Assembly: GCF_019802255.1 (NCBI RefSeq)
Contig: NZ_JAHYSS010000001.1
Location: 581,333-645,332 of the forward strand
Reading direction: 5' to 3'
DNA from: Pedobacter polysacchareus
GTDB taxonomy: Bacteria; Bacteroidota; Bacteroidia; Sphingobacteriales; Sphingobacteriaceae
Length of the DNA: 64,000 nucleotides
Shown here: in pieces, positions 1-64,000 of the stretch
Layout: each line of letters starts with the position of its first letter
How positions within the stretch are numbered: position 1 is the first letter of the stretch
Position numbers and translations under genes: made by a program
Notes under the pieces: model-generated
Databases searched by the model: none
What the model saw: only the letters and a program-made list of their open reading frames with translations
Told to the model about the DNA's origin: nothing

Positions 1-603
1 ATGGGAGTTTTATCATTTAATGGAAATAAAATTATTACGACTTCAGGTGGAGGTGCTCTTATATCAAATAATGAAGATATTATCAGTAAGTCGAGGTTTT
101 TGGCTACTCAAGCAAGAGATGAGGCACCACATTATGAACACAGTGAAATTGGATATAACTATAGAATGAGTAATGTCGCAGCTGGTATAGGTCGAGGCCA
201 AATGGAGGTGCTGAATGATCGTGTAGCAAAAAGAAGAGAACATTTTGAAACATATAAGAAAGCATTCTCTGATCTTGAATCTGTTTGTTTTGTGGATGAA
301 CCACCTGGATATTTTTCTAATCGGTGGTTAACAGCAATTCTAATAGATTCCAAGTTTTCAAAAGGAATTGATAGGGAAACAATTAGGGTTGCTTTAAACC
401 ATGAGAACATAGAAAGCAGACCCCTCTGGAAACCAATGCATTTGCAGCCGGTGTTTGCTCGTTATCCATATTACGGCGGAAGTGTCTCTGAGGATTTATT
501 TAATAATGGACTATGCCTTCCATCAGGTTCAAACTTGACTGATAATGATTTGGAAAGAATATTTAATGGGGTTATATCTGTCTATTCTAAGACTCTGGTA
601 TAA
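1..603 (+). CDS. DegT/DnrJ/EryC1-type sugar aminotransferase, C-terminal part
   Basis: This is the C-terminal half of a PLP-dependent nucleotide-sugar aminotransferase. Such enzymes make amino sugars for surface polysaccharides in the cytoplasm. The visible 200 residues open with GVLSFNGNK followed by IITTSGGG, the family's PLP-lysine loop, so K10 of the visible part is the likely Schiff-base lysine. It is followed by YNYRMSN and a RPLWKPMH segment typical of the family C-terminal domain. The family is about 370-400 residues long and the lysine normally lies near 180-190, so the ATG at the window edge is almost certainly internal and the gene starts upstream. It is followed on the same strand by ugd and a PglF-type dehydratase, which fits a UDP-amino-sugar pathway. 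The exact substrate cannot be read. Confidence 0.85.
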   Translation: MGVLSFNGNKIITTSGGGALISNNEDIISKSRFLATQARDEAPHYEHSEIGYNYRMSNVAAGIGRGQMEVLNDRVAKRREHFETYKKAFSDLESVCFVDEPPGYFSNRWLTAILIDSKFSKGIDRETIRVALNHENIESRPLWKPMHLQPVFARYPYYGGSVSEDLFNNGLCLPSGSNLTDNDLERIFNGVISVYSKTLV

Positions 604-728
604 CTGCAATTTCATTCTTGTTAACTAGGCAATACCTGTATTCTAGCGTTTTAGAAAATGGGATTGAATGAAATATTATTTAGTAACCTAGTTTGTGATA
701 AAAAAAAGTTTTCTAGTAAAAAAAGATT

Positions 729-2042
729 ATGAAAATAGCTGTTATTGGAACAGGATATGTGGGTTTGGTAACTGGTACCTGCTTAGCAGAAACAGGAAAC
801 AAAGTAATTTGTGTAGATATAGATGCTGCTAAAGTTAAAAAGATGCAAGATGGTCAGGTACCCATCTATGAACCAGGACTTGACGTGTTATTTCATAGGA
901 ATATTGCTCAAGGTAGGTTAACTTTTACGACTGATCTGGCACATGGTATTCAGGATGCACAGATTATATTTATGGCTTTACCGACTCCTCCTGGAGGTGA
1001 TGGTGCTGCCGATCTTTCCTATATCCTTGGCGCAGCAAAAGATATTTCTAAATTGGTTACAGAATACAAAGTGATTGTCAACAAATCTACCGTACCAGTA
1101 GGAACAGCGGATAAAGTACGCGCGGTTTTTGAAGCTAATACGAACATAGAAATTGATGTGGTTTCTAACCCTGAATTTCTTCGTGAAGGGGTCGCTGTGG
1201 AAGACTTCATGAAACCAGACCGTGTAGTGATTGGTACAAGAAGTGAAAGAGCACAGAAATTAATGGCGGAATTGTACGGCCCTTATGTGAGACAGGGAAA
1301 TCCGATCCTGTTTATGGATGAGCGTTCTTCTGAGCTGACAAAATATGCCGCCAATTCTTTCCTGGCTACGAAGATTACATTCATGAATGAAATTGCAAAT
1401 CTTTGTGAGATTGTGGATGCAGATGTAGATGCAGTACGTAAAGGAATTGGTTCTGATGCCAGAATTGGCAAGCGTTTCCTTTTCCCTGGAATTGGTTATG
1501 GAGGAAGTTGTTTTCCTAAAGATGTTCAAGCTTTGGCTAAATCTGCTGATGAACATCGATATGATTTCCAGATTCTGAAAGCGGTGATGGAAGTAAACGA
1601 GAAACAAAAGACAGTTTTGGTAGACAAGCTGTTGAATTATTATAAAGGTGACCTGAAAGGTAGGCATTTTGCTCTGTGGGGCTTGGCTTTCAAACCAGAA
1701 ACTGACGATATCCGCGAAGCTCCGGCATTGTATATTATCGATGAACTGCTGAAACATGGCGCTACTGTTGCTGCCTTTGATCCGGAAGGAATGGAGAATG
1801 TGAAACGTCTTTTGGGCGATAAAATCAGCTTTGTTGCTGATCAATATGAAGCTTTGCAAAATGCAGATGCGCTATTGATCGCTACTGAATGGTCTGTTTT
1901 TAGAAATCCTGACTTTGAAAGAATGGAGGAGATCCTGAGTAATAAAGTGATTTTTGATGGACGTAATTTATACGATATGGAGAAGATGATCGATCTGGGC
2001 TATTATTATAACAGTATTGGGCGTAGGCTAATAAATGGATAA
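729..2042 (+). CDS. ugd: UDP-glucose 6-dehydrogenase
   Basis: Oxidises UDP-glucose to UDP-glucuronate with two NAD+ in the cytoplasm, supplying acidic sugar for exopolysaccharide. The N-terminal Rossmann motif is GTGYVGLVTG (about residues 7-16). The central segment has NPEFLREG, and the catalytic cysteine is C261 in GYGGSCFPKD. The C-terminal NAD-type domain has LAFKPETDDIREAP. The length of 437 aa is normal for the family. The related UDP-ManNAc dehydrogenase family is less likely because the GSCFPKD and FLREG forms are those of Ugd. There is a 125-bp gap from the aminotransferase and about 200 bp to the next gene, so it may have its own transcript, although no clear promoter was seen upstream. 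Confidence 0.95.
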   Translation: MKIAVIGTGYVGLVTGTCLAETGNKVICVDIDAAKVKKMQDGQVPIYEPGLDVLFHRNIAQGRLTFTTDLAHGIQDAQIIFMALPTPPGGDGAADLSYILGAAKDISKLVTEYKVIVNKSTVPVGTADKVRAVFEANTNIEIDVVSNPEFLREGVAVEDFMKPDRVVIGTRSERAQKLMAELYGPYVRQGNPILFMDERSSELTKYAANSFLATKITFMNEIANLCEIVDADVDAVRKGIGSDARIGKRFLFPGIGYGGSCFPKDVQALAKSADEHRYDFQILKAVMEVNEKQKTVLVDKLLNYYKGDLKGRHFALWGLAFKPETDDIREAPALYIIDELLKHGATVAAFDPEGMENVKRLLGDKISFVADQYEALQNADALLIATEWSVFRNPDFERMEEILSNKVIFDGRNLYDMEKMIDLGYYYNSIGRRLING

Positions 2043-2188
2043 TCCTAGTATTCTTTTATTGGGCACTGTTTTTGAATAAGGAATATTTCTGGTATTTAAA
2101 ATATGCATTCATTGCCAATACACTCATAAAAAATCGTTGCAGAATAGTCTTATTATGAGTGTAAAATGACTATAACAAATATTGGGTA

Positions 2189-2217
2189 TTGTTTTGGAGT
2201 AATAATTGTTAAATTTG
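2189..2217 (+). promoter_or_regulatory. Bacteroidetes-type promoter for the PglF-like gene
   Basis: A TTG at 2189-2191 is separated by 18 nt from TAAATTTG at 2210-2217, which matches the TAnnTTTG -7 consensus of the Bacteroidetes housekeeping sigma factor. The expected start site is near 2223, giving a leader of about 18 nt before the ATG at 2241. Confidence 0.5.
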
Positions 2218-2240
2218 GGATAACGTTTTAATTAAGCTCT

Positions 2241-4202
2241 ATGTTTACTAAGTTAGAAATTGTATCGCGTTGGATTATTTTTACGATAGATATCTGCTTG
2301 AGCCTCCTTGCTTTGTTGTTTGCTGTGATTTTACAGCATAACTTTATTCTTGATAAGATTAATTTTATAGGATTCTACAAATCAATATTGTTGGTTATTG
2401 CAGTGAATACATTGGTATTCTATAGTGTGAAAACTTTTGCAGGAATCGTAAGATATACTTCAGCGCAGGATTCTTTCCGAATTTTATTTTCAGTTATTTT
2501 AAGTTCATTGGTTATTTTCTTTACAAATGCAGTAATTATTGTTGGTACAGGCTCTTCTGTGATAAGTAATGTTGCCATTGTAATATATACTCTGTTTAGC
2601 TTTTTAATGCTAATAACCTATAGGATTATAGTGAAATACTTCTTTATGTATCTTAAAAATGCAAAACTGGATAAAATAAGGATAATTATTTATGGTGCTG
2701 GTGAGGCTGGAGTAGCAACTAAAAGAACTTTTGATCATGATGCAAAAGTAAACAAGACAATTATTGCATTTGTAGATGATGATTTAAGGAAAGTAGGGAA
2801 AACAATTGATGGGGTTAAAATTTTGGATGCATCGCAATTGGAACATCTGATTGTAAAGCATGAAGTTGACGAAATTATCTTTGCTTCGTACACTATTCCT
2901 TCGGATAGGAAAAATCAAGTGGTAGATGTGTGTTTAGAACATAATGTTAAAATACTAAACATTCCTTCTCCTGATGTATGGGCAAAAGGACAGGTGACTA
3001 CGGCTCAAATTCAAAACTTAAACATTGAGGATCTTCTAAATAGGAAAACCATTGAGATTGATATTGATGGAATTCAAAATCAATTGAAAGATAAAAGGAT
3101 TCTAATTACCGGTGCCGCTGGCTCTATAGGTAGCGAGGTGGTTAGGCAATTACTGAAATTTGAAACAGGGCTAATTATTCTTTGTGATCAGAGTGAAACC
3201 GCGCTACATAATATTTATTTAGAATTGGAGGAAACTCATGCCAATACTAATTTTCATGCCTTTATTGGTGATGTAAGGGATGAAAAGCGAATGGAGTTTC
3301 TTTTTGAGACCTATAAGCCACATTACGTATACCATGCTGCAGCTTACAAACACGTTCCTTTAATGGAAGACAATCCTGCAGAGGCGATTAAAACAAATGT
3401 AGTGGGGACCAAAATGATTGCTGATAAATCCGTGAAACATGGTGTCCAGAAATTTGTAATGATTTCTACAGATAAAGCGGTAAATCCTACCAATGTAATG
3501 GGCGCTTCTAAAAGAATTGCCGAGATCTATGTACAATCTTTAAACAATTCATTGCACCACACGAATCATATTTTTAGTAATGGTCTAAGTTATATCAATG
3601 ATTTAAATGTAAAACCAATCACCAAATTTATTACCACACGTTTTGGGAATGTTCTAGGCTCTAATGGATCAGTAATTCCTCGTTTTAAGCAACAGATCGA
3701 AAAGGGAGGGCCGGTTACTGTAACTCACCCGGAGATTACCCGCTATTTTATGACCATCCCTGAGGCTTGTCGTTTGGTATTAGAAGCAGGTTGTATGGGG
3801 AAAGGTGGAGAAATCTTTGTTTTTGATATGGGGAAATCTGTTAAGATTGTTGAATTAGCAAAAAAGATGATCCGTTTAGCGGGCTTAGTACCTAATGAAG
3901 ACATACAAATTACTTTTTCGGGATTACGACCTGGAGAGAAGTTATTTGAAGAATTATTGAATGATAATGAAAATACTATGCCTACCCATCATGAAAAAAT
4001 CATGATCGGAAAAGTAAGAGAATATGATTTTAATGAAGTCCAAATGCAATTGGTTAAACTGACAGGTTATGCGTTAACCGACCACACCACTAAAGTAGTA
4101 CAGCAAATGAAAATTATTGTTCCTGAATTTAAGAGTAAAAACTCCATCTTTGAAGAGTTAGATGTGGAACGCCAGGAAGTTCCTGGAATACCTCAGAATT
4201 AG
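2241..4202 (+). CDS. Membrane-bound nucleoside-diphosphate-sugar dehydratase, PglF/WbpM/CapD type
   Basis: Likely UDP-GlcNAc 4,6-dehydratase acting at the inner membrane in synthesis of a surface glycan. The N-terminal ~130 residues contain about four hydrophobic membrane segments, followed by a Rossmann-like CoA-binding domain (IIYGAGEAG, about 155-165). The catalytic SDR domain begins near residue 285 with GAAGSIGSE. The active-site stretch STDKAVNPTNVMGASKR carries the Asp-Lys pair and a Met in place of the usual SDR Tyr, as known for PglF/FlaA1 enzymes. The length of 653 aa fits the long membrane class. It is expected to feed the DegT-type aminotransferase at the left edge, together giving a 4-amino or diamino sugar. 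The substrate assignment is an inference. Confidence 0.88.
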   Translation: MFTKLEIVSRWIIFTIDICLSLLALLFAVILQHNFILDKINFIGFYKSILLVIAVNTLVFYSVKTFAGIVRYTSAQDSFRILFSVILSSLVIFFTNAVIIVGTGSSVISNVAIVIYTLFSFLMLITYRIIVKYFFMYLKNAKLDKIRIIIYGAGEAGVATKRTFDHDAKVNKTIIAFVDDDLRKVGKTIDGVKILDASQLEHLIVKHEVDEIIFASYTIPSDRKNQVVDVCLEHNVKILNIPSPDVWAKGQVTTAQIQNLNIEDLLNRKTIEIDIDGIQNQLKDKRILITGAAGSIGSEVVRQLLKFETGLIILCDQSETALHNIYLELEETHANTNFHAFIGDVRDEKRMEFLFETYKPHYVYHAAAYKHVPLMEDNPAEAIKTNVVGTKMIADKSVKHGVQKFVMISTDKAVNPTNVMGASKRIAEIYVQSLNNSLHHTNHIFSNGLSYINDLNVKPITKFITTRFGNVLGSNGSVIPRFKQQIEKGGPVTVTHPEITRYFMTIPEACRLVLEAGCMGKGGEIFVFDMGKSVKIVELAKKMIRLAGLVPNEDIQITFSGLRPGEKLFEELLNDNENTMPTHHEKIMIGKVREYDFNEVQMQLVKLTGYALTDHTTKVVQQMKIIVPEFKSKNSIFEELDVERQEVPGIPQN

Positions 4203-4212
4203 AGCCCCTTAC

Positions 4213-5832
4213 ATGAATTTTAAAATAAAACACATCTCCTGGATAGGAGCCCTAATTTTTGGTAGTATTGGTGCTCAAGCGCAAACACCAAATGTAAATA
4301 TCCCGTATTCTTATCAGTTCTATCAAAAACTGAATAAATCTGTTTATGATATAAACAATCGTTCTCATTCTGCGATTAAAGGTTATTATGCCGATGATTC
4401 TTTACTGGTCCATCGATACAATGAATTGATGAAAATGGGTACAGACTCTTTAAACCGCCGCTCATGGGTTAGAAGAAAAATCACAGAAGAGCATTTATTG
4501 AATTTTAAAGGTGAGGATTATGAGGTTTATGCTGATTTCCTGCCTGATTTTCAAATTGGAAGGGAATTTTCTGAAGGTAAAACAACATGGATTAACACAA
4601 GAGGTATTCAATTAGGTGGTACAGTAGGAAAGCAGTTTTCTTTCTATACGAATGTTTATGAGAATCAAGGTGTGTTTGCCAACTACCTGACAGATTTTAT
4701 CAACACCAATCAAGTGGTTCCAAGTCAGATGTCTGGTAAATTATTTGGAACAACTAAAGATTGGTCCTATGCGACAGCTTTATTGTCTTACACACCTAAT
4801 AGATACCTAAACCTTGCAGTGGGGTACGATAAAAACTTTATCGGAGATGGATACCGTTCGATGTTACTTTCTGATGTAGCAGCAAACTATTCTTTTGTGA
4901 GGTTGCGTGCGAGTTTAGGTAATGTACAATACCAAACTATTTTTGGTTATATGCTGGATCCTGGGGCACAAAAGCTGACAACCGATAGACGTTTAGGAGA
5001 TCGTGGGAAATGGGCAGCAATGCATTATGTAGATTGGAATGCGACAAAGCGTTTCTCTATCGGATTCTTCCAGGCAGTAACCTGGGCTGATGCAGAGCCT
5101 GAAGGTAAAAGAGGTTTCGATTTTAATTACATCCATCCTTTCATCTTCCTTCGTTCTGTGGAAGGTGCCAATACCACTTCACCTGATAAAATGCGCTTAG
5201 GCATCAATACTAAATATGAGATCCTAGATAAAACCACGGTGTACGGTCAGTTTATGATCGATGAATTCACGGCTAAGGAGTTTTTTGGCAACAAAGGTTA
5301 CTGGGCAAATAAATGGGCCTTACAAATTGGTTTCAGAGGATCTGACTTGTTCAAAATAGAAGGGTTGAACTATCTAGCTGAGTTCAATACTGCCAGACCT
5401 TATACTTATGCCCACTTCGACAGGGTATCTAACTACGCGGCAATGAATCAACCATTGGCGCATCCAATGGGGGCGAATTTCAGAGAAGTATTAGGATTAG
5501 TGAACTATACTTACAAGCGATTCGACTTTCAGGGGCAAATGATGTATGCAAGATATGGTCTGGATCCAGAAGGACAGAATTATGGAAAGGATATTTTTAA
5601 GCCCTATGATACTAGAGCAGCTGATTATGGTAATTATATTGGACAAGGCATTAAAACTAACTTATACTTCGCTGAAGGACGTGTAGCCTATCTTTTAAAC
5701 CCAAAGTATAACCTTCGTTTGGAAGTAGGAGGAGTTTATAGAAAAGAGAGCAACAGCTTAGGTAATAAAAATACTGGCCTAATTACATTTGGGTTAAGAA
5801 GTACTTTCAGGAATTTATATCAAGATTTGTAA
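4213..5832 (+). CDS. Outer-membrane beta-barrel, RemB/Wzi-like
   Basis: A secreted protein of 539 aa from the ATG at 4213. The longer frame from 4162 overlaps the previous gene and lacks a sensible signal peptide, whereas from 4213 the N-terminus (MNFKIKHISWIGALIFG...GAQAQ) is a clear signal peptide. The remainder is rich in alternating aromatic and polar residues and ends in a strand-like FGLRSTF segment, typical of an outer-membrane barrel. It resembles the Bacteroidetes proteins annotated as gliding protein RemB or capsule-assembly Wzi family. Its position 10 nt after a polysaccharide enzyme supports a role in attaching or exporting the glycan. A motility role cannot be judged from this window. 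A long hairpin follows immediately. Confidence 0.6.
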   Translation: MNFKIKHISWIGALIFGSIGAQAQTPNVNIPYSYQFYQKLNKSVYDINNRSHSAIKGYYADDSLLVHRYNELMKMGTDSLNRRSWVRRKITEEHLLNFKGEDYEVYADFLPDFQIGREFSEGKTTWINTRGIQLGGTVGKQFSFYTNVYENQGVFANYLTDFINTNQVVPSQMSGKLFGTTKDWSYATALLSYTPNRYLNLAVGYDKNFIGDGYRSMLLSDVAANYSFVRLRASLGNVQYQTIFGYMLDPGAQKLTTDRRLGDRGKWAAMHYVDWNATKRFSIGFFQAVTWADAEPEGKRGFDFNYIHPFIFLRSVEGANTTSPDKMRLGINTKYEILDKTTVYGQFMIDEFTAKEFFGNKGYWANKWALQIGFRGSDLFKIEGLNYLAEFNTARPYTYAHFDRVSNYAAMNQPLAHPMGANFREVLGLVNYTYKRFDFQGQMMYARYGLDPEGQNYGKDIFKPYDTRAADYGNYIGQGIKTNLYFAEGRVAYLLNPKYNLRLEVGGVYRKESNSLGNKNTGLITFGLRSTFRNLYQDL

Positions 5833-5919
5833 TTGATTCACTAGGATAAAAAAATAAGAAGTCCGGGATTTTAATCCCGGGCTTCTTATTTTTTTATCCT
5901 AGTTGGAATAGTGAATCAA
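5833..5919. terminator. Very long hairpin, probable terminator
   Basis: Two 31-nt arms, 5840-5870 and 5873-5903, are complementary at every position except one G-T wobble, and only 2 nt separate them. The arms contain an A7/T7 run, so a U-rich tract is present when either strand is read. An outer pair (5833-5843 with 5909-5919, 11 bp, perfect) can extend the structure. It starts right after the stop of the RemB-like gene and separates the polysaccharide genes from the acyl-ligase operon. Confidence 0.8.
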
Positions 5920-5932
5920 AGTGTTACTTTTG
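5903..5932 (+). promoter_or_regulatory. Promoter of the acyl-ligase operon
   Basis: TTG at 5903-5905, a 19-nt spacer and TACTTTTG at 5925-5932 form a good Bacteroidetes promoter. The -33 element begins on the last base of the preceding hairpin arm. Transcription should start near 5938, about 12 nt before the ATG at 5950. This marks the following six genes as a separate unit from the polysaccharide cluster. Confidence 0.65.
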
Positions 5933-5949
5933 GCCATTAATGTTCTCAA

Positions 5950-7632
5950 ATGCTAGAAAATAACAATTTAAGTCAAGCTTTTTCAAAAAGTTTCAAGGCT
6001 GTTGGCAAACGTAATTGTGCCATCTTTTTGCCTAAAGGTGATCCTTTAAGCGAGATTTCTGTTACTGGGATTGGACTCCATGAAAAGGCGGTTGAAATGG
6101 CTTATCGGATGCTGGAAAGAAGGGAGGAGCTAAAACATAGCACACGACCTGTCTTACTGGCGATGTCTCCAGGATTAGATTTCGTAATTGCATTCATCGC
6201 AGGCTTATACGCTGGGATTACCATCGTTCCCATTCCAATTTCTAGGAGTAAATTACAGGAAGAAAGAATTCGAAATATTATCAGTGATTGTAATGCAGGA
6301 GAAATATTCTGTGATAAAAGTGGTTATGAGGCTTTAAAAGGTTTTTTGGACTTGCCGGCATTTAAACTGCACTGCATTACGGATGACCGGGAAGTTCTTG
6401 CGAACAACAGATTTGAATTGCCTGGTTTCTCCTTTACAGCTGAAGATCCTGCGTATATACAGTATACATCCGGGTCATTCAAGAAGCCAAAAGGGATTCT
6501 GCTTTCTCATGCGAATGTGCTCCATAACCTGAACTTGGTAGGTGAAGTTTGTGGTTTTAATGAACAAACGATCTCAGGAAGTTGGCTTCCTCATTATCAT
6601 GATATGGGCTTAGGTACTATTTTGGTGAGTTTGATACATGGATCTAAGATTGTCCTGATGTCACCTCTGGCATTTATTCAAAAGCCTGTGAGGTGGCTGA
6701 AAATGATTTCTGAGTATAAGGTAACACTTAGTGGCGCACCAGCTTTTGCCTATAACCTTTGCTGTAACAGGATCCCAGCAGATGAAATTCATGGATTGGA
6801 TTTGTCCAGCTGGAAGCTGGCATTTCTTGGTTCCGAAATCGTGCGTAAAAAAGTAATTTCTTCTTTTTATGAGAAGTTTTCCGCTGCTGGACTTTCTTCA
6901 AATTCCCTATTTGCGTGTTATGGTATGGCAGAAGCAAACTTTTTCATTGCAGGAGAACGGGCATTTAGGCAGGATGAAAACTTGGACTCAAATGAAGCGG
7001 AGATGATAGCGCCCTGTTTCTTACGTGAAATCGTCAAAAAGTCTATCATAATCGTTGATTTCATCACTAAAAAACAATTGCCTGATTCCGAAAAAGGAGA
7101 GATCTGGATTCAGTCAGCCTCATTGGCAAAAGGATATATTTTGCCCTCAACGAATCAACCTATTCCTGTTGATTCAACAGAATTTGCGCAAACTTGTGAA
7201 GGACAAGCTGGGGAATGGTTTAAAACCGGAGATTTAGGCTATCTTGATGGCGATAAATTATATGTGCTTGGTCGACAAAAGGATACCATTAAAGTAAATG
7301 GTTTGAATATTTCCGCTGCTGATGTTGAATGGTTGGCCGGAGACGTTAACTCCAACCTGAATCCATTAGCTGCCGCTGCTTTTAGAACCAGCGAGGAAGA
7401 CGATAGTAAAGCTTGTCTATTAATTGAAGTGTTTTCAACGGAGCCTATGAATATCGAAGATATCAAAGCACAAATACGATCAAAGATGCTGTCTTGTTTT
7501 TCATTGGAATTAGAACATATACTGATTTTGAAAAGCGGTACCTTGGATCGGACTTCCAGTGGAAAAATAAGGCGTTACTCCATAGGCCAGGATTTTGATA
7601 TTCATGCTTACGAAAAAAGAGTCCTGATATAG
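5950..7632 (+). CDS. Fatty acyl-AMP ligase (FAAL-type)
   Basis: An ATP-dependent adenylating enzyme expected to activate a fatty or related carboxylic acid as acyl-AMP and load it on a carrier protein. The P-loop-like motif YTSGSFKKPKG lies near residues 172-182. WLPHYHDMGLG, the FAAL/FACL signature, follows, then GAPAFAYNL and YGMAEANFF. The C-terminal domain carries KTGDLGYLD, GRQKDTIKVNG and TSSGKIRR with the catalytic lysine. The 560-aa length is that of a stand-alone FAAL without a fused carrier domain. A separate acyl carrier protein is encoded two genes downstream. An acyl-CoA ligase cannot be excluded without checking the FAAL-specific insertion, but the HDMGLG motif and the neighbouring carrier favour FAAL. 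It is the first gene of the operon. Confidence 0.87.
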   Translation: MLENNNLSQAFSKSFKAVGKRNCAIFLPKGDPLSEISVTGIGLHEKAVEMAYRMLERREELKHSTRPVLLAMSPGLDFVIAFIAGLYAGITIVPIPISRSKLQEERIRNIISDCNAGEIFCDKSGYEALKGFLDLPAFKLHCITDDREVLANNRFELPGFSFTAEDPAYIQYTSGSFKKPKGILLSHANVLHNLNLVGEVCGFNEQTISGSWLPHYHDMGLGTILVSLIHGSKIVLMSPLAFIQKPVRWLKMISEYKVTLSGAPAFAYNLCCNRIPADEIHGLDLSSWKLAFLGSEIVRKKVISSFYEKFSAAGLSSNSLFACYGMAEANFFIAGERAFRQDENLDSNEAEMIAPCFLREIVKKSIIIVDFITKKQLPDSEKGEIWIQSASLAKGYILPSTNQPIPVDSTEFAQTCEGQAGEWFKTGDLGYLDGDKLYVLGRQKDTIKVNGLNISAADVEWLAGDVNSNLNPLAAAAFRTSEEDDSKACLLIEVFSTEPMNIEDIKAQIRSKMLSCFSLELEHILILKSGTLDRTSSGKIRRYSIGQDFDIHAYEKRVLI

Positions 7633-7710
7633 GCAGGCTAGCCCTATACGTTCAATAATAAGTATACTAGTTTCTTGACCATACTGATTTAGCCTTTTAA
7701 TTCAATAAAC

Positions 7711-8859
7711 ATGAACAGTAGCACCGAAAAAATAATAAGGCCAGAACTTTCTCATCCAGGTTTTACCTATATTAATGATATTGATATTGCCAATGAGGTC
7801 AACAAAAACAGTGATTTTGTACCACCTCCCATGGAAAAGTACCTCCTTGAGCTGCAAGCTGCAAGTGGGAGAGATTTTTCTAACCTCATCCTAGTTTCTG
7901 GAAATGCACTTTTCTTTATGTCTGGAAATAAGCATATTCAGCTTCGAAAGAAGGTAATGAATACACTTGGAAAAGGTAATATTAACAAATGGATTCCAAT
8001 TTTTGATGAGGCGATTGACGCGGCCATCCTTAGTTTGAAAAATTCGGGAACTCCTGATATTGTTGCTGATTTTACTTATCCTTTATTTCTCGAAACTACT
8101 CAACGTGTTTTAGGAGTCCGACCGAATGATCCTGAAAGATTTGACTACTGGACGCAACAATTACAGACCCTGCTTCAGCCATTGTTACCCTTGAGGCAGT
8201 TGATCAAAATGGAAGCAGGTTTTGGTGACCTGTTGGACCAAATGCGGGAAAAGGAAATCGGGGAAAAGGAAGACAATCCAGCATCACTACTCAGCGAGTT
8301 GAGGGATTTTAGATTGGAAGGTTATTCAGAAGACGATGTTCTGGCTACAATATTAGTACTCTATGGTGCCTCTGTTAATATTTCTCAAACGATGGCCAAT
8401 GTGGTTTGGCATTTACTTTCAGCTCCTGAAGCCATTAGCGCATGCGCAAAAGATCCAGCATGGGTGACCAATAACCTGGAATATCTTATAAAAATTAGCG
8501 CATCACCAAGATATATCCACTCCATCTCCATGACTAATAAGAAAATTGGTGGCCTGGATTTTAGTAAAGGTGATAATGTACTGATTGACTTGCTGGAAGT
8601 TCATAATGTGGGCTGTCCTTTTGCAAAGGAGAAAAGCTGGACTAAAGAAGAACTCTCCAATAACTCACATATCGCATTTGGTAAAGGGATCCACTTTTGC
8701 GTAGGCGCTTTTCACAGTAGGGTTCTCATTGAGCGTGCTATACCTAAACTATTTGCAAGTTTTCCTAAAATCACCAAGTTGACGGATGTGCCGGATGTAA
8801 GCGACCAAAAACAAACGGTGATCCTAAATTCTTTAAAAGTTAGTCTAAACGAAAAATAA
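7711..8859 (+). CDS. Cytochrome P450 with non-canonical conserved motifs
   Basis: A haem-thiolate protein of 382 aa, soluble like bacterial class I P450s. The haem-binding loop is FGKGIHFCVG with the ligand at C330. Other landmarks are degenerate. The I-helix segment reads YGASVN around residues 218-223, with Ser221 and Val222 where the acid-alcohol pair (Asp/Glu-Thr) normally sits. The K-helix reads LEYLIK at 256-261, so the usual ExxR becomes YxxK. Some P450s lacking ExxR are known (CYP157 group), and loss of the acid-alcohol pair is known in enzymes with unusual oxygen chemistry. It lies 78 nt after the acyl ligase and 1 nt before the carrier protein gene, so an acyl group on that carrier is a plausible substrate. 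The reaction is unknown. Confidence 0.88.
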   Translation: MNSSTEKIIRPELSHPGFTYINDIDIANEVNKNSDFVPPPMEKYLLELQAASGRDFSNLILVSGNALFFMSGNKHIQLRKKVMNTLGKGNINKWIPIFDEAIDAAILSLKNSGTPDIVADFTYPLFLETTQRVLGVRPNDPERFDYWTQQLQTLLQPLLPLRQLIKMEAGFGDLLDQMREKEIGEKEDNPASLLSELRDFRLEGYSEDDVLATILVLYGASVNISQTMANVVWHLLSAPEAISACAKDPAWVTNNLEYLIKISASPRYIHSISMTNKKIGGLDFSKGDNVLIDLLEVHNVGCPFAKEKSWTKEELSNNSHIAFGKGIHFCVGAFHSRVLIERAIPKLFASFPKITKLTDVPDVSDQKQTVILNSLKVSLNEK

Positions 8860-8860
8860 A

Positions 8861-9112
8861 ATGCCGGAATTAAACAAAATATACCTTGTTGAATTATTAA
8901 TAACAAAAATAGCTGATCATGTGGAAATTGAAATTGATTCCATAGATCCAGCGAAAAACCTGGATGAAATAGGGTTGAGTTCCTTACATGCCGTAATTAT
9001 TTCCGGAGAGCTGGAAGATGCTCTGGAAATTGAAATCGACCCGATGATCATGTTTGAAAATAAAACTATTAATGAGGTAGCTGATAAGATAATGCTGTTG
9101 AATAATGGATAA
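8861..9112 (+). CDS. Stand-alone acyl carrier protein
   Basis: An 83-aa acidic protein of the phosphopantetheine carrier fold. The helix-II motif is IGLSSLHAV, where S41 is the expected 4'-phosphopantetheine attachment serine (usual form GxDSL). Helix III is followed by FENKTINEVAD, the typical carrier ending. Its ATG is 1 nt after the P450 stop and its end overlaps the carbamoyltransferase by 8 nt, indicating translational coupling. It is distinct from housekeeping AcpP, which normally sits beside fabF. The likely role is to carry the acyl chain loaded by the FAAL while the P450 and other enzymes act on it. Confidence 0.9.
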   Translation: MPELNKIYLVELLITKIADHVEIEIDSIDPAKNLDEIGLSSLHAVIISGELEDALEIEIDPMIMFENKTINEVADKIMLLNNG

Positions 9113-10784
9113 GTATTTTATCGGTTTATCCACTTCTGGACATGACCCTGCCTTTAGTGTGGTAAATGACAAAGGGGAGGTGATTTTTGCTGAAGCTACA
9201 GAAAGATTTGTACAGCAGAAAAGAGCCTGGGGCATAGATGCAGATCATCCTGAACACATTAGAAGTGTGCTGCCGGATTTGATCAGCCCTGCCGCTGAAA
9301 TTGTTATCTCAAAAAGTTGGATTAAATCTAAAAAGGGTTTGCCAATTGATATTGCCGGAGGATTATTAGTGGATTCTACTACTGCAAAGTGGCTAGTGTC
9401 GTTGCAGGATAAAGTATTTGCAAATGCTGGCGAAAATTTAAGGGAATACCTCTTACTGGAGGAAGATAATTCCGTTGAATGCTTCGACCATCATCTTTGT
9501 CATGCAGTGAACGCCTGCTATACTGCCGATTTCAGCTCAGGTTTATGTCTGGTCATTGACGGGGAGGGAGAAGTCGGTGCAGTTAGTGTCTATCGATTAA
9601 AAGATCGGACATTGCAACGGATCTGGCGCTCCTGGGGACCAGGAAGTTTGGGAAGTTATTACGGATGGCTGACTAAAATCTGCGGTTTCGATACGCGTAG
9701 GGGAGAAGAGTGGAAAGTGATGGGGCTGGCGGCCTTTGGCAAGCCGGTTGAATTTATTGTAGAAGCCTTAAAAAAACTGATCGAAGTCAAAGAGGGCCGG
9801 TTATTATTCGCCTCCGAAGCGCAAATGCAAGAGGTGATCAACCATATAAAACCCTTTTATAGAAAACCAGAAGAAGAGCTCATGATGGTCGCCGATTTGG
9901 CTGCCAGTGGACAAGCCGCATACGCTTATTTTGCTGATCAGATTTTAATACATTGTGAAAGCTATGGGGAAGAAAATTTAATTCTCTCCGGAGGCTGTGC
10001 ATTGAACTCTTCGTATAATGGCAGTATTATCGGACGATTCTCCTTTTTGAATGTCCATGTGCCCGCTGCTCCTGCTGATGATGGAAATGCGCTGGGTGCG
10101 GCCATCCTAAGCTGGATGAAAGCCCATCAAACTGTCAAAATCCCTTATGGGAAGGGCTCAGCATACCTTGGTAAGCAGGTGAAAACTGAGGCTAAAATTT
10201 TCAACAGTCTAAGTAAATATGGAGCTTCTTTAAGGGTCATGGACCTCAAAGAAGACAGCGGTAAAATTATTGCAAAGAAACTTTTTGAAGGGAAAATTAT
10301 TGGGGTAATGCATGGAGGCGCAGAGTTTGGGCCACGGGCTTTAGGCAATAGATCTATTCTGGCAGACCCGAGAGGAGACAAAACGAAAGACTATATCAAT
10401 AATGAGATTAAAGGAAGGGAGTCTTACCGACCTTTTGCACCAATAGTATTTGAACATGATGTAGAAAACTATTTTGAGAAAGCACATCGTTCTCCATATA
10501 TGTCATTTACACTTCCATGGAAAGCTGAAATGAAAAAAATAGTTCCGGCTGTAGTTCATGAAGATGGAACGGGAAGGCTTCAAACTATAAATCAAAAGGA
10601 TAATCCCTGGATGACTGAAGTGTTGACAGAATTCGGTGCATTAAGTGGTGTACCTGTACTGCTGAATACGAGCTTCAACGTAATGGGAAAGCCAATCGTA
10701 AATTCAATAGATGATGCGCTTGTGGTATTACTTACCTCTGGATTGGATGCAATTCTATATGATACTATTCTTGTCGAGAAATAA
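9105..10784 (+). CDS. O-carbamoyltransferase, NodU/TobZ family
   Basis: Expected to form carbamoyl-adenylate from carbamoyl phosphate and ATP and transfer the carbamoyl group to a hydroxyl of a sugar or small molecule in the cytoplasm. The N-terminal Kae1-like domain starts GLSTSGHDPAFSVV and contains the metal-site motif DHHLCHAVNA (near residue 125) and IDGEGE. WKVMGLAAFG follows. The C-terminal YrdC-like domain has HGGAEFGPRALGNRSI and RPFAPIV. The length of 559 aa is normal. The acceptor is unknown. In this operon candidates are a hydroxyl made by the P450 or a sugar of the neighbouring polysaccharide pathway. It overlaps the carrier gene by 8 nt and lies 5 nt before the MBOAT gene. Confidence 0.9.
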   Translation: MDKYFIGLSTSGHDPAFSVVNDKGEVIFAEATERFVQQKRAWGIDADHPEHIRSVLPDLISPAAEIVISKSWIKSKKGLPIDIAGGLLVDSTTAKWLVSLQDKVFANAGENLREYLLLEEDNSVECFDHHLCHAVNACYTADFSSGLCLVIDGEGEVGAVSVYRLKDRTLQRIWRSWGPGSLGSYYGWLTKICGFDTRRGEEWKVMGLAAFGKPVEFIVEALKKLIEVKEGRLLFASEAQMQEVINHIKPFYRKPEEELMMVADLAASGQAAYAYFADQILIHCESYGEENLILSGGCALNSSYNGSIIGRFSFLNVHVPAAPADDGNALGAAILSWMKAHQTVKIPYGKGSAYLGKQVKTEAKIFNSLSKYGASLRVMDLKEDSGKIIAKKLFEGKIIGVMHGGAEFGPRALGNRSILADPRGDKTKDYINNEIKGRESYRPFAPIVFEHDVENYFEKAHRSPYMSFTLPWKAEMKKIVPAVVHEDGTGRLQTINQKDNPWMTEVLTEFGALSGVPVLLNTSFNVMGKPIVNSIDDALVVLLTSGLDAILYDTILVEK

Positions 10785-10789
10785 AGCTC

Positions 10790-12367
10790 ATGTTATTCCA
10801 ATCTATAAAATTCATATTCATTTTTTTTCCAATCACGCTGGTTACATTTCTATTACTCAATAGGCGGTATCCGAAATTGGCAGCCGGGGTACTTATAGTT
10901 GCATCATTATTTTTTTGCGGGTATAACGATTTTAGAGCGTTTATAGTCTTAATTGGATCAGGGCTCTTTAATTACTTCACTGCACTGATGATCGATAAAT
11001 GTAAGGCTGGGTCACGGTATCAATCCTTATTCCTCGGTGTGGGTATTTTGCTGAATTTTTATGTCCTGTTTTGGTATAAGTTCTTTTCAGCAAGTACCCA
11101 GCATACCGTAGTTAGCAATGACCCTAATGCCAACCTGATTCTTGAATTTGGCATTCCTTTAGGGTTGTCCTTTTATACCTTGTATCAAATCTCATTATTA
11201 GTCGATATTTATAGAGGGAAGGCAAAACTTTGTGATTTTAAAAGTTACTTTTTATCCGTAACAATGTTTGCTCATCTACCTGCTGGGCCGATCCTGAGGT
11301 ATAAAACTTCAATTAAGCAATTTGTAGAAGCAGGACGGACAAGAATAACTGAGGAGAGTATTGGCTTAGGGATAAGCTTATTTACTTTTGGTCTGTTCAA
11401 AAAGACAGTCTTTGCAGATACTTTGGCAATCTTTACGGGCCAGATGTTTGTTAGCATTAACTCAAATGCTCATTTTACATTTCTAGAATCTCTGGCTACG
11501 GTCTGGGCTTTCCTCCTTCAATTGTATTTTGATTTTTCTGCCTATTCCGATATGGCCATTGGGCTAGGATTGTGTTTTGGGTTCAAATTTCCAGTGAATT
11601 TCAATTCGCCGCTTAAAGCCATATCTTTTACTGACTATGTAGCTAGGTGGCATATTTCTCTGATTGCATTTAACCGCGAATATATCTTCATTCCAGTATC
11701 CAAGTTGATGTTAAAATTGTTAAAGGGGAATTCGCCCTTTAATAACTATTTGTCTGGAATTGTGGCAACGATGATCGTTTATATTTCTATTGGCTTTTGG
11801 CATTCACCTACCTTGCAGTTTTTATTTTCTGGCGTAGGGATTGGTTTGATTCTTACGATAAGTCAATTGATGGTACTAATCTTTAGAAGATGGTGGCCAA
11901 TGAAACTAAAACTTGGTCAAATTGGTCGAGTATTGAATCAGGTAAAGGTACTGTTCATTGCTGCTATTGCAGGGAGTTTGCTAATGCTAAATGATCTTTC
12001 GTCTTTTAGATCCCTTTTGGCGGGTTTTGGAAGATTTGATTTTAGGACTGACGGTGCTTTCTGGCTAACTACTGGAACTTCGGATTTCTTTTCCATGATA
12101 AAAAAACCGATCTACCTTTTTGGTTATGAAAGTTATATGTTACCATTTCCTCTTTTTATTTTGATATGCTCTATGATTGCGGTAAAAGGTCCGAATAGCA
12201 TGGAACTTTTTGGGCTGATGACTTTTAATCCCACTAAATGGAATAAATTTCTAGTTTGGAAGCCTAACTTGTTTTGGGGACTGGTTACAGGGTTTTTACT
12301 GGCATTGTATTTAATCATCAAATTGGATAATCGTATGTACCAAGACTTTCTTTATGGGCAGTTTTAA
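10790..12367 (+). CDS. MBOAT-family O-acyltransferase (AlgI/DltB type)
   Basis: A 525-aa polytopic inner-membrane protein, about ten or more hydrophobic segments. MBOAT enzymes move acyl groups across or at the membrane onto polysaccharides or teichoic acids. The family signature is clear: FDFSAYSDMAIGLG, then ARWHISL with H288, and the second histidine H338 in GFWHSP. Compared with AlgI the loop after ARWHISL is altered (IAFNREYIFIP for the usual WFRDYLYIP), suggesting a different substrate. The start at 10790 is 5 nt after the previous stop. The overlapping next gene encodes an SGNH-type partner, as in alg and dlt systems. Confidence 0.9.
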   Translation: MLFQSIKFIFIFFPITLVTFLLLNRRYPKLAAGVLIVASLFFCGYNDFRAFIVLIGSGLFNYFTALMIDKCKAGSRYQSLFLGVGILLNFYVLFWYKFFSASTQHTVVSNDPNANLILEFGIPLGLSFYTLYQISLLVDIYRGKAKLCDFKSYFLSVTMFAHLPAGPILRYKTSIKQFVEAGRTRITEESIGLGISLFTFGLFKKTVFADTLAIFTGQMFVSINSNAHFTFLESLATVWAFLLQLYFDFSAYSDMAIGLGLCFGFKFPVNFNSPLKAISFTDYVARWHISLIAFNREYIFIPVSKLMLKLLKGNSPFNNYLSGIVATMIVYISIGFWHSPTLQFLFSGVGIGLILTISQLMVLIFRRWWPMKLKLGQIGRVLNQVKVLFIAAIAGSLLMLNDLSSFRSLLAGFGRFDFRTDGAFWLTTGTSDFFSMIKKPIYLFGYESYMLPFPLFILICSMIAVKGPNSMELFGLMTFNPTKWNKFLVWKPNLFWGLVTGFLLALYLIIKLDNRMYQDFLYGQF

Positions 12368-13328
12368 AAAAATGAATAGGAAATATCATACAGGGCCTTT
12401 TATTAATGGATTTATGATCGCTATGGGCTCGTTATTATTAATTATTGGTACTGTCAATTTTATAGTCGACCCTTTCTGGTATAGAGAAAAGAGAGTAAAA
12501 TATTTTAACTATTTACCCATAAACGAGATCACTAACACGGCACCTTTAATGAATATAGCCACACTTTATTCAAAAGGTCCGAATGTTAAATATAGTGTGA
12601 TAGGTACATCTCATGTACTGGCAGGAATAAAGAATTGTGAATACCCTGAGCTGGAAAAGGTGGGTGTTTCTGCAATGAGCATTCAAGAAAGTCAAAGAGT
12701 TTTGCAGAAGATATTATTAAAAGCAACAGTGTCAAAGACAGTTTTTATAGAGGTCTGCGGTATCAATGATATCCCCCAAATTCGCGATGTAAGCTTTTTA
12801 AATAGGATTTTCAGCTTACGAGCTTTTGTTTATTCTATTAGGACGATGAAACATAACTTCCTTAATGATCAGCAACTAAAAATTGAACTTTGCGCCCCTT
12901 ACACTCCAAATATTGACACTATAAAATCCATAGATGAACTCAATTCAAAACAAATACCACTGCGTCCAGTTACCTCACAAGAGATTCTGGCTTTGAAGGA
13001 GATGTTTAAATTTAAAGATGGCCTGAAAAAAGATTTGCAACATCAGGTCGTTTTTTTTACTTCGCCACTTCCACAGGAAACTATGGAAAATGAAAAATAT
13101 AGGCTGATAAATCAGAAGCTTTCAGAACAAATGCAACAAGTGGTGGATTCCATGCAATCAGCTAATCATCAAATCAAATTTAAATTCATCAATCTAGCAG
13201 ATACTAAAATTGGGAACGAGTATAAGTTTAGTGAGGGTAATTTCTATGAAGGTTGGTATGATGGAACCCATTTTAAACCAGTGGTTGGTGATCAGGTTGT
13301 AAAGTATTTGATGGGACATTCAAATTAA
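12354..13328 (+). CDS. Membrane-anchored SGNH-like protein, partner of the MBOAT
   Basis: A protein of 324 aa with one N-terminal membrane segment (about residues 16-38) and a periplasmic domain. The block-I motif is VIGTSHVLAGI with candidate nucleophile S86. Near the C-terminus the DGTH motif (D303, H306) matches block V of SGNH hydrolases, so a complete Ser-Asp-His triad is visible. MBOAT proteins are commonly paired with such proteins (AlgJ/AlgX, DltD), which complete acyl transfer outside the membrane. The gene overlaps the MBOAT end by 14 nt. An alternative ATG at 12372 (MNRKYHT) is equally possible. No specific family name can be given, and the acyl-transfer role is inferred from motifs and context. 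Confidence 0.72.
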   Translation: MGSFKKMNRKYHTGPFINGFMIAMGSLLLIIGTVNFIVDPFWYREKRVKYFNYLPINEITNTAPLMNIATLYSKGPNVKYSVIGTSHVLAGIKNCEYPELEKVGVSAMSIQESQRVLQKILLKATVSKTVFIEVCGINDIPQIRDVSFLNRIFSLRAFVYSIRTMKHNFLNDQQLKIELCAPYTPNIDTIKSIDELNSKQIPLRPVTSQEILALKEMFKFKDGLKKDLQHQVVFFTSPLPQETMENEKYRLINQKLSEQMQQVVDSMQSANHQIKFKFINLADTKIGNEYKFSEGNFYEGWYDGTHFKPVVGDQVVKYLMGHSN

Positions 13329-13379
13329 ACGAAGCTTTTTCAAATATTCCCGATTCTTCATTTATTTCAGAATAAATCC

Positions 13380-13387
13380 TACTTTTG
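13380..13387 (+). promoter_or_regulatory. -7 element upstream of the di-haem peroxidase gene
   Basis: TACTTTTG matches TAnnTTTG and lies 83 nt before the ATG at 13471. No TTG was found at the expected -33 distance, so only half of a promoter is supported. Confidence 0.35.
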
Positions 13388-13470
13388 CGTTTAATTAGAT
13401 TTCTTCTAAATAACAACAACGCATACTGGCGATCATTTCCTGCGAAGAGATTGCGCTTTAAAATTTTATA

Positions 13471-14592
13471 ATGAATAGAATATTTATCATCCTTTCTTTT
13501 CTTTTGATCTTCGTAGTCGGATCCGCTTTTTACGCAGAAAGTGAAGAGGATTCATTAAGAGCACAATATAGTAAACCGGTCAGTCAATGGCCAAAGCCCA
13601 CAATTGATAGTGGTGTAAACTGGACGGAAATGAGTTCCTTGCCAGCTATCGACAGCAATTATTTTAAGCTAATGGCTGAACCAAAGGTGATGCTGGGACA
13701 ACTCTTGTTTTTTGATCCATTGCTTTCTGGTTCCAACCAGGTTTCTTGCAGCAGCTGTCACGATCCGGAAATCTCCTGGGGGGATAAACGTGCGGTAGCA
13801 CTTGGAAATGATCATTTGCAGGGAAATAGAAATACGCCTTCGCTGCTCAATGTAGCAGAACGCAAAAGCTTGTTCTGGGATGGCAGGGCGGCAACATTGG
13901 AGTCTCAGGTAGATGGCCCGATTACCGCACACCATGAGATGAACATGAAACCTGAGGCTTTGCCTAAGAAATTAGGAAAGATCAAAGGCTATAGAGAACT
14001 GTTTGTAAAAGCCTATGGAAAAGATAAGATCACTTACCCGCAAATTGTGGAATCCTTAGGTGCTTTTGAAAGAACGATAAGAAGCAGAAGAAGTAGGTTT
14101 GACCGTTTCCTGGATGGAGAAACCAAAGTTTTAGACGATCAGGAATTGCATGGACTACACCTTTTCCGTACTAAAGCGAGGTGTATGAACTGTCACAATG
14201 GAAAATACCTGACGGATGAAGCGTTTCATAATATCGGATTAACTTATTATAAACGTAAATACCAGGATTTGGGAAGACACCTGATCACCGGCAAAAAGGA
14301 AGATGTAGGCAAATTCAGAACACCTTCCTTAAGAGATGTGATGCATACCGGTCCATGGATGCACAATGGCATGTTTGATAGCATTACTGGTGTTGTTAAT
14401 ATCTACAATAGCGGTATGCATATGATCGATCCAACAGAAGCGCAAGCCAAAGCAGATCCTTTGTATCCCAAAACAGATCCACTGCTAAAGCCATTGAAGC
14501 TAACCAGTGCAGAGGTGAAGGCAGTAGTTGCTTTTATGAACGCAATTACCGCAACACAGTACCACATGAGAAGACCGGAATTGCCAAGATAA
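13471..14592 (+). CDS. Di-haem cytochrome c peroxidase family protein
   Basis: A periplasmic or membrane-anchored c-type cytochrome of the CcpA/MauG superfamily, which reduces hydrogen peroxide or carries out related oxidations. Two CxxCH haem sites are visible: CSSCH at 93-97 and CMNCH at 238-242. The family segments GQLLFFDPLLSGS, WDGRAATLE, GKFRTPSLRDV and HNGMFDS are present. The N-terminal hydrophobic segment (about residues 3-20) is a signal peptide or anchor. The length of 373 aa is typical. It stands alone, 142 nt after the acyl operon and 214 nt before jetA. Whether it is a true peroxidase or a MauG-like enzyme cannot be decided here. Confidence 0.9.
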   Translation: MNRIFIILSFLLIFVVGSAFYAESEEDSLRAQYSKPVSQWPKPTIDSGVNWTEMSSLPAIDSNYFKLMAEPKVMLGQLLFFDPLLSGSNQVSCSSCHDPEISWGDKRAVALGNDHLQGNRNTPSLLNVAERKSLFWDGRAATLESQVDGPITAHHEMNMKPEALPKKLGKIKGYRELFVKAYGKDKITYPQIVESLGAFERTIRSRRSRFDRFLDGETKVLDDQELHGLHLFRTKARCMNCHNGKYLTDEAFHNIGLTYYKRKYQDLGRHLITGKKEDVGKFRTPSLRDVMHTGPWMHNGMFDSITGVVNIYNSGMHMIDPTEAQAKADPLYPKTDPLLKPLKLTSAEVKAVVAFMNAITATQYHMRRPELPR

Positions 14593-14689
14593 TTTCTTTA
14601 TCTCAGGCCTTTTCCTTCGAAAATATCAGCGGTGATCCTCCTGGATTTCTCGCAACCTGTCTGATAGACAGTTCTTTCTATTGTCCTAG

Positions 14690-14713
14690 TCCGGAGCTTT
14701 TATTAGCTCCGGA
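14690..14713. terminator. Hairpin between the peroxidase gene and jetA
   Basis: A 9-bp perfect stem TCCGGAGCT/AGCTCCGGA with a 6-nt loop. There is no long T-run after it, so termination is only probable. A smaller hairpin (CTGTCT/AGACAG) lies at 14658-14672. Confidence 0.45.
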
Positions 14714-14783
14714 ATGCCAGGAATTCTAATTGCTAATTCTAGAAAATATCAGCGCAAAATGGGCCTTTAGGAGGGATTTTGCG

Positions 14784-14791
14784 TACTTTTG
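14784..14791 (+). promoter_or_regulatory. -7 element upstream of jetA
   Basis: TACTTTTG matches TAnnTTTG and lies 15 nt before the ATG at 14807, predicting a leader under about 10 nt. No -33 TTG is present at the usual spacing, so support is partial. Confidence 0.4.
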
Positions 14792-14806
14792 CGGTCTTTT
14801 TAACTT

Positions 14807-16279
14807 ATGCCGATGATAGACAGTGCCAGGATTCTTGAAGTACTCAATAGCTCAGCAAGTGTGAATTTGCTGAAGCTGAGGAACAGGGATATTGTGATAG
14901 AATTTCTAATCAATACTTTTATAAATGAGGAAGCGACCGTTTCCTCCGATCATGTTCATTCTTTATTGGCTGACTTCCTGGATCTTAAGCAGGTAGACAA
15001 TGATGAGGAGTATGAAATTGAAAGCTTTGACTCCTATGAGGTAAAGGCGAGGAAATATGTGAGGAAGTGGACGGACAGCGGTTTTTTAACGAATTATCAG
15101 GACGACCAGGGAGAGATATTTTACGAGATTTCTGCACATTCCAGTAAAACCATCGACTGGTTAATGAGCCTTCAGAAAAAGGAATTTGTAGGTACAGAAT
15201 CCCGCTTCAAAGATATTTTCAATCAACTGAAAGACTTGGTGGAGTTTACCAATGGTGATCGCGACAATCGTTTGGCCATTTTAGAAGAGAAACGACTGGA
15301 AATTGAACACCAGATCGAACAGCTGAAATCAGGTAAAAAGGTCAAGATCTACCAGGATTATGAGGTGATTCCACGTTATAATCAATTAACACAAGCGGCA
15401 AAAGAACTGTTGTCGGACTTTAAAGAAGTGGAAGATAACTTTAAAGACATCACCAGACAGATTTACCAGAAACATGCAGAAGGGAGCTTAACGAAAGACC
15501 ATATCCTGGAGTTTACTTTCAATGCCCTGGATCAGATTAAAGACAGTCAGCAGGGCAAGAGTTTTTACGCCTTCTGGTCTTTCCTGCTGGATCCGGTGTT
15601 ACAGGAAGAATGGACTACGCTCAGCAATACGCTATTCGAAAGATTAGACGAAAGAGAGATTGTAGTTGGCGATTTCTTCCTGAAAGGAATGAAGAAATAC
15701 CTGCATGCCTCTGGTCAGAAGGTGTATAAGGCAAATGATAAGATGGCGGAGAAGTTGGGCCGCATCATTAGAGAGTCTGAAGGTTCTAAAATCCAGGTCA
15801 CACATAACGTGATCCAGGAGATTAAAACGATGCTGATCGAAGTAGGGAAGCAGGAAAACCGCCCGGATATCGGGTTGGTACTGGAATCAAACCTGGAAAT
15901 CTATCCGTTTTTTGAACAGCGCCTGATGCTGGAGCAGCCGGAAGAACTGCTTTATCATACCAGGCCTAAGTTAGCAGACAAAGACATCTTAAGTTCAAGG
16001 CAGCTCGGTAAGTTATTCGGTCAGACGAAGATCGATAAAGAAGTGCTGCGGAAAAAAATCAGAACGGTATTGTCAGGGAGAGCCCGCGTTTCCCTATTTG
16101 AAATCATTGAAGCCGACGGTGGTATCGCAGATGGCCTTCCAGAGCTGTTTGGGTATTTATCTGTGGCCAAAGAGTTCAAACATACCATCAACCCAGAAAA
16201 CACACAGCGTATTTTATTTGATGCCCAAGGGCAGAAGTCAATCAACGTACCTGAAGTAATCCTATTAAAGAATGAGTAA
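14807..16279 (+). CDS. jetA: JetA-like Wadjet/MksF-type kleisin subunit (DUF3375)
   Basis: A 490-aa subunit of a bacterial SMC complex of the Wadjet/MksBEF class. JetA is the kleisin-like subunit that bridges the two JetC ATPase heads. The N-terminal part is winged-helix-like (NLLKLRNRDIVIEFLINTF), followed by a long helical region with charged coiled-coil segments (about 165-240) and a C-terminal globular part. Overall pattern and length match DUF3375 proteins. The stop overlaps jetB by 8 nt. The assignment rests on the gene order DUF3375, DUF4194, SMC-like ATPase, which is diagnostic, and on recognition of the family from sequence. Intact Wadjet systems cleave closed circular DNA such as plasmids, but that needs JetD, which is not here. 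Confidence 0.85.
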   Translation: MPMIDSARILEVLNSSASVNLLKLRNRDIVIEFLINTFINEEATVSSDHVHSLLADFLDLKQVDNDEEYEIESFDSYEVKARKYVRKWTDSGFLTNYQDDQGEIFYEISAHSSKTIDWLMSLQKKEFVGTESRFKDIFNQLKDLVEFTNGDRDNRLAILEEKRLEIEHQIEQLKSGKKVKIYQDYEVIPRYNQLTQAAKELLSDFKEVEDNFKDITRQIYQKHAEGSLTKDHILEFTFNALDQIKDSQQGKSFYAFWSFLLDPVLQEEWTTLSNTLFERLDEREIVVGDFFLKGMKKYLHASGQKVYKANDKMAEKLGRIIRESEGSKIQVTHNVIQEIKTMLIEVGKQENRPDIGLVLESNLEIYPFFEQRLMLEQPEELLYHTRPKLADKDILSSRQLGKLFGQTKIDKEVLRKKIRTVLSGRARVSLFEIIEADGGIADGLPELFGYLSVAKEFKHTINPENTQRILFDAQGQKSINVPEVILLKNE

Positions 16280-16844
16280 TTTTGAAGATAAAACAAAGCC
16301 TTATTCCAAGGCCATCATCAGGCTGCTGAAAGGCCCGGTGTACTCCCAATCCAGTGTTTGGGAAGATATTATTCATTACCAGCGAGAGATTCAACACTAT
16401 TTAAATGTGATTGGTCTGGAGCTGATCTTGAAAAAAGAAGAAGGCCTGGCTTTCTTTAAACAGTTTGAAAACAATGAAGGCCATACGATGGGATTGATCT
16501 CCCGTCGCCAGATTGGTTTTGAAACTTCTATTGTCCTGGTGATTTTGCGCCAGATGCTCGAAGATTTTGACAACAATCCTACGCTGATCGATGGCAATGA
16601 GAAATTCATCAGCCATAAAGAGATCCGCGAAGAAATTGAATTGTTCCTGCCAGAAAAATATAACCGTGTGAAATTCCTGAAAGAACTGGACAGCTATATC
16701 CGCAAAGTTGTGGAGCTGGGCTATTTGAAAGAACAGCAGGAAACCGATGCAGAGCCGATTTATAAGATTCAACGCATCATCAAGGAAAAAGTAACCCTGG
16801 ATGTTTTAAAAGATTTTAAACTGAAACTGGAGGAATATGTATAG
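16272..16844 (+). CDS. jetB: JetB-like Wadjet/MksE-type subunit (DUF4194)
   Basis: A 190-aa tandem winged-helix (KITE-like) subunit that binds the kleisin in SMC complexes. The sequence runs from YSKAIIRLLKGPVY through GLISRRQIGFETSIVLVILR to a C-terminal winged-helix segment ending EEYV. The length is usual for DUF4194/MksE proteins. Its ATG lies inside the end of jetA (8-nt overlap) and its end overlaps jetC by 8 nt, so the three proteins are translationally coupled, consistent with fixed stoichiometry. Confidence 0.87.
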   Translation: MSNFEDKTKPYSKAIIRLLKGPVYSQSSVWEDIIHYQREIQHYLNVIGLELILKKEEGLAFFKQFENNEGHTMGLISRRQIGFETSIVLVILRQMLEDFDNNPTLIDGNEKFISHKEIREEIELFLPEKYNRVKFLKELDSYIRKVVELGYLKEQQETDAEPIYKIQRIIKEKVTLDVLKDFKLKLEEYV

Positions 16845-19800
16845 TTTATTTAGCACGAGTTCCGACAAAGCAGGATACCGACTGCAATATATGGAGGTTT
16901 ATAACTGGGGAACATTTGATGGAGAGATCTTCAAGATTTCGCCTAAAGGAAACAATTCCCTGCTTACAGGTGCAAATGCCTCCGGTAAAAGTACGTTTAT
17001 TGATGCTTTGCTCACTTTGCTGGTTCCAGTGAAAGGAGATCGATTTTATAACCAGAGTTCTGGAGTAGAGAAAAAAGGAGATAGGACGGAAGAGACTTAT
17101 GTATATGGTCATTATGGCAATATCCAGAACGAAGGGGAGCTAAAAGCAACCACTCAAAAACTGAGAGACCATACCGCTTATTCCGTATTATTAGCCTCAT
17201 TTGAAAATACAGAAGGACAGGTGATCACGCTGTTCCAGGTGCGCTGGTTCAGCAATGGCGAGCTGAAAAGAAGCTTCGGAATTGCCCATGTGCCCCTGGA
17301 AATTGAAAAAGACTTTGGCCAGTTTGATGGTAAAGGGATTTGGAAAAGACGCCTGGAGAAAATATACAACTATGCCGTTTCTAAAAAGCGTGTAGAGTTT
17401 TTGGATGGTCCAACGAAGTATGCGGAAAGGTTAGCACACTTGTTTGGGATGCGTTCCGTAAATGCTTTAAGCCTGTTCAACCAGGTGGTAGGGGTGAAAG
17501 TGCTGGAAGATCTGGATGAGTTTATCCGTATGAATATGCTGGAATACCAGGATGCAGAAGCGGAATTTATCCAGCTGAAAGAGAGTTTCATTACCCTGAT
17601 GGATGCGAAAACAAACATCGAAAAGGCGAAAGAGCAGATTGCCCAGCTGACACCAATCCATGACCTGGCCACTCAGCTTGCTGAAATTGAAGCTAAACTG
17701 GAGGTATTGCAGAAAGACAAGGATACTGCGGTATTCTGGTTCGCCGGAAAAGGAGTGGAGCTGATTACGGCCAAGCTGGACAAAAACAAAGAGGTACTCC
17801 AGCAATTAAAAGCAGACTTGATTCAGCTGAAGGAAAAAGATGAAGCCGCAAGGAAGCAGGAAAGAGCACTTTCGATGTCCATTGAAAATGAAGAGGTTTG
17901 GAAACAAATTGAAAAGATTGAAGAGGAGATCAAGCAGGCGGAGAAACTTAGGAACCACCGTCAGCATAAACTAGAAAGCTACAACCGTTTGGTGGCAGCG
18001 CTGGACCTTCCTCAAAATCCAGATGCCAATGTATTTGCCGATTCCAGGGCTTTAACGCAAGAAAAACGCTCTGAAGGAGATGTACAGCGCGAACTGGAAG
18101 AAGAAAAGAAAAGACAAATTAAGAATGAGATCGACCGGCTACAGGAAGAAGTAGATAACTTGCTGGCAGTAGTAGGGTCTCTTCAAAAAAATAAAAACAA
18201 CATCTCCGGCAGAGAAGCCGACATCAGGGAGGATATCCTGGCTCATGTAGGTGCTACGAAAGATGAATTGCCATTTATCGGGGAGCTGATTCGCGTAAGG
18301 GAAGTAGACCTGGAATGGGAGCCGGCAATCGAAAAAGTGCTCCATAATTTCGCATTGAGGCTGATTGTTCCTGAAAAGTATTACAATGAGGTCAATGCGT
18401 ATGTGAACCGCACCAACCTCAAAGGCCGCATTACTTACCAGCGCTACAAAGGATTTACTTCGATGGGCAGCCTGAAAAGAAGGTCTTATGAAGGGGATTT
18501 GTTGGTCAACAAGCTGGAATTTAAAGAAGGTTCTGTATATGCGGAATGGCTGGAAGATGCGATTGCCAGTCAATACAATTACAGCTGTGCCGAAAGTCTG
18601 GAAGAATTTAACCGCTATGAAGAGAAGGCGCTGACGAAAGAAGGGCTGATCAATGCGGTTAAAGGAAAACATGAAAAAGACGACCGTCCGCATATTGCCA
18701 GAAGAGAGAACTTTGTACTTGGATGGGACAATAAGGACAAAATCAACCTCCTGAAACAGGAATTGTCGGTTTTCCAGGAAAAGCAAAAAGAAAATCAGCA
18801 GCAGCTGGAATTCATCAATCAATCCATCAAAAAGATCGATGAGCTGAAAGAGAAATTCTACCAGCTGTATTCTGATTATGCGGTGTTTGAAGACCTGAAC
18901 TGGGCGGTTTATGCCACAGAAATTGAAGAGAAAAAGACGGTAAAAGAAAGTCTGGAGAAAACTAATGATAAGGTTAGGGAGCTGCAGAAACAACTCGAAA
19001 TCGTAAAGGGGCAGTTGGATGCCATTGATAAGGAAAAAGAGCGCAGCGTGAAGCTGAAGCACGATACCGAATGGATGAAGCAGAGCCTGGAGAAGGAATT
19101 GGCCGCAAACAAGGAAACATTGGCCTTGTTTGAAGGACACCATCCGGATGTGGCCGAGTTTGAAGCGACTCATGAACATTTATTGAACATTCAGCATGTC
19201 AACTTTAAGGCAGCACAGGATACTTTCAGGGAGCAGAATATGAACCTTGGAAATGACCTTCGCTCTGAAAAGCATAAGAAAGAAAATGCGGCGAGAATTA
19301 AGATCAATAACTTTAAACAGCCCAATGAACAGCTGACCCAGAAGTTTAAAGATTGGCGTTCTGATGTAAATGGATTGCCGGATTCTACGAACCTGGAGTT
19401 CATTGCAGAGTATCAAAAACGCCTGCAGCAGCTCAAAGAAGACAACCTGCCGAAATATGAGCAGAAGTTTGAAGCGTACCTGCAGGAAACCATCATCAAT
19501 AAGATCGGTGATTTCAGGATGTTCTTTGAAAACTGGGCGGAATCCATCAAGGAAAACGTGAAAGTATTGAACGAAGCACTCTTTGAGATTGATTTTAAAA
19601 GTACACCGAAAACCTATATTCAGCTGGTCGCTCCAGATCGGATTTATGAGGATGTGAAAACTTTTAGAACGTTATTGAATAATGCGATTCCTAACGGACA
19701 AGAAGGAGAAGATTTGATTGAAGGCAAGAAACTGCATTTCGACAGACATATTGAGCCATTGATTGAAAAATTAGAAAAAGAAGAATGGCGCAAAAAAGTG

Positions 19801-20238
19801 ATGGATGTGCGTTCCTGGTACAGCTATAAAGCAGAAGAGTTTTATAAAGAAACCGGGCAGAAGTACAAGACGTATGAGAACATGGGCCAGCTTTCCGGTG
19901 GAGAAAAGGCACAGCTGACCTATACGATTTTGGGTTCTGCAATTGCCTACCAATTCGGGTTGACAAAAGAAGGACTGCAAAACAATTCCTTCCGTTTTAT
20001 TGCCATTGATGAGGCTTTTAAAGCTCAGGATGAGGATAAAGCACGTTACCTGATTACTTTATGCAGACAGCTTCATTTGCAGCTGCTGGTGGTAACGCCT
20101 AGTGATAACATCCATATCGTGGAAAATGACATCTCTTTTGTCCACTTTGTGGAGCGTAAAGATGAAAGGCATTCCTGGTTGTATGACATGCCAATTGAAC
20201 AATTTAAAGCAGAAAGAGCACACTTTGTAAAAGACTAG
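16837..20238 (+). CDS. jetC: JetC-like SMC ATPase of a Wadjet/MksBEF-type complex
   Basis: A 1133-aa SMC/SbcC-like ATPase. The Walker A loop is GANASGKST at residues 45-53, the ABC signature LSGGEKAQ starts at residue 1019, and the Walker B Asp-Glu is D1058-E1059 in AIDEAFKAQ. Between them are two long coiled-coil arms (roughly 230-440 and 650-890) flanking a hinge-like globular region near 450-640. The protein would entrap and extrude DNA loops with JetA and JetB. No jetD (Toprim-like nuclease, DUF3322/DUF2220) follows; the next gene is a hexapeptide acyltransferase. The complex might therefore act as an MksBEF-like condensin or use a nuclease encoded elsewhere. ATPase residues are intact, so decay is unlikely. 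Confidence 0.93.
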   Translation: MYSLFSTSSDKAGYRLQYMEVYNWGTFDGEIFKISPKGNNSLLTGANASGKSTFIDALLTLLVPVKGDRFYNQSSGVEKKGDRTEETYVYGHYGNIQNEGELKATTQKLRDHTAYSVLLASFENTEGQVITLFQVRWFSNGELKRSFGIAHVPLEIEKDFGQFDGKGIWKRRLEKIYNYAVSKKRVEFLDGPTKYAERLAHLFGMRSVNALSLFNQVVGVKVLEDLDEFIRMNMLEYQDAEAEFIQLKESFITLMDAKTNIEKAKEQIAQLTPIHDLATQLAEIEAKLEVLQKDKDTAVFWFAGKGVELITAKLDKNKEVLQQLKADLIQLKEKDEAARKQERALSMSIENEEVWKQIEKIEEEIKQAEKLRNHRQHKLESYNRLVAALDLPQNPDANVFADSRALTQEKRSEGDVQRELEEEKKRQIKNEIDRLQEEVDNLLAVVGSLQKNKNNISGREADIREDILAHVGATKDELPFIGELIRVREVDLEWEPAIEKVLHNFALRLIVPEKYYNEVNAYVNRTNLKGRITYQRYKGFTSMGSLKRRSYEGDLLVNKLEFKEGSVYAEWLEDAIASQYNYSCAESLEEFNRYEEKALTKEGLINAVKGKHEKDDRPHIARRENFVLGWDNKDKINLLKQELSVFQEKQKENQQQLEFINQSIKKIDELKEKFYQLYSDYAVFEDLNWAVYATEIEEKKTVKESLEKTNDKVRELQKQLEIVKGQLDAIDKEKERSVKLKHDTEWMKQSLEKELAANKETLALFEGHHPDVAEFEATHEHLLNIQHVNFKAAQDTFREQNMNLGNDLRSEKHKKENAARIKINNFKQPNEQLTQKFKDWRSDVNGLPDSTNLEFIAEYQKRLQQLKEDNLPKYEQKFEAYLQETIINKIGDFRMFFENWAESIKENVKVLNEALFEIDFKSTPKTYIQLVAPDRIYEDVKTFRTLLNNAIPNGQEGEDLIEGKKLHFDRHIEPLIEKLEKEEWRKKVMDVRSWYSYKAEEFYKETGQKYKTYENMGQLSGGEKAQLTYTILGSAIAYQFGLTKEGLQNNSFRFIAIDEAFKAQDEDKARYLITLCRQLHLQLLVVTPSDNIHIVENDISFVHFVERKDERHSWLYDMPIEQFKAERAHFVKD

Positions 20239-20308
20239 CTCCAATGCATATTTGCAGTGTAATTTGTAATTGGCTAAATTAAAGCTGATTACAAATTGCT
20301 TGCTGCTC

Positions 20309-20902
20309 ATGAAAATCGGCCTCCAAAAGGTTAACCCCAGCTCGATAAAAGATACTTTAAGAAAAGACTTGTATCGGTATGGAGGAAGATCCGGCTTTTG
20401 GGGATTCCTGTCCGGTTTAAAAATTCCTGGCTTCCGCTATACTTATTTTCTCAGAAAAGCAGGTCTTGCTTCCAGGTACTCCTGCGCTGGTCTATTTTAC
20501 CGGTTTATGCTCCGCAGATATACTTATAAATACGGGATTCAGATTCCAATCGGTACGCAGATAGGCGATGGTTTTTATATTGGCCATTTCGGCAATATTG
20601 TAGTCAATAAAGCAGCAAGGATTGGTCGTAATTGTAACCTGGCTCAAGGCGTTACCATCGGACAGGTAAACAGAGGTGCACTATCCGGTTGCCCGGTCAT
20701 TGGGGATAACGTGTGGATAGGAGCCAATGCCGTGATTGTTGGCGCCATTCATATCGGAAACGATGTCCTGATTGCCCCTAATTCTTTTGTGAATTTCAAT
20801 GTGCCCGGAAATTCTTTAGTGATCAGCAATAAATGTGAATGTAAAAGTTATGAAAACCCAACTGCTGGTTATATCAATAATGTGATGGGGAAGGGAAAAT
20901 AA
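20309..20902 (+). CDS. Serine acetyltransferase-like hexapeptide-repeat acyltransferase
   Basis: A left-handed beta-helix acyltransferase of 197 aa from the ATG at 20309; an in-frame TTG at 20270 would add 13 unconvincing residues. Hexapeptide repeats run from about residue 85 (IPIGTQIGDGFYIGHFGNIVV, split by turns) to 175, with the loop GQVNRGALSGCPVIGDNVWIGANAVIVG typical of CysE and WcaF-like enzymes. The N-terminal region (DTLRKDLYRYGGRSG) resembles serine acetyltransferases associated with exopolysaccharide clusters more than the long CysE N-domain, so O-acetylation of a sugar is as likely as serine acetylation. It follows jetC by 70 nt and ends 2 nt before the tRNA gene on the opposite strand. 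Confidence 0.75.
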   Translation: MKIGLQKVNPSSIKDTLRKDLYRYGGRSGFWGFLSGLKIPGFRYTYFLRKAGLASRYSCAGLFYRFMLRRYTYKYGIQIPIGTQIGDGFYIGHFGNIVVNKAARIGRNCNLAQGVTIGQVNRGALSGCPVIGDNVWIGANAVIVGAIHIGNDVLIAPNSFVNFNVPGNSLVISNKCECKSYENPTAGYINNVMGKGK

Positions 20903-20904
20903 AG

Positions 20905-20977
<73 letters not shown>

Positions 20978-21029
20978 TTTTATTATGGATCAAGAGTCAA
21001 TAAATGCCCTTGATTTCCTGGTGAGGCCA

Positions 21030-21060
21030 CAAAAGTAGGGTTTTCTTTCATTTTGCCAAA
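21030..21060 (-). promoter_or_regulatory. Promoter of the tRNA-Thr gene
   Basis: On the plus strand CAAAAGTA at 21030-21037 (TACTTTTG on the minus strand) is followed after 19 nt by CAAA at 21057-21060 (TTTG). This is a full -33/-7 pair pointing at the tRNA, with the 5' end of the tRNA about 52 nt downstream of the -7 element. Confidence 0.65.
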
Positions 21061-21109
21061 TTATTTTATCCGGTTTTTATTTAAATCGCTAAAAATCAGG
21101 AATTTTAAT

Positions 21110-21165
21110 TTCCACCTTTTTTAAATTGAAACTATTCAGGAGTTTGAAAATTAAAAAAGGTGGAA
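21110..21165 (-). terminator. Hairpin downstream of the EEP hydrolase gene
   Basis: A perfect 15-bp stem, 21110-21124 with 21151-21165, includes a T6/A6 run and encloses a 26-nt loop. It lies 10 nt past the stop of the minus-strand EEP gene, so it probably ends that transcript. As in the hairpin at 5840, the T-run is inside the stem. Confidence 0.6.
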
Positions 21166-21174
21166 GAATTCGAA

Positions 21175-21984
21175 TTAAGGAAGCTGATAAGTGGCCATGA
21201 CAGGGAGGTGGTCCGAGGCATCGATATTTGGGAATACCTGATGCGAAATGACTTTTATCTTAGTTCCTTTTTTCAACAGGATAAAATCGATTTCTTCTTT
21301 AGGATCATCCTGTGGAATGGTTGGTGCACAATTTTCTGTGCAGCTGCGGGTAAAATATTGTTCCAATAGTTTCATTGCCGGGCTGCTGGAAGTCAGGTTT
21401 AAATCTCCTGCTAGGATGACATCAGCTTTCTTTCTACCAATGAGGTTATTGATTTCCTTGATCTGTAACATTCGGTGTTCATTATTCAGATCCAGGTGGG
21501 TACAGGCAAAATGTAAGCCTTCGCCATTTGGCAGCGTGACATGGATGACTGCCAGGCTGCGGGCTTCGGCTGCTATTCCTGCTTTAGAAGGTAAAGGATA
21601 ACGGTTTGAGCTGTTGATCGGATATTTGGAAAGGATGCCCACTCCATATTCACCACCTTCAAAATCTATCCCTTTTGAAAAGAAATAAAACATTCCGGTA
21701 AGTTCTGCCAGTTGTTTCAATTGATCTATTTGTCCGGTTCTTTTGGTGATCTTATCTACTTCCTGTAAGGCCACCAGGTCTGGAGTGTGTTGTTTAATAA
21801 CCGCCGCAATATCAGGAAGGTCAATGACCCCGGGACGCTCCGGCGGGTTTCCATGATGAATATTATAGGTCATCACTTTGATGGTTTTTGGTTTGGATTG
21901 CGCCATGCTGGTTATGCTCAGGAGATTGCAGAGGAGGAAGATAGTACTAAGGGCTGAGAGAAAATAAAAAGTTCTTTTATGCAT
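21175..21984 (-). CDS. Secreted endonuclease/exonuclease/phosphatase-family hydrolase
   Basis: A 269-aa metal-dependent phosphodiesterase-fold protein (EEP superfamily) with an N-terminal signal peptide (about residues 1-28, ending SMAQS). Family motifs are all visible: MTYNIHHG near residue 40, LQEVD, GDLNLT, DFILLKK and ASDHLP near the C-terminus, giving the Asn, Glu, Asp and His metal and catalytic residues. The substrate could be a nucleic acid, a phospholipid headgroup or a sugar phosphate; the sequence does not say. It is transcribed alone on the minus strand, divergent from the DUF2264 gene with a 200-nt spacer. Confidence 0.87.
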   Translation of the reverse strand: MHKRTFYFLSALSTIFLLCNLLSITSMAQSKPKTIKVMTYNIHHGNPPERPGVIDLPDIAAVIKQHTPDLVALQEVDKITKRTGQIDQLKQLAELTGMFYFFSKGIDFEGGEYGVGILSKYPINSSNRYPLPSKAGIAAEARSLAVIHVTLPNGEGLHFACTHLDLNNEHRMLQIKEINNLIGRKKADVILAGDLNLTSSSPAMKLLEQYFTRSCTENCAPTIPQDDPKEEIDFILLKKGTKIKVISHQVFPNIDASDHLPVMATYQLP

Positions 21985-22104
21985 ACGATTCAGGGTTTGA
22001 TTTGTGGTTGTTATCGAGTTTGACCTGTGTTTAAGGTTAGGCTTTAAATGTGTTACTTCATGTTGGATTTCAGTTTTATCACAGAATCACTCCTGGCATG
22101 AAGT

Positions 22105-22120
22105 ATCAAACGTTTGCGCA
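22105..22120. promoter_or_regulatory. LacI-type operator-like site upstream of the DUF2264 gene
   Basis: CAAACGTTTGCGC is 12 of 13 identical to sequences upstream of susC (34434 and 34638) and contains the AACGTTTGCG core typical of LacI/PurR-family operators. It lies 65-80 nt before the ATG at 22185, in the divergent spacer with the EEP gene. The regulator is unknown. Confidence 0.4.
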
Positions 22121-22184
22121 GTACCCCCTTAAAATTAACATGGAATGTCTGTTATATTCGGACTAAGATATTTAATTAAATGAC

Positions 22185-23444
22185 ATGGAAAGAAGGAAAT
22201 TTTTAGCTGCAGTATCACTGGTAGGCGTAGCTGGAACAATACAGCCCGGCAAGCTTCTAGCAACAGGAAAACAAGTGTTTGCTGCAGAAAATAAACCTAA
22301 AAATGACCGGGAATACTGGTGGAAACTTTTGTATAAAATTGCCAGCCCGGTAACGGAAAATCTTGCCAATGGTACCTTAAAACAAAACATGCTGGTGGAG
22401 AAATCTCCTAAATTCGACAATAGATCTATCCATGTGACTTACCTGGAAGCGGTAGGCAGAACTTTTGCCGGTATCGCCCCCTGGCTATCCCTGCCTGATG
22501 ATGCGACGGAAGAAAGTACGTTTAGAAAAAAGATGAGAAATGAGGTGCTGCAAGGATTGACGCGTTGTTTTGATCCTTCCAGTCCGGATTTACTGAACTT
22601 TACAACCGATCACCAGCCGATTGTAGATGCTGCTTATCTTGCACAAACCTTTATCAGGGCACCAAAAGCACTTTGGGAGCCACTGGATGCCACAACGAAA
22701 ACACGGATCATTGCCTCATTTAAATCTTTAAGAAACCGTAAGCCTTTCAACAGCAATTGGCTGTTATTTGGTGCGATCACCGAAGCATTCTTATTATCTG
22801 TAGGAGAGGAGCCCGACAGCGAGAGACTAAATAAAGGGCCTAAGAAACTAAATGAATGGTATAAAGGCGATGGCTGCTATGGTGATGGACCGAACTTCGC
22901 TTTTGATTACTATAATTCTTTTGTCATCCATCCGATGATGGTAGACACCATGAAAATCATGATGGATAAAGGTTTGGTGACGCAAAAAGAATATGAATTG
23001 GCTTTGTCGAGGATGGTTAGGTATGCGGTTGGACAGGAGCGGATGATTTCCCCGGAAGGAACATTTCCGCCGATTGGCCGATCGATCACCTATCGTACCG
23101 GTGCTTTTCAAGCCTTGGCTCAGGTGGCCTTAGTAGGAAAATTACCTGAAACAATTGAGCCGTCACAGGTGCGTGCTGCACTTACACTAGTTAAAAAGAA
23201 CATGTATGAGGCCCCTGGAACCTTCGATAAAAACGGCTGGTTGTTACTGGGTTTCGTGGGTCATGATCCTGATATCGCTGATTATTATACTTCTACCGGA
23301 AGTTTATACATGGCCACGCTTTCTTTCCTGCCATTGGGTTTACCTGCGGAAAACGAGTTCTGGTCGGCACCAGCAGCAGATTGGACGGCTAAAAAGGCCT
23401 GGAGCAGTCAGAAATTCCCTAAAGATTATCATGTAGATTATTAA
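22185..23444 (+). CDS. DUF2264 family protein, probably exported
   Basis: A 419-aa protein recognised as DUF2264, a predicted all-alpha (alpha/alpha barrel-like) family common in polysaccharide-utilisation regions and of uncertain activity. The N-terminus MERRKFLAAVSLVGVAG has a twin arginine followed by a hydrophobic segment, so Tat export is plausible. Conserved-looking patches are TYLEAVGRTFAGIAPWL, NNW-like NSNWLLFGA, and WYKGDGCYGDGPNFAFDYYNSF. A -7-like element with one mismatch (TATATTCG) lies at 22153-22160. Nearby glycosidases suggest action on a carbohydrate, but no reaction is assigned. Confidence 0.82.
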   Translation: MERRKFLAAVSLVGVAGTIQPGKLLATGKQVFAAENKPKNDREYWWKLLYKIASPVTENLANGTLKQNMLVEKSPKFDNRSIHVTYLEAVGRTFAGIAPWLSLPDDATEESTFRKKMRNEVLQGLTRCFDPSSPDLLNFTTDHQPIVDAAYLAQTFIRAPKALWEPLDATTKTRIIASFKSLRNRKPFNSNWLLFGAITEAFLLSVGEEPDSERLNKGPKKLNEWYKGDGCYGDGPNFAFDYYNSFVIHPMMVDTMKIMMDKGLVTQKEYELALSRMVRYAVGQERMISPEGTFPPIGRSITYRTGAFQALAQVALVGKLPETIEPSQVRAALTLVKKNMYEAPGTFDKNGWLLLGFVGHDPDIADYYTSTGSLYMATLSFLPLGLPAENEFWSAPAADWTAKKAWSSQKFPKDYHVDY

Positions 23445-23475
23445 GATTATCAATACTCGCTATTTTCATTATTAA

Positions 23476-23494
23476 AATTCTGATATTTAGAATT
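23476..23494. promoter_or_regulatory. Small inverted repeat upstream of the patatin gene
   Basis: AATTCT, 7 nt, AGAATT. A closely similar element (AGATTCT, 5 nt, AGAATCT) lies at 25951-25969 before the next gene. Both have the same ATTCTGAT...TTTAGAAT body, which suggests a shared binding site or a short mRNA hairpin. Confidence 0.3.
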
Positions 23495-23510
23495 CTCTAA
23501 TGAAAAGCTT

Positions 23511-25871
23511 ATGTTCAAGAGTGTTATCTGCTGCTTATCGTTGTTATTTTACTTGTGCTGCGCCAATAGCAGCCAGGTAGCTGCTCAAGAGAAAAGTAAA
23601 GATGGCGGTCGGCCGAAAATCGGTTTGGCGCTAAGTGGAGGAGGCGCAAAGGGAATGGCGCATATCGGTTTATTGAAATTGATTGACTCCTTAGGAATAA
23701 AGATTGACTACATTTCGGGAACCAGTGCCGGGGGGATTTTCGGTGGTTTATATGCGATCGGCTACCACCCGGATACCTTAAAAAAGATCGCTTTGAGGAT
23801 CAATTGGCGCCGCGTATTGAGTAATAAAGTGCCTTTACGACAAATCAATATTGAGGAAAAAGACGAGTACGACAATTATATGATCGAATTTCCGGTGTTG
23901 GGCGGCAGGCCCAGGTTACCGGGAGCTTTAATAGAAGGACAATATATATCAGAAATCCTCAATACTTTAACGTATTCTGCTAAACACATCAATGATTTTA
24001 ATAAACTCCCGATTCCGATCACCATTACCTCTTCAGACATTGTAAACGGTGGGCTTGTTTTGCAGCATAAAGGATCTTTGCCTTTAGCAATTCGGGCTAC
24101 ATTGGCTATTCCCGCAGCTTTTGCACCCGTTTACATCGATGGACATTTATTGGTAGATGGTGGTTTGGACCGCAATTTCCCGGTACAGGAAGTCAAGGAT
24201 ATGGGCGCTGATATCGTGATCGGAGGGTATACAGGCTTTCGTTTGTTCAGTGAGAAAGAAATTGAAAACCCAATGAAACTCATCTATCAGACTCATGCCT
24301 TCCGTTCTGTGGAAGATTCGAAAAAACAGGAGGCATTGGCGGATGTGGTCGTAGATTTCACCCAGGCACTCAGTGATTTTTCTGCGGCTGATTTTTATAG
24401 AAATAAGCGGATCATAGAGATTGGAGAGCAGGAAGCTCGAAAATACCTGCCTCAGCTGATCAAAATAGCGGAAGACCAGAAGAAATATAAACTGGACACG
24501 ACCTCCAGAAAGGTGAAAGACCCTCATCTGCCTGTGACTAAAATCGCCTTTCAAAATGATAAAGGCCTTCCTTTAGACTTGCCGGTTATGGAACAGTTTG
24601 CCAATTCTCGCCTCGGACTGAAAACTGGAGGCCCAATAGAGGCAAAAGCCTTAAATGAAGGTGTGGCAGATCTTTTCGGCACCCAATTTTTTGATAAGGT
24701 ATATTATACATTTGAAAACAATGCAGATACCGGATTGACACTCAATGTGCGGCTGAAACAAGGAAAACCTGGTGTTTTTAAAGCTGCAGTTCATTATGAT
24801 ACGGAACAGAGTGCTGGTTTGATCATCAATTATACCTATCGGAATATTTTCTTACGAAAGTCGAGGTTATTGGCCACTGTAGATCTTTCAGAGCGATTTA
24901 AAGCGCGTTTTGATTATTATAAATTCATCAATAGCAGTAATAGACTGTGGATGAAAGCATCCTTCAACTACCAGGCATTACAAAACAATTCCATCCTCTA
25001 TCGCTTGATTTCCGATGAAAACTATTTCAATAACATGCTGAACTCAGAACTTGCATTGGGCTATAGTCTTGGCCGCTCAAGTTCGATCGCCTTGAGCCTT
25101 AGTAATGAAAATGAAACAATCAAAAGAGGACCAAACCTTTTCAAAAGGCTATTTGGAGAAGGAAATGATATTCGTACGCTCTACCGACATAGCAATGAAG
25201 CGATTGCACTATTGTTTAGGCAGAATACCTTAGATAATTTATATTTCCCTAAACGAGGAAATGCCCTTACTATCCAGACAAAGTACTTAGTCAACAATCG
25301 CATCAGCACGAAGGCGCCGGATTCAACAGATTTAAAGGGGCAGTTGATTTATGATTTCCTCAATCCGCCTCCAGGTGGCCTGCCAGGAAATGTTTTCCGT
25401 TTTTACTTGAATGAAAACTATGTGGCGCAGTTGAGCAGACGGATTTCCCTGAATGCAACAGCGACCTGGGGTTTTAATTATTCAGATAAATACGGCTTTG
25501 ATTCCACTTACATGTATGAAAATGCCAATTTCTCTATGGGTGGCATTGATCCGCGTCAGGACATTGGACAAGGTAATTTTATCGGATTGAAAAGAGGAGA
25601 ATTCGGCATCGCCAATGTAACCAGTTTTGGCCTTGCCCTGCAATATAACCTGCGGGGGAACCTTTATCTGACACCACAGCTCAACCTGGCTTGGGAAAAT
25701 GAGGGCTTAAATCCATTTAAAGTGGCTTTCAACAACGACTATCTTCTGGGATACGGTGCAAAACTGGGCTATATGTCCTTCATCGGGCCGATTAATTTTG
25801 CGATTGCCAAAACGAATGGCTTTGATCACAATCCCTGGAGAATGTACCTCTCTATTGGCTTTAAATTTTAA
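23511..25871 (+). CDS. Patatin-like phospholipase fused to an outer-membrane barrel (PlpD-like)
   Basis: A 786-aa protein with a signal peptide (about 1-25). The patatin lipase domain follows: oxyanion loop LSGGGAKG near 43-50, nucleophile S72 in GTSAGG, and catalytic D216 in DGGLDRNFP. A POTRA-like segment lies near 340-420 and a C-terminal BamA-type barrel (surface-antigen fold) ends in the strand YLSIGFKF. This is the domain order of type Vd proteins such as PlpD, where the barrel exports or displays the phospholipase. It follows the DUF2264 gene by 66 nt. Target lipids are unknown; both membrane turnover and action on other cells are possible. Confidence 0.9.
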   Translation: MFKSVICCLSLLFYLCCANSSQVAAQEKSKDGGRPKIGLALSGGGAKGMAHIGLLKLIDSLGIKIDYISGTSAGGIFGGLYAIGYHPDTLKKIALRINWRRVLSNKVPLRQINIEEKDEYDNYMIEFPVLGGRPRLPGALIEGQYISEILNTLTYSAKHINDFNKLPIPITITSSDIVNGGLVLQHKGSLPLAIRATLAIPAAFAPVYIDGHLLVDGGLDRNFPVQEVKDMGADIVIGGYTGFRLFSEKEIENPMKLIYQTHAFRSVEDSKKQEALADVVVDFTQALSDFSAADFYRNKRIIEIGEQEARKYLPQLIKIAEDQKKYKLDTTSRKVKDPHLPVTKIAFQNDKGLPLDLPVMEQFANSRLGLKTGGPIEAKALNEGVADLFGTQFFDKVYYTFENNADTGLTLNVRLKQGKPGVFKAAVHYDTEQSAGLIINYTYRNIFLRKSRLLATVDLSERFKARFDYYKFINSSNRLWMKASFNYQALQNNSILYRLISDENYFNNMLNSELALGYSLGRSSSIALSLSNENETIKRGPNLFKRLFGEGNDIRTLYRHSNEAIALLFRQNTLDNLYFPKRGNALTIQTKYLVNNRISTKAPDSTDLKGQLIYDFLNPPPGGLPGNVFRFYLNENYVAQLSRRISLNATATWGFNYSDKYGFDSTYMYENANFSMGGIDPRQDIGQGNFIGLKRGEFGIANVTSFGLALQYNLRGNLYLTPQLNLAWENEGLNPFKVAFNNDYLLGYGAKLGYMSFIGPINFAIAKTNGFDHNPWRMYLSIGFKF

Positions 25872-25950
25872 TTAATGGGAGGAACGTTTGGTTAACCATC
25901 GTTTTATTTTGCTAAAACTATTTATATATTCGTTTACGGGCTATTATTAG

Positions 25951-25969
25951 AGATTCTGATTTAGAATCT
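25951..25969. promoter_or_regulatory. Small inverted repeat upstream of the GH125 gene
   Basis: AGATTCT, 5 nt, AGAATCT, a perfect 7-bp inverted repeat 53 nt before the GH125 start, related to the one at 23476. An AACGTTTG core resembling the LacI-type sites is at 25883-25890. Confidence 0.3.
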
Positions 25970-26021
25970 TTATGCTATATTGCCTTTTTAAAATAGCATC
26001 ATTACACCAAATATTTTCGAA

Positions 26022-27461
26022 ATGAGAAGAAGATCATTTATTCAAAAAGCAGGCCTCCTTGGGGCAGGATTAGTAGCCAGCGACCTGGTATCCTTTGCAG
26101 CACCTGCTTTTTCTGGACCATCATCAACGTTTCCGACGGTAAGAACTCCCCTTGCTTCGCGCCATTTCAGCAGTAAAGCTGTAGAAAGTGCGATTACGGA
26201 ATTCTCTGCCAAAGTGAAAAACAAAGAAATGGCCTGGTTATTCAATAACTGTTTCCCGAATACTTTAGATACTACCGTAACTTATACGGAAAATGGCGGT
26301 AAACCTGATACCTATGTCATTACCGGAGATATCGATGCCATGTGGCTTCGCGACAGTACTGCGCAGGTTTGGCCATACTTGCCTTTTCTTAAAAAAGATA
26401 AACCTTTGAAAAACCTGGTGAATGGCGTAATCAACCATCAGGTAAAATGTATCCTTAAAGATCCGTATGCGAACGCATTTTATAACGATCCAAATAAAGT
26501 TGGAGAGTGGAAAAATGATGTGACGGATATGAAACCAGGCTTACATGAGCGCAAATGGGAAATCGATTCCCTGTGTTACCCCATTCGTTTAGCCTACCGC
26601 TACTGGAAAGAAACCAATGATACTACTCCATTTGATGCGGATTGGCAATCTTCCGTAAAGCTGACTTTAAAAACCTTCAAAGAGCAGCAGCGTAAAGAAA
26701 ATGACGGCCCCTATACTTTTCAGCGACACACTTCCTGGGCTACAGATGGCGTTCCTATGATGGGATATGGCTATCCTGTGAAGCCAGTAGGACTAATTTG
26801 TTCTACTTTCCGTCCAAGTGATGATGCTACTGTTTACTCTTTCCTGGTACCTTCAAATTTTTTCGCTGTAGTGAGTTTAAAACAAGCTGCGGAGATTTTT
26901 AGAGCAATCAAAGCAGACGAGCAAACAGCGAAAGACCTGGATGCACTGGCGATTGAGGTACAGGATGCTTTGCAGAAATATGCCGTATTTAATCATGAAA
27001 AATATGGTAAAGTATATGCGTTTGAAGTGAATGGTATGGGCAGTTACAACATGATGGACGATGCGAATATTCCAAGTTTATTGGCATTGCCTTACCTGGG
27101 TGCAGTTGCTGCGGATGATCCGATCTACCAGAATACCCGTAAAATGATCCATTCATTGGATGATAACCCGTTTTTCTTTAAAGGAACGGCTGCTGAAGGA
27201 ATCGGTGGTCCGCATATCGGTAAAGACATGATCTGGCCAATGAGTATCATTGCCAGAGGACTGACCAGTTCTGACGATAAAGAGATTAAACTTTGTCTGG
27301 ATATGCTGCAGAAATGCCATGGTGATACTGGTTTTATGCATGAATCTTTCCATAAAAACGATCCTAAGAAATTTACCAGAGCATGGTTTGCCTGGACAAA
27401 TACCATTTTCGGAGAGTTCCTTTGGAAAACATATAAAGAAAGACCGCATTTATTGGCTTAA
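26022..27461 (+). CDS. GH125 exo-alpha-1,6-mannosidase family protein
   Basis: A 479-aa glycoside hydrolase of family 125 (formerly DUF1237), which removes alpha-1,6-linked mannose from non-reducing ends without a metal. Family hallmarks are GDIDAMWLRDSTAQVWPY near residues 103-120, HERKWEIDSLCYP near 175-188, WATDGVPMMGYGYPVKP and a C-terminal HESFHKNDP. The fold is an (alpha/alpha)6 barrel. The N-terminus MRRRSFIQKAGLLGAGL is a Tat-type signal, so the enzyme is probably exported folded. With the GH20 enzyme 187 nt downstream it suggests breakdown of N-glycan-like material. Confidence 0.93.
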   Translation: MRRRSFIQKAGLLGAGLVASDLVSFAAPAFSGPSSTFPTVRTPLASRHFSSKAVESAITEFSAKVKNKEMAWLFNNCFPNTLDTTVTYTENGGKPDTYVITGDIDAMWLRDSTAQVWPYLPFLKKDKPLKNLVNGVINHQVKCILKDPYANAFYNDPNKVGEWKNDVTDMKPGLHERKWEIDSLCYPIRLAYRYWKETNDTTPFDADWQSSVKLTLKTFKEQQRKENDGPYTFQRHTSWATDGVPMMGYGYPVKPVGLICSTFRPSDDATVYSFLVPSNFFAVVSLKQAAEIFRAIKADEQTAKDLDALAIEVQDALQKYAVFNHEKYGKVYAFEVNGMGSYNMMDDANIPSLLALPYLGAVAADDPIYQNTRKMIHSLDDNPFFFKGTAAEGIGGPHIGKDMIWPMSIIARGLTSSDDKEIKLCLDMLQKCHGDTGFMHESFHKNDPKKFTRAWFAWTNTIFGEFLWKTYKERPHLLA

Positions 27462-27478
27462 AGCCTGGTCTTTTAGAC

Positions 27479-27516
27479 AAAACGCCTCCCGAAATCAAAT
27501 TCAGGAGGCGTTTTTT
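27479..27516 (+). terminator. Intrinsic terminator after the GH125 gene
   Basis: An 11-bp stem AAAACGCCTCC/GGAGGCGTTTT with a 14-nt loop, followed by a T-run (TTTTTT from 27511). It lies 18 nt past the stop codon. Confidence 0.85.
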
Positions 27517-27648
27517 GTTTTAAAGTATCGATGCATTTTAAGGATTAGGCCTTAATGTATTTTAAAGCGTTTTAGCCTTGCCAAAATTGCTGAATATTTT
27601 GCAACTATCACTCAACAAAGCCGCTCCTTAATTCCTTTTCTTAAGGAA

Positions 27649-29973
27649 ATGAAAGCTTTGTTAAAAACTACCTTTTTTCTTTCTCTTTTCTGCTTCAGTT
27701 TCAATGGATATGCCCAACAGGAACTAGAAAAACCTAGTATCATTCCACAGCCGGTCAGCCTGCGCTTACTGAATGATCATTTCCTGATCAATAATGAAAC
27801 TGTGCTGGAGCTGGCAGGAGATCAAAAAGAACTGAAACCTGCTGCTGATTTTTTCATCAGTTATATCAAAGGAATTTCTGACTATACTTTAGCCATTAAA
27901 AAGGCAAAGACCAACGTCATCACCTTAAAAAAGGTTAATAATCCATTACTTGGTGAAGAGGGTTATACCCTGCTGGTCAACAAAGATGGGATTCAGATTG
28001 CTGCTAATGGACGGGCGGGAATCGTTTATGGGATGCAAAGCATCTTTCAGACTCTGCCACAAATACAAACGAATGCGGCACTGCAAATTCCAGGAATGGA
28101 AATCACCGATTATCCACGTTTTAAATGGCGCGGAATGCACCTGGACGTGGCCCGTCATTTTTTCTCGCCAGATATGGTCAAGGAATACATCGATTTGATG
28201 GCTTCCTATAAAATCAATACTTTTCACTGGCACCTGGTAGACGATCAGGGCTGGCGGATTGAAATCAAGAAATACCCGGCATTAACTGATGTTGGGGCCT
28301 GGCGTGTAGACCAGAATAAGCGTGTTTGGAGCAGCAGGCCATTGGCAAAACCAGGCGAACCTGCTACTTACGGTGGCTATTATACCCAGAAACAGATCAA
28401 AGAGATCATTGAATATGCGGCCATCAGAAATGTAACCATTGTGCCGGAAATAGAGATGCCAGGGCATGTAGCCTCTGCAATTGCCGCTTATCCGCAGTTG
28501 AGCTGCAGTCAGCATCCGCAATTGCCTTTAACCGGGGGCGATTACGGCCCTGTTGCCGCCAACTATTGTGCAGGTAACGAAGAGGTATACACCTTTTTAG
28601 AAGATGTGCTGACCGAAGTTTTGGCGCTATTTCCTTCAAAATACATCCATATCGGTGGAGATGAAGTCAACAAAACAGCCTGGAAAAATTGCCCTAAATG
28701 TCAGGCAAGAATGAAAACTTCAGGATTAAAAGATGAGCATGAGTTGCAGAGCTATTTCATCACCAGAATGGAGAAATTCCTGATCAGTAAACAGCGTCGC
28801 ATGATCGGTTGGGATGAAATCCTGGAAGGTGGATTGGCACCGGAAGCCACGGTAATGAGCTGGAGGGGGGAAGCTGGTGGAATTGAAGCAGCAAAAATGA
28901 AACACCAGGTGATCATGACGCCAAGTAATCCTGTTTATTTCGACCAATATCAGGCAGGTCCTGAAGGGGAACCGATGGCAATAGGCGGGTTTAATTCACT
29001 GAAGGAAGTTTATCATTATGAGCCTGTTCCGGAAGAAATGACTGCGGAAGATGCCAAATACTTATTGGGTGCACAGGCCAATGTATGGACAGAATATATT
29101 GTGACCAAATCACACCTGGAATATATGGTATTGCCAAGAATGCTGGCATTGGGAGAAGTATTATGGTCGCCGGCAGCCAGGAAAAACTGGGTCGATTTCT
29201 CTGATCGATTGAAGTATCATTTTAACGGCTTTGATCAGAAAGGATATCATTATTCACCAGGGAACTATACCGTAGCGATTAAACCGTTGATTAATCAGGG
29301 TAAATTGTCTGCAGAGTTGCTAGTGGAAGCCACAAAAGGTGATATTTTCTATACCCTGAATGGCGATCAGCCGAGTACTGCAAGCTTGAAATATACCGGG
29401 CCAATCAGCATTGACAGTACTGCTACATTAAAAGCGATATATGCTTTGGATGGCGCATTAATGGGTTTGGTACCTGCAAAACAGTCTTTCGTCTTCGATC
29501 TGGCGACAGCAAAAAAGGTAAATTATGTTAACCCACAGGCTAAAATATACAGTGCGGACGGGCCAAATTCCCTGACGGATGGCATCCGTGGAACCACCAG
29601 CTTACAGCAGTACTGGCATGGTTTCAATGGCAAAGATTTAATCGCTACCATAGATCTTGGCCAGCAAAGCACTATTGGAACCGCCACATTGGGCTGCTTA
29701 CAGAATTATGATGAATGGGTGATTTTGCCGCAATGGGTCAAATTTGAAGCTTCTGCGGATGGTGTAAATTTCAAAGAACTGAAAACGGTAAATCATACGG
29801 TTCCCGTAGATGAGAAATATACTTTACTCCATGATTTTAAGGCGGTTTTTAAGCCAGTAACCGCCCGTTATGTAAGGGTAACGGCCAAAGTCTTGGATGC
29901 ACTTCCGAAAGGGCATAGTGGCGCCGGGCTCCCTGCATGGATATTTGCTGATGAAATTATACTGACTAAATAA
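27649..29973 (+). CDS. GH20 beta-N-acetylhexosaminidase
   Basis: A 774-aa secreted exo-beta-N-acetylhexosaminidase that releases terminal GlcNAc or GalNAc. Signal peptide at about 1-22 (ending NGYAQQ). The GH20b domain (about 30-155) is followed by the GH20 barrel with FHWHLVDDQGWRIE and the catalytic pair D338-E339 in HIGGDE. Trp residues in MSWRGE and the NVWTEYI motif are those of the substrate pocket. After residue 550 come a chitobiase/hexosaminidase C-terminal (Fn3-like) domain and an F5/8 type C (discoidin-like) carbohydrate-binding domain ending at the C-terminus. It lies within the glycan region with GH125. Confidence 0.95.
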   Translation: MKALLKTTFFLSLFCFSFNGYAQQELEKPSIIPQPVSLRLLNDHFLINNETVLELAGDQKELKPAADFFISYIKGISDYTLAIKKAKTNVITLKKVNNPLLGEEGYTLLVNKDGIQIAANGRAGIVYGMQSIFQTLPQIQTNAALQIPGMEITDYPRFKWRGMHLDVARHFFSPDMVKEYIDLMASYKINTFHWHLVDDQGWRIEIKKYPALTDVGAWRVDQNKRVWSSRPLAKPGEPATYGGYYTQKQIKEIIEYAAIRNVTIVPEIEMPGHVASAIAAYPQLSCSQHPQLPLTGGDYGPVAANYCAGNEEVYTFLEDVLTEVLALFPSKYIHIGGDEVNKTAWKNCPKCQARMKTSGLKDEHELQSYFITRMEKFLISKQRRMIGWDEILEGGLAPEATVMSWRGEAGGIEAAKMKHQVIMTPSNPVYFDQYQAGPEGEPMAIGGFNSLKEVYHYEPVPEEMTAEDAKYLLGAQANVWTEYIVTKSHLEYMVLPRMLALGEVLWSPAARKNWVDFSDRLKYHFNGFDQKGYHYSPGNYTVAIKPLINQGKLSAELLVEATKGDIFYTLNGDQPSTASLKYTGPISIDSTATLKAIYALDGALMGLVPAKQSFVFDLATAKKVNYVNPQAKIYSADGPNSLTDGIRGTTSLQQYWHGFNGKDLIATIDLGQQSTIGTATLGCLQNYDEWVILPQWVKFEASADGVNFKELKTVNHTVPVDEKYTLLHDFKAVFKPVTARYVRVTAKVLDALPKGHSGAGLPAWIFADEIILTK

Positions 29974-30020
29974 CCACATTTTTGAGTGTTTTTGCCATAT
30001 GCATCTTTAGTTGTAAATGT

Positions 30021-30028
30021 TATATTTG
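30021..30028 (+). promoter_or_regulatory. -7 element upstream of the first hybrid kinase
   Basis: TATATTTG matches TAnnTTTG and lies 51 nt before the ATG at 30080. The nearest TTTG upstream (29991-29994) is 26 nt away, slightly beyond usual spacing. Confidence 0.4.
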
Positions 30029-30079
30029 TTTTAGTGCCATAGCACTGCTTGAATTTTCGCTTATAGATTGATCATCCCC

Positions 30080-33000
30080 ATGAAAAAACCCAGTCTACCA
30101 ATTGATGAAAAGGAACGATTGCTGGCCTTAAAACGCTACCAGATCCTGGATTCTCCTGCAGAAACAGCGTTTGACAGAATTACAGAGCTGGCCTCTTTAA
30201 TTTGTGATGCTCCGGTTTCGCTCATTGCGTTACTGGATGAGGATCGGCAATGGTTTAAGTCTAAAAAGGGGATTTCTGAATCAGAAACAACTAAGGAGAT
30301 CGCTTTTTGCCAATATACTATTCTTTCCGAAGCCATCTTTGAGATAGAAGATGCAAGAAAAGATGATCGCTTTAAAGACAGCATACTGGTGACTGGGGCG
30401 CCAAATATCAGATTTTATGCCGGGCACCCGCTGGTAGATCCGAATGGGTATGCGATCGGCTCCCTGTGTGTATTGGGGCCTGAGCCAAAGGTGCTCAATG
30501 ATGCACAAAGGAAAGCCTTAACGCTGCTGTCTAAACAAGCGATGGAGCTGATTGTAAACCGCAGGGAAAAAGCAGAACATCAGTATTTTGACCAGTTATA
30601 TGAATTGTCAAATGACCTGATTTGTATTGCCGGTCTGGATGGTTATTTTAAAAAGATCAATCCGGCTTTTGAAAGAATGCTAGGTTGGACACCTTCACAA
30701 TTAATGGCACATAGCTTTTTAAGCCTCGTTCATCCGGACGACTTGATCAGTAGCTTTGGACAAATGGAGCAGCTCAGTGCCGGATTCAATACCACCAATT
30801 TCGTCTGTCGTTTCTTAACGGCTGGCGGAGATTATAAAGTGCTGCAATGGACGGCAACGCCGGAACCCGGAACAGATCACGTATTTGCGATTGCCAGAGA
30901 CATCAGTGTCGAAAATGAACGTGATGAGAAGATCCGGCTGAGTGAAAATAACATGCGTTCTTTCTTTGAGAATTCTCAGGGATTGATGTGTACACACGAT
31001 ATGAAGGGTGTTTTAATGTCTGTCAATATCGCTGGGGCATCACTCTTGGGTTATAAGCCATCTGCACTTTATGGGAAGACTTTATTCGAACTTGCCCCTC
31101 CAAAACATCGGGCTTATATTGAGCAATACCTGCTGGAGATGACAGCGCATGGGAAATCATCGGGATTGATGACCATCCTGCACAAAAATAGTTCTTCAAG
31201 GGTCTTGTTTTATAACAATGTGGTGGAACATGACCTTTCCGGACAAAAATATGTAATTGTGAATGCGATTGATGTGACAGAAAAACACCTGCTGGAAAGA
31301 GAGTTGGAGAGGACCACGAAAATGCTGGAACAAACCAATGAAGTGGCGCAGATTGGCGGATGGGATTTTGACCTGATTCATCAGAAATTAAGCTGGACAG
31401 CCATTACCAGGCAGATTCATGAGGTGTCAATAAATTATGAGCCTACTTTAAAAAAAGCACTGCTGTTTTATAAAGCTGGTGAAAATCGACATAAAATGGC
31501 GCTGGCTGTACAAACCGCTATAGAAACAGGGGAGGCCTGGGACTTGGAATTGCTGCTTCAGACTAAAAAAGGAAGGGAAATCTGGGTTCGCGTATTGGGT
31601 CATACCGATTTTGAAGGTGGGCTTTGTAAGCGGCTTTATGGAACATTCCAGAATATTGATGAAAAGAAACGCGCGGAGATTGCCTTGTCTGAGGAAAAGG
31701 CGAGGCTTTCCGCTTTTGTGACCCATGCTCCCGCTGCGGTAGCGATGTTAGATAGCAAACTTTGTTATATCGCCGCGAGTAACCGGTGGCTGGAAGAGTA
31801 TCAATTGCAGGGAACGGACTTGTATGGGCAATCTCATTATCGAGTGCTGCCAGGGATGAGCCAGCATTGGAAAGACATTCACCAGCGTTGTCTGCAGGGA
31901 GAAGTCATTAAGAAAGAAGTCGATATCTGGCGGCCGGAAGGCTGGGATCATGACCAGTATCTCCGTTGGGAGCTTCGGCCATGGTATCAGTTTGATGGGA
32001 AGATTGGCGGTATTATGATTTTTAGTCAGGACATTACCGAAAGCAGCAGACAAGGACTGGAGCTCAACAAGGCTAAGGAACAGGCAGAACATGCCAGTCT
32101 GGCGAAGTCTGAGTTTTTAGCAAATATGAGCCATGAAATCCGTACGCCACTCAATGGGGTCATTGGATTTACAGACCTGGTCTTAAAAACGGAACTCAGC
32201 CCAAGTCAGGAGCAATACCTGAATATTATCAATGAATCGGCCAATGCCTTATTGGGTATCATCAATGACATTCTCGACTTCTCGAAGATTGAATCGGGAA
32301 AACTGGAACTGGAAATTGAAAAGTGCGACCTATATGAACTAGGGAATCAGGCTTTAGATATTAATTCTTATCAGGCACAGCGTAAGGCTTTAGAAATTAA
32401 ACTGAACATTGCTGAAACACTGCCCAGGTTTATATGGACAGATTCCGTACGGCTCCGACAAGTATTGATCAACCTCCTCAGTAATGCGGTTAAATTCACG
32501 GAAACGGGGGAAATAGAACTTCTGATCTTACCGCTCTCCCCAATTGTAAACCATAGAATGGACATCCGTTTCCAGGTAAAAGATACCGGAATTGGCATCA
32601 AATCGGATAAACAGGGAAAAGTATTTGAGGCCTTCTCACAGGAAGATGGTTCTACCACCAAAAGGTATGGAGGAACCGGCCTGGGACTCAGTATTTCAAA
32701 TCAGCTTTTAGGCCTGATGAACAGTAAACTGGAGTTGATCAGCAGTCCAGGGTTGGGCAGTACTTTCTTTTTTGATATCCAGCTTCAGGTAGAACATGGC
32801 GGCACAGAAGACTGGAATACTGTTGATGCCCTGACGAAGAAATCAGTGCAGAAAGATCATTTAAGGACAGGTATGGCGAGGAGCTTGCGCCCTGTAAAAG
32901 TATTAATTGCAGAAGATAACCTGATCAATATGCTGCTGGCCAAGACCATTGTGAAAAGGATTGCACCCATGGCACAGATTCAGGAAGCAGCAAACGGATT

Positions 33001-33259
33001 AGAGTGTTTAGCGCATTGTAAAGCAGAATTACCTGATTTGATTTTGATGGATGTACAGATGCCGGAAATGAATGGTTATGAGGCTACACAGCACATCAGG
33101 AATGAAATGGAGTTGGTTCATGTACCAATTATTGCCTTAACTGCTGGAAATGTGAAAGGAGAAAAGGAAAAGTGTATCCTTTCCGGAATGAACGACTTTC
33201 TCTCCAAACCGGTTCTGGAAGATGAAATTGCCCAGGTATTCAAAAAATGGCTGAAATAA
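30080..33259 (+). CDS. Cytosolic GAF-PAS hybrid sensor histidine kinase with receiver domain
   Basis: A hybrid two-component kinase of 1059 aa from the ATG at 30080; the in-frame TTG four codons earlier was not used. No membrane segment is visible, so it should sense a cytoplasmic signal. Domain order is GAF (about 10-165), four PAS domains (about 175-290, 295-410, 420-535, 540-660), HisKA with the phospho-accepting His near 684 in [10 protein letters not shown], HATPase with [16 protein letters not shown] and GGTGLGLSI, and a C-terminal receiver with Asp near 990 in [11 protein letters not shown]. The GAF domain is closely related to that of the second kinase at 45035. The output partner is not encoded nearby. 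It sits between the GH20 gene and the SusC/D pair. Confidence 0.92.
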
Positions 33260-33263
33260 GGAA

Positions 33264-33303
33264 GGCGGTTTAAGCAAGATGAATACACCTTGTTTAAACC
33301 GCC
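33264..33303. terminator. Bidirectional terminator between convergent genes
   Basis: A 15-bp stem (33264-33278 with 33289-33303) with one G-T wobble and a 10-nt loop. It lies between the plus-strand kinase and the minus-strand barrel protein and probably ends both transcripts, though neither side has a long T-run. Confidence 0.65.
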
Positions 33304-33337
33304 TCCGGTATAAAAACTGATCAGATCAGCGTTTTAT

Positions 33338-34042
33338 TTAGAATGCAAAACCTACACGTAGACCAGTGATTACACTTGGGCTGATCGTGTTAGTGCTTCC
33401 AGCTGAATCAAATTTAGTAGTAGTGGTAGTGTTACCAATTCTAGTTGTAGTTTCTGATTTACCTTGTTTTTCGTAAGCGAAACCTAGACCTGCTTCAACA
33501 CCTAAGAATAAGCGTTTTGCGATGTAGTAATCCGCACCAATCACACCACGAAGGCCGATAGAAGTATAGCTAGGCGCTTTAGCGTCGATGAAAGTATCGT
33601 TAGCGTAAACACCAGATGCTGGGTTACCAGCAAGGATAGCGTTTTCAGTTTTAATTTTTGAAGTTCCTGTACCGAAAAGAAGGTCAGCACCTACATAAGG
33701 AGATAAACGTGCAGTACCTGCAAAGTGTTTCTCCACACCTAAGTTGATCAATACTTTAGTAGCAGATTCAGTGATGGTACCTTTGCTGCTGTTTGGACCG
33801 AAAACATTGGTTTTATCGTTTGTAGACTCTACGTTGAAACCTAAACGGAAAGCGATATCTTCTTTCTGGAAATAACGGAAACGTAACATTCCAGCGCCAT
33901 CGTTCAGTTTGAAGTTAGTTCTGTTTACACCACCAGTTAAACCAAACTCAGTAGTAACGTCACCTGCAACAGGTTTAAGATCTTGTGCTTGTGCTGCAGC
34001 TCCGAAAAGTGCAATGCCTGCGATAAGTAATCCTTTTTTCAT
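33338..34042 (-). CDS. Outer-membrane beta-barrel protein (OmpW/OmpA-N-like, unknown role)
   Basis: A 234-aa protein with a signal peptide (MKKGLLIAGIALFGAAAQAQ) and an 8-stranded-type porin pattern, with alternating strands such as FGLTGGVNRTNFKLN, LRFRYFQ, VEKHFAGTARLSPYVGAD and GLEAGLGFAY-like segments. It ends GLRVGFAF, where the terminal Phe is typical for barrel assembly. No enzymatic motif is visible. Its codon composition looks like that of a highly expressed gene. It is transcribed alone from a good promoter and convergent with the kinase gene. Confidence 0.82.
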   Translation of the reverse strand: MKKGLLIAGIALFGAAAQAQDLKPVAGDVTTEFGLTGGVNRTNFKLNDGAGMLRFRYFQKEDIAFRLGFNVESTNDKTNVFGPNSSKGTITESATKVLINLGVEKHFAGTARLSPYVGADLLFGTGTSKIKTENAILAGNPASGVYANDTFIDAKAPSYTSIGLRGVIGADYYIAKRLFLGVEAGLGFAYEKQGKSETTTRIGNTTTTTKFDSAGSTNTISPSVITGLRVGFAF

Positions 34043-34093
34043 AATGTGTCTTTGTTGTTAAATAGATGTTAATTAACTAAAAAATTAAGGGGG

Positions 34094-34126
34094 CAAAAGT
34101 AGGCTTAATAGAATAATTATTGTCAA
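34094..34126 (-). promoter_or_regulatory. Promoter of the outer-membrane barrel gene
   Basis: CAAAAGTA at 34094-34101 (TACTTTTG on the minus strand) and CAA at 34124-34126 (TTG) are 22 nt apart. The start site should be near 34087, giving a leader of about 45 nt before the ATG ending at 34042. Confidence 0.65.
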
Positions 34127-34433
34127 TTTAGTGTCATTAGAGCGCGCCAGGCAGGTAACTGTCTGAAAGTCTGCTTGCTATTTTTACAAAAAACATCCAT
34201 GATGTAGCTTTGAACATCTGACCAATTAATTTAATACGTCAGTATTTAATAGGGGAATAACTTTCAGGGACATAGGAATTTATTTCTTGCAAATTAGGTG
34301 TTCAAACGTAGTTTTTTAATTTTCAAGCCGCACAATAATCCTTGGGTGATGAGCGTTGTCGGAATATTTTATTAAGAAAATGAAAAAGAAATGCAACGTT
34401 TTCAAAACACTCCCAAATCCCATTTCAAGGGTG

Positions 34434-34652
34434 ACACAACCGTTTGCGCGGAAGGAGCTAATTGGTTTTAACTGATTATCGTTTAGGTAAAATGATTATA
34501 TCGGTATTCTAATCGGCAGGTTATTTCTTAGTGTACGCTAAGTGCTAGTAACTAAATAGTTAGCTATATAAGCTGGAAACGCAGTTTTTATGATTATAGG
34601 AATAAGTGGTGCTAATTTCTTTATACGGGATCATTCAACACAACCGTTTGCG
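34434..34652. repeat. Two 15-bp direct repeats resembling LacI-type operators
   Basis: ACACAACCGTTTGCG occurs at 34434-34448 and 34638-34652, 204 bp apart. The core CAACCGTTTGCG differs by one base from the site at 22105 upstream of the DUF2264 gene. Paired operators at this distance would suit DNA looping by a LacI-family repressor upstream of susC; that is an inference. Confidence 0.5.
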
Positions 34653-34665
34653 TAGACCAAAGGCC

Positions 34666-34681
34666 TTTAAAGTACTTTAAA
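34666..34681. promoter_or_regulatory. 16-bp perfect palindrome upstream of susC
   Basis: TTTAAAGT/ACTTTAAA, centred 64 nt before the susC ATG and 13 nt after the second LacI-like repeat. An overlapping AAAGGCCTTT palindrome is at 34659-34668. Confidence 0.4.
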
Positions 34682-34737
34682 TCGTGATTACTATACGTAA
34701 CATTGAGTTAATTTTTCTTTAACAACCAAATTCTACA

Positions 34738-37700
34738 ATGAACAAATACCAAATCTTTAAATCCACAGGGATTTGGGTTTTAATGGCAGTGATGCTCCTG
34801 TGTGTGCAGGATGTACTAGCTGTGGTTAATCCCCAGTCTCAGAAAAACAACCTCCGGACTAACCTTGCCGATATTGTTGTGAAAGGAACCGTGAAAGACA
34901 GTCAAGGCCCCTTACCAGGCGTAACGGTAAGTCTAAAATCGGCACCTGGTCGTGGTACCAGTACTGATGCAAATGGAAATTATTCGATCAGCGTACCCGA
35001 AGATGGGGTGTTGGTTTTCAAGATGCTTAGCTATGCGGCGCAAGAAATTCCAGTAAATAAACAAACTCAAATCAATGTTACTTTGGCTACGGAGTCAAAT
35101 AACCTCGATGAGGTAGTGGTGGTAGCTTACGGTACACAGAAGAAAACCAGCTTAACTGGTGCTGTAGCTACTATCAGCCCAAAAACATTAGCCAACAGAC
35201 CGGTCACATCGGTTCAGAATGCTTTACAAGGAGTGACTCCTGGTTTGACGATTATACAGCGTCCCGGCGATGTAACCCGTGGTACTGATGGAACGGCAAA
35301 AAGTACGGGTACGGTGAGTATTCGTGGTAGAAGCAGTTTAGCCGGTGCGACTAATCCTTTATATATCATTGACGGTATTCCTGCTTCTGCACAAGAATTT
35401 GCAACGCTGAACCCGAACGATATTTCTAGTATGTCTGTGTTAAAAGATGCGGCATCAGCTTCTCTTTACGGTTCAAGAGCCGCAAATGGGGTGATCTTGG
35501 TGATGACAAAAAGAGGTTCAGGAGAAAGAACAACGGTAAACCTGAATGCAAGTTATGGATGGCAGACTGCTGCTTATCTTCCGAAATTTGTAAACTCTGA
35601 AACCTATGCGAACCTATATAATGAGGCCTTGGTAAATGGTGGTGGTTCAGCAATGTTTACACCTGCCCAAATTGAGCTGTATAAAAACGGTTCTCAGCCA
35701 GACCTATATCCGAATACAGACTGGTTTGACCTTGCGCTTAAAAAGTCTTCACCTCAAAGAGATATCAGTTTAAATGTCAATTCTCCTGGAAAAGTGACGA
35801 GCTCTTATTTAGGGGTAACTTATTTGGATCAGGAATCACTGATTCCAGGCAAGAAGCAGGACCGTATGGTGGCTAAATTGAACACCGACAGTAAAATTGT
35901 TCCTGACCTGTTAACTGTTGGAACCAATATCTCTTTGATCAATCAAAACTATTCTCGTCAGGGAGCGGATTTATCTTTTACAGAGCTGAGCCGTGCTTTA
36001 CCGATTACCGTAGCACGCCAGTCTGATGGGCAATGGGGATCGATTAGCAATGGTATTGCTTCTCCAAACATCGCTAAAAATAACCAGCTGCGTAAACTAG
36101 CAGAAGGCGGCCGTTCATGGGATAAGGACAATTACCTGCAAACTGCTGTAAATGCAACTTTAACCCCGTTAAAGGGACTTTCGATTAATGGATTGGCTTC
36201 CTTGAAATACTATAATTCCAATTCATTGAGCTTTGATAATACCATGGCGCCAGTGAATGATTTTCTAACCGGTCTGCCAATGGCAAGCACTGAGGTAAAA
36301 ATCAATGAAATGAAAGAGTACTGGCGTAAGCGTCAGGAAGTATTACTTCAGGGAACAGTAGATTACCAGCGTACTTTCGGTGATCATTTTGGTAAAATTA
36401 CTGCTGGTGCGAGTCAGGAAAGTAACGTGACCAGAAATGCCTTCCTGGGAAGAAAAAATTTCCCTAACAATGACATGACTACGGTAGGTAGTGGTTCCAC
36501 AAATCCGGAAGACATCAGTTCTGATGACGATGGACAGGCAAACCGTAGTTTGCAGGAGGAATGGGCTTTGCGCTCCATTTTTGGCCGTTTCAACTATGTT
36601 TATAAAGACAAATATCTTTTTGAAGCCAACATCAGATTTGATTACTCTTCAAGATTCGCTGAAAACAAACGTAAGGCTGTTTTCCCTTCCTTCTCTGCAG
36701 GATGGAACGTGAATAAAGAAGATTTCATGAAAAACATCAGCTGGATCAATAACCTGAAACTTCGTGGTTCTTATGGTTCATTAGGAAATCAGGAAGTAGC
36801 TGGTTTTGGAAACTATTACAATAAACTGCAAACAGGCTACGCTTATAGTTTTGAAGGCAATCCTCAAACGGGTGTTTATCAAAATAAACTGCCAGATCCA
36901 AAGACGTCATGGGAGAGAGTGTACATGACCGATTTCGGAATTGATGCAACCTTCTTTGGAGGTAAACTAGACCTGGTTACAGATTATTACATCAAAGATA
37001 CCAAGGAACTGTTGATGAGAATTCCTCGTCTGGCTACAATTGGTGTTGAGCTGAGCGGAAAGAACACTGGTCTGCCATTGTCGAACGGTGCTTCTACCAG
37101 AAACAAAGGTTTTGAGATTGGCCTGACTTACAATGATAAGATTGGTGATGATTTCAGGTTCAGTATTGGTGGTAACTTCTCTGTGATTAAAAACAGAATT
37201 ACCACATTAGGAAACGGAGAAGAATTTATTGAAGGTAGATACATCCAAAAGATAGGTAGTGCGATCGGTTCATTCTATGGTTACGAAGCGGAAGGTTTAT
37301 TTGTGGATCAGGCGGATATTGACAATCATCCTTTCCAGACTGCAAACACCAAACCTGGTGACATCAAGTATAAAGATGTGAATGGTGATGGTTTATGGAC
37401 TCCAGCAGATCGTACCATCATTGGTAACGACGTACCATGGTTGAATTATGGTTTTAACCTAAGCGCAAACTACAAAAGTTTTGATTTTAATGTGATGACT
37501 TATGGCGTAGGTAATGTACAAACCTATTTCTCTGAAGAAGCAGCATATCCTTTCTTCAATGGTGCTGGTGTAAAAACAGCATGGGAAAATAGATGGACTG
37601 CGGAAAATCCTGATGCAAATGCAGATTTCCCTCGCATCTTAACTTCTGGTGACGGTAAACACAATTACAATGAAACTTCTTCATTCTGGTTGTTTAATGC

Positions 37701-37923
37701 TTCTTATTTCAGAATCAGAGCCATCACATTAGGCTATACATTCCCTCAGTTAGCGGTTAAAAAACTAGGAATGACTAACCTTAGAATTTATGCTAGTGCA
37801 AACAATCCATTCACATTCATGGCGGATAAACGTCTGAAGGATTTTGATCCTGAATCGGCTTCACAAAGAGCGACTTACCCTGGTCTTAAAACCTGGTCGG
37901 TTGGTTTAAGTGCAGCGTTTTAA
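34738..37923 (+). CDS. SusC/RagA-family TonB-linked outer-membrane transporter
   Basis: A 1061-aa outer-membrane importer that takes up oligosaccharides or peptides with its SusD lid and the TonB system. Signal peptide at about 1-29. A carboxypeptidase-regulatory-like domain (VKGTVKDSQGPLPGV, GRGTSTDANGNYSI) spans about 46-120. The SusC signature follows, EVVVVAYGTQKK near 125-136, then the plug with VSIRGRSSL and PLYIIDGIP, and SLYGSRAANGVILV. The remaining ~800 residues form the 22-strand barrel ending in VGLSAAF. The next gene starts on its stop codon. The substrate is unknown, but upstream GH125 and GH20 genes point to a glycan with mannose and GlcNAc. Confidence 0.96.
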   Translation: MNKYQIFKSTGIWVLMAVMLLCVQDVLAVVNPQSQKNNLRTNLADIVVKGTVKDSQGPLPGVTVSLKSAPGRGTSTDANGNYSISVPEDGVLVFKMLSYAAQEIPVNKQTQINVTLATESNNLDEVVVVAYGTQKKTSLTGAVATISPKTLANRPVTSVQNALQGVTPGLTIIQRPGDVTRGTDGTAKSTGTVSIRGRSSLAGATNPLYIIDGIPASAQEFATLNPNDISSMSVLKDAASASLYGSRAANGVILVMTKRGSGERTTVNLNASYGWQTAAYLPKFVNSETYANLYNEALVNGGGSAMFTPAQIELYKNGSQPDLYPNTDWFDLALKKSSPQRDISLNVNSPGKVTSSYLGVTYLDQESLIPGKKQDRMVAKLNTDSKIVPDLLTVGTNISLINQNYSRQGADLSFTELSRALPITVARQSDGQWGSISNGIASPNIAKNNQLRKLAEGGRSWDKDNYLQTAVNATLTPLKGLSINGLASLKYYNSNSLSFDNTMAPVNDFLTGLPMASTEVKINEMKEYWRKRQEVLLQGTVDYQRTFGDHFGKITAGASQESNVTRNAFLGRKNFPNNDMTTVGSGSTNPEDISSDDDGQANRSLQEEWALRSIFGRFNYVYKDKYLFEANIRFDYSSRFAENKRKAVFPSFSAGWNVNKEDFMKNISWINNLKLRGSYGSLGNQEVAGFGNYYNKLQTGYAYSFEGNPQTGVYQNKLPDPKTSWERVYMTDFGIDATFFGGKLDLVTDYYIKDTKELLMRIPRLATIGVELSGKNTGLPLSNGASTRNKGFEIGLTYNDKIGDDFRFSIGGNFSVIKNRITTLGNGEEFIEGRYIQKIGSAIGSFYGYEAEGLFVDQADIDNHPFQTANTKPGDIKYKDVNGDGLWTPADRTIIGNDVPWLNYGFNLSANYKSFDFNVMTYGVGNVQTYFSEEAAYPFFNGAGVKTAWENRWTAENPDANADFPRILTSGDGKHNYNETSSFWLFNASYFRIRAITLGYTFPQLAVKKLGMTNLRIYASANNPFTFMADKRLKDFDPESASQRATYPGLKTWSVGLSAAF

Positions 37924-37946
37924 TGGACCTATTAATATTAAGAAAA

Positions 37947-39599
37947 ATGAAGAACAGATCATCAATATATTTACTTACAGGTTTACTGACATTGACGTCG
38001 ATTACCGCCTGTCAAAAAGATTTCTTGGAGAGACCTCCATTGAACGAATTGTCGGAAACTACCTTTTGGAAGAGCGAGAATGATGTTTATAAAGCAGTAA
38101 TGGGTGTTTATGCAAAACTGCCAGGCGATATGATCATTTATGATGATGGCGCTGCAGATAATGCACATGTACAGAATGCATGGGAGAGTACGGCCAGCAG
38201 TGTTTCTGCAGGAACGATGTCTTCTACTGAAAATGCAGGATGGAATTTTGAAGACATCCGCCGTCAGAATTATTTCCTTGAAAATGCAGATAAAGTAACG
38301 GTGATTCCTACTGTTCTGCTGGAGAGATACAAAGCAGAAGTTCGTTTCCTGCGCGCTTTTTCTTATTTCAGAATAATGAGCAATTTTGGTGACGTGCCAT
38401 TGTTTACTAAAGTTTTGGCTTTAGGAGAAGAGAATCTTCCAAGAACACCAAAGAAAGAGGTATTGGCTTTCATCCTTTCGGAGTTGGATGCGGTGTCAAA
38501 AATACTTCCTCAGCAGTATGTAGGGGGTAAACCAAATGAAAAAGGCAGGATTACTAAAGGAGCTGCTTTGGCCTTAAAAGCCCGCGCTTACCTATATGAC
38601 GGACAATATCAGCAGGCGGCTGACGCTTCATCAGAAGTAATGGGCCTGGGATATAACTTATTTACGACCACAGAGGTTGAAAAGAACGATTATCTGGATG
38701 ATTACAGCAAATGGGTAGATTTCGCTGATGAGCAGGATAAAACCAATTTCCTTAAAGGACTGCGTAATTATGAGCGTCTTTTCTATCAGAAGAGCGAAGG
38801 TAATAACGAAGTGATTTTAGACCGTCAATACATTCCACAAATTGATCCTAATGCTTTAAATACTTATTTACTTCCTGCAACATTAGGTGGCTGGAGTTCT
38901 GTAACGCCAACACAGTCGATGGTGGATGCCTACGGTAACTACAAAACCGGAGAAGCAATTGTTCCTGTAGACCCAGCTCAACGTGCAGCCTGGTATAAGA
39001 ATGACAAAACTGCATTTGCCCAGGAATATAAAAACCGTGACCCACGCTTTTATGCAAGTATCTTGTTTGATGGTGCGCAATGGAATGGGGTAGAAGCCAA
39101 ATATACTTTTATCTGGAAAGCTGGAAATAACTTTTCCAGAACAGGCTATAACTTCCGAAAAATGGTAGATCCTTCTGTTTATGAGGCACAGATTGACAAC
39201 CATGCAAACGTGATCTTAATCCGCTATGCAGAGATTTTATTGACTTATGCAGAGGCTAAGAACGAGGTTTCTGGTCCTGACAACAGCATTTATGAAGCCT
39301 TAGATAAAATCAGAACCCGTGCAGGAATGCCATTGGTAAACCGTACTAAATATGCGTCGAAAGAAACATTAAGAGCGTTCATTAGAGCAGAGCGTAGAGT
39401 AGAACTGGCTTTAGAAGGTCAGCGTTATATGGACATCAGAAGGTGGAAAATTGCACCTGAGGTGATGAAAAGTATAACTGATGTTCAAAATGGCCAGGTT
39501 CAGCAGCGTACATGGTCTGACAAATTAAACCTGATGCCGGTTCCTCAAGCCGAAATCGACAAGTCAAAAGGGGTATTGGTACAAACCCCTGGATACTAA
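37947..39599 (+). CDS. SusD/RagB-family surface lipoprotein
   Basis: The substrate-binding lid of the SusC transporter. The ATG at 37947 gives MKNRSSIYLLTGLLTLTSITAC, a lipoprotein signal with the lipid-bearing cysteine in SITAC (550 aa). The ATG at 37923, which overlaps the susC stop as TAATG, would add eight residues and weaken the signal, although it could serve for coupling. Recognisable SusD features are QKDFLERPPLNELSETTFW after the cysteine, TPR-like helices (EVRFLRAFSYFRIMSNFGDVP), LILIRYAEILLTYAEAKNE-type text near 430, and the C-terminal RRVELALEGQRYMDIRRWK. No glycosidase follows directly. Confidence 0.95.
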   Translation: MKNRSSIYLLTGLLTLTSITACQKDFLERPPLNELSETTFWKSENDVYKAVMGVYAKLPGDMIIYDDGAADNAHVQNAWESTASSVSAGTMSSTENAGWNFEDIRRQNYFLENADKVTVIPTVLLERYKAEVRFLRAFSYFRIMSNFGDVPLFTKVLALGEENLPRTPKKEVLAFILSELDAVSKILPQQYVGGKPNEKGRITKGAALALKARAYLYDGQYQQAADASSEVMGLGYNLFTTTEVEKNDYLDDYSKWVDFADEQDKTNFLKGLRNYERLFYQKSEGNNEVILDRQYIPQIDPNALNTYLLPATLGGWSSVTPTQSMVDAYGNYKTGEAIVPVDPAQRAAWYKNDKTAFAQEYKNRDPRFYASILFDGAQWNGVEAKYTFIWKAGNNFSRTGYNFRKMVDPSVYEAQIDNHANVILIRYAEILLTYAEAKNEVSGPDNSIYEALDKIRTRAGMPLVNRTKYASKETLRAFIRAERRVELALEGQRYMDIRRWKIAPEVMKSITDVQNGQVQQRTWSDKLNLMPVPQAEIDKSKGVLVQTPGY

Positions 39600-39631
39600 T
39601 CCAAACTGTTGTTCCGAAAAATAAATCAGCT

Positions 39632-39666
39632 GAAGGCCGTTTCCTCGAAAGAGGTAAACGGCCTTC
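39632..39666. terminator. Bidirectional terminator after susD
   Basis: An 11-bp stem GAAGGCCGTTT/AAACGGCCTTC capped by CCTC-GAAA-GAGG, a stable GNRA-type tetraloop. It lies between susD and the convergent Lrp gene. Confidence 0.75.
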
Positions 39667-39696
39667 TAAATTATAGGCAAAAACTTTTCTATTTGC

Positions 39697-40149
39697 TTAT
39701 AGGGTGATGTTCCTTTTAAATGCACAGCCCAGTTCAATGATGGAATCTGTTTTGGCGATCCCTGGGATGTTGTCAATCTTTTCATAAAGCACGCGCCTCA
39801 TGTGCTCATGGTTTTTGGCCATAATCTTGATATACAAGGTGTATACGCCAGTGATGTAATAACATTCTGTGACCTCCGGGATTTTCTTTAACTCCTCAAT
39901 GATCCGGTCTGAATCATGGTCTTTCTCCAGCGCAATGCCGGTGAAAGCACCCCAGTCGTAGCCGATCTTTTTCTCATCCAGTACCGGTTTAATTCCTGTG
40001 AGGATGCCCTGCTCTGTGAGCCGGGAGATGCGTTGATGTACCATCGTATTCGATACGCCTAAGGCAGTGGCGATAGCCGAATAGGCCATACGGCCATCCT
40101 TCTCCAATTGTTTTAAAATCTGAACATCAAATTCATCAATAGCATCCAT
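39697..40149 (-). CDS. Lrp/AsnC-family transcriptional regulator
   Basis: A 150-aa amino-acid-responsive regulator. The ATG at 40149 starts MDAIDEFDVQILKQL, the usual Lrp N-terminus; the upstream frame to 40233 adds 28 lysine-rich residues that do not belong to the family. The helix-turn-helix is at about 20-45 (AIATALGVSNTMVHQRISRL), followed by the RAM ligand-binding domain (GAFTGIALEKDHD, VTECYYITGVYTLYIKIMAK). It is divergent from ornithine aminotransferase, with about 150 bp between the starts, so it probably controls that gene in response to an amino acid such as arginine or ornithine (inference from context). Confidence 0.92.
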   Translation of the reverse strand: MDAIDEFDVQILKQLEKDGRMAYSAIATALGVSNTMVHQRISRLTEQGILTGIKPVLDEKKIGYDWGAFTGIALEKDHDSDRIIEELKKIPEVTECYYITGVYTLYIKIMAKNHEHMRRVLYEKIDNIPGIAKTDSIIELGCAFKRNITL

Positions 40150-40303
40150 TAACTGTTTTTTTAGATTTCGTTTATGCTTCGAATATCGAAGTTTTAATTT
40201 AAATAGACTTTTTTCTGGCGGATAATAAGTCAAATTATCCTTTTTTTAGGGTTAAATAATAAATATTATTACCTTAGTCGCCTACCCAATAAGATAGTAA
40301 ATA

Positions 40304-41575
40304 ATGAGTATTGCAGCAAATTTAAGTAAAGCCGAAGCGCTAATCGAAAAAGAAAACAAGTACGGTGCCCATAACTACCATCCTCTGCCAGTGGTACTGG
40401 AAAGAGGGGAAGGCGTTTTCCTTTGGGATGTAGCAGGTAAGAAATATTACGATTTTCTTTCGGCCTACTCGGCTGTAAACCAAGGTCATTGTCACCCAAG
40501 GATTATTGAAGCATTAAAACGTCAGGCAGAAAAATTAACGCTGACTTCCCGTGCTTTTTACAATGATAAACTAGGTGATTTTGAAGAATTTCTGAGCCAG
40601 CTATTTGGTTATGATAAAGCCTTGATCATGAATTCTGGCGTGGAAGCGGTAGAAAGTGCCATGAAGCTGTGCAGAAAATGGGCTTATCAGGTGAAAGGCA
40701 TTCCTGCCGATCAGGCAACGATCGTTTTCGCCAATGGGAACTTCCATGGCCGTACAATTTCTGTGATTTCCGCTTCTGATGACGAAAGCGCAAGAAACAA
40801 TTTTGGCCCCTTTGTGGGCGGAATTGCCCGCGTTCCTTATAACGATGCAGATGCTTTCGAAGCACTTTTGAAACAAAATAAAAATATTGCAGGGTTTATT
40901 GTGGAACCGATCCAGGGGGAAGCAGGGGTAGTAGTACCCGATGCGGATTACTTACCACGGATCAAAGCACTGTGTAAAGCATATAATGTGCTTTTTATTG
41001 TGGATGAAATACAGACAGGCATTGCCCGTACGGGAAGTATGCTGGCCTCTTATGAGGTGAATCCAATAGATAAAAGCAGTCAGCCGGATATGATCATTTT
41101 AGGCAAAGCCATTTCTGGGGGTGTATTGCCAGTTTCAGCAGTTTTAGCAAATGATGAAGTGATGCTGACTATTAAACCAGGCGAACATGGTTCTACTTAT
41201 GGTGGGAACCCATTGGCCTGTGCAGTAGCGCGTGAAGCCATGCAGGTGGTGATAGATGAGAAACTGGCTGAAAATGCAGCTAAATTAGGCCAGGTACTGA
41301 GAGATGGCCTGGAAGCTATTGCCAAAAGAATCGGCATCATTGAACTGGTTCGAGGAAAAGGGCTGCTGAATGCGATTGTGATCTATTGTCCGGAAGATTC
41401 TAATATGGCATGGGACATCTGTGTTAAATTCCAGGAACATGGATTGCTGGCAAAACCGACTCAAGGTAATAAGATCCGTTTGGCACCTCCATTGGTGATC
41501 ACCGAAGCGCAGATCAAAGAATGCCTGGTCATCATTGAAAAATCATTAATGGAATTTGCTCATCAAGCCAATTAA
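40304..41575 (+). CDS. rocD: Ornithine-oxo-acid aminotransferase
   Basis: A PLP class-III aminotransferase that converts ornithine and 2-oxoglutarate to glutamate semialdehyde and glutamate in arginine/ornithine catabolism. The length (423 aa) and the N-terminal block [18 protein letters not shown] are those of ornithine aminotransferases. [31 protein letters not shown] and the PLP lysine K268 in GKAISGG are present, then [13 protein letters not shown]. It is divergent from the Lrp regulator and ends in a strong hairpin. Confusion with acetylornithine aminotransferase is unlikely because of the N-terminal block and length. Confidence 0.95.
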
Positions 41576-41644
41576 GCAGCCGAGAAAAAACGGTTAAAGC
41601 AATATTGGTCAATATAAATCTTGATCATTAATCAAGTGATAAAG

Positions 41645-41682
41645 AAAAGGCCTGTTCATTTTTAGATGAGCAGGCCTTTTTT
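41645..41682. terminator. Terminator between rocD and dxs
   Basis: The stem AAAAGGCCTG...CAGGCCTTTT, extended by TCAT/ATGA, is followed by TT. It lies between convergent genes, with A/T runs on both sides, so it can act in both directions. Confidence 0.8.
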
Positions 41683-41722
41683 GTATCTGGTTGATCCCGA
41701 AACAGGAAAAAATATTATTCTT

Positions 41723-43651
41723 TTAAGAGGCGATCGTTGCTGTTGTTCTCCTCACAGCGTTTTTTTTTACCACGGTAATGATGCCTGCGGTATCGAAGCC
41801 ACAAAGCGCCCACAATTCATGCTGCTCACCATGGTCAATAAACTCATCAGGGATGCCTAAGCGAGTTACGTTGGCATTGTACTGGTGATCGGCCATAAAT
41901 TCCAACACAGCGCTTCCAAGGCCGCCTTGCAGACAACCATCTTCTACGGTGATGACGTTTTTATAGCGTTTAAATACATCATGCAATAATGCCTCATCTA
42001 TAGGTTTCACAAAACGCATGTCGTAATGTGCCGGATGGATGCCTTCACTGTTGAGCTCTTTACAAGCTTCCACAGCAAAATTACCTACATGACCAATAGT
42101 CAGTATCGCCACATCTTCTCCATCACATATTTTGCGGCCTTTACCGATTTCTAATGCTTTGAAAGGACGTTTCCAATCTGTCAGCACCCCATTTCCTCTC
42201 GGATAACGGATAGAAAATGGACCTTGGTTCTCCAATTGTGCGGTATACATCAGATTTCTGAGTTCTTCCTCATTCATTGGGGCTGCAACGGTCATATTTG
42301 GAATGCAGCGCATGTAAGCTAAATCATAGGCACCATGGTGTGTAGCGCCGTCTGAACCTGCAAATCCTGCACGGTCTAAACAGAACACCACATTCAGGTT
42401 TTGAATGGCCACATCGTGGATGACCTGATCGTAGGCTCTTTGCATAAAGCTGGAATAGATGTTACAGAAAGGTACAAGTCCTTGTGTAGCCAGTCCGGCA
42501 GAGAAAGTCACCGCATGTTGTTCTGCAATACCCACATCAAAAGCGCGGTTAGGCATGGCTTTCATCATGATGTTCATCGAAGAACCAGATGGCATTGCAG
42601 GCGTAATGCCGACAATTTTTTTATTCTCTTCCGCAAGTTCTACCAGGGTATGTCCGAAAACATCCTGGTATTTTGGCGGTTGAGGTTTATCTACTGCCGC
42701 TTTCTTGATTTCACCGGTGATCTTATCGAATAATCCTGGTGCATGCCATTTGGTCTGGTCTTTTTCCGCAAGGGCGAAACCTTTTCCTTTAACCGTTACA
42801 CAATGCAACAGTTTAGGGCCCGGAATGTCTTTTAAATCGCGGATCACCTGTGCCAGACGCACCACATCATGGCCATCTACCGGACCAAAATACCTGAAGT
42901 TTAAGGATTCAAACAGATTGCTCTGGTTCAATAAGGTGCCTTTAATGCTTTTCTCAATTTTCTTCACAAACTTGTGGGCATTTGGCCCCAGTTCAGAAAG
43001 TTTAATTAAAACATTGGAAATGTCATCGCGGAAGCGATTGTATGATTTGGAAGTGGTAATACTCGTTAAATATTCCTTTAGCGCGCCAACATTGGGATCG
43101 ATCGACATACAGTTGTCGTTCAGGATCACCAACAGGTTAGAGCTCTCAATGCCCGCATGGTTTAAGCCTTCAAAAGCCAGACCGGCAGTCATCGCGCCAT
43201 CGCCGATAACGGCAACGTGCTGACGGTCAGTTTCTCCCTTATAATGAGAGGCAACTGCCATACCCAATGCTGCGGAAATAGAAGTAGAAGAGTGGCCAAC
43301 ACCAAAGGTATCGTACTCACTTTCACTGATTTTAGGGAATCCGCTGATCCCGTTAAGGAGGCGGTTGGTATGAAATACTGATTTTCTTCCGGTCAGGATT
43401 TTATGTCCGTAAGCCTGGTGGCCAACGTCCCAGACCAGCTTGTCATAAGGCGTATTTAAAACGTAATGTAAGGCTACAGTGAGTTCCACTACACCCAGAC
43501 TTGCGCCAAAATGCCCCCCGTTTACACTCACTACATCAATGATGTACTGACGCAATTCCTGACAAATTTGTTCGAGATCTTCTTCTTTATACTGCTTTAA
43601 ATCAGCAGGATAATTTATGTTTGGTAATAATGGACGGGTGATATCTTCCAT
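41723..43651 (-). CDS. dxs: 1-deoxy-D-xylulose-5-phosphate synthase
   Basis: A thiamine-diphosphate enzyme that condenses pyruvate and glyceraldehyde 3-phosphate, the first step of the MEP isoprenoid pathway. The ATG at 43651 ([18 protein letters not shown]) is preferred; the longer frame opens at TTG (43672). N-terminal [19 protein letters not shown] and the ThDP motif [18 protein letters not shown] continuing to NDN are visible, as are [11 protein letters not shown] and the transketolase-type middle domain ([30 protein letters not shown]). The C-terminal domain ends near [10 protein letters not shown]. The length of 642 aa is normal. It is divergent from glyA with 93 nt between the starts. 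Confidence 0.96.
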
Positions 43652-43744
43652 GCAGTGTTTTATAGAATACAACTACAAAGTAAGGTATTTTGTTACCAAA
43701 CTAAGAAGGAAAATCGTTAATTTTACAAATTAATACTTCAATAA

Positions 43745-45016
43745 ATGACTAGAGATACTTTAATTTTTGATTTGATTGACAGGGAATTGGACCGTCAGGA
43801 AAATGGGCTGGAGCTGATTGCTTCTGAAAACTTTGTGAGCAAACAAGTAATGGAAGCCGCAGGATCATGTTTAACAAATAAATATGCTGAAGGCCTTCCG
43901 GGAAAGAGATACTATGGCGGTTGCCAGGTAGTAGATGAGGTTGAAACCATCGCTATTGAGCGCGCAAAGCAACTTTTTGGAGCAGAATGGGTGAACGTAC
44001 AACCGCACTCAGGCGCACAGGCAAATGCAGCAGTAATGCTTGCAGTGATCCAGCCAGGAGATAAAATCTTAGGATTTGACCTTTCTCATGGCGGGCACTT
44101 AACACACGGTTCTCCGGTTAACTTTTCAGGAAAATTGTATCAGCCCTTGTTTTATGGAGTAAAGAAAGAAGATGGTTTGATCGACTATGCTAAATTGGAA
44201 GAAATCGCGCTTGCGGAACGTCCTAAGTTGATCATTTGTGGTGCTTCTGCTTATTCAAGAGAGTGGGACTATGCTTTTATCCGTAGTGTAGCTGATAAAA
44301 TCGGTGCATTGGTATTGGCAGACATCTCTCACCCAGCAGGGATGATTGCCCGCGGTTTATTGGCCAATCCACTTCCTCATTGCCATATCGTAACCACAAC
44401 TACCCACAAAACCCTTCGTGGTCCTCGTGGTGGTATGATCATGATGGGCAAAGATTTCGAAAACCCTTTCGGAATTAAAACACCTAAAGGTGAAACCAGA
44501 ATGATGTCCTCTGTGTTAGATATGGCAGTATTCCCAGGAACACAGGGTGGACCATTGGAGCATATCATTGCAGCTAAAGCAATTGCTTTTGGTGAAGCAT
44601 TGAGCGATGAATATTTGACTTATATCACACAAGTGAAAGCCAATGCTCAGGCGATGGCTAAAGCCTTTGTGTCAAGAGGTTACGGAATTATTTCTGGCGG
44701 TACAGACAATCATTTAATGCTGATTGACTTGCGCAATAAAAATATAACTGGTAAAGCAGCGGAGAATGCGCTTGAAAAAGCGGATATTACCGTGAATAAG
44801 AATATGGTTCCTTTTGACGATAAGTCTCCTTTTGTAACTTCAGGTATCCGTGTAGGCACTGCAGCCATCACTACCAGAGGTTTTAAAGAAAAAGATATGG
44901 AAACCATTGTCGATCTGATTGATCAGGTGATTACTAATTCTGAGGATGAGAACAATTTAAGCGAGGTAAAAGAAAAAGTAATTCAGCTGGTAAGTCAGTT
45001 CCCCTTGTACAAATAA
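43745..45016 (+). CDS. glyA: Serine hydroxymethyltransferase
   Basis: A PLP enzyme interconverting serine and glycine with tetrahydrofolate, the main source of one-carbon units. [11 protein letters not shown] at about residues 19-29, [22 protein letters not shown] and the PLP lysine K222 in [14 protein letters not shown] identify it. GGTDNHLM and [11 protein letters not shown] lie in the C-terminal domain. The length of 423 aa is normal. The next gene, a kinase, starts 18 nt after the stop and may be co-transcribed. Confidence 0.97.
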
Positions 45017-45034
45017 CAGGAAGAACTTGCTTAA

Positions 45035-47797
45035 ATGCTAACGAATAACCATACTTCATCAACTTATGAAATGGAGCGCTTACGGGCGTTGCAGGATTGC
45101 GATATATTGGATACTCCTCCAGAACAGGAATTCGATAATATTACCAAGCTGGCCAGCTTGATCTGCAATACCCCTATAGCCGTCATTGCATTGGTTGATG
45201 AAGATCGGTTATGGTTTAAATCTGTGATTGGGCTGGACTGCCAGCAGCTGCCCCGCAGTTATTCATTTGCAGAGCAGGCCATTCAATCTGATCATATTTT
45301 AGAAGTTTGTGACGCAACAGCGGATGAACGCTTTAGTTTGCATCCTTCAGTGATCGACGACCATCACCTGAGGTATTATGCTGCGGCACCCTTAATTGAT
45401 GAAGATGGCTACCGTTTAGGCACCATCTGTGTATTCGATCGTGAGCCTAGAGCAATGACTCCCGCACAAAAAGAAGGGCTGGAGATCCTCGCCAAAGAAG
45501 TCATTACCCATATTTCCCTTCGGAAAAAAGCCAAAGAACTGAGCCTTAAAGCCCAGCGCTTTGAAGAACTCCTCAACATCTCTACCGTATCCCCTGAAAT
45601 TCATTGCATCCTGGACGATAAAGGCGAATTGCTGTTTGTCAACAATGCCGTGACTACTGTGCTCGAGTATGAAGTGGAGGAAGCAATTGGTTTAACGGCC
45701 TGGACATTCTGCTACCGCGATGATATAGATCGGGTAGTCGAAGCTTTAGAAGCTGGTCTTGCCAATGGGACAAAACAGTTCAATATCGATTTCAGAATTG
45801 TCACCAAAAGTGGCTTAATACGTTGGCTAAGCTGGAATATGGTGAGTAAAAACAAACGCTGGTACGCTTACGGAAGAGACATTACGGAGAACAAAAGAGT
45901 AGAAAATGAACTGATGAAACTCTCCTTCGTGGCGAGTAAAGTGAACAATGCCGTGGTGATCAATGATTCCGATAACCACGTGACCTGGGTAAATGCAGCA
46001 TTTGAGAAAATTACCGGCTTTACGCTGGAAGATATGAAGGGGAAACGCCTTGGCGATTTAATCCAGGGCCCGGGAACGGATCTGGAACTGATTGAACAGG
46101 CAAGGGAGCTCACCAACAGACATCAGTCTTTTACGGTCGACCTCCTGGCGTACCGTAAAGATAAACAGCCTATCTGGCTGTCCATCTATAATACCGTAGT
46201 CTTCAACGACGAAGGAAAGGTGGAAATAGAAGTGGAAATTATCCTCGACATTACAGAAAAAAAGAAAGCGGAAGAAGAATTGCAATTGCTTTCCCTGGTG
46301 GCCAGTAAAACGGATACCGGTGTGAATATTTCTGATGGCGAAGGCTTTACCACCTGGATCAACCATTCCATGGAAAAGCTGACCGGTTATACCTTGAACG
46401 AATTACAAGGACGCCGTTTAGGAGATATCCTCTCTAAAGATGAAGCACAAAGAGAACTCATTGTAGCTTCCAGAAAAAAGGCCAACAACAGAGAGTCTTA
46501 TTCTATAGAAGTACAGGCGAAAAAGAAATCCGGTGAACCCATCTGGCTTTCCGTTTCCAATACGCCAATCGTAAATGAGAAAGGAAAAGTAGAACGCCAG
46601 ATCGACCTGATCACTGATATTTCTCAAAGGAAACAGGTAGAAAAGGAAATGGTAGAAGCCAAAGAACAAGCCTTGCAGCTGAGTGCCGCAAAAGAAATGT
46701 TCCTGTCGGTGATGAGCCATGAAATCAGAACACCCTTAAATGCGGTGATCGGAATGGCGCACCTGTTGCTGGACAATGATCCTAAAGAATCACAATTACC
46801 CGATTTAAACCTGCTGCGCTTCTCAGCAGAGAACCTGCTGAATATCATCAATGATATCCTGGACCTCACCAAAATGGAAACCGGAAATGTACAGCTGGAA
46901 ACCATTCCTTTTAGCATAAAGACGCTCGTTTCTGATGTGATCAATTCTTTACAGATGAGTGTGGTTGCCAGAAATAATAAGCTGGAGCTTAGTTGTGATG
47001 AAAGTATCCCACAATATGTTAAAGGGGATAAAACGCGGTTATATCAGGTCCTGATGAACCTATTGGGAAATGCCATTAAATTTACACAGGATGGGAAGAT
47101 CATTCTGGAGGTAAAAATGCTTTCCGAAGAAAAAGACCGCGTATTGCTTCATTTTGAAGTGAAAGATACCGGGATTGGTATTGCAGAGGAAAAGCTGGCG
47201 TATATCTTTCAGCCTTTTATTCAGGCCAGAACGGATATTTCCAGAAAATATGGAGGTACTGGATTGGGCTTAACTATTACCAAAAAAATGCTGGAACTAT
47301 ATGGTTCAGACATACAGGTAAAAAGTGTAGAAGGAAAGGGAACGGTTTTTCAGTTCAACATTTCTTTTGAAAAAGCGAATGATTATGTGCCTCAGGTGAA
47401 AGTATTCACTGAACCGGATATGTTTACAAACAAATGGATTCTTGTGGTAGACGACAATGAGATCAATGCCCTAATTGCCAAACGTATTTTTGGTAAATGG
47501 GGACTCAACCTGGATTTTGCCATTACTGGTGAAGAAGCGCTGGAGAAAGTCCGCGATAACGTATACGACCTGATCTTTATGGACATAAAAATGCCGGGGA
47601 TTGATGGTTTCGAAGCCACCACACTCATCAGGGCCATGGATGGCGATTATTTTAAAAAGGTGCCTATCCTTGCTTTAACCGCTTCGACCTTACACGATGA
47701 GCACAATAAGTTCTCCGAGTCTGGAATGAACGGACATATTTTAAAGCCATTCAAGCCGGAAGACATGAGGAATATACTTTCCGAATACCTGAGCTAA
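45035..47797 (+). CDS. Cytosolic GAF-PAS hybrid sensor histidine kinase with receiver domain
   Basis: A 920-aa hybrid kinase without membrane segments. Order: GAF (about 10-165, with RLRALQDCDILDTPPEQEFD as in the kinase at 30080), PAS 1 (about 170-290), PAS 2 (295-410) and PAS 3 (415-535), HisKA with His near 562 in [12 protein letters not shown], HATPase (NLLGNAIKF, DTGIGIA, GGTGLGLTI), and a receiver with Asp near 850 in FMDIKMPGIDG. PAS 2 contains GKRLGDLIQGPGTD, which resembles the LOV loop GRNCRFLQGPxTD but has no cysteine, so flavin-adduct photochemistry is not expected. The partner regulator is not visible. Confidence 0.92.
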   Translation: MLTNNHTSSTYEMERLRALQDCDILDTPPEQEFDNITKLASLICNTPIAVIALVDEDRLWFKSVIGLDCQQLPRSYSFAEQAIQSDHILEVCDATADERFSLHPSVIDDHHLRYYAAAPLIDEDGYRLGTICVFDREPRAMTPAQKEGLEILAKEVITHISLRKKAKELSLKAQRFEELLNISTVSPEIHCILDDKGELLFVNNAVTTVLEYEVEEAIGLTAWTFCYRDDIDRVVEALEAGLANGTKQFNIDFRIVTKSGLIRWLSWNMVSKNKRWYAYGRDITENKRVENELMKLSFVASKVNNAVVINDSDNHVTWVNAAFEKITGFTLEDMKGKRLGDLIQGPGTDLELIEQARELTNRHQSFTVDLLAYRKDKQPIWLSIYNTVVFNDEGKVEIEVEIILDITEKKKAEEELQLLSLVASKTDTGVNISDGEGFTTWINHSMEKLTGYTLNELQGRRLGDILSKDEAQRELIVASRKKANNRESYSIEVQAKKKSGEPIWLSVSNTPIVNEKGKVERQIDLITDISQRKQVEKEMVEAKEQALQLSAAKEMFLSVMSHEIRTPLNAVIGMAHLLLDNDPKESQLPDLNLLRFSAENLLNIINDILDLTKMETGNVQLETIPFSIKTLVSDVINSLQMSVVARNNKLELSCDESIPQYVKGDKTRLYQVLMNLLGNAIKFTQDGKIILEVKMLSEEKDRVLLHFEVKDTGIGIAEEKLAYIFQPFIQARTDISRKYGGTGLGLTITKKMLELYGSDIQVKSVEGKGTVFQFNISFEKANDYVPQVKVFTEPDMFTNKWILVVDDNEINALIAKRIFGKWGLNLDFAITGEEALEKVRDNVYDLIFMDIKMPGIDGFEATTLIRAMDGDYFKKVPILALTASTLHDEHNKFSESGMNGHILKPFKPEDMRNILSEYLS

Positions 47798-47912
47798 ACT
47801 GCTCATTCTTCAAAATACAGTATTAGATTTCAAGAAAATTTTAAGGATTAAAAGCGGATTTATTAGAAATGATAAAGGGCCGATATTTCACGAGTGTGAA
47901 GCTATCGACCCT

Positions 47913-48052
47913 TAAATTAACGCTCTCAAGGTCAAAGTAACGGAATGTATTTCATTATTCAAAATATTTATTGATTTATTTCTAAATAAAAGTAAAAGGC
48001 CGGCAATCCTATTCGGAAATGCCGGCCTTTACCATCTAAATTAACGCTCTCA
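47913..48052. repeat. 16-bp direct repeat in the kinase-ComF spacer
   Basis: TAAATTAACGCTCTCA is present exactly at 47913-47928 and 48037-48052, 124 bp apart. Each copy directly follows a hairpin. Function unknown. Confidence 0.55.
47995..48030. terminator. Terminator downstream of the ComF gene
   Basis: An 11-bp perfect GC-rich stem AAAGGCCGGCA/TGCCGGCCTTT with a 14-nt loop. On the minus strand it is followed by a T-rich stretch, so it best fits the end of the ComF transcript; it may also stop readthrough from the kinase. Confidence 0.7.
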
Positions 48053-48101
48053 GTTATAATAACGTGTGCGGAAGAAGAATGTTTTAGGGCGAATCTGTTT
48101 T

Positions 48102-48800
48102 CTATGTCACAAAAGCCAAAGTGGCGATGCTGATCTTTTCAGGCTGGGCCTGAAGCAAGGCAATGCCGCAGGCTTCCAATGTGGCTCCGGTAGTGAGCAC
48201 ATCATCAATCAACAATAAATGCTGGTTTGTTAATTCTTCCGGGTGCTGGACTTCGAAGGCGGCCGACATATTTTCAAAGCGCAGCAGTCTGCCTTTATTG
48301 GTCTGGCTATCCGTAGCCATTTTGCGTAAAAGATGCTGTGTACTGATCGGGACTTTTAATACCTGAGAAATGCCTTGTGCAATGCTATAGCTTTGGTTGT
48401 ATCCGCGCTTTTTCAATCTTTTCTTGTGAAGAGGTACAGGAATCAGGAAGTCTATGCCCTGATAAAGGGGAGCGCTGAGCAGTCTTTCTCCAAGCAGGAT
48501 TCCCATTCTAATGCCCAGATCCTGTTGGTCGCTGTATTTTAAATGATGGATGAGCTGCTGTACGGTTCCGGCTTTTTTGAAAAACAGCATTGCCATAGCC
48601 GCATGACAAGGGATCCGTCCCCAAAATTGCCTGGCCACCAGGTTGTCGGGGTCCAGATGGTGATCGGTATAGGGTAAGCCATGCAGGCAGGCGCTGCAGA
48701 TCAGGATTTCGCCGGAAACTAAAGGCTGTATACAGCCCATACATGTTGCCGGAAAAAGCAAATGTAATAAGTCTAAGAAACTGTTTTTTAGGAAGGGCAT
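48102..48800 (-). CDS. ComF-family phosphoribosyltransferase-like protein
   Basis: A 232-aa protein of the ComF/GntX family. An N-terminal zinc-ribbon-like region has CMGC and CSAC (about residues 20-40). The PRTase fold follows, with PVPLHKKRLKKRGYNQS and the PRPP-binding loop LLIDDVLTTGATLEA near 195-209. ComF supports DNA uptake in competent bacteria, but in Bacteroidetes its role is not established. It lies 46 nt downstream of rlmN on the same strand; an inverted repeat GGCTAAT/ATTAGCC (48802-48823) sits just before its start. Confidence 0.9.
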   Translation of the reverse strand: MPFLKNSFLDLLHLLFPATCMGCIQPLVSGEILICSACLHGLPYTDHHLDPDNLVARQFWGRIPCHAAMAMLFFKKAGTVQQLIHHLKYSDQQDLGIRMGILLGERLLSAPLYQGIDFLIPVPLHKKRLKKRGYNQSYSIAQGISQVLKVPISTQHLLRKMATDSQTNKGRLLRFENMSAAFEVQHPEELTNQHLLLIDDVLTTGATLEACGIALLQAQPEKISIATLAFVT

Positions 48801-48846
48801 GGGCTAATCTATGAGAATTAGCCATTGCCTGGTTGAAATCCGGTGT

Positions 48847-49896
48847 TTAGTTTTGCTCCTTTACGGCCAGCTGACCACAAGCGGCATCAATATCCTTACC
48901 TCTGCTTCTTCTGATATTGGTATTTACACCCTGGCTTTTCAGGTAAGCAGAGAAAGCATCGATCTTATCGCCTTCCGCGTTCAGGAAAGCCGCAAACTGA
49001 ATCGGGTTGTACTCGATTAAGTTTACTTTACAAGGAACGTGTTTACAGAATTTGGCGAGTTCCATTGCATCTTCAATCTCATCATTAAAATTATTGAAGA
49101 CGATGTATTCGTAAGTAATCGGGTTCTTTGTTTTAGAGAAATAGTATTTTAAAGCTTCTTCCAATGCTTTCAATGAGTTCTGCTCATTAATCGGCATGAT
49201 TTCATTTCTTTTCTTATCATTTGCCGCATGCAAGGAGATCGCCAGGTTAAATTTAACCCCATCATCACCCAGTTTTTTGATCATCTTGGCAATACCGGCA
49301 GTAGATACCGTGATGCGCTTGTACGACATATTCAGTCCGTCTGGAGCAGTAATACGGTCGATAGATTTCAATACATTGGCATAGTTCAGCAAAGGTTCGC
49401 CCATCCCCATATAAACGATATTCGTTAGCGGGGCATTGTAGTTTTTCTTCGCCTGCTGATCAATCAAAACCACCTGGTCATAGATTTCATCCGCATTCAG
49501 GTTACGTTTACGGTCCATATATCCTGTAGCACAGAATTTACAGGTTAAACTGCAACCTACCTGTGAACTCACACAGGCGGTCATACGTTCTTCCATAGGA
49601 ATCAGTACGCCTTCTACAATATTACCGTCGTACAGTCGGAATGAACTTTTAATGGTTTGGTCATTACTAAATTGGGAGTTACTTACTTCAACTACATTGA
49701 TCGCATAGTTTTCATCCAGTTTCTTTCTCAGGTCTTTAGAAAGGTTACTCATTTCCTCAAAGGAACGCGCAGATTTCTCCCAAAGCCATTGGTAAACCTG
49801 TTTGGCACGGTAAGAAGGTTCCTGCATGTTTATAAAGTGTTGTTGCAGCTGAGGAAGGTCCAGTGAACGTATGTCTGTTTTTTTTGTAGTAAGCAT
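48847..49896 (-). CDS. rlmN: 23S rRNA (A2503-C2)/tRNA methyltransferase RlmN
   Basis: A radical-SAM enzyme that methylates C2 of A2503 in 23S rRNA and of A37 in some tRNAs. The cluster-binding CxxxCxxC is C115, C119, C122 (CSLTCKFCATGY). The resolving cysteine pattern DIDAACGQL is near the C-terminus, and VYMGMGEPLLNY and SLHAANDKKRNEIMP are present. The ATG at 49896 is the start: the frame can be read from a TTG at 49905, but that TTG is part of the -7 promoter element. 349 aa, normal for the family. Confidence 0.95.
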   Translation of the reverse strand: MLTTKKTDIRSLDLPQLQQHFINMQEPSYRAKQVYQWLWEKSARSFEEMSNLSKDLRKKLDENYAINVVEVSNSQFSNDQTIKSSFRLYDGNIVEGVLIPMEERMTACVSSQVGCSLTCKFCATGYMDRKRNLNADEIYDQVVLIDQQAKKNYNAPLTNIVYMGMGEPLLNYANVLKSIDRITAPDGLNMSYKRITVSTAGIAKMIKKLGDDGVKFNLAISLHAANDKKRNEIMPINEQNSLKALEEALKYYFSKTKNPITYEYIVFNNFNDEIEDAMELAKFCKHVPCKVNLIEYNPIQFAAFLNAEGDKIDAFSAYLKSQGVNTNIRRSRGKDIDAACGQLAVKEQN

Positions 49897-49902
49897 TTGA
49901 TG

Positions 49903-49934
49903 CAAAGTTACCTAAAAAAAGAATAAGCGAGCAA
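49903..49934 (-). promoter_or_regulatory. Promoter of rlmN
   Basis: CAAAGTTA at 49903-49910 (TAACTTTG on the minus strand) and CAA at 49932-49934 (TTG) are 21 nt apart. The -7 element ends 6 nt before the ATG, so the transcript would have almost no leader. The -33 element falls inside the terminator hairpin of the upstream gene. Confidence 0.65.
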
Positions 49935-49954
49935 AAATTGATTTTGCCCGCTTA
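49924..49954 (-). terminator. Terminator of the rluF-type gene
   Basis: On the minus strand TAAGCG-G-GCAAAA pairs with TTTTGC-T-CGCTTA (one mismatch, short loop), followed by TTCTTTTTTT. It lies 44 nt after the stop of the pseudouridine synthase gene. Confidence 0.75.
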
Positions 49955-49997
49955 AAATGTATGGGTTTACTGCCGGATTATGACAGTCAAATTATGT

Positions 49998-51062
49998 TTA
50001 ACGCTTTGGTCCTCTGCTTTTTCCAGGTGCACCAGAGTTTCCTCTTGAAGGTCTGACTGGTCTTTTGCTTGGGCCGTTGGTTTTGTTCCAATCGGTTGTA
50101 CTTGAAGCACCGCGGTAAGGAGTACCGGATTTTTTATCTGCTCTTGGTTTACCGGAAGCTGCTCTTGGTCGGCCTTCAGCTTCAGATCTTGGATCTGCTG
50201 ATCTCGCTCCAGCTGATCTCGGACCGCCCGATCTTGGGCCACCTGGTCTGCCGGAAGAGTTTTTTCTTGGCGCAACTAATTCTTCAAAATCTGGATTTAC
50301 TGGTTTCTTACTTGCTTTTTTAGCTGCTGATGCGGCTTCTAAAGAACTTGATTTCGCCACAAGATTAAAGATCTCCGTTTGCTCTGCTGGAGTAAGCTCT
50401 CTCCATTCACCTACAGGAATGCCTTTAAGCGTGATGTTCATGATTCTGGTACGCTCCAGTTTAGTCACCTCAAATCCGAAATGCTCACACATTCTTCTGA
50501 TCTGACGGTTCAATCCCTGAACAAGCACAATTTTGAAAGTAAATGTACTTTCTTTAGTCACTTTACACTTTTTGGTCATCATGCCCAATACAGGAACACC
50601 TTTGCCCATTCCAGCGATAAACTGCTCGGTAACCGGTTTATTAACGGTTACTACATATTCTTTCTCATGGTTATTTCCGGCACGAAGGATTTTGTTGACG
50701 ATGTCTCCGTTATTGGTTAGGAAAATTAGTCCTTGTGAATCTTTGTCCAAACGACCAATCGGGAAAACCCGCTCGCTATGGTTTACATGATCCACCATAT
50801 TGCTTTTTACGCCGGCTTCAGTAGTACTGGTAATGCCTACAGGTTTATTGTAAGCGATTAAGATAGAATTTTCAACTTCTTTTGGTTCAATGGTCTGGCC
50901 ATTGACCGTAACGATATCCCCGAAAAATACTTGGTCGCCTACCTTGGCTTTCCGGCCATTGATAAATACATTTCCTTGTTCTATGTATCTGTCTGCGGCT
51001 CTTCTGGAGCACAGACCGCTCTCACTAATGTATTTATTTAATCGGGTGGTAGAATCAGACAT
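49998..51062 (-). CDS. rluF: RluF-type 23S rRNA pseudouridine synthase with a long basic low-complexity tail
   Basis: Isomerises uridine in 23S rRNA. An S4 RNA-binding domain at about 6-60 ([20 protein letters not shown]) is followed by the RsuA/RluB-type catalytic domain with the Asp in [13 protein letters not shown], the form seen in Rlu[15 protein letters not shown] and KLERTRIMN lie near 175-205. After about residue 255 the protein continues for ~100 residues rich in Gly, Arg, Pro, Ser and Lys with repeated GGPRS/ARS units. E. coli RluF has only a short basic tail, so this extension probably adds RNA or ribosome binding. Symbol based on the motif; the exact target base is not proven. Confidence 0.88.
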
Positions 51063-51146
51063 GGGTATGGGTATAAATTGTTTCAGTTTACAAAGAAATC
51101 AAAATATACCCACATAAACTATCAAAATATTGTAAAGCTGTGGCTT

Positions 51147-51644
51147 TTAAAAATTAGTGTCGTCCGCACTAGGGCCGTAACTGCCCGGAATTGGGATGTC
51201 TAATAACCTTAGAAATACGCCTAGCTGTGCCCTGTGGTGGATAATTTGTGATAAGGTGTGTCTGATCAGGCTTCCCTTTGTGAACGTAGAATAAATTTGC
51301 TCCCCATTTCGCAAAACCCAGGGTTCCGACAAGATTTCTTCTTTTGCTGCTGCTAAGTGTGAACGTCCGTCTTCCAGAGAGGTTTCAAAAAATTCCATCA
51401 GCTCGGTATTGGTTTTTAATTGTTTTGGCGTGTAAGGTTCAGTGCCAAAGTCCAGTTCGTCTGTCGTTACGGCATAGGTAATCCAGGTTGGCAATTCTGC
51501 AATATGACTGGCCAGTGCTTTAACAGTCATACTTTTTGGGTGTGGCTGCCAGTCGAATTTTTCGGTAGGTACAATCGTTAGCATTTTACGAGTAGTTTGA
51601 GCCTCCTGCTCGAATTCTTCCAGAAACATTTTAATGATATCCAT
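51147..51644 (-). CDS. DinB/YfiT-fold metal-dependent protein
   Basis: A 165-aa four-helix-bundle protein of the DinB superfamily, which includes thiol-dependent transferases and hydrolases of unknown substrate. Candidate metal ligands are His in ASHIAELPTW near residue 47 and the pair in IIHHRAQLGVFLRLL near 135-150. The length fits the family. It is monocistronic, 84 nt beyond the rluF-type gene start and on the same strand. Function not assigned. Confidence 0.85.
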   Translation of the reverse strand: MDIIKMFLEEFEQEAQTTRKMLTIVPTEKFDWQPHPKSMTVKALASHIAELPTWITYAVTTDELDFGTEPYTPKQLKTNTELMEFFETSLEDGRSHLAAAKEEILSEPWVLRNGEQIYSTFTKGSLIRHTLSQIIHHRAQLGVFLRLLDIPIPGSYGPSADDTNF

Positions 51645-51814
51645 GTCGTTTTGTTTTTAAGGTTTTAAATTATAAAACAAAGAAAAGAGGGGAAAGTGAC
51701 AGCCCTATGTCAGCATGTAAATGAGGATCATAAAAATATAATTATTTGGTAGGGATTAAGCGGGGGTTGGGGAGGAAGCTGTAATTCTCAGCAAGAAACC
51801 TTTTCTTTGTACCT

Positions 51815-52993
51815 ATGATTTCCCACATCTCTGCCTCTTATATATACCCTGTAAATTCGGAACCTTTGAAAGAAGGGGTCATTTCATTGGATGATCATGG
51901 CCTGATTCTGGAAGTCCTAACGGCTGCGGAAGCGAAATCGAAAGGAATTCAAGACCTTAAGTTCTATGAAGGTATTTTGGTTCCCGGATTTGTCAACACG
52001 CATTGCCATCTGGAGCTTTCCCACCTGAAAGGAAAAATTGCGAAACATACCGGACTTCCGGGATTTGTAGAACAGGTGATCCGACAAAGACAGGCGAGTG
52101 ATGAGGAGGTCATTGATGCCATGGAAATCGCAGATAGAGACATGTATGCCCAGGGAATTGTTGCCGTAGGCGATATTTCAAACAAGTTGATTTCTAAAGA
52201 AGTCAAGGAAATCAGTGGGATCTACTACCATACTTTTATAGAAGCAATGGGTTTTAACCCGGAAAAAGCGGTCGATATTATGGAGGCGGCAAAAGTCATG
52301 AAAAAAACTTATCAGCCTTTAAACGCTTCGATCGTTCCCCATGCCCCTTATTCGGTATCCGATAATTTATTTGCTGAGATCAGGAAGGAAGCCGAAGAAA
52401 ATCAGGACCTGATTAGTATTCATAATCAGGAAACCCTCGAAGAAAATGAATTCTTTGAACATAAATCTGGCAGTTTTTTAAAGCTGTATGAGTTCCTGGG
52501 ATTAAATATTGACTTTTTCAAAGCTACTGGGAAAACCTCGCTGCAGTCTTATTTGCCAAAGCTTTCTCCAGCTTTAAAAACACTATTGGTACACAATACC
52601 ATGAGCAACCGGGCTGATCTGGACTTTGCAAAGGCGAATCACCCTGCTTTGTATTGGTGCTTATGCCCGAATGCCAACCTATATATAGAAGATAAACTGC
52701 CGGAGCTGCCGCTATTTTTGGAAGCCGGATTAAAGATTACACTGGGTACAGACAGTCTGGCGAGTAACGATCAGTTGAGTATCGTAGAAGAAATGAAAAC
52801 TTTACAGCAGCATTTCCAAATTCCTTTATCAACTTTGCTGAGTTGGGCTACAATAAACGGCGCTGAATTTTTAGGAGTTGAGGATCGTTTTGGTAGTTTA
52901 GCCATTGGAAAAAGTCCGGGGATTAATCTACTTGAATTTGTGGATAAAGATGGGGAAATGTGGATTACTGGCAAGATTAAAAGACTAGCATAG
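51815..52993 (+). CDS. Amidohydrolase-superfamily enzyme (cytosine-deaminase/SsnA-like)
   Basis: A 392-aa metal-dependent hydrolase with the amidohydrolase barrel. Metal ligands are visible in NTHCHLELSH (near 65-74), VPHAPYSV (near 180) and LGTDSLASNDQLS (near 310). The N- and C-terminal beta-sandwich segments (GVISLDDHG, IGKSPGINLLEF) are typical. The pattern resembles deaminases of the SsnA, chlorohydrolase and aminofutalosine-deaminase group; no other menaquinone gene is nearby, so no pathway is assigned. The next gene begins at the base after the stop. Confidence 0.82.
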   Translation: MISHISASYIYPVNSEPLKEGVISLDDHGLILEVLTAAEAKSKGIQDLKFYEGILVPGFVNTHCHLELSHLKGKIAKHTGLPGFVEQVIRQRQASDEEVIDAMEIADRDMYAQGIVAVGDISNKLISKEVKEISGIYYHTFIEAMGFNPEKAVDIMEAAKVMKKTYQPLNASIVPHAPYSVSDNLFAEIRKEAEENQDLISIHNQETLEENEFFEHKSGSFLKLYEFLGLNIDFFKATGKTSLQSYLPKLSPALKTLLVHNTMSNRADLDFAKANHPALYWCLCPNANLYIEDKLPELPLFLEAGLKITLGTDSLASNDQLSIVEEMKTLQQHFQIPLSTLLSWATINGAEFLGVEDRFGSLAIGKSPGINLLEFVDKDGEMWITGKIKRLA

Positions 52994-53950
52994 ATGGAAA
53001 ACAGGATCAGCAGCTTATTTAAAATTAGATATCCGATTATTCAGGCAGGAATGGTTTGGTGCAGTGGATGGCGATTGGCTGCTGCAGTTTCCAATGCAGG
53101 AGGGCTAGGGATCATCGGCGCCGGTTCCATGTATCCGGAAGTACTAAAAGAACATATTCAAAAATGTAAGCTGGCCACCGCACATCCTTTTGCAGTGAAT
53201 GTACCTTTGCTTTATCCCAATGTGCAAGAGATCATGCAGATCATTGTGGATGAAGGTGTGAAAATTGTATTTACCTCGGCAGGAAATCCAGCTACCTGGA
53301 CCAGTTTTCTGAAAGAAAAAGGAATCATCGTAGTACATGTGATTGCGAATACCAAGTTTGCCTTAAAAGCAGAAGCTTGTGGCGTTGATGCCATCGTAGC
53401 GGAAGGCTTTGAGGCTGGCGGACACAATGGAAGAGAAGAAACGACAACGCTGTGTTTAATCCCAATGGTCGCTAAAGCGGTGGCCATCCCGGTAATCGCT
53501 GCCGGTGGAATCGGAAGCGGTGCTGCGATGCTCGCTGCATTTGCCTTAGGCGCGGAAGCGGTTCAGATTGGATCAGCCTTTGCCATTGCAGAAGAATCTT
53601 CTGCCCACCCGAATTTTAAATCGAAAATCCTTGCCGCTGCAGAAGGCGATACGAAACTTCGCATGAAAAAACTGGTTCCCGTTCGGCTGCTCAAAAATTC
53701 TTTTGCTGAAGCAGTGGCCCAGGCAGAAGCGGAAGGTGCAGATGCAGAAAAGCTGCAGCAACTTTTAGGTCGCGCAAGGGCGAAATTAGGTATGTTTGAA
53801 GGAAATATGGAGGAAGGAGAACTGGAAATCGGACAGGTATCGGCCATGTTAAAGGAAATTAAACCTGCAGCAGAGATCCTGCAAAGCATCTGGCAGGAGT
53901 TTTTAACAGAAAAAGAAAGAATCAATAAGTTAGATTTTAGATCAATATAA
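52994..53950 (+). CDS. FMN-dependent nitronate monooxygenase / FabK-like protein
   Basis: A 318-aa TIM-barrel flavoprotein. IRYPIIQAGMVWCSG at the N-terminus, the AGGHNG loop near residue 140, and PVIAAGGIGSG plus GAEAVQIGSAF for FMN phosphate binding are diagnostic of the NMO/enoyl-ACP reductase II family. The family contains nitronate monooxygenases, which detoxify propionate 3-nitronate, and FabK enoyl reductases; the EAGGHNG form does not decide between them. Start directly after the amidohydrolase stop, stop 2 nt before acylphosphatase. Confidence 0.88.
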   Translation: MENRISSLFKIRYPIIQAGMVWCSGWRLAAAVSNAGGLGIIGAGSMYPEVLKEHIQKCKLATAHPFAVNVPLLYPNVQEIMQIIVDEGVKIVFTSAGNPATWTSFLKEKGIIVVHVIANTKFALKAEACGVDAIVAEGFEAGGHNGREETTTLCLIPMVAKAVAIPVIAAGGIGSGAAMLAAFALGAEAVQIGSAFAIAEESSAHPNFKSKILAAAEGDTKLRMKKLVPVRLLKNSFAEAVAQAEAEGADAEKLQQLLGRARAKLGMFEGNMEEGELEIGQVSAMLKEIKPAAEILQSIWQEFLTEKERINKLDFRSI

Positions 53951-53952
53951 GA

Positions 53953-54225
53953 ATGAAACACATCAACATAAGAGTTACCGGAAAGGTGCAGGGGGTATCC
54001 TTTAGAGAGACCACAAAAGCAATCGCAGATCAAATGGGCGTCCGCGGAATAGTTAAGAATGAGAAAGATGGTACCTTATACCTGGAAGCAGAAGGCGATG
54101 ATGCTTCTTTAGAAGTCTTTGAAGAATGGTGTAATGAAGGACCTGACCGGGCAAAAATTGAAACGGTAGAAGTAACTCCAGGAGAACTGAAGGGCTACCG
54201 TAATTTCGAAATCATCAAGAAATAG
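53953..54225 (+). CDS. acyP: Acylphosphatase
   Basis: A 90-aa enzyme hydrolysing carboxyl-phosphate bonds. The phosphate-binding loop GKVQGVSFR carries the catalytic R18, and the catalytic N36 is in VKNEKDGT. The C-terminal GYRNFEII strand is typical. Full-length. Packed 2 nt after the flavoprotein gene and 3 nt before the flippase gene. Confidence 0.95.
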   Translation: MKHINIRVTGKVQGVSFRETTKAIADQMGVRGIVKNEKDGTLYLEAEGDDASLEVFEEWCNEGPDRAKIETVEVTPGELKGYRNFEIIKK

Positions 54226-54228
54226 CGC

Positions 54229-55713
54229 GTGTCTGTCATCAAGAAATTCCTCGGTCAGACTGCCATCTACGGTTTAAGTACTGTATTTTCCAGGCTGTTT
54301 AACTTTATCCTGACCCCGATTTATACCAGCAAATTTGCTGCGGGAACGTATGGTATTTTCACCACAATGTATGCCTACGCCTCGATGATCAATGCAGTAT
54401 TGGCATTCGGGATGGAGAGTACCTATTTCAGGTACCTCAATAAACACGAGGATAGAAAACAGGAGGTATACAACAACTCCTTCCTGGTGATCGCTTTTAT
54501 CTCTACCCTGTTTTTAATTACAGGTTTTGTCTTATCAAACCCGATCGCGGCGTATCTAACAGATGATCCTAAGCAACTTGCAGATTATAAACATTATGTG
54601 CAGTTCTTTATTGGTATCCTGTATATCGATGCGATCTGTGTGATTCCATTTGCCAAACTGAGAGCAGATGAAAGAGCATTTAAGTATAGTTTGATCAAGT
54701 TCCTGAATATTGGCTGCTTCGTAGGTTTCAACTTATTGTTCATTTATGTGATCCCATTGATGATTAAAAATCAATGGCCAATGGCCGAATGGCTGTCGTC
54801 CTGGTACCGGGGTGTATGGGTAGGCTATGTATTTATGGCCAATCTAATTGCCAGTGTGGTTACCTTTTTGATGCTGCTGCCGGAGTTTTTGAAGCTGCAG
54901 TTGAAGTTCGACAAAGAACTTTTCGGAAAAATGTTTTCTTATTCATGGCCGGTATTGGTGGCCAACCTTTCCTTTATTGTAAATGAAAATCTGGATAAGA
55001 TTGTATTGAGCAGGTTATTGCCCGATATGATTGCAGATCATGAAGTCGGCATTTATGGCGCGGTTTGTAAACTGGCTATTTTCATCAGTATTTTCGTAAC
55101 GGCCTTCCGTTTGGGGGCAGAACCTTTCTTTTTCAGTCATGCTAAAAAGGAAAATGCCAGGCAGACTTACGCCATCATCCTGCATTATTTTGTGATCGCA
55201 TTGGTGGTGCTATTTGTAGGCTTAATTGCCAATATTGAAATTTTGAAACACTTTATCAGCAATCCGGAGTACTGGGTGGGTTTACCAGCAGTGCCTTATT
55301 TACTATTCGGTTATGTCTGCTTGGGCGTATATTCCAACCTTTCTATCTGGTACCGCTTGTCGGATCAAACCCGTTTCGGCTTATATATTTCCCTGATTGG
55401 CGCCTTGATTACCATCGTGTTCAACTTTGTGCTGATTCCAAAATTCAGTTATATGGGCTCTGCATGGGTTTCTATGCTGGCGTATTTTGTAATGATGGTG
55501 ATCTCCTATATATTAGGCCAGAAATATTATCCGATACCTTACAATTTGAAAAGAATTCTTTCTTACTTAATCGTTTCTGTGGTACTGGTGGTGTTATCTT
55601 TCTGGGTATTCAACAGAAACATTTACATTGGAAATCTGCTGCTGCTTGCGTTTATAGGCGGCATCACCTATCTGGAAAAAGACCAGTTGAAGGCTATATT
55701 ATTTAAAAAGTAA
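54229..55713 (+). CDS. Polysaccharide flippase / Wzx-like MATE-fold transporter
   Basis: A 494-aa inner-membrane protein with about 12-14 hydrophobic segments and the N-terminal pattern [39 protein letters not shown], common to lipid-linked oligosaccharide flippases (Polysacc_synt, MurJ-like superfamily). The start is GTG at 54229, 3 nt after the acylphosphatase stop; no in-frame ATG nearby keeps the conserved N-terminus. The exported lipid-linked glycan is unknown; no glycosyltransferase is adjacent. Confidence 0.88.
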
Positions 55714-55724
55714 AAACAATTATA

Positions 55725-56162
55725 ATGACCATGAAAATCAATATCATTAATCACTCAGGACACGCTTTACCTCAATATGAAACGGCTCATGCGGCAGGAA
55801 TGGACATGCGCGCGTTTGTAGAAACTGAAATCACGATTAAACCTTTACAGCGTGTTTTGATTCCAACAGGACTGCACATTGAGTTGCCTGTAGGTTTTGA
55901 AGCACAAATTCGTCCACGCAGTGGATTGGCTTATAAACATGGCATTAGTATTGTGAATTCGCCGGGAACAATCGATGCGGATTACCGCGGAGAGATTAAA
56001 GTGCTATTGGTCAATTTATCTGATACGGATTTTGTAGTGAACAATGGCGATCGCATCGCACAAATGGTGATTGCAAAACATGAAACCATTTCATGGGAAG
56101 CGGTAGAAGAATTGTCGGACACTGCACGTGGTGCTGGTGGTTACGGCCATACTGGTAAATAA
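55725..56162 (+). CDS. dut: dUTP diphosphatase
   Basis: Hydrolyses dUTP to dUMP and PPi, keeping uracil out of DNA and feeding dTMP synthesis. All five trimeric dUTPase motifs are visible: [43 protein letters not shown] and the C-terminal [11 protein letters not shown]. 145 aa; an alternative start two codons later (55731, MKIN) is possible. Confidence 0.97.
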
Positions 56163-56176
56163 AAAATATAACAACG

Positions 56177-57871
56177 ATGAAGCAAAGGTCTCTTTTACTG
56201 TCATTACTTCTTGCAGGTGCTACTGCTGCGGCACAGCAACCTGTAAATCCAAAATTGGATAGTACTGAAGTGAAGACCCTTTTCTTCGCCGGACTGCGGG
56301 AAAAGCTGAATGAAAATTACAGCAAGGCAGGGGAGAGCTTTCAGAAAATCCTGACGCTGGATCCAAATAATGCCGCAGTTTACTATGAAATTGCGAGTCT
56401 CAATTACCGCCAGAACAAATTGCAGGAAGCTGAGGCGGCCATCAAAAAATCAGTTGCACTGGATGCCAATAACCTTTGGTATTGGAAAATGATGGCGGAG
56501 CTGTATAAGCGCAAAGGCGATATGGATGGACTGGTCAACGTTTTTAACGAATTGATTCGCCTTTCGCCAGATAATGATGCTTTCTATTATGACAAAGGAA
56601 ACGCTTATCTGTTGCTGGGTAAAACCACTGAAGCCTTCAAAACTTATGATGAGCTGGAAAAGAAATTTGGGGTTTCAAAAGCCCTGATCCAGGCGAGACA
56701 ACGGATTGACCTGGGCAATAAGAAAACGGCGACCAAGGCCGAAATGGAAAATATGCTTTCCGCAGGGGTAGATGATGTACCGGGAATGCTGGACCTGAGC
56801 CAGTCGATGGTAGAGCAAGGGCAAATGGAAAATGCAGTTCTTCTCCTTAAAAAAGCGAAAAGCATCAGCCCTGAAAATTATGAAATCGATCTGGCATTAG
56901 CCGATTACTACCAAAATATAAAAAACAGCACTGAAGCAGGATTAGCGCTAAGGACAGCTTTCGCCAATCCGGAAATGCCGGCACAAAGGAAAGGGAAAAT
57001 CATCCTGATGATTGCGGGTACTGCAAAAAACACCACACGTCTGGAAGAGGCAATTGACTTAACAAAGTTAGCCTTGAAAAGCTCAGCCAATGATCCCAAT
57101 ATGATGGCGCTTTATGGCGATTTACTGTATCAAAAAGGAGATTTATCCGGCGCATTGCAGCAATATCAGGAAGTGCTGAAAGTAAGCGATCAGCTGTACC
57201 CGGTATGGGAACGTGTGCTGACCATTCAAAACAACTTAGGAAAATATAAAGACGCTGCAAAAAGCGGAGAAGAGGCCCTGGCTATTTTTCCGAATCAGGG
57301 AATCCTTTATTATTACCTGGCTTTCGCCTTGCATCGCGATCAGCAGAATGGGGAAGCAATGACCAACATCAAGGCTGCTTTGCAAATGGATGGCGACAAT
57401 CCAGCGCTTCAGGCCCTGATTTTTGCATTGCAAGGGGAGATTTTTCTCGATGAACAGAAGTTTTCTGAAGCCAATATCGCGTTTGATAAGGCAGTGAAGC
57501 TGGATCCAAAAAATTACCTGCTGTTGAATAACTATGCATTTTATCTGGCGCTAAGCAATCAGGATCTGGCGAAAGCAGAAGAATTGGTGGCAAAAGCAGC
57601 AGCAGCGATGCCCGGGAATACTTCTGTAGCGGATACTTATGCGCTGGTGCTGTTGAAGCGCGGGAAATATGATGCCGCGAAACCTTGGGCGGAAATCGCC
57701 ATACAGCATGATGGTGCCGGTAATGGGCTGTATCTGGAGCATTATGGCGACATCCTGTTTCTAACAGGAGCACGCGAAGCGGCACTGGTACAATGGCAGA
57801 AAGCAAAGGCTGCAGGAAATGATTCTGCCAACTTAAACCGAAAAATTAATGAGAAGAAATATATTAAATAG
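56177..57871 (+). CDS. Secreted or periplasmic tetratricopeptide-repeat protein
   Basis: A 564-aa protein with signal peptide (about 1-20, ending TAAAQQ) and about a dozen TPR units throughout (for example AAVYYEIASLNYRQNKLQEA, DPNMMALYGDLLYQKGDL, NYLLLNNYAFYLALSNQ). TPR proteins serve as scaffolds. The gene is followed with a 23-nt overlap by a DUF4292 lipoprotein, an arrangement suggesting a joint envelope function. No enzymatic domain. Confidence 0.9.
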   Translation: MKQRSLLLSLLLAGATAAAQQPVNPKLDSTEVKTLFFAGLREKLNENYSKAGESFQKILTLDPNNAAVYYEIASLNYRQNKLQEAEAAIKKSVALDANNLWYWKMMAELYKRKGDMDGLVNVFNELIRLSPDNDAFYYDKGNAYLLLGKTTEAFKTYDELEKKFGVSKALIQARQRIDLGNKKTATKAEMENMLSAGVDDVPGMLDLSQSMVEQGQMENAVLLLKKAKSISPENYEIDLALADYYQNIKNSTEAGLALRTAFANPEMPAQRKGKIILMIAGTAKNTTRLEEAIDLTKLALKSSANDPNMMALYGDLLYQKGDLSGALQQYQEVLKVSDQLYPVWERVLTIQNNLGKYKDAAKSGEEALAIFPNQGILYYYLAFALHRDQQNGEAMTNIKAALQMDGDNPALQALIFALQGEIFLDEQKFSEANIAFDKAVKLDPKNYLLLNNYAFYLALSNQDLAKAEELVAKAAAAMPGNTSVADTYALVLLKRGKYDAAKPWAEIAIQHDGAGNGLYLEHYGDILFLTGAREAALVQWQKAKAAGNDSANLNRKINEKKYIK

Positions 57872-58640
57872 CTTAGTTTTTTTGGCGTTGATATCGCTGA
57901 CTACGGCTTGTAAAACGAAGAAAAAGATCGTCGTTGTGGCGCCTCCGGTAACAGGGGTGGCTCCGGTAAATTCGGAAAAGCTGGAAACGTTAAACCTGCT
58001 GCAAGGCAAGGATATTTCTTATACTACTTTATCACTGAAGGGAAAGGCAAAGTTGGAGATGAATGGAAACTCCAATAATGTAAGTATTAACATCCGAATC
58101 CGTAAGGATGAAGGGATCTGGGTTTCTATTACCGGTGCATTCGGAATCGAGGGAGCCAGGGCATTGATCACTCCAGATAGCATCAAAGTGCTGAATAAAC
58201 TGCAAAGCGTTTATCTGGCGAAGCCGTTCAGCTATGTGCACCGATATACAAATCCACAAGTCACGTATAAATTGTTACAGGCGATTTTATCGGGCAATAC
58301 CATTTCTGAATTCATGACTGCCGATGCTGATCTAAGCGGTAATAATGGCGTTTGGGAAATCAAAGGCGAAGATGCAGATCTTGCCTATCGTGCCTTGTTC
58401 AATACGCTGTTTAAAGTTTCGGAGTATGAGTTAAACGATCTGAAATCTGCGAAAGCAATGAAGGTAGTTTACGGGGATTATCAAAGTATGAATGGTACGC
58501 TCTTTCCTACTACCCTTCAGCTCAATTCTATGGCAGGAATGCAAAAAATCGCGCTGAATATTGATTTTTCAAAGGTTGAAAGCAATCTTCCGGTGGAGTT
58601 TCCGTTTAATGTTCCAGGGAAGTATGAAGTAATAGACTGA
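57849..58640 (+). CDS. DUF4292 lipoprotein
   Basis: A 263-aa lipoprotein: the signal MRRNILNSLVFLALISLTTAC ends at the lipobox cysteine (residue 21). The rest shows a beta-rich pattern with INIRIRKDEGIWVSI and ALITPDSIKVLNK, resembling LolA/LolB-type folds and matching DUF4292, a family found in Bacteroidetes. It overlaps the TPR gene by 23 nt. A role in lipoprotein or lipid handling in the envelope is an inference from fold resemblance only. Confidence 0.85.
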   Translation: MRRNILNSLVFLALISLTTACKTKKKIVVVAPPVTGVAPVNSEKLETLNLLQGKDISYTTLSLKGKAKLEMNGNSNNVSINIRIRKDEGIWVSITGAFGIEGARALITPDSIKVLNKLQSVYLAKPFSYVHRYTNPQVTYKLLQAILSGNTISEFMTADADLSGNNGVWEIKGEDADLAYRALFNTLFKVSEYELNDLKSAKAMKVVYGDYQSMNGTLFPTTLQLNSMAGMQKIALNIDFSKVESNLPVEFPFNVPGKYEVID

Positions 58641-58649
58641 TTTTTTTTA

Positions 58650-58657
58650 TACTTTTG
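58650..58657 (+). promoter_or_regulatory. -7 element before the EnvC-like gene
   Basis: TACTTTTG ends 5 nt before the ATG at 58663, so a start about 6 nt downstream would coincide with the ATG. No -33 TTG was found at the usual distance; may be fortuitous. Confidence 0.35.
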
Positions 58658-58662
58658 ACGCA

Positions 58663-60006
58663 ATGAAGCTAAATAAACTATTATTCCTCTTCTTATTTTT
58701 ATTATCCGCCAACTTCGCCGTTGCGCAGAACAGTTCAGAGCTTAAAAGAAAAAAAGAAGCCATACAACGGGAAATAGAACTGCTTCAGAGAAATCTGACG
58801 AAGACGGCTAAAAATAAGAAACTTACCCAGAGCCAGATCAATGCCTTAAACACTAAAATCAGTTTGATGCAGGAGAAGATTTCGGTTATCAATTCTGAGA
58901 TTAAAAACCTGGACAACCAGATTCACGAAAATACCAACACGGTTATCAATTTAAAAGGACAGCTGTCGCAGCTTAAAAAAGAGTATGCGGGGATGATCCG
59001 TTTCGCACAGCGCAATCAGAATGCCTACGACAAGATGATGTTTGTGTTTGCAGCCAGTGATTTCAATCAGGCCTATAAAAGAATCAAATACCTGCAGCAA
59101 TTCGGTCAGTACCGTAAAAAACAAGCCGGATATATTCAGGGAACGCAAAAAGACCTGAACTATAAGATTGTGGTACTCGATAAAAACTTAAAGCAGAAAA
59201 GCAGCTTGCTCCATGAGCAGGAGACTGAAAAGGATAAACTGGGTAAGAACAAGAATGAGCAGGCCCAGGTATTGAACAAAATCAGCAAGCAGGAAAAGCA
59301 ATATAAACAAGACATTGTAGCCCGTAAAAAACAACAGGCACAGATCGATAGGAGCATCCGTGCGGCCATTGCCCGCGAGATTGCGATCGCTAAGAAAAAA
59401 GCGGAAGAAGAAGCAAGGGCTGCGGAACGCGCTAGATTAGCGGCGATTGCGGCGGCAGAGCGTGCCAGAGCGGCGGCTGTGGCCAAAGCAAAAGCAGAAA
59501 ATAAACCGGTTCCTGTTGCAGCCGCTGCTCCGGTAGCGAAGGCAAAAGTAGCCACAGCAAACAGCAGTAACAATTACCTGACCGCAACGCCGGAAGCAGC
59601 AAGACTATCTGCAGCTTTTGAAAGCAATAGGGGCTCTTTACCTTGGCCGGTAGCTGCCGGGACCACCACGGAGAGCTTTGGTAAACATAAAGAAGGACAA
59701 GCCAGTTACGACAATGCCGGTATTACCATCCAAACTGCTGAAGGTGCTGCGGTAAGAGCGGTATTTAACGGAAAAGTTACTAAGGTCGGAAATGCGCTGG
59801 GCAGGTATTATGTACTGATCAAACACGGACAGTTTTTTACGGTGTATCAGAACCTTAAATCAGTTAGTGTAGGCCAGGGAGACGATGTGAGTACCAAACA
59901 AACCATTGGCAGCGTGGCTTCCTCGGGAGATATCCCAGAGCTTCAATTCCAGATCTATAGAGGAACAGTTGCGCAGAATCCTGCAGGATGGCTATCTGCA
60001 AAATAG
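58663..60006 (+). CDS. EnvC-like murein hydrolase activator (degenerate LytM domain)
   Basis: A 447-aa periplasmic protein. Signal peptide about 1-21 (ending NFAVAQ), long coiled coil (about 25-265), Ala/Lys-rich linker (about 265-310), then a C-terminal M23/LytM-fold domain (about 330-447). The zinc and catalytic residues of active M23 peptidases are lost: the HxH motif appears as LQFQIYR and the first His site as FGKHKEGQASYDNAG. This matches EnvC, which activates amidases during daughter-cell separation rather than cutting murein itself. It lies 22 nt after the DUF4292 gene. Confidence 0.88.
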   Translation: MKLNKLLFLFLFLLSANFAVAQNSSELKRKKEAIQREIELLQRNLTKTAKNKKLTQSQINALNTKISLMQEKISVINSEIKNLDNQIHENTNTVINLKGQLSQLKKEYAGMIRFAQRNQNAYDKMMFVFAASDFNQAYKRIKYLQQFGQYRKKQAGYIQGTQKDLNYKIVVLDKNLKQKSSLLHEQETEKDKLGKNKNEQAQVLNKISKQEKQYKQDIVARKKQQAQIDRSIRAAIAREIAIAKKKAEEEARAAERARLAAIAAAERARAAAVAKAKAENKPVPVAAAAPVAKAKVATANSSNNYLTATPEAARLSAAFESNRGSLPWPVAAGTTTESFGKHKEGQASYDNAGITIQTAEGAAVRAVFNGKVTKVGNALGRYYVLIKHGQFFTVYQNLKSVSVGQGDDVSTKQTIGSVASSGDIPELQFQIYRGTVAQNPAGWLSAK

Positions 60007-60026
60007 AGGATTGCGAGAGAAATGTT

Positions 60027-60034
60027 TATATTTG
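60027..60034 (+). promoter_or_regulatory. -7 element before the first tatA gene
   Basis: TATATTTG fits TAnnTTTG, 28 nt upstream of the ATG at 60063. No -33 element at standard spacing. Confidence 0.35.
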
Positions 60035-60062
60035 TATATTGATTTAATAAATAGAGCTTAAA

Positions 60063-60473
60063 ATGTATTCAGGAACAGTTTTGGAATTCTTAAATATGGG
60101 CAGCGGTGAGATTATGCTGATCCTGGTTGTAGTTCTTTTGTTATTCGGAGGTAAAAAACTTCCGGAATTGGCAAGAGGCCTGGGAAAAGGAATCCGCGAT
60201 TTTAAAGATGCCTCAGATGGCGTGAAGAGAGAAATCCATCGCAACATAAATTCCGTAGGTATTGTGGACGACATTAATGACGTGATTAACGACAACAGCC
60301 GTCACCATCCAAAAGAAACAAGCCTGGAAGAGCAAATGTATCCTGGCAGCACTACCGCTGCTGTAGAAACTACGCCTGCCGCTGCTGAAGGAATTGATTT
60401 AGAAAAAAAGGAAACAGTTGCTGTAGCCAGTACTGAAAATCCTAAAATAGAAACAGATAAAACACAACTTTAA
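60063..60473 (+). CDS. tatA: TatA/TatE-family twin-arginine translocase subunit, long form
   Basis: A 136-aa inner-membrane protein. The N-terminal membrane helix (about 13-30, [22 protein letters not shown]) continues in the amphipathic helix [19 protein letters not shown], the TatA/B pattern. The C-terminal ~75 residues are acidic, Thr/Ala-rich and likely disordered, longer than usual for TatA. A second tatA follows 11 nt later. TatA oligomers form the export pore with TatC, which is not encoded here. Confidence 0.92.
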
Positions 60474-60484
60474 CTAATCATATC

Positions 60485-60691
60485 ATGTTAAACACACCAA
60501 TATTAGCCGCATTAGGAGGCATGGAAATTGCCGTTATCCTTGTAATTGTTTTATTACTTTTCGGTGGTAAAAAAATTCCAGAACTAATGCGTGGCTTAGG
60601 TAAAGGCATTAAAGAATTTAAAGACGGAAAAGACGGGATGGATGATGCTGCTGACAAAGTAGAACAAAACCGCACCAACAAACCATTATAG
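60485..60691 (+). CDS. tatA: TatA/TatE-family twin-arginine translocase subunit, short form
   Basis: A 68-aa TatA with membrane helix at about 12-27 ([21 protein letters not shown]) and amphipathic [15 protein letters not shown]. Normal TatA length. Sequence similarity to the preceding protein over the first 50 residues points to a tandem duplication. Two proteins in this window (22185, 26022) carry Tat-like signals and are candidate substrates. Confidence 0.95.
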
Positions 60692-60730
60692 GTTTCAATC
60701 CGATTTTTAAATTTAACCTATTCTTGAAAT

Positions 60731-62149
60731 TTGAAGAAGTATAACTCCTTATCAGAGATACAAACCCTTATTGCTCAAAAAAAACTTAGTTTAACTGAGC
60801 TCCTGGATCACTATTTTAAGCAAATAGAAACTCATGAACACCTCAATGCTTTTAATGAGGTGTTTTTTTATTCTGCGGCCGCTCAGGCTAAAGTAGTACA
60901 AGAGAAAATAGACAATGGTACTGCCGGTAAACTGGCAGGAATGGTGATTGGTATTAAAGACAATATTTGTTATAAAGACCACATCGTGACCGCCTCTTCC
61001 AAAATGCTGGAAGGTTTTGTTTCTCCTTATTCTGCTACCGTAGTAGAGCGTCTATTGGCCGAAGATGCCATCATTATCGGAAGACTCAATTGTGATGAGT
61101 TTGCCATGGGTGGGTCCAATGAAACTTCTTATTATGGCGTGGTAAAAAACGCGGCAGATGCAGAACGCGTTGCCGGAGGCTCTTCAGGAGGCTCGGCAGT
61201 AGCGGTACAGGCAGACCTTTGCTTATCAGCATTGGGAACAGATACCGGCGGCTCTGTCAGACAGCCCGCTGCTTTTTGCGGATGTATCGGAATGAAGCCT
61301 ACTTATGGCCGCATTTCCAGATATGGCGTGATCGCTTACGCTTCTTCCTTTGATCAGGTAGGTACCATCACCTCTTCTATCTCTGACGCTGCCCTATTGC
61401 TGGAAATTCTAGCTGGTGCGGATGATTATGACAGTACGGTTTCTAAACAGGAAGTACCGGATTATACTGCCGGACTATCAGCAGGAGGACCGAAAAAGAT
61501 TGCGGTATTGAAGGAAACACTGGAAAGTGAAGTTCTGGACCCTGCAATTAAAGCATCCATTCTAAGCGCAATTGAGCGTTTTAAAAGTCAGGGACATACT
61601 GTAGAATATGTATCTTTTGACTTGCTGGATTACCTGGTTCCTGCTTATTACGTGTTAACCACTGCGGAAGCTTCTTCTAATTTATCCCGATATGATGGGG
61701 TTCATTATGGGCACCGTAATATGGATGCGGTCACTTTGAACGACTTATACAAGACTTCCAGAGCGGAAGGTTTTGGAGAAGAAGTGAAAAAGCGAATCCT
61801 GATTGGGACGTTTGTGTTGAGCGCAGGCTATTATGATGCCTACTATCAAAAAGCACAACAGGTGAGAAGACTGATCCGCGAAAAAATGGAAGAAATGCTG
61901 GTAGATTTTGATGTAATTCTAAGTCCTGTAGCCCCAACTCCTGCTTTCAAAATCGGCGAAAATATGGAAGATCCATTGGTCATGTACATGGCAGATATCT
62001 TTACGGTACTGGCATCGCTGACAGGAATTCCAGCAATTGCAATTCCTTTGGGCAATAATAATGAAGGATTACCGTTAAGCTTACAGCTTATGGCAAAGCA
62101 CTTTAAGGAACAGGAACTGTTGTCCCTGTCCCATACATTTTTAACCTAG
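60731..62149 (+). CDS. gatA: Aspartyl/glutamyl-tRNA amidotransferase subunit A
   Basis: The amidase subunit of GatCAB, which converts Asp-tRNA(Asn) and Glu-tRNA(Gln) into amidated forms. The Ser-cisSer-Lys triad is visible: Lys in GIKDNI (near 78), cis-Ser and nucleophile Ser in GGSSGGSAVAV to DTGGSVRQP (about 148-180). SYYGVVKNAAD, GMKPTYGRISRYG and SFDQVG are typical. 472 aa. It starts at TTG (60731), since MKKYNSLSEIQ is the natural family N-terminus and no ATG is available in frame close by; a -7-like TATTCTTG (one mismatch) is at 60719-60726. Confidence 0.95.
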   Translation: MKKYNSLSEIQTLIAQKKLSLTELLDHYFKQIETHEHLNAFNEVFFYSAAAQAKVVQEKIDNGTAGKLAGMVIGIKDNICYKDHIVTASSKMLEGFVSPYSATVVERLLAEDAIIIGRLNCDEFAMGGSNETSYYGVVKNAADAERVAGGSSGGSAVAVQADLCLSALGTDTGGSVRQPAAFCGCIGMKPTYGRISRYGVIAYASSFDQVGTITSSISDAALLLEILAGADDYDSTVSKQEVPDYTAGLSAGGPKKIAVLKETLESEVLDPAIKASILSAIERFKSQGHTVEYVSFDLLDYLVPAYYVLTTAEASSNLSRYDGVHYGHRNMDAVTLNDLYKTSRAEGFGEEVKKRILIGTFVLSAGYYDAYYQKAQQVRRLIREKMEEMLVDFDVILSPVAPTPAFKIGENMEDPLVMYMADIFTVLASLTGIPAIAIPLGNNNEGLPLSLQLMAKHFKEQELLSLSHTFLT

Positions 62150-62172
62150 AACCATGTCACCAAACATTGCCT

Positions 62173-63396
62173 ATGAAAATAAATGTACTTTTTGCATCCT
62201 GTATTATAGCATTAACCAGCTTTTCAGCAGCAGCTCAGCAACCGCAAGGGTCCCTACAAATTATTGATACACTTGCTTTACCGGTTTTACCAGAAACACC
62301 AACTTTTCACAACCATAATTACGTGTTTAAAGCACGTCTGGACTCGATCCAGAAAATGGTGCCCCTCAGCTATAATGAACATGTACAAAAGTACATTGAC
62401 GTATATAGCAGTCGGAAAGATATGATGGGGAAGATGATCGGCCTGTCCGATTATTACTTCCCCGTTTTTGAAAAAGCACTGAAGTTTTATAATATCCCCG
62501 AAGAAATCAAATACCTGCCCATTATAGAATCTTCTATGAATGCCCATGCGGTATCCCGGGTAGGCGCCACAGGTTTATGGCAGTTCATGTTTGCCACGGC
62601 AAAAGATTATGGACTGAATATGGACAATTTTGTGGATGAAAGAAAAGACCCGATCCAGGCCAGCTATGCAGCAGCAGCTTATTTTAAAGATGCTTATCAG
62701 GAATTGGGCGACTGGCTCCTGGCCATTGCCGCTTACAACTGCGGAATGGGCAATGTAAAAAGGGCTATCATCAAAGCAGATTCCCATGATTTTTGGGAAA
62801 TCAGACCTTACCTTCCTTTAGAAACACGTAATTATGTGCCTGCATTTATTGCTGCTCTTTACGTGATGAAGTGTTCCGGACAACACCAGATTAAAGCACA
62901 GGCCTCCCCATTTGTTAAAAATACCGATACCATTCATGTGAATCGCTTTGTGTCCCTGCCGCAATTGGCTACGGCACTCAGCATGGAAGAAGATGCACTC
63001 TGCAGTCTGAACCCAAGTTATAAGAAGAAGATCGTGAATGGGACGGAATTAGAACCCAAGCGCATTGTAATTCCTAAAGTAAACATGGCACAGTTTGCGG
63101 AAATCTATGAAGTATTGAACAATGCAGAGCTGGACGTGAACCAGAATGTATACCTTGCTTCCAATGATGACCGACGTGTCAAAAAGAAAATCACGGCAAA
63201 ACCAGTTGCTGCGGTTAGTTACCATAAGGTGGTTCCCGGGCAAACCCTCAGCGCCATCGCCAATAAATACAATGTAGAAGTCCAGGATTTAAAAGTATGG
63301 AACGGCCTTAAGAGCTCCTCCATTGTACCTGGACAAAAACTAAAAATCCATAATCCAGAACCTGCCAAGCGAAAAAAATCCGCTATTCAGGGATAA
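62173..63396 (+). CDS. Lytic murein transglycosylase with LysM domain (MltD-like)
   Basis: A secreted enzyme cleaving peptidoglycan glycan strands. The ATG at 62173 gives MKINVLFASCIIAL... ending SAAAQQ, a signal peptide; the TTG at 62167 adds two residues and was not used. The SLT domain (about 95-230) has the catalytic E119 in PIIESSMN, AVSRVGATGLWQFM, and YNCGMGNV. A C-terminal LysM domain (about 350-400, VVPGQTLSAIANKYN to PGQKLKIH) binds peptidoglycan. 407 aa. The gene starts 23 nt after gatA. Confidence 0.95.
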   Translation: MKINVLFASCIIALTSFSAAAQQPQGSLQIIDTLALPVLPETPTFHNHNYVFKARLDSIQKMVPLSYNEHVQKYIDVYSSRKDMMGKMIGLSDYYFPVFEKALKFYNIPEEIKYLPIIESSMNAHAVSRVGATGLWQFMFATAKDYGLNMDNFVDERKDPIQASYAAAAYFKDAYQELGDWLLAIAAYNCGMGNVKRAIIKADSHDFWEIRPYLPLETRNYVPAFIAALYVMKCSGQHQIKAQASPFVKNTDTIHVNRFVSLPQLATALSMEEDALCSLNPSYKKKIVNGTELEPKRIVIPKVNMAQFAEIYEVLNNAELDVNQNVYLASNDDRRVKKKITAKPVAAVSYHKVVPGQTLSAIANKYNVEVQDLKVWNGLKSSSIVPGQKLKIHNPEPAKRKKSAIQG

Positions 63397-63450
63397 AACC
63401 TGCCACTCCATACTGATTCCTTTTTTATTTCAGGGCTAATTAAAAGATTG

Positions 63451-63458
63451 TAACTTTG
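63451..63458 (+). promoter_or_regulatory. -7 element of the malic enzyme gene
   Basis: TAACTTTG fits TAnnTTTG, 22 nt before the ATG at 63481. No clear TTG 18-23 nt upstream. Confidence 0.4.
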
Positions 63459-63480
63459 GCCCTTTATAAATGACTGATTT

Positions 63481-64000
63481 ATGAGTAAAATTAACAGGAA
63501 GCAAGATGCTTTGGATTACCACTCGCAAGGGCGACCGGGAAAAATACAAGTTATACCCACGAAACCAACGAACTCTCAAAGAGATCTGGCGCTGGCGTAT
63601 TCTCCAGGGGTAGCTGAACCTTGTTTAAAAATTGCAGAAAACACTGAAGATGTATATAAATATACTGCTAAAGGAAACCTGGTAGCTGTAATTAGTAATG
63701 GTACAGCAGTATTGGGTCTTGGCGATATAGGTCCGGAAGCGGGTAAACCGGTGATGGAAGGTAAAGGTCTTCTTTTTAAGATCTTCGCTGATATTGACGT
63801 TTTTGATCTGGAACTGGATACTAAAAATGTTGATGATTTTGTTAAAATCGTAAAAGCACTGGAGCCAACTTTTGGTGGGGTGAATTTAGAAGATATTAAA
63901 GCACCAGAGTGCTTTGAAATTGAACGTCGCTTAAAAGAGGAGATGAATATCCCTGTGATGCACGACGATCAGCATGGTACCGCCATTATCTCCGCTGCAG
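63481..64000 (+). CDS. maeB: NADP-dependent malic enzyme, N-terminal part (cut by the window edge)
   Basis: The first 173 codons of a malate dehydrogenase (oxaloacetate-decarboxylating) of the MaeB type. The frame is open to the right edge from the ATG at 63481. [51 protein letters not shown] and the substrate/metal region [15 protein letters not shown] and MHDDQHGTA are diagnostic. MaeB makes pyruvate, CO2 and NADPH from malate; the family is usually about 760 aa with a C-terminal phosphotransacetylase-like domain, which would lie outside the window. Confidence 0.95.

Follow-up and report, generated by a model that had tools for sequence, protein, structure and literature searches.

The window, as we call the whole stretch of 64,000 nucleotides of Pedobacter polysacchareus DNA analysed here, carries a six-gene cassette that we propose to be a carrier-protein-fed envelope acylation system. 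We lean towards this reading without considering it secure, and substrate, chemistry and acceptor are inferred in it. The parts themselves, their intact catalytic residues, the conserved gene order and the co-inheritance of the genes are shown by sequence.

Organisation of the locus

The cassette consists of six co-directional genes, all on the forward strand (5950-13328), encoding in order a fatty acyl-AMP ligase (FAAL), a cytochrome P450, an acyl carrier protein (ACP), a NodU/TobZ-type carbamoyltransferase (CT), an MBOAT and an SGNH protein, with intergenic distances of 78, 1, -8, 5 and -14 nt. Profile searches (Pfam, NCBIfam) identified the families AMP-binding/FAAL, p450, PP-binding, Carbam_trans N and C, and MBOAT/DltB. 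The features are as follows.

5834-5918, no strand: long inverted repeat, a bidirectional terminator-like hairpin between the Wzi-like capsule-locus gene and the cassette (by fold)
5903-5932, + strand: putative Bacteroidota-type promoter TTG-N19-TACTTTTG (consensus pattern match only)
5950-7632, + strand: FAAL (Pfam PF00501, 7.7e-47; best NCBIfam and PDB matches are FAALs)
7711-8859, + strand: cytochrome P450 (PF00067, 2.7e-08; alignments)
8861-9112, + strand: ACP (PF00550, 3.8e-13; phosphopantetheine Ser41)
9105-10784, + strand: O-carbamoyltransferase of the NodU/TobZ/GdmN family (PF16861, 2e-63; PF02543, 1.2e-28)
10790-12367, + strand: DltB-like MBOAT (TIGR04091, 1.4e-32, below the curated cut-off; fold; His288/His338; C-terminal FLYGQF with Tyr522)
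12354-13328, + strand: membrane-anchored SGNH protein (AlphaFold model; Ser86/Asp303/His306; N-terminal helix 13-38)

The hairpin, present as a single copy in the genome, has a folding energy of -50.6 kcal/mol (z -11.9); it is a near-perfect long palindrome whose outer arms are broken by about 9 nt. The promoter pattern TTG-N19-TANNTTTG occurs five times in the 64 kb against 1.5 expected, and a promoter at 5903-5932 is a plausible possibility of which a pattern match is no proof. The description in the earlier note of six co-directional genes with their own promoter, insulated by a long hairpin, is thus upheld by reading frames, profiles and fold, the promoter by consensus only. The arrangement of the six genes is not due to chance, because the identical order recurs in other phyla.

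Several neighbours of the cassette may be recorded. The capsule locus upstream ends in a 556-aa protein (4162-5832) that has the look of a Wzi-type outer-membrane capsule protein and has no Pfam or NCBIfam match. Directly 3' of the cassette lies a MauG-like di-haem cytochrome c peroxidase (13471-14592), and just downstream a plasmid-defence system, Wadjet type I, is represented by JetA1, JetB1 and JetC1 (14807-20238; PADLOC E 1e-210, 6e-62 and 0, respectively).

Enzymes of the FAAL-P450-ACP-CT core

The first enzyme is matched far more weakly by DltA models than by the best NCBIfam FAAL models (3.6e-20 versus 2e-82), and all the PDB entries that it matches at E<1e-30 are either FAALs or FAAL-like synthase domains, with no DltA among them. 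It would activate an acid as acyl-AMP and then load the ACP, an inference made without test data on the FAAL-to-ACP pairing. Ser41 of the ACP is invariant in an alignment of 20 relatives. The CT has the two-domain build of its family (Carbam_trans N and C), finds GdmN, TobZ and the novobiocin CT in the PDB, and keeps the family's metal-site HxxxH and Asp residues, which are invariant in the alignment. In the tree, cassette CTs form one clade (support 100), separate from the CTs of polyketide, saxitoxin-like and other clusters.

The P450 contains the heme-thiolate motif FxxGxxxC (FGKGIHFCVG), with the heme Cys kept. The ExxR of helix K and the acid-Thr pair of helix I were not found by alignment, the only means used, either against 4RM4 or across the family, their places being taken by YLIK and GASVN. 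Since the canonical oxygen-activation and ExxR residues are missing, the chemistry may not be hydroxylation. The window has one P450, and two P450 domains are found in 28 of the 33 scored cassette loci. They are fused in tandem within one protein in L060 (9580-11757), L069, L071, L074 and other alphaproteobacterial loci, where both domains keep the heme Cys and both lack ExxR and the acid-Thr pair in their canonical form. The two P450s are encoded by separate genes in Galbibacter, Hahella, Marinomonas, Alteromonas and Idiomarina.

The MBOAT-SGNH pair and its relation to Dlt

DltB is the sole match of the MBOAT profile among PDB sequences (E 7e-38) and supplies the top Foldseek matches of the structure model. 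His288, His338 and Tyr522 are invariant among the 15 aligned cassette MBOATs. Tyr522 lies within the C-terminal FLYGQF, which fits FXYXXF, reported in DltX and PatA as the acyl-shuttle motif (PMC12148441); at the C-terminus the strict form of this motif is present in 7 and a relaxed form in 11 of the 15 proteins, against 0.5% by chance in shuffled sequence. The SGNH protein has no Pfam or NCBIfam match, and only chance matches to PDB sequences. Its AlphaFold model (pLDDT 74, pTM 0.73), which has one N-terminal membrane helix (13-38), matches SGNH hydrolase structures including PatB and the C-terminal domain of OatA (Z about 11-12), DltD being among the weak Foldseek matches (rank 32, E 0.025) and not the nearest structure. 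The GxS and WxDxxH motifs are kept without exception in 15 relatives, and so are the residues G84/S86, D303 and H306. As far as sequence tells, the pair would belong to the broad group of MBOAT-SGNH acyltransfer systems, polymer acylation itself being inferred.

The cassette shares with Dlt (DltXABCD) an adenylating enzyme, a carrier protein, a DltB-like MBOAT with its catalytic His, a membrane-anchored SGNH protein and the Tyr shuttle motif. It differs in having a FAAL in place of the D-Ala ligase DltA, in the additional P450 and CT, and in gene order. There is also no separate DltX, the Tyr motif being fused to the C-terminus of the MBOAT, and no room for such a microprotein (FXYXXF) within the cassette, whose largest gap is 78 nt. 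Furthermore, the cassette is found in Gram-negatives without teichoic acids, which are not known in Bacteroidota. It is not a dlt operon, because two defining parts, DltA and DltX, were tested for and are absent. The Dlt-like logic claimed in the earlier note therefore held as shared logic (DltB-like MBOAT, catalytic His, C-terminal Tyr, SGNH fold) and not as operon membership; the term is supported in the sense of "works like".

Distribution and conservation of gene order

CT-based searches retrieved 33 further cassettes beyond the window. When 84,980 species genomes were scanned with the N-terminal part of the CT, 62 loci were returned. Of these, 31 are cassettes, which together with the window and two Rhodobacterales plasmids make up the 34 loci considered here. 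They belong to Bacteroidota (Galbibacter, Roseivirga, window), Gammaproteobacteria (Hahella, Pseudomonas, Stutzerimonas, Marinomonas, Alteromonas, Idiomarina) and, in many cases, Alphaproteobacteria. Each plasmid encodes a CT of 52-53% identity adjoining a FAAL, P450s fused in tandem and an ACP; on one of the two, MBOAT and SGNH genes are present as well, and the order is the same. The CT-based search misses CT-less versions, as well as loci related only at the level of peptide patterns.

The order P450-ACP-CT is constant in 34/34 loci, P450 and CT flanking the ACP with frequent overlaps of 4-8 nt. The FAAL comes first in 32 of the 34, the exceptions being L073 (none nearby) and L092 (downstream), and MBOAT-SGNH directly follows the core in 15, window included. 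All six families occur together in 15 loci from three groups, 14 of them in the window order, the FAAL of Idiomarina being displaced; the co-occurrence in this order that the earlier note had wished to see checked is thereby confirmed. A single-strain accident is ruled out by the 33 further loci. Among 145 same-genus genomes the window's own was the only cassette-clade CT (next best 40% identity), which rules out a vertically inherited genus trait; in a phylum sample of 395 genomes this CT was absent.

L073, from Rhodobacter sp. NTK016B, has no FAAL upstream, and the same genome holds a second, complete cassette (L077). Used as a search marker, the FAAL matched other FAALs at about 35% and gave no lead to cassettes. 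The other FAAL loci of the class contained no cassette; one of them, L056 (4691-10899) in another Bacteroidota genome, is an analogue, a FAAL-ACP-P450-MBOAT operon without CT. Its MBOAT ends in FQYFQF, its P450 has canonical motifs (AGQETT), and an SGNH-like gene (GTS, DQIH) faces the operon. The gene combination is not described in the open-access literature searched, most subscription journals lying outside the search.

Co-inheritance of the genes

All 15 MBOATs from cassettes fall into a single clade (support 100), separate from 33 other MBOATs that include the second MBOAT of the window genome. Compared pairwise, the trees of FAAL, P450, ACP, CT, MBOAT and SGNH share 4-10 of 11 splits (FAAL-P450 10, CT-MBOAT 8, ACP-MBOAT 7), against about 0.3 with random labels (0.32 for ACP-MBOAT), and agreement as high as that observed was reached in 0 of 1000 label permutations. 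Such permutations do not remove species relatedness. Groupings that the trees share and that cut across taxonomy, with Stutzerimonas placed beside Hahella and apart from the remaining Pseudomonas loci, speak for movement of the cassette as a unit. Independent inheritance of ACP and MBOAT, by which the earlier note would have been refuted, is ruled out by the MBOAT clade and the congruent gene trees.

These trees also bear on the hypothesis of mere coincidence, in which a FAAL-P450-ACP-CT cluster is followed by an unrelated MBOAT-SGNH pair that works as an ordinary polysaccharide O-acetyltransferase fed by acyl-CoA. MBOAT-SGNH pairs are indeed common, and most use acyl-CoA (PMC12148441). However, the cassette MBOAT clade is distinct from the 33 others, co-evolves with ACP, CT and FAAL and keeps the same operon position, so that we regard this explanation as very unlikely.

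A constant core with exchangeable partner modules

Across the 34 loci the gene or genes accompanying the core vary: MBOAT-SGNH in 15, a VexE-like TPR-acyltransferase in 9, a thioesterase-like protein in 7 and none in 3 (L079, L084 and L088, where none of the three modules was seen within the DNA examined). No locus (0/34) has two modules together, and on the CT tree no fewer than 8 changes are needed to account for the states. Two kinds of evidence underlie the name VexE-like: NCBIfam matches, which are modest (L082, 5e-10; L075, 2.5e-5, under the curated cut-off), and a common arrangement of TPR plus C-terminal domain; VexE is a beta-hydroxyacyl-ACP:UDP-GlcNAc acyltransferase acting on a surface-glycan precursor (PMC9597891). 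The thioesterase-like module has a GGNCQGA nucleophile motif and a weak match to NocB (E 0.04). In L083 (4828-5640) and its relatives GGNCQGA is invariant, with Cys replacing the usual Ser, and neither Pfam nor NCBIfam gives a match. In 18 loci (L060:6292-7812 and 17 others) a B12 radical SAM enzyme is encoded with the cassette, and the weak NCBIfam matches of this B12-binding protein include methyltransferase-type relatives.

A constant core with a swapped delivery part suggests that the core makes an acyl-ACP, which the variable part delivers. The FAAL-P450-ACP-CT core is thus probably a unit that tailors acyl-ACP and works with exchangeable modules for delivery, a conclusion inferred from sequence alone. 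The view of the earlier note, in which all six genes formed one Dlt-like unit, is refined accordingly, MBOAT-SGNH being its exchangeable part.

It could also be argued that the cassette makes a small secreted metabolite, which MBOAT-SGNH acylates or releases in place of modifying an envelope polymer. This is supported by the resemblance of FAAL-P450-ACP-CT to a natural-product cluster, and by the sister cassettes with the thioesterase-like protein, a weak match as stated, and the B12 radical SAM enzyme. Against it, the conserved set has neither an export pump nor a chain-elongating synthase, characterised bacterial MBOAT-SGNH pairs acylate envelope polymers (PMC12148441), and the VexE-like alternative points to glycolipid acylation. 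We consider the metabolite hypothesis unlikely and retain envelope acylation as the preferred reading.

Genomic neighbourhood and possible acceptor

A capsule/O-antigen locus (Wzx, initiating sugar transferase, PglD, UDP-sugar enzymes) lies directly upstream of the window cassette, and the Galbibacter and Marinomonas cassettes are also placed among polysaccharide genes. No capsule genes were seen among the few flanking genes checked of the MBOAT-type cassettes of Pseudomonas, Hahella, Stutzerimonas and Brevundimonas, and many cassettes, such as the Rhodobacterales plasmid ones, have no capsule genes next to them. A polysaccharide acceptor is therefore likely in the window genome, inferred from the capsule neighbourhood only, and unproven in general, since several MBOAT-type cassettes have no capsule genes in the flanks checked.

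A further hypothesis is that CT and P450 modify the acceptor, a capsule sugar or glycolipid, and that FAAL-ACP-MBOAT-SGNH merely attaches an unmodified fatty acyl group to this same polymer. In its favour, the characterised CT relatives TobZ, GdmN and NodU carbamoylate sugars, macrolactams or oligosaccharides, and the window cassette comes after a capsule locus. However, in 34/34 loci neither P450 nor CT is separated from the ACP, while the acyl-delivery genes are swapped, many cassettes lie away from capsule genes, and the nearest non-cassette CTs adjoin polyketide or tailoring clusters. This hypothesis is thus improbable, and modification of the acyl chain remains the reading that we favour.

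Discussion

We propose that the envelope acylation system would operate in five steps. The FAAL would adenylate a carboxylic, probably fatty, acid and load it onto the ACP (step 1); the P450, or the two P450s of most relatives, would oxidise the ACP-bound chain (step 2); and the CT would add a carbamoyl group to the new hydroxyl (step 3). On the cytoplasmic side the MBOAT would then draw the acyl group from the ACP onto its own C-terminal Tyr522, as in DltB/DltX and PatA (step 4), and Ser86 of the SGNH protein would accept it and pass it to an extracytoplasmic acceptor, here probably the capsule or O-antigen of the upstream locus (step 5). Substrate, order of steps 2 and 3 and acceptor are inferred, in the absence of biochemical or structural product data. 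The fixed position held by P450 and CT around the ACP is what leads us to infer that oxidation and carbamoylation take place on the acyl chain itself; the transfer of such a group to an acceptor, already suggested by the earlier note, is still an inference, with no lipid or polysaccharide data.

The closest known systems each share a part of this scheme. The PatAB, AlgIJ and cellulose acetylation systems likewise combine an MBOAT bearing a C-terminal Tyr motif with an SGNH partner outside the membrane, but they use acyl-CoA and no carrier protein (PMC12148441), as do MBOAT-SGNH pathways other than Dlt generally, whereas ACP and acyl-activating enzyme are constant in the cassette. VexE of the Vi capsule has in common the ACP-dependent acyl transfer to a surface-glycan precursor, and a VexE-like protein replaces MBOAT-SGNH in the 9 sister cassettes; it uses ordinary beta-hydroxymyristoyl-ACP (PMC9597891), unlike the acyl group proposed here, and Vi loci are not known to contain a FAAL, P450 or CT. 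Natural-product loading modules of FAAL, P450 and ACP and polyketide-associated CTs share the free-standing FAAL and ACP, the P450 tailoring and the CT superfamily, but the cassette has no synthase, a clade-specific CT (support 100) and a coupling to membrane acyl transfer.

It can be hypothesised more boldly that the cassette is a mobile acyl-ACP tailoring platform of Bacteroidota and Proteobacteria, on whose dedicated carrier an acyl group would be oxidised and carbamoylated before passing to one of several interchangeable delivery routes (MBOAT-SGNH for passage through the membrane, a VexE-like protein for transfer onto a sugar nucleotide, thioesterase-like release), giving an undescribed class of surface decoration. 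We see the arguments for and against this joint claim as evenly balanced. If the proposal is true, it would constitute a second, independent carrier-fed MBOAT-SGNH route besides Dlt, in which the acyl group is edited on its carrier before crossing the membrane, and the selection of one acyl-ACP by an MBOAT would become testable. It would also predict that many bacteria carry a new modification of a surface lipid or polysaccharide, and would provide a portable means of attaching functional acyl groups to surface glycans.
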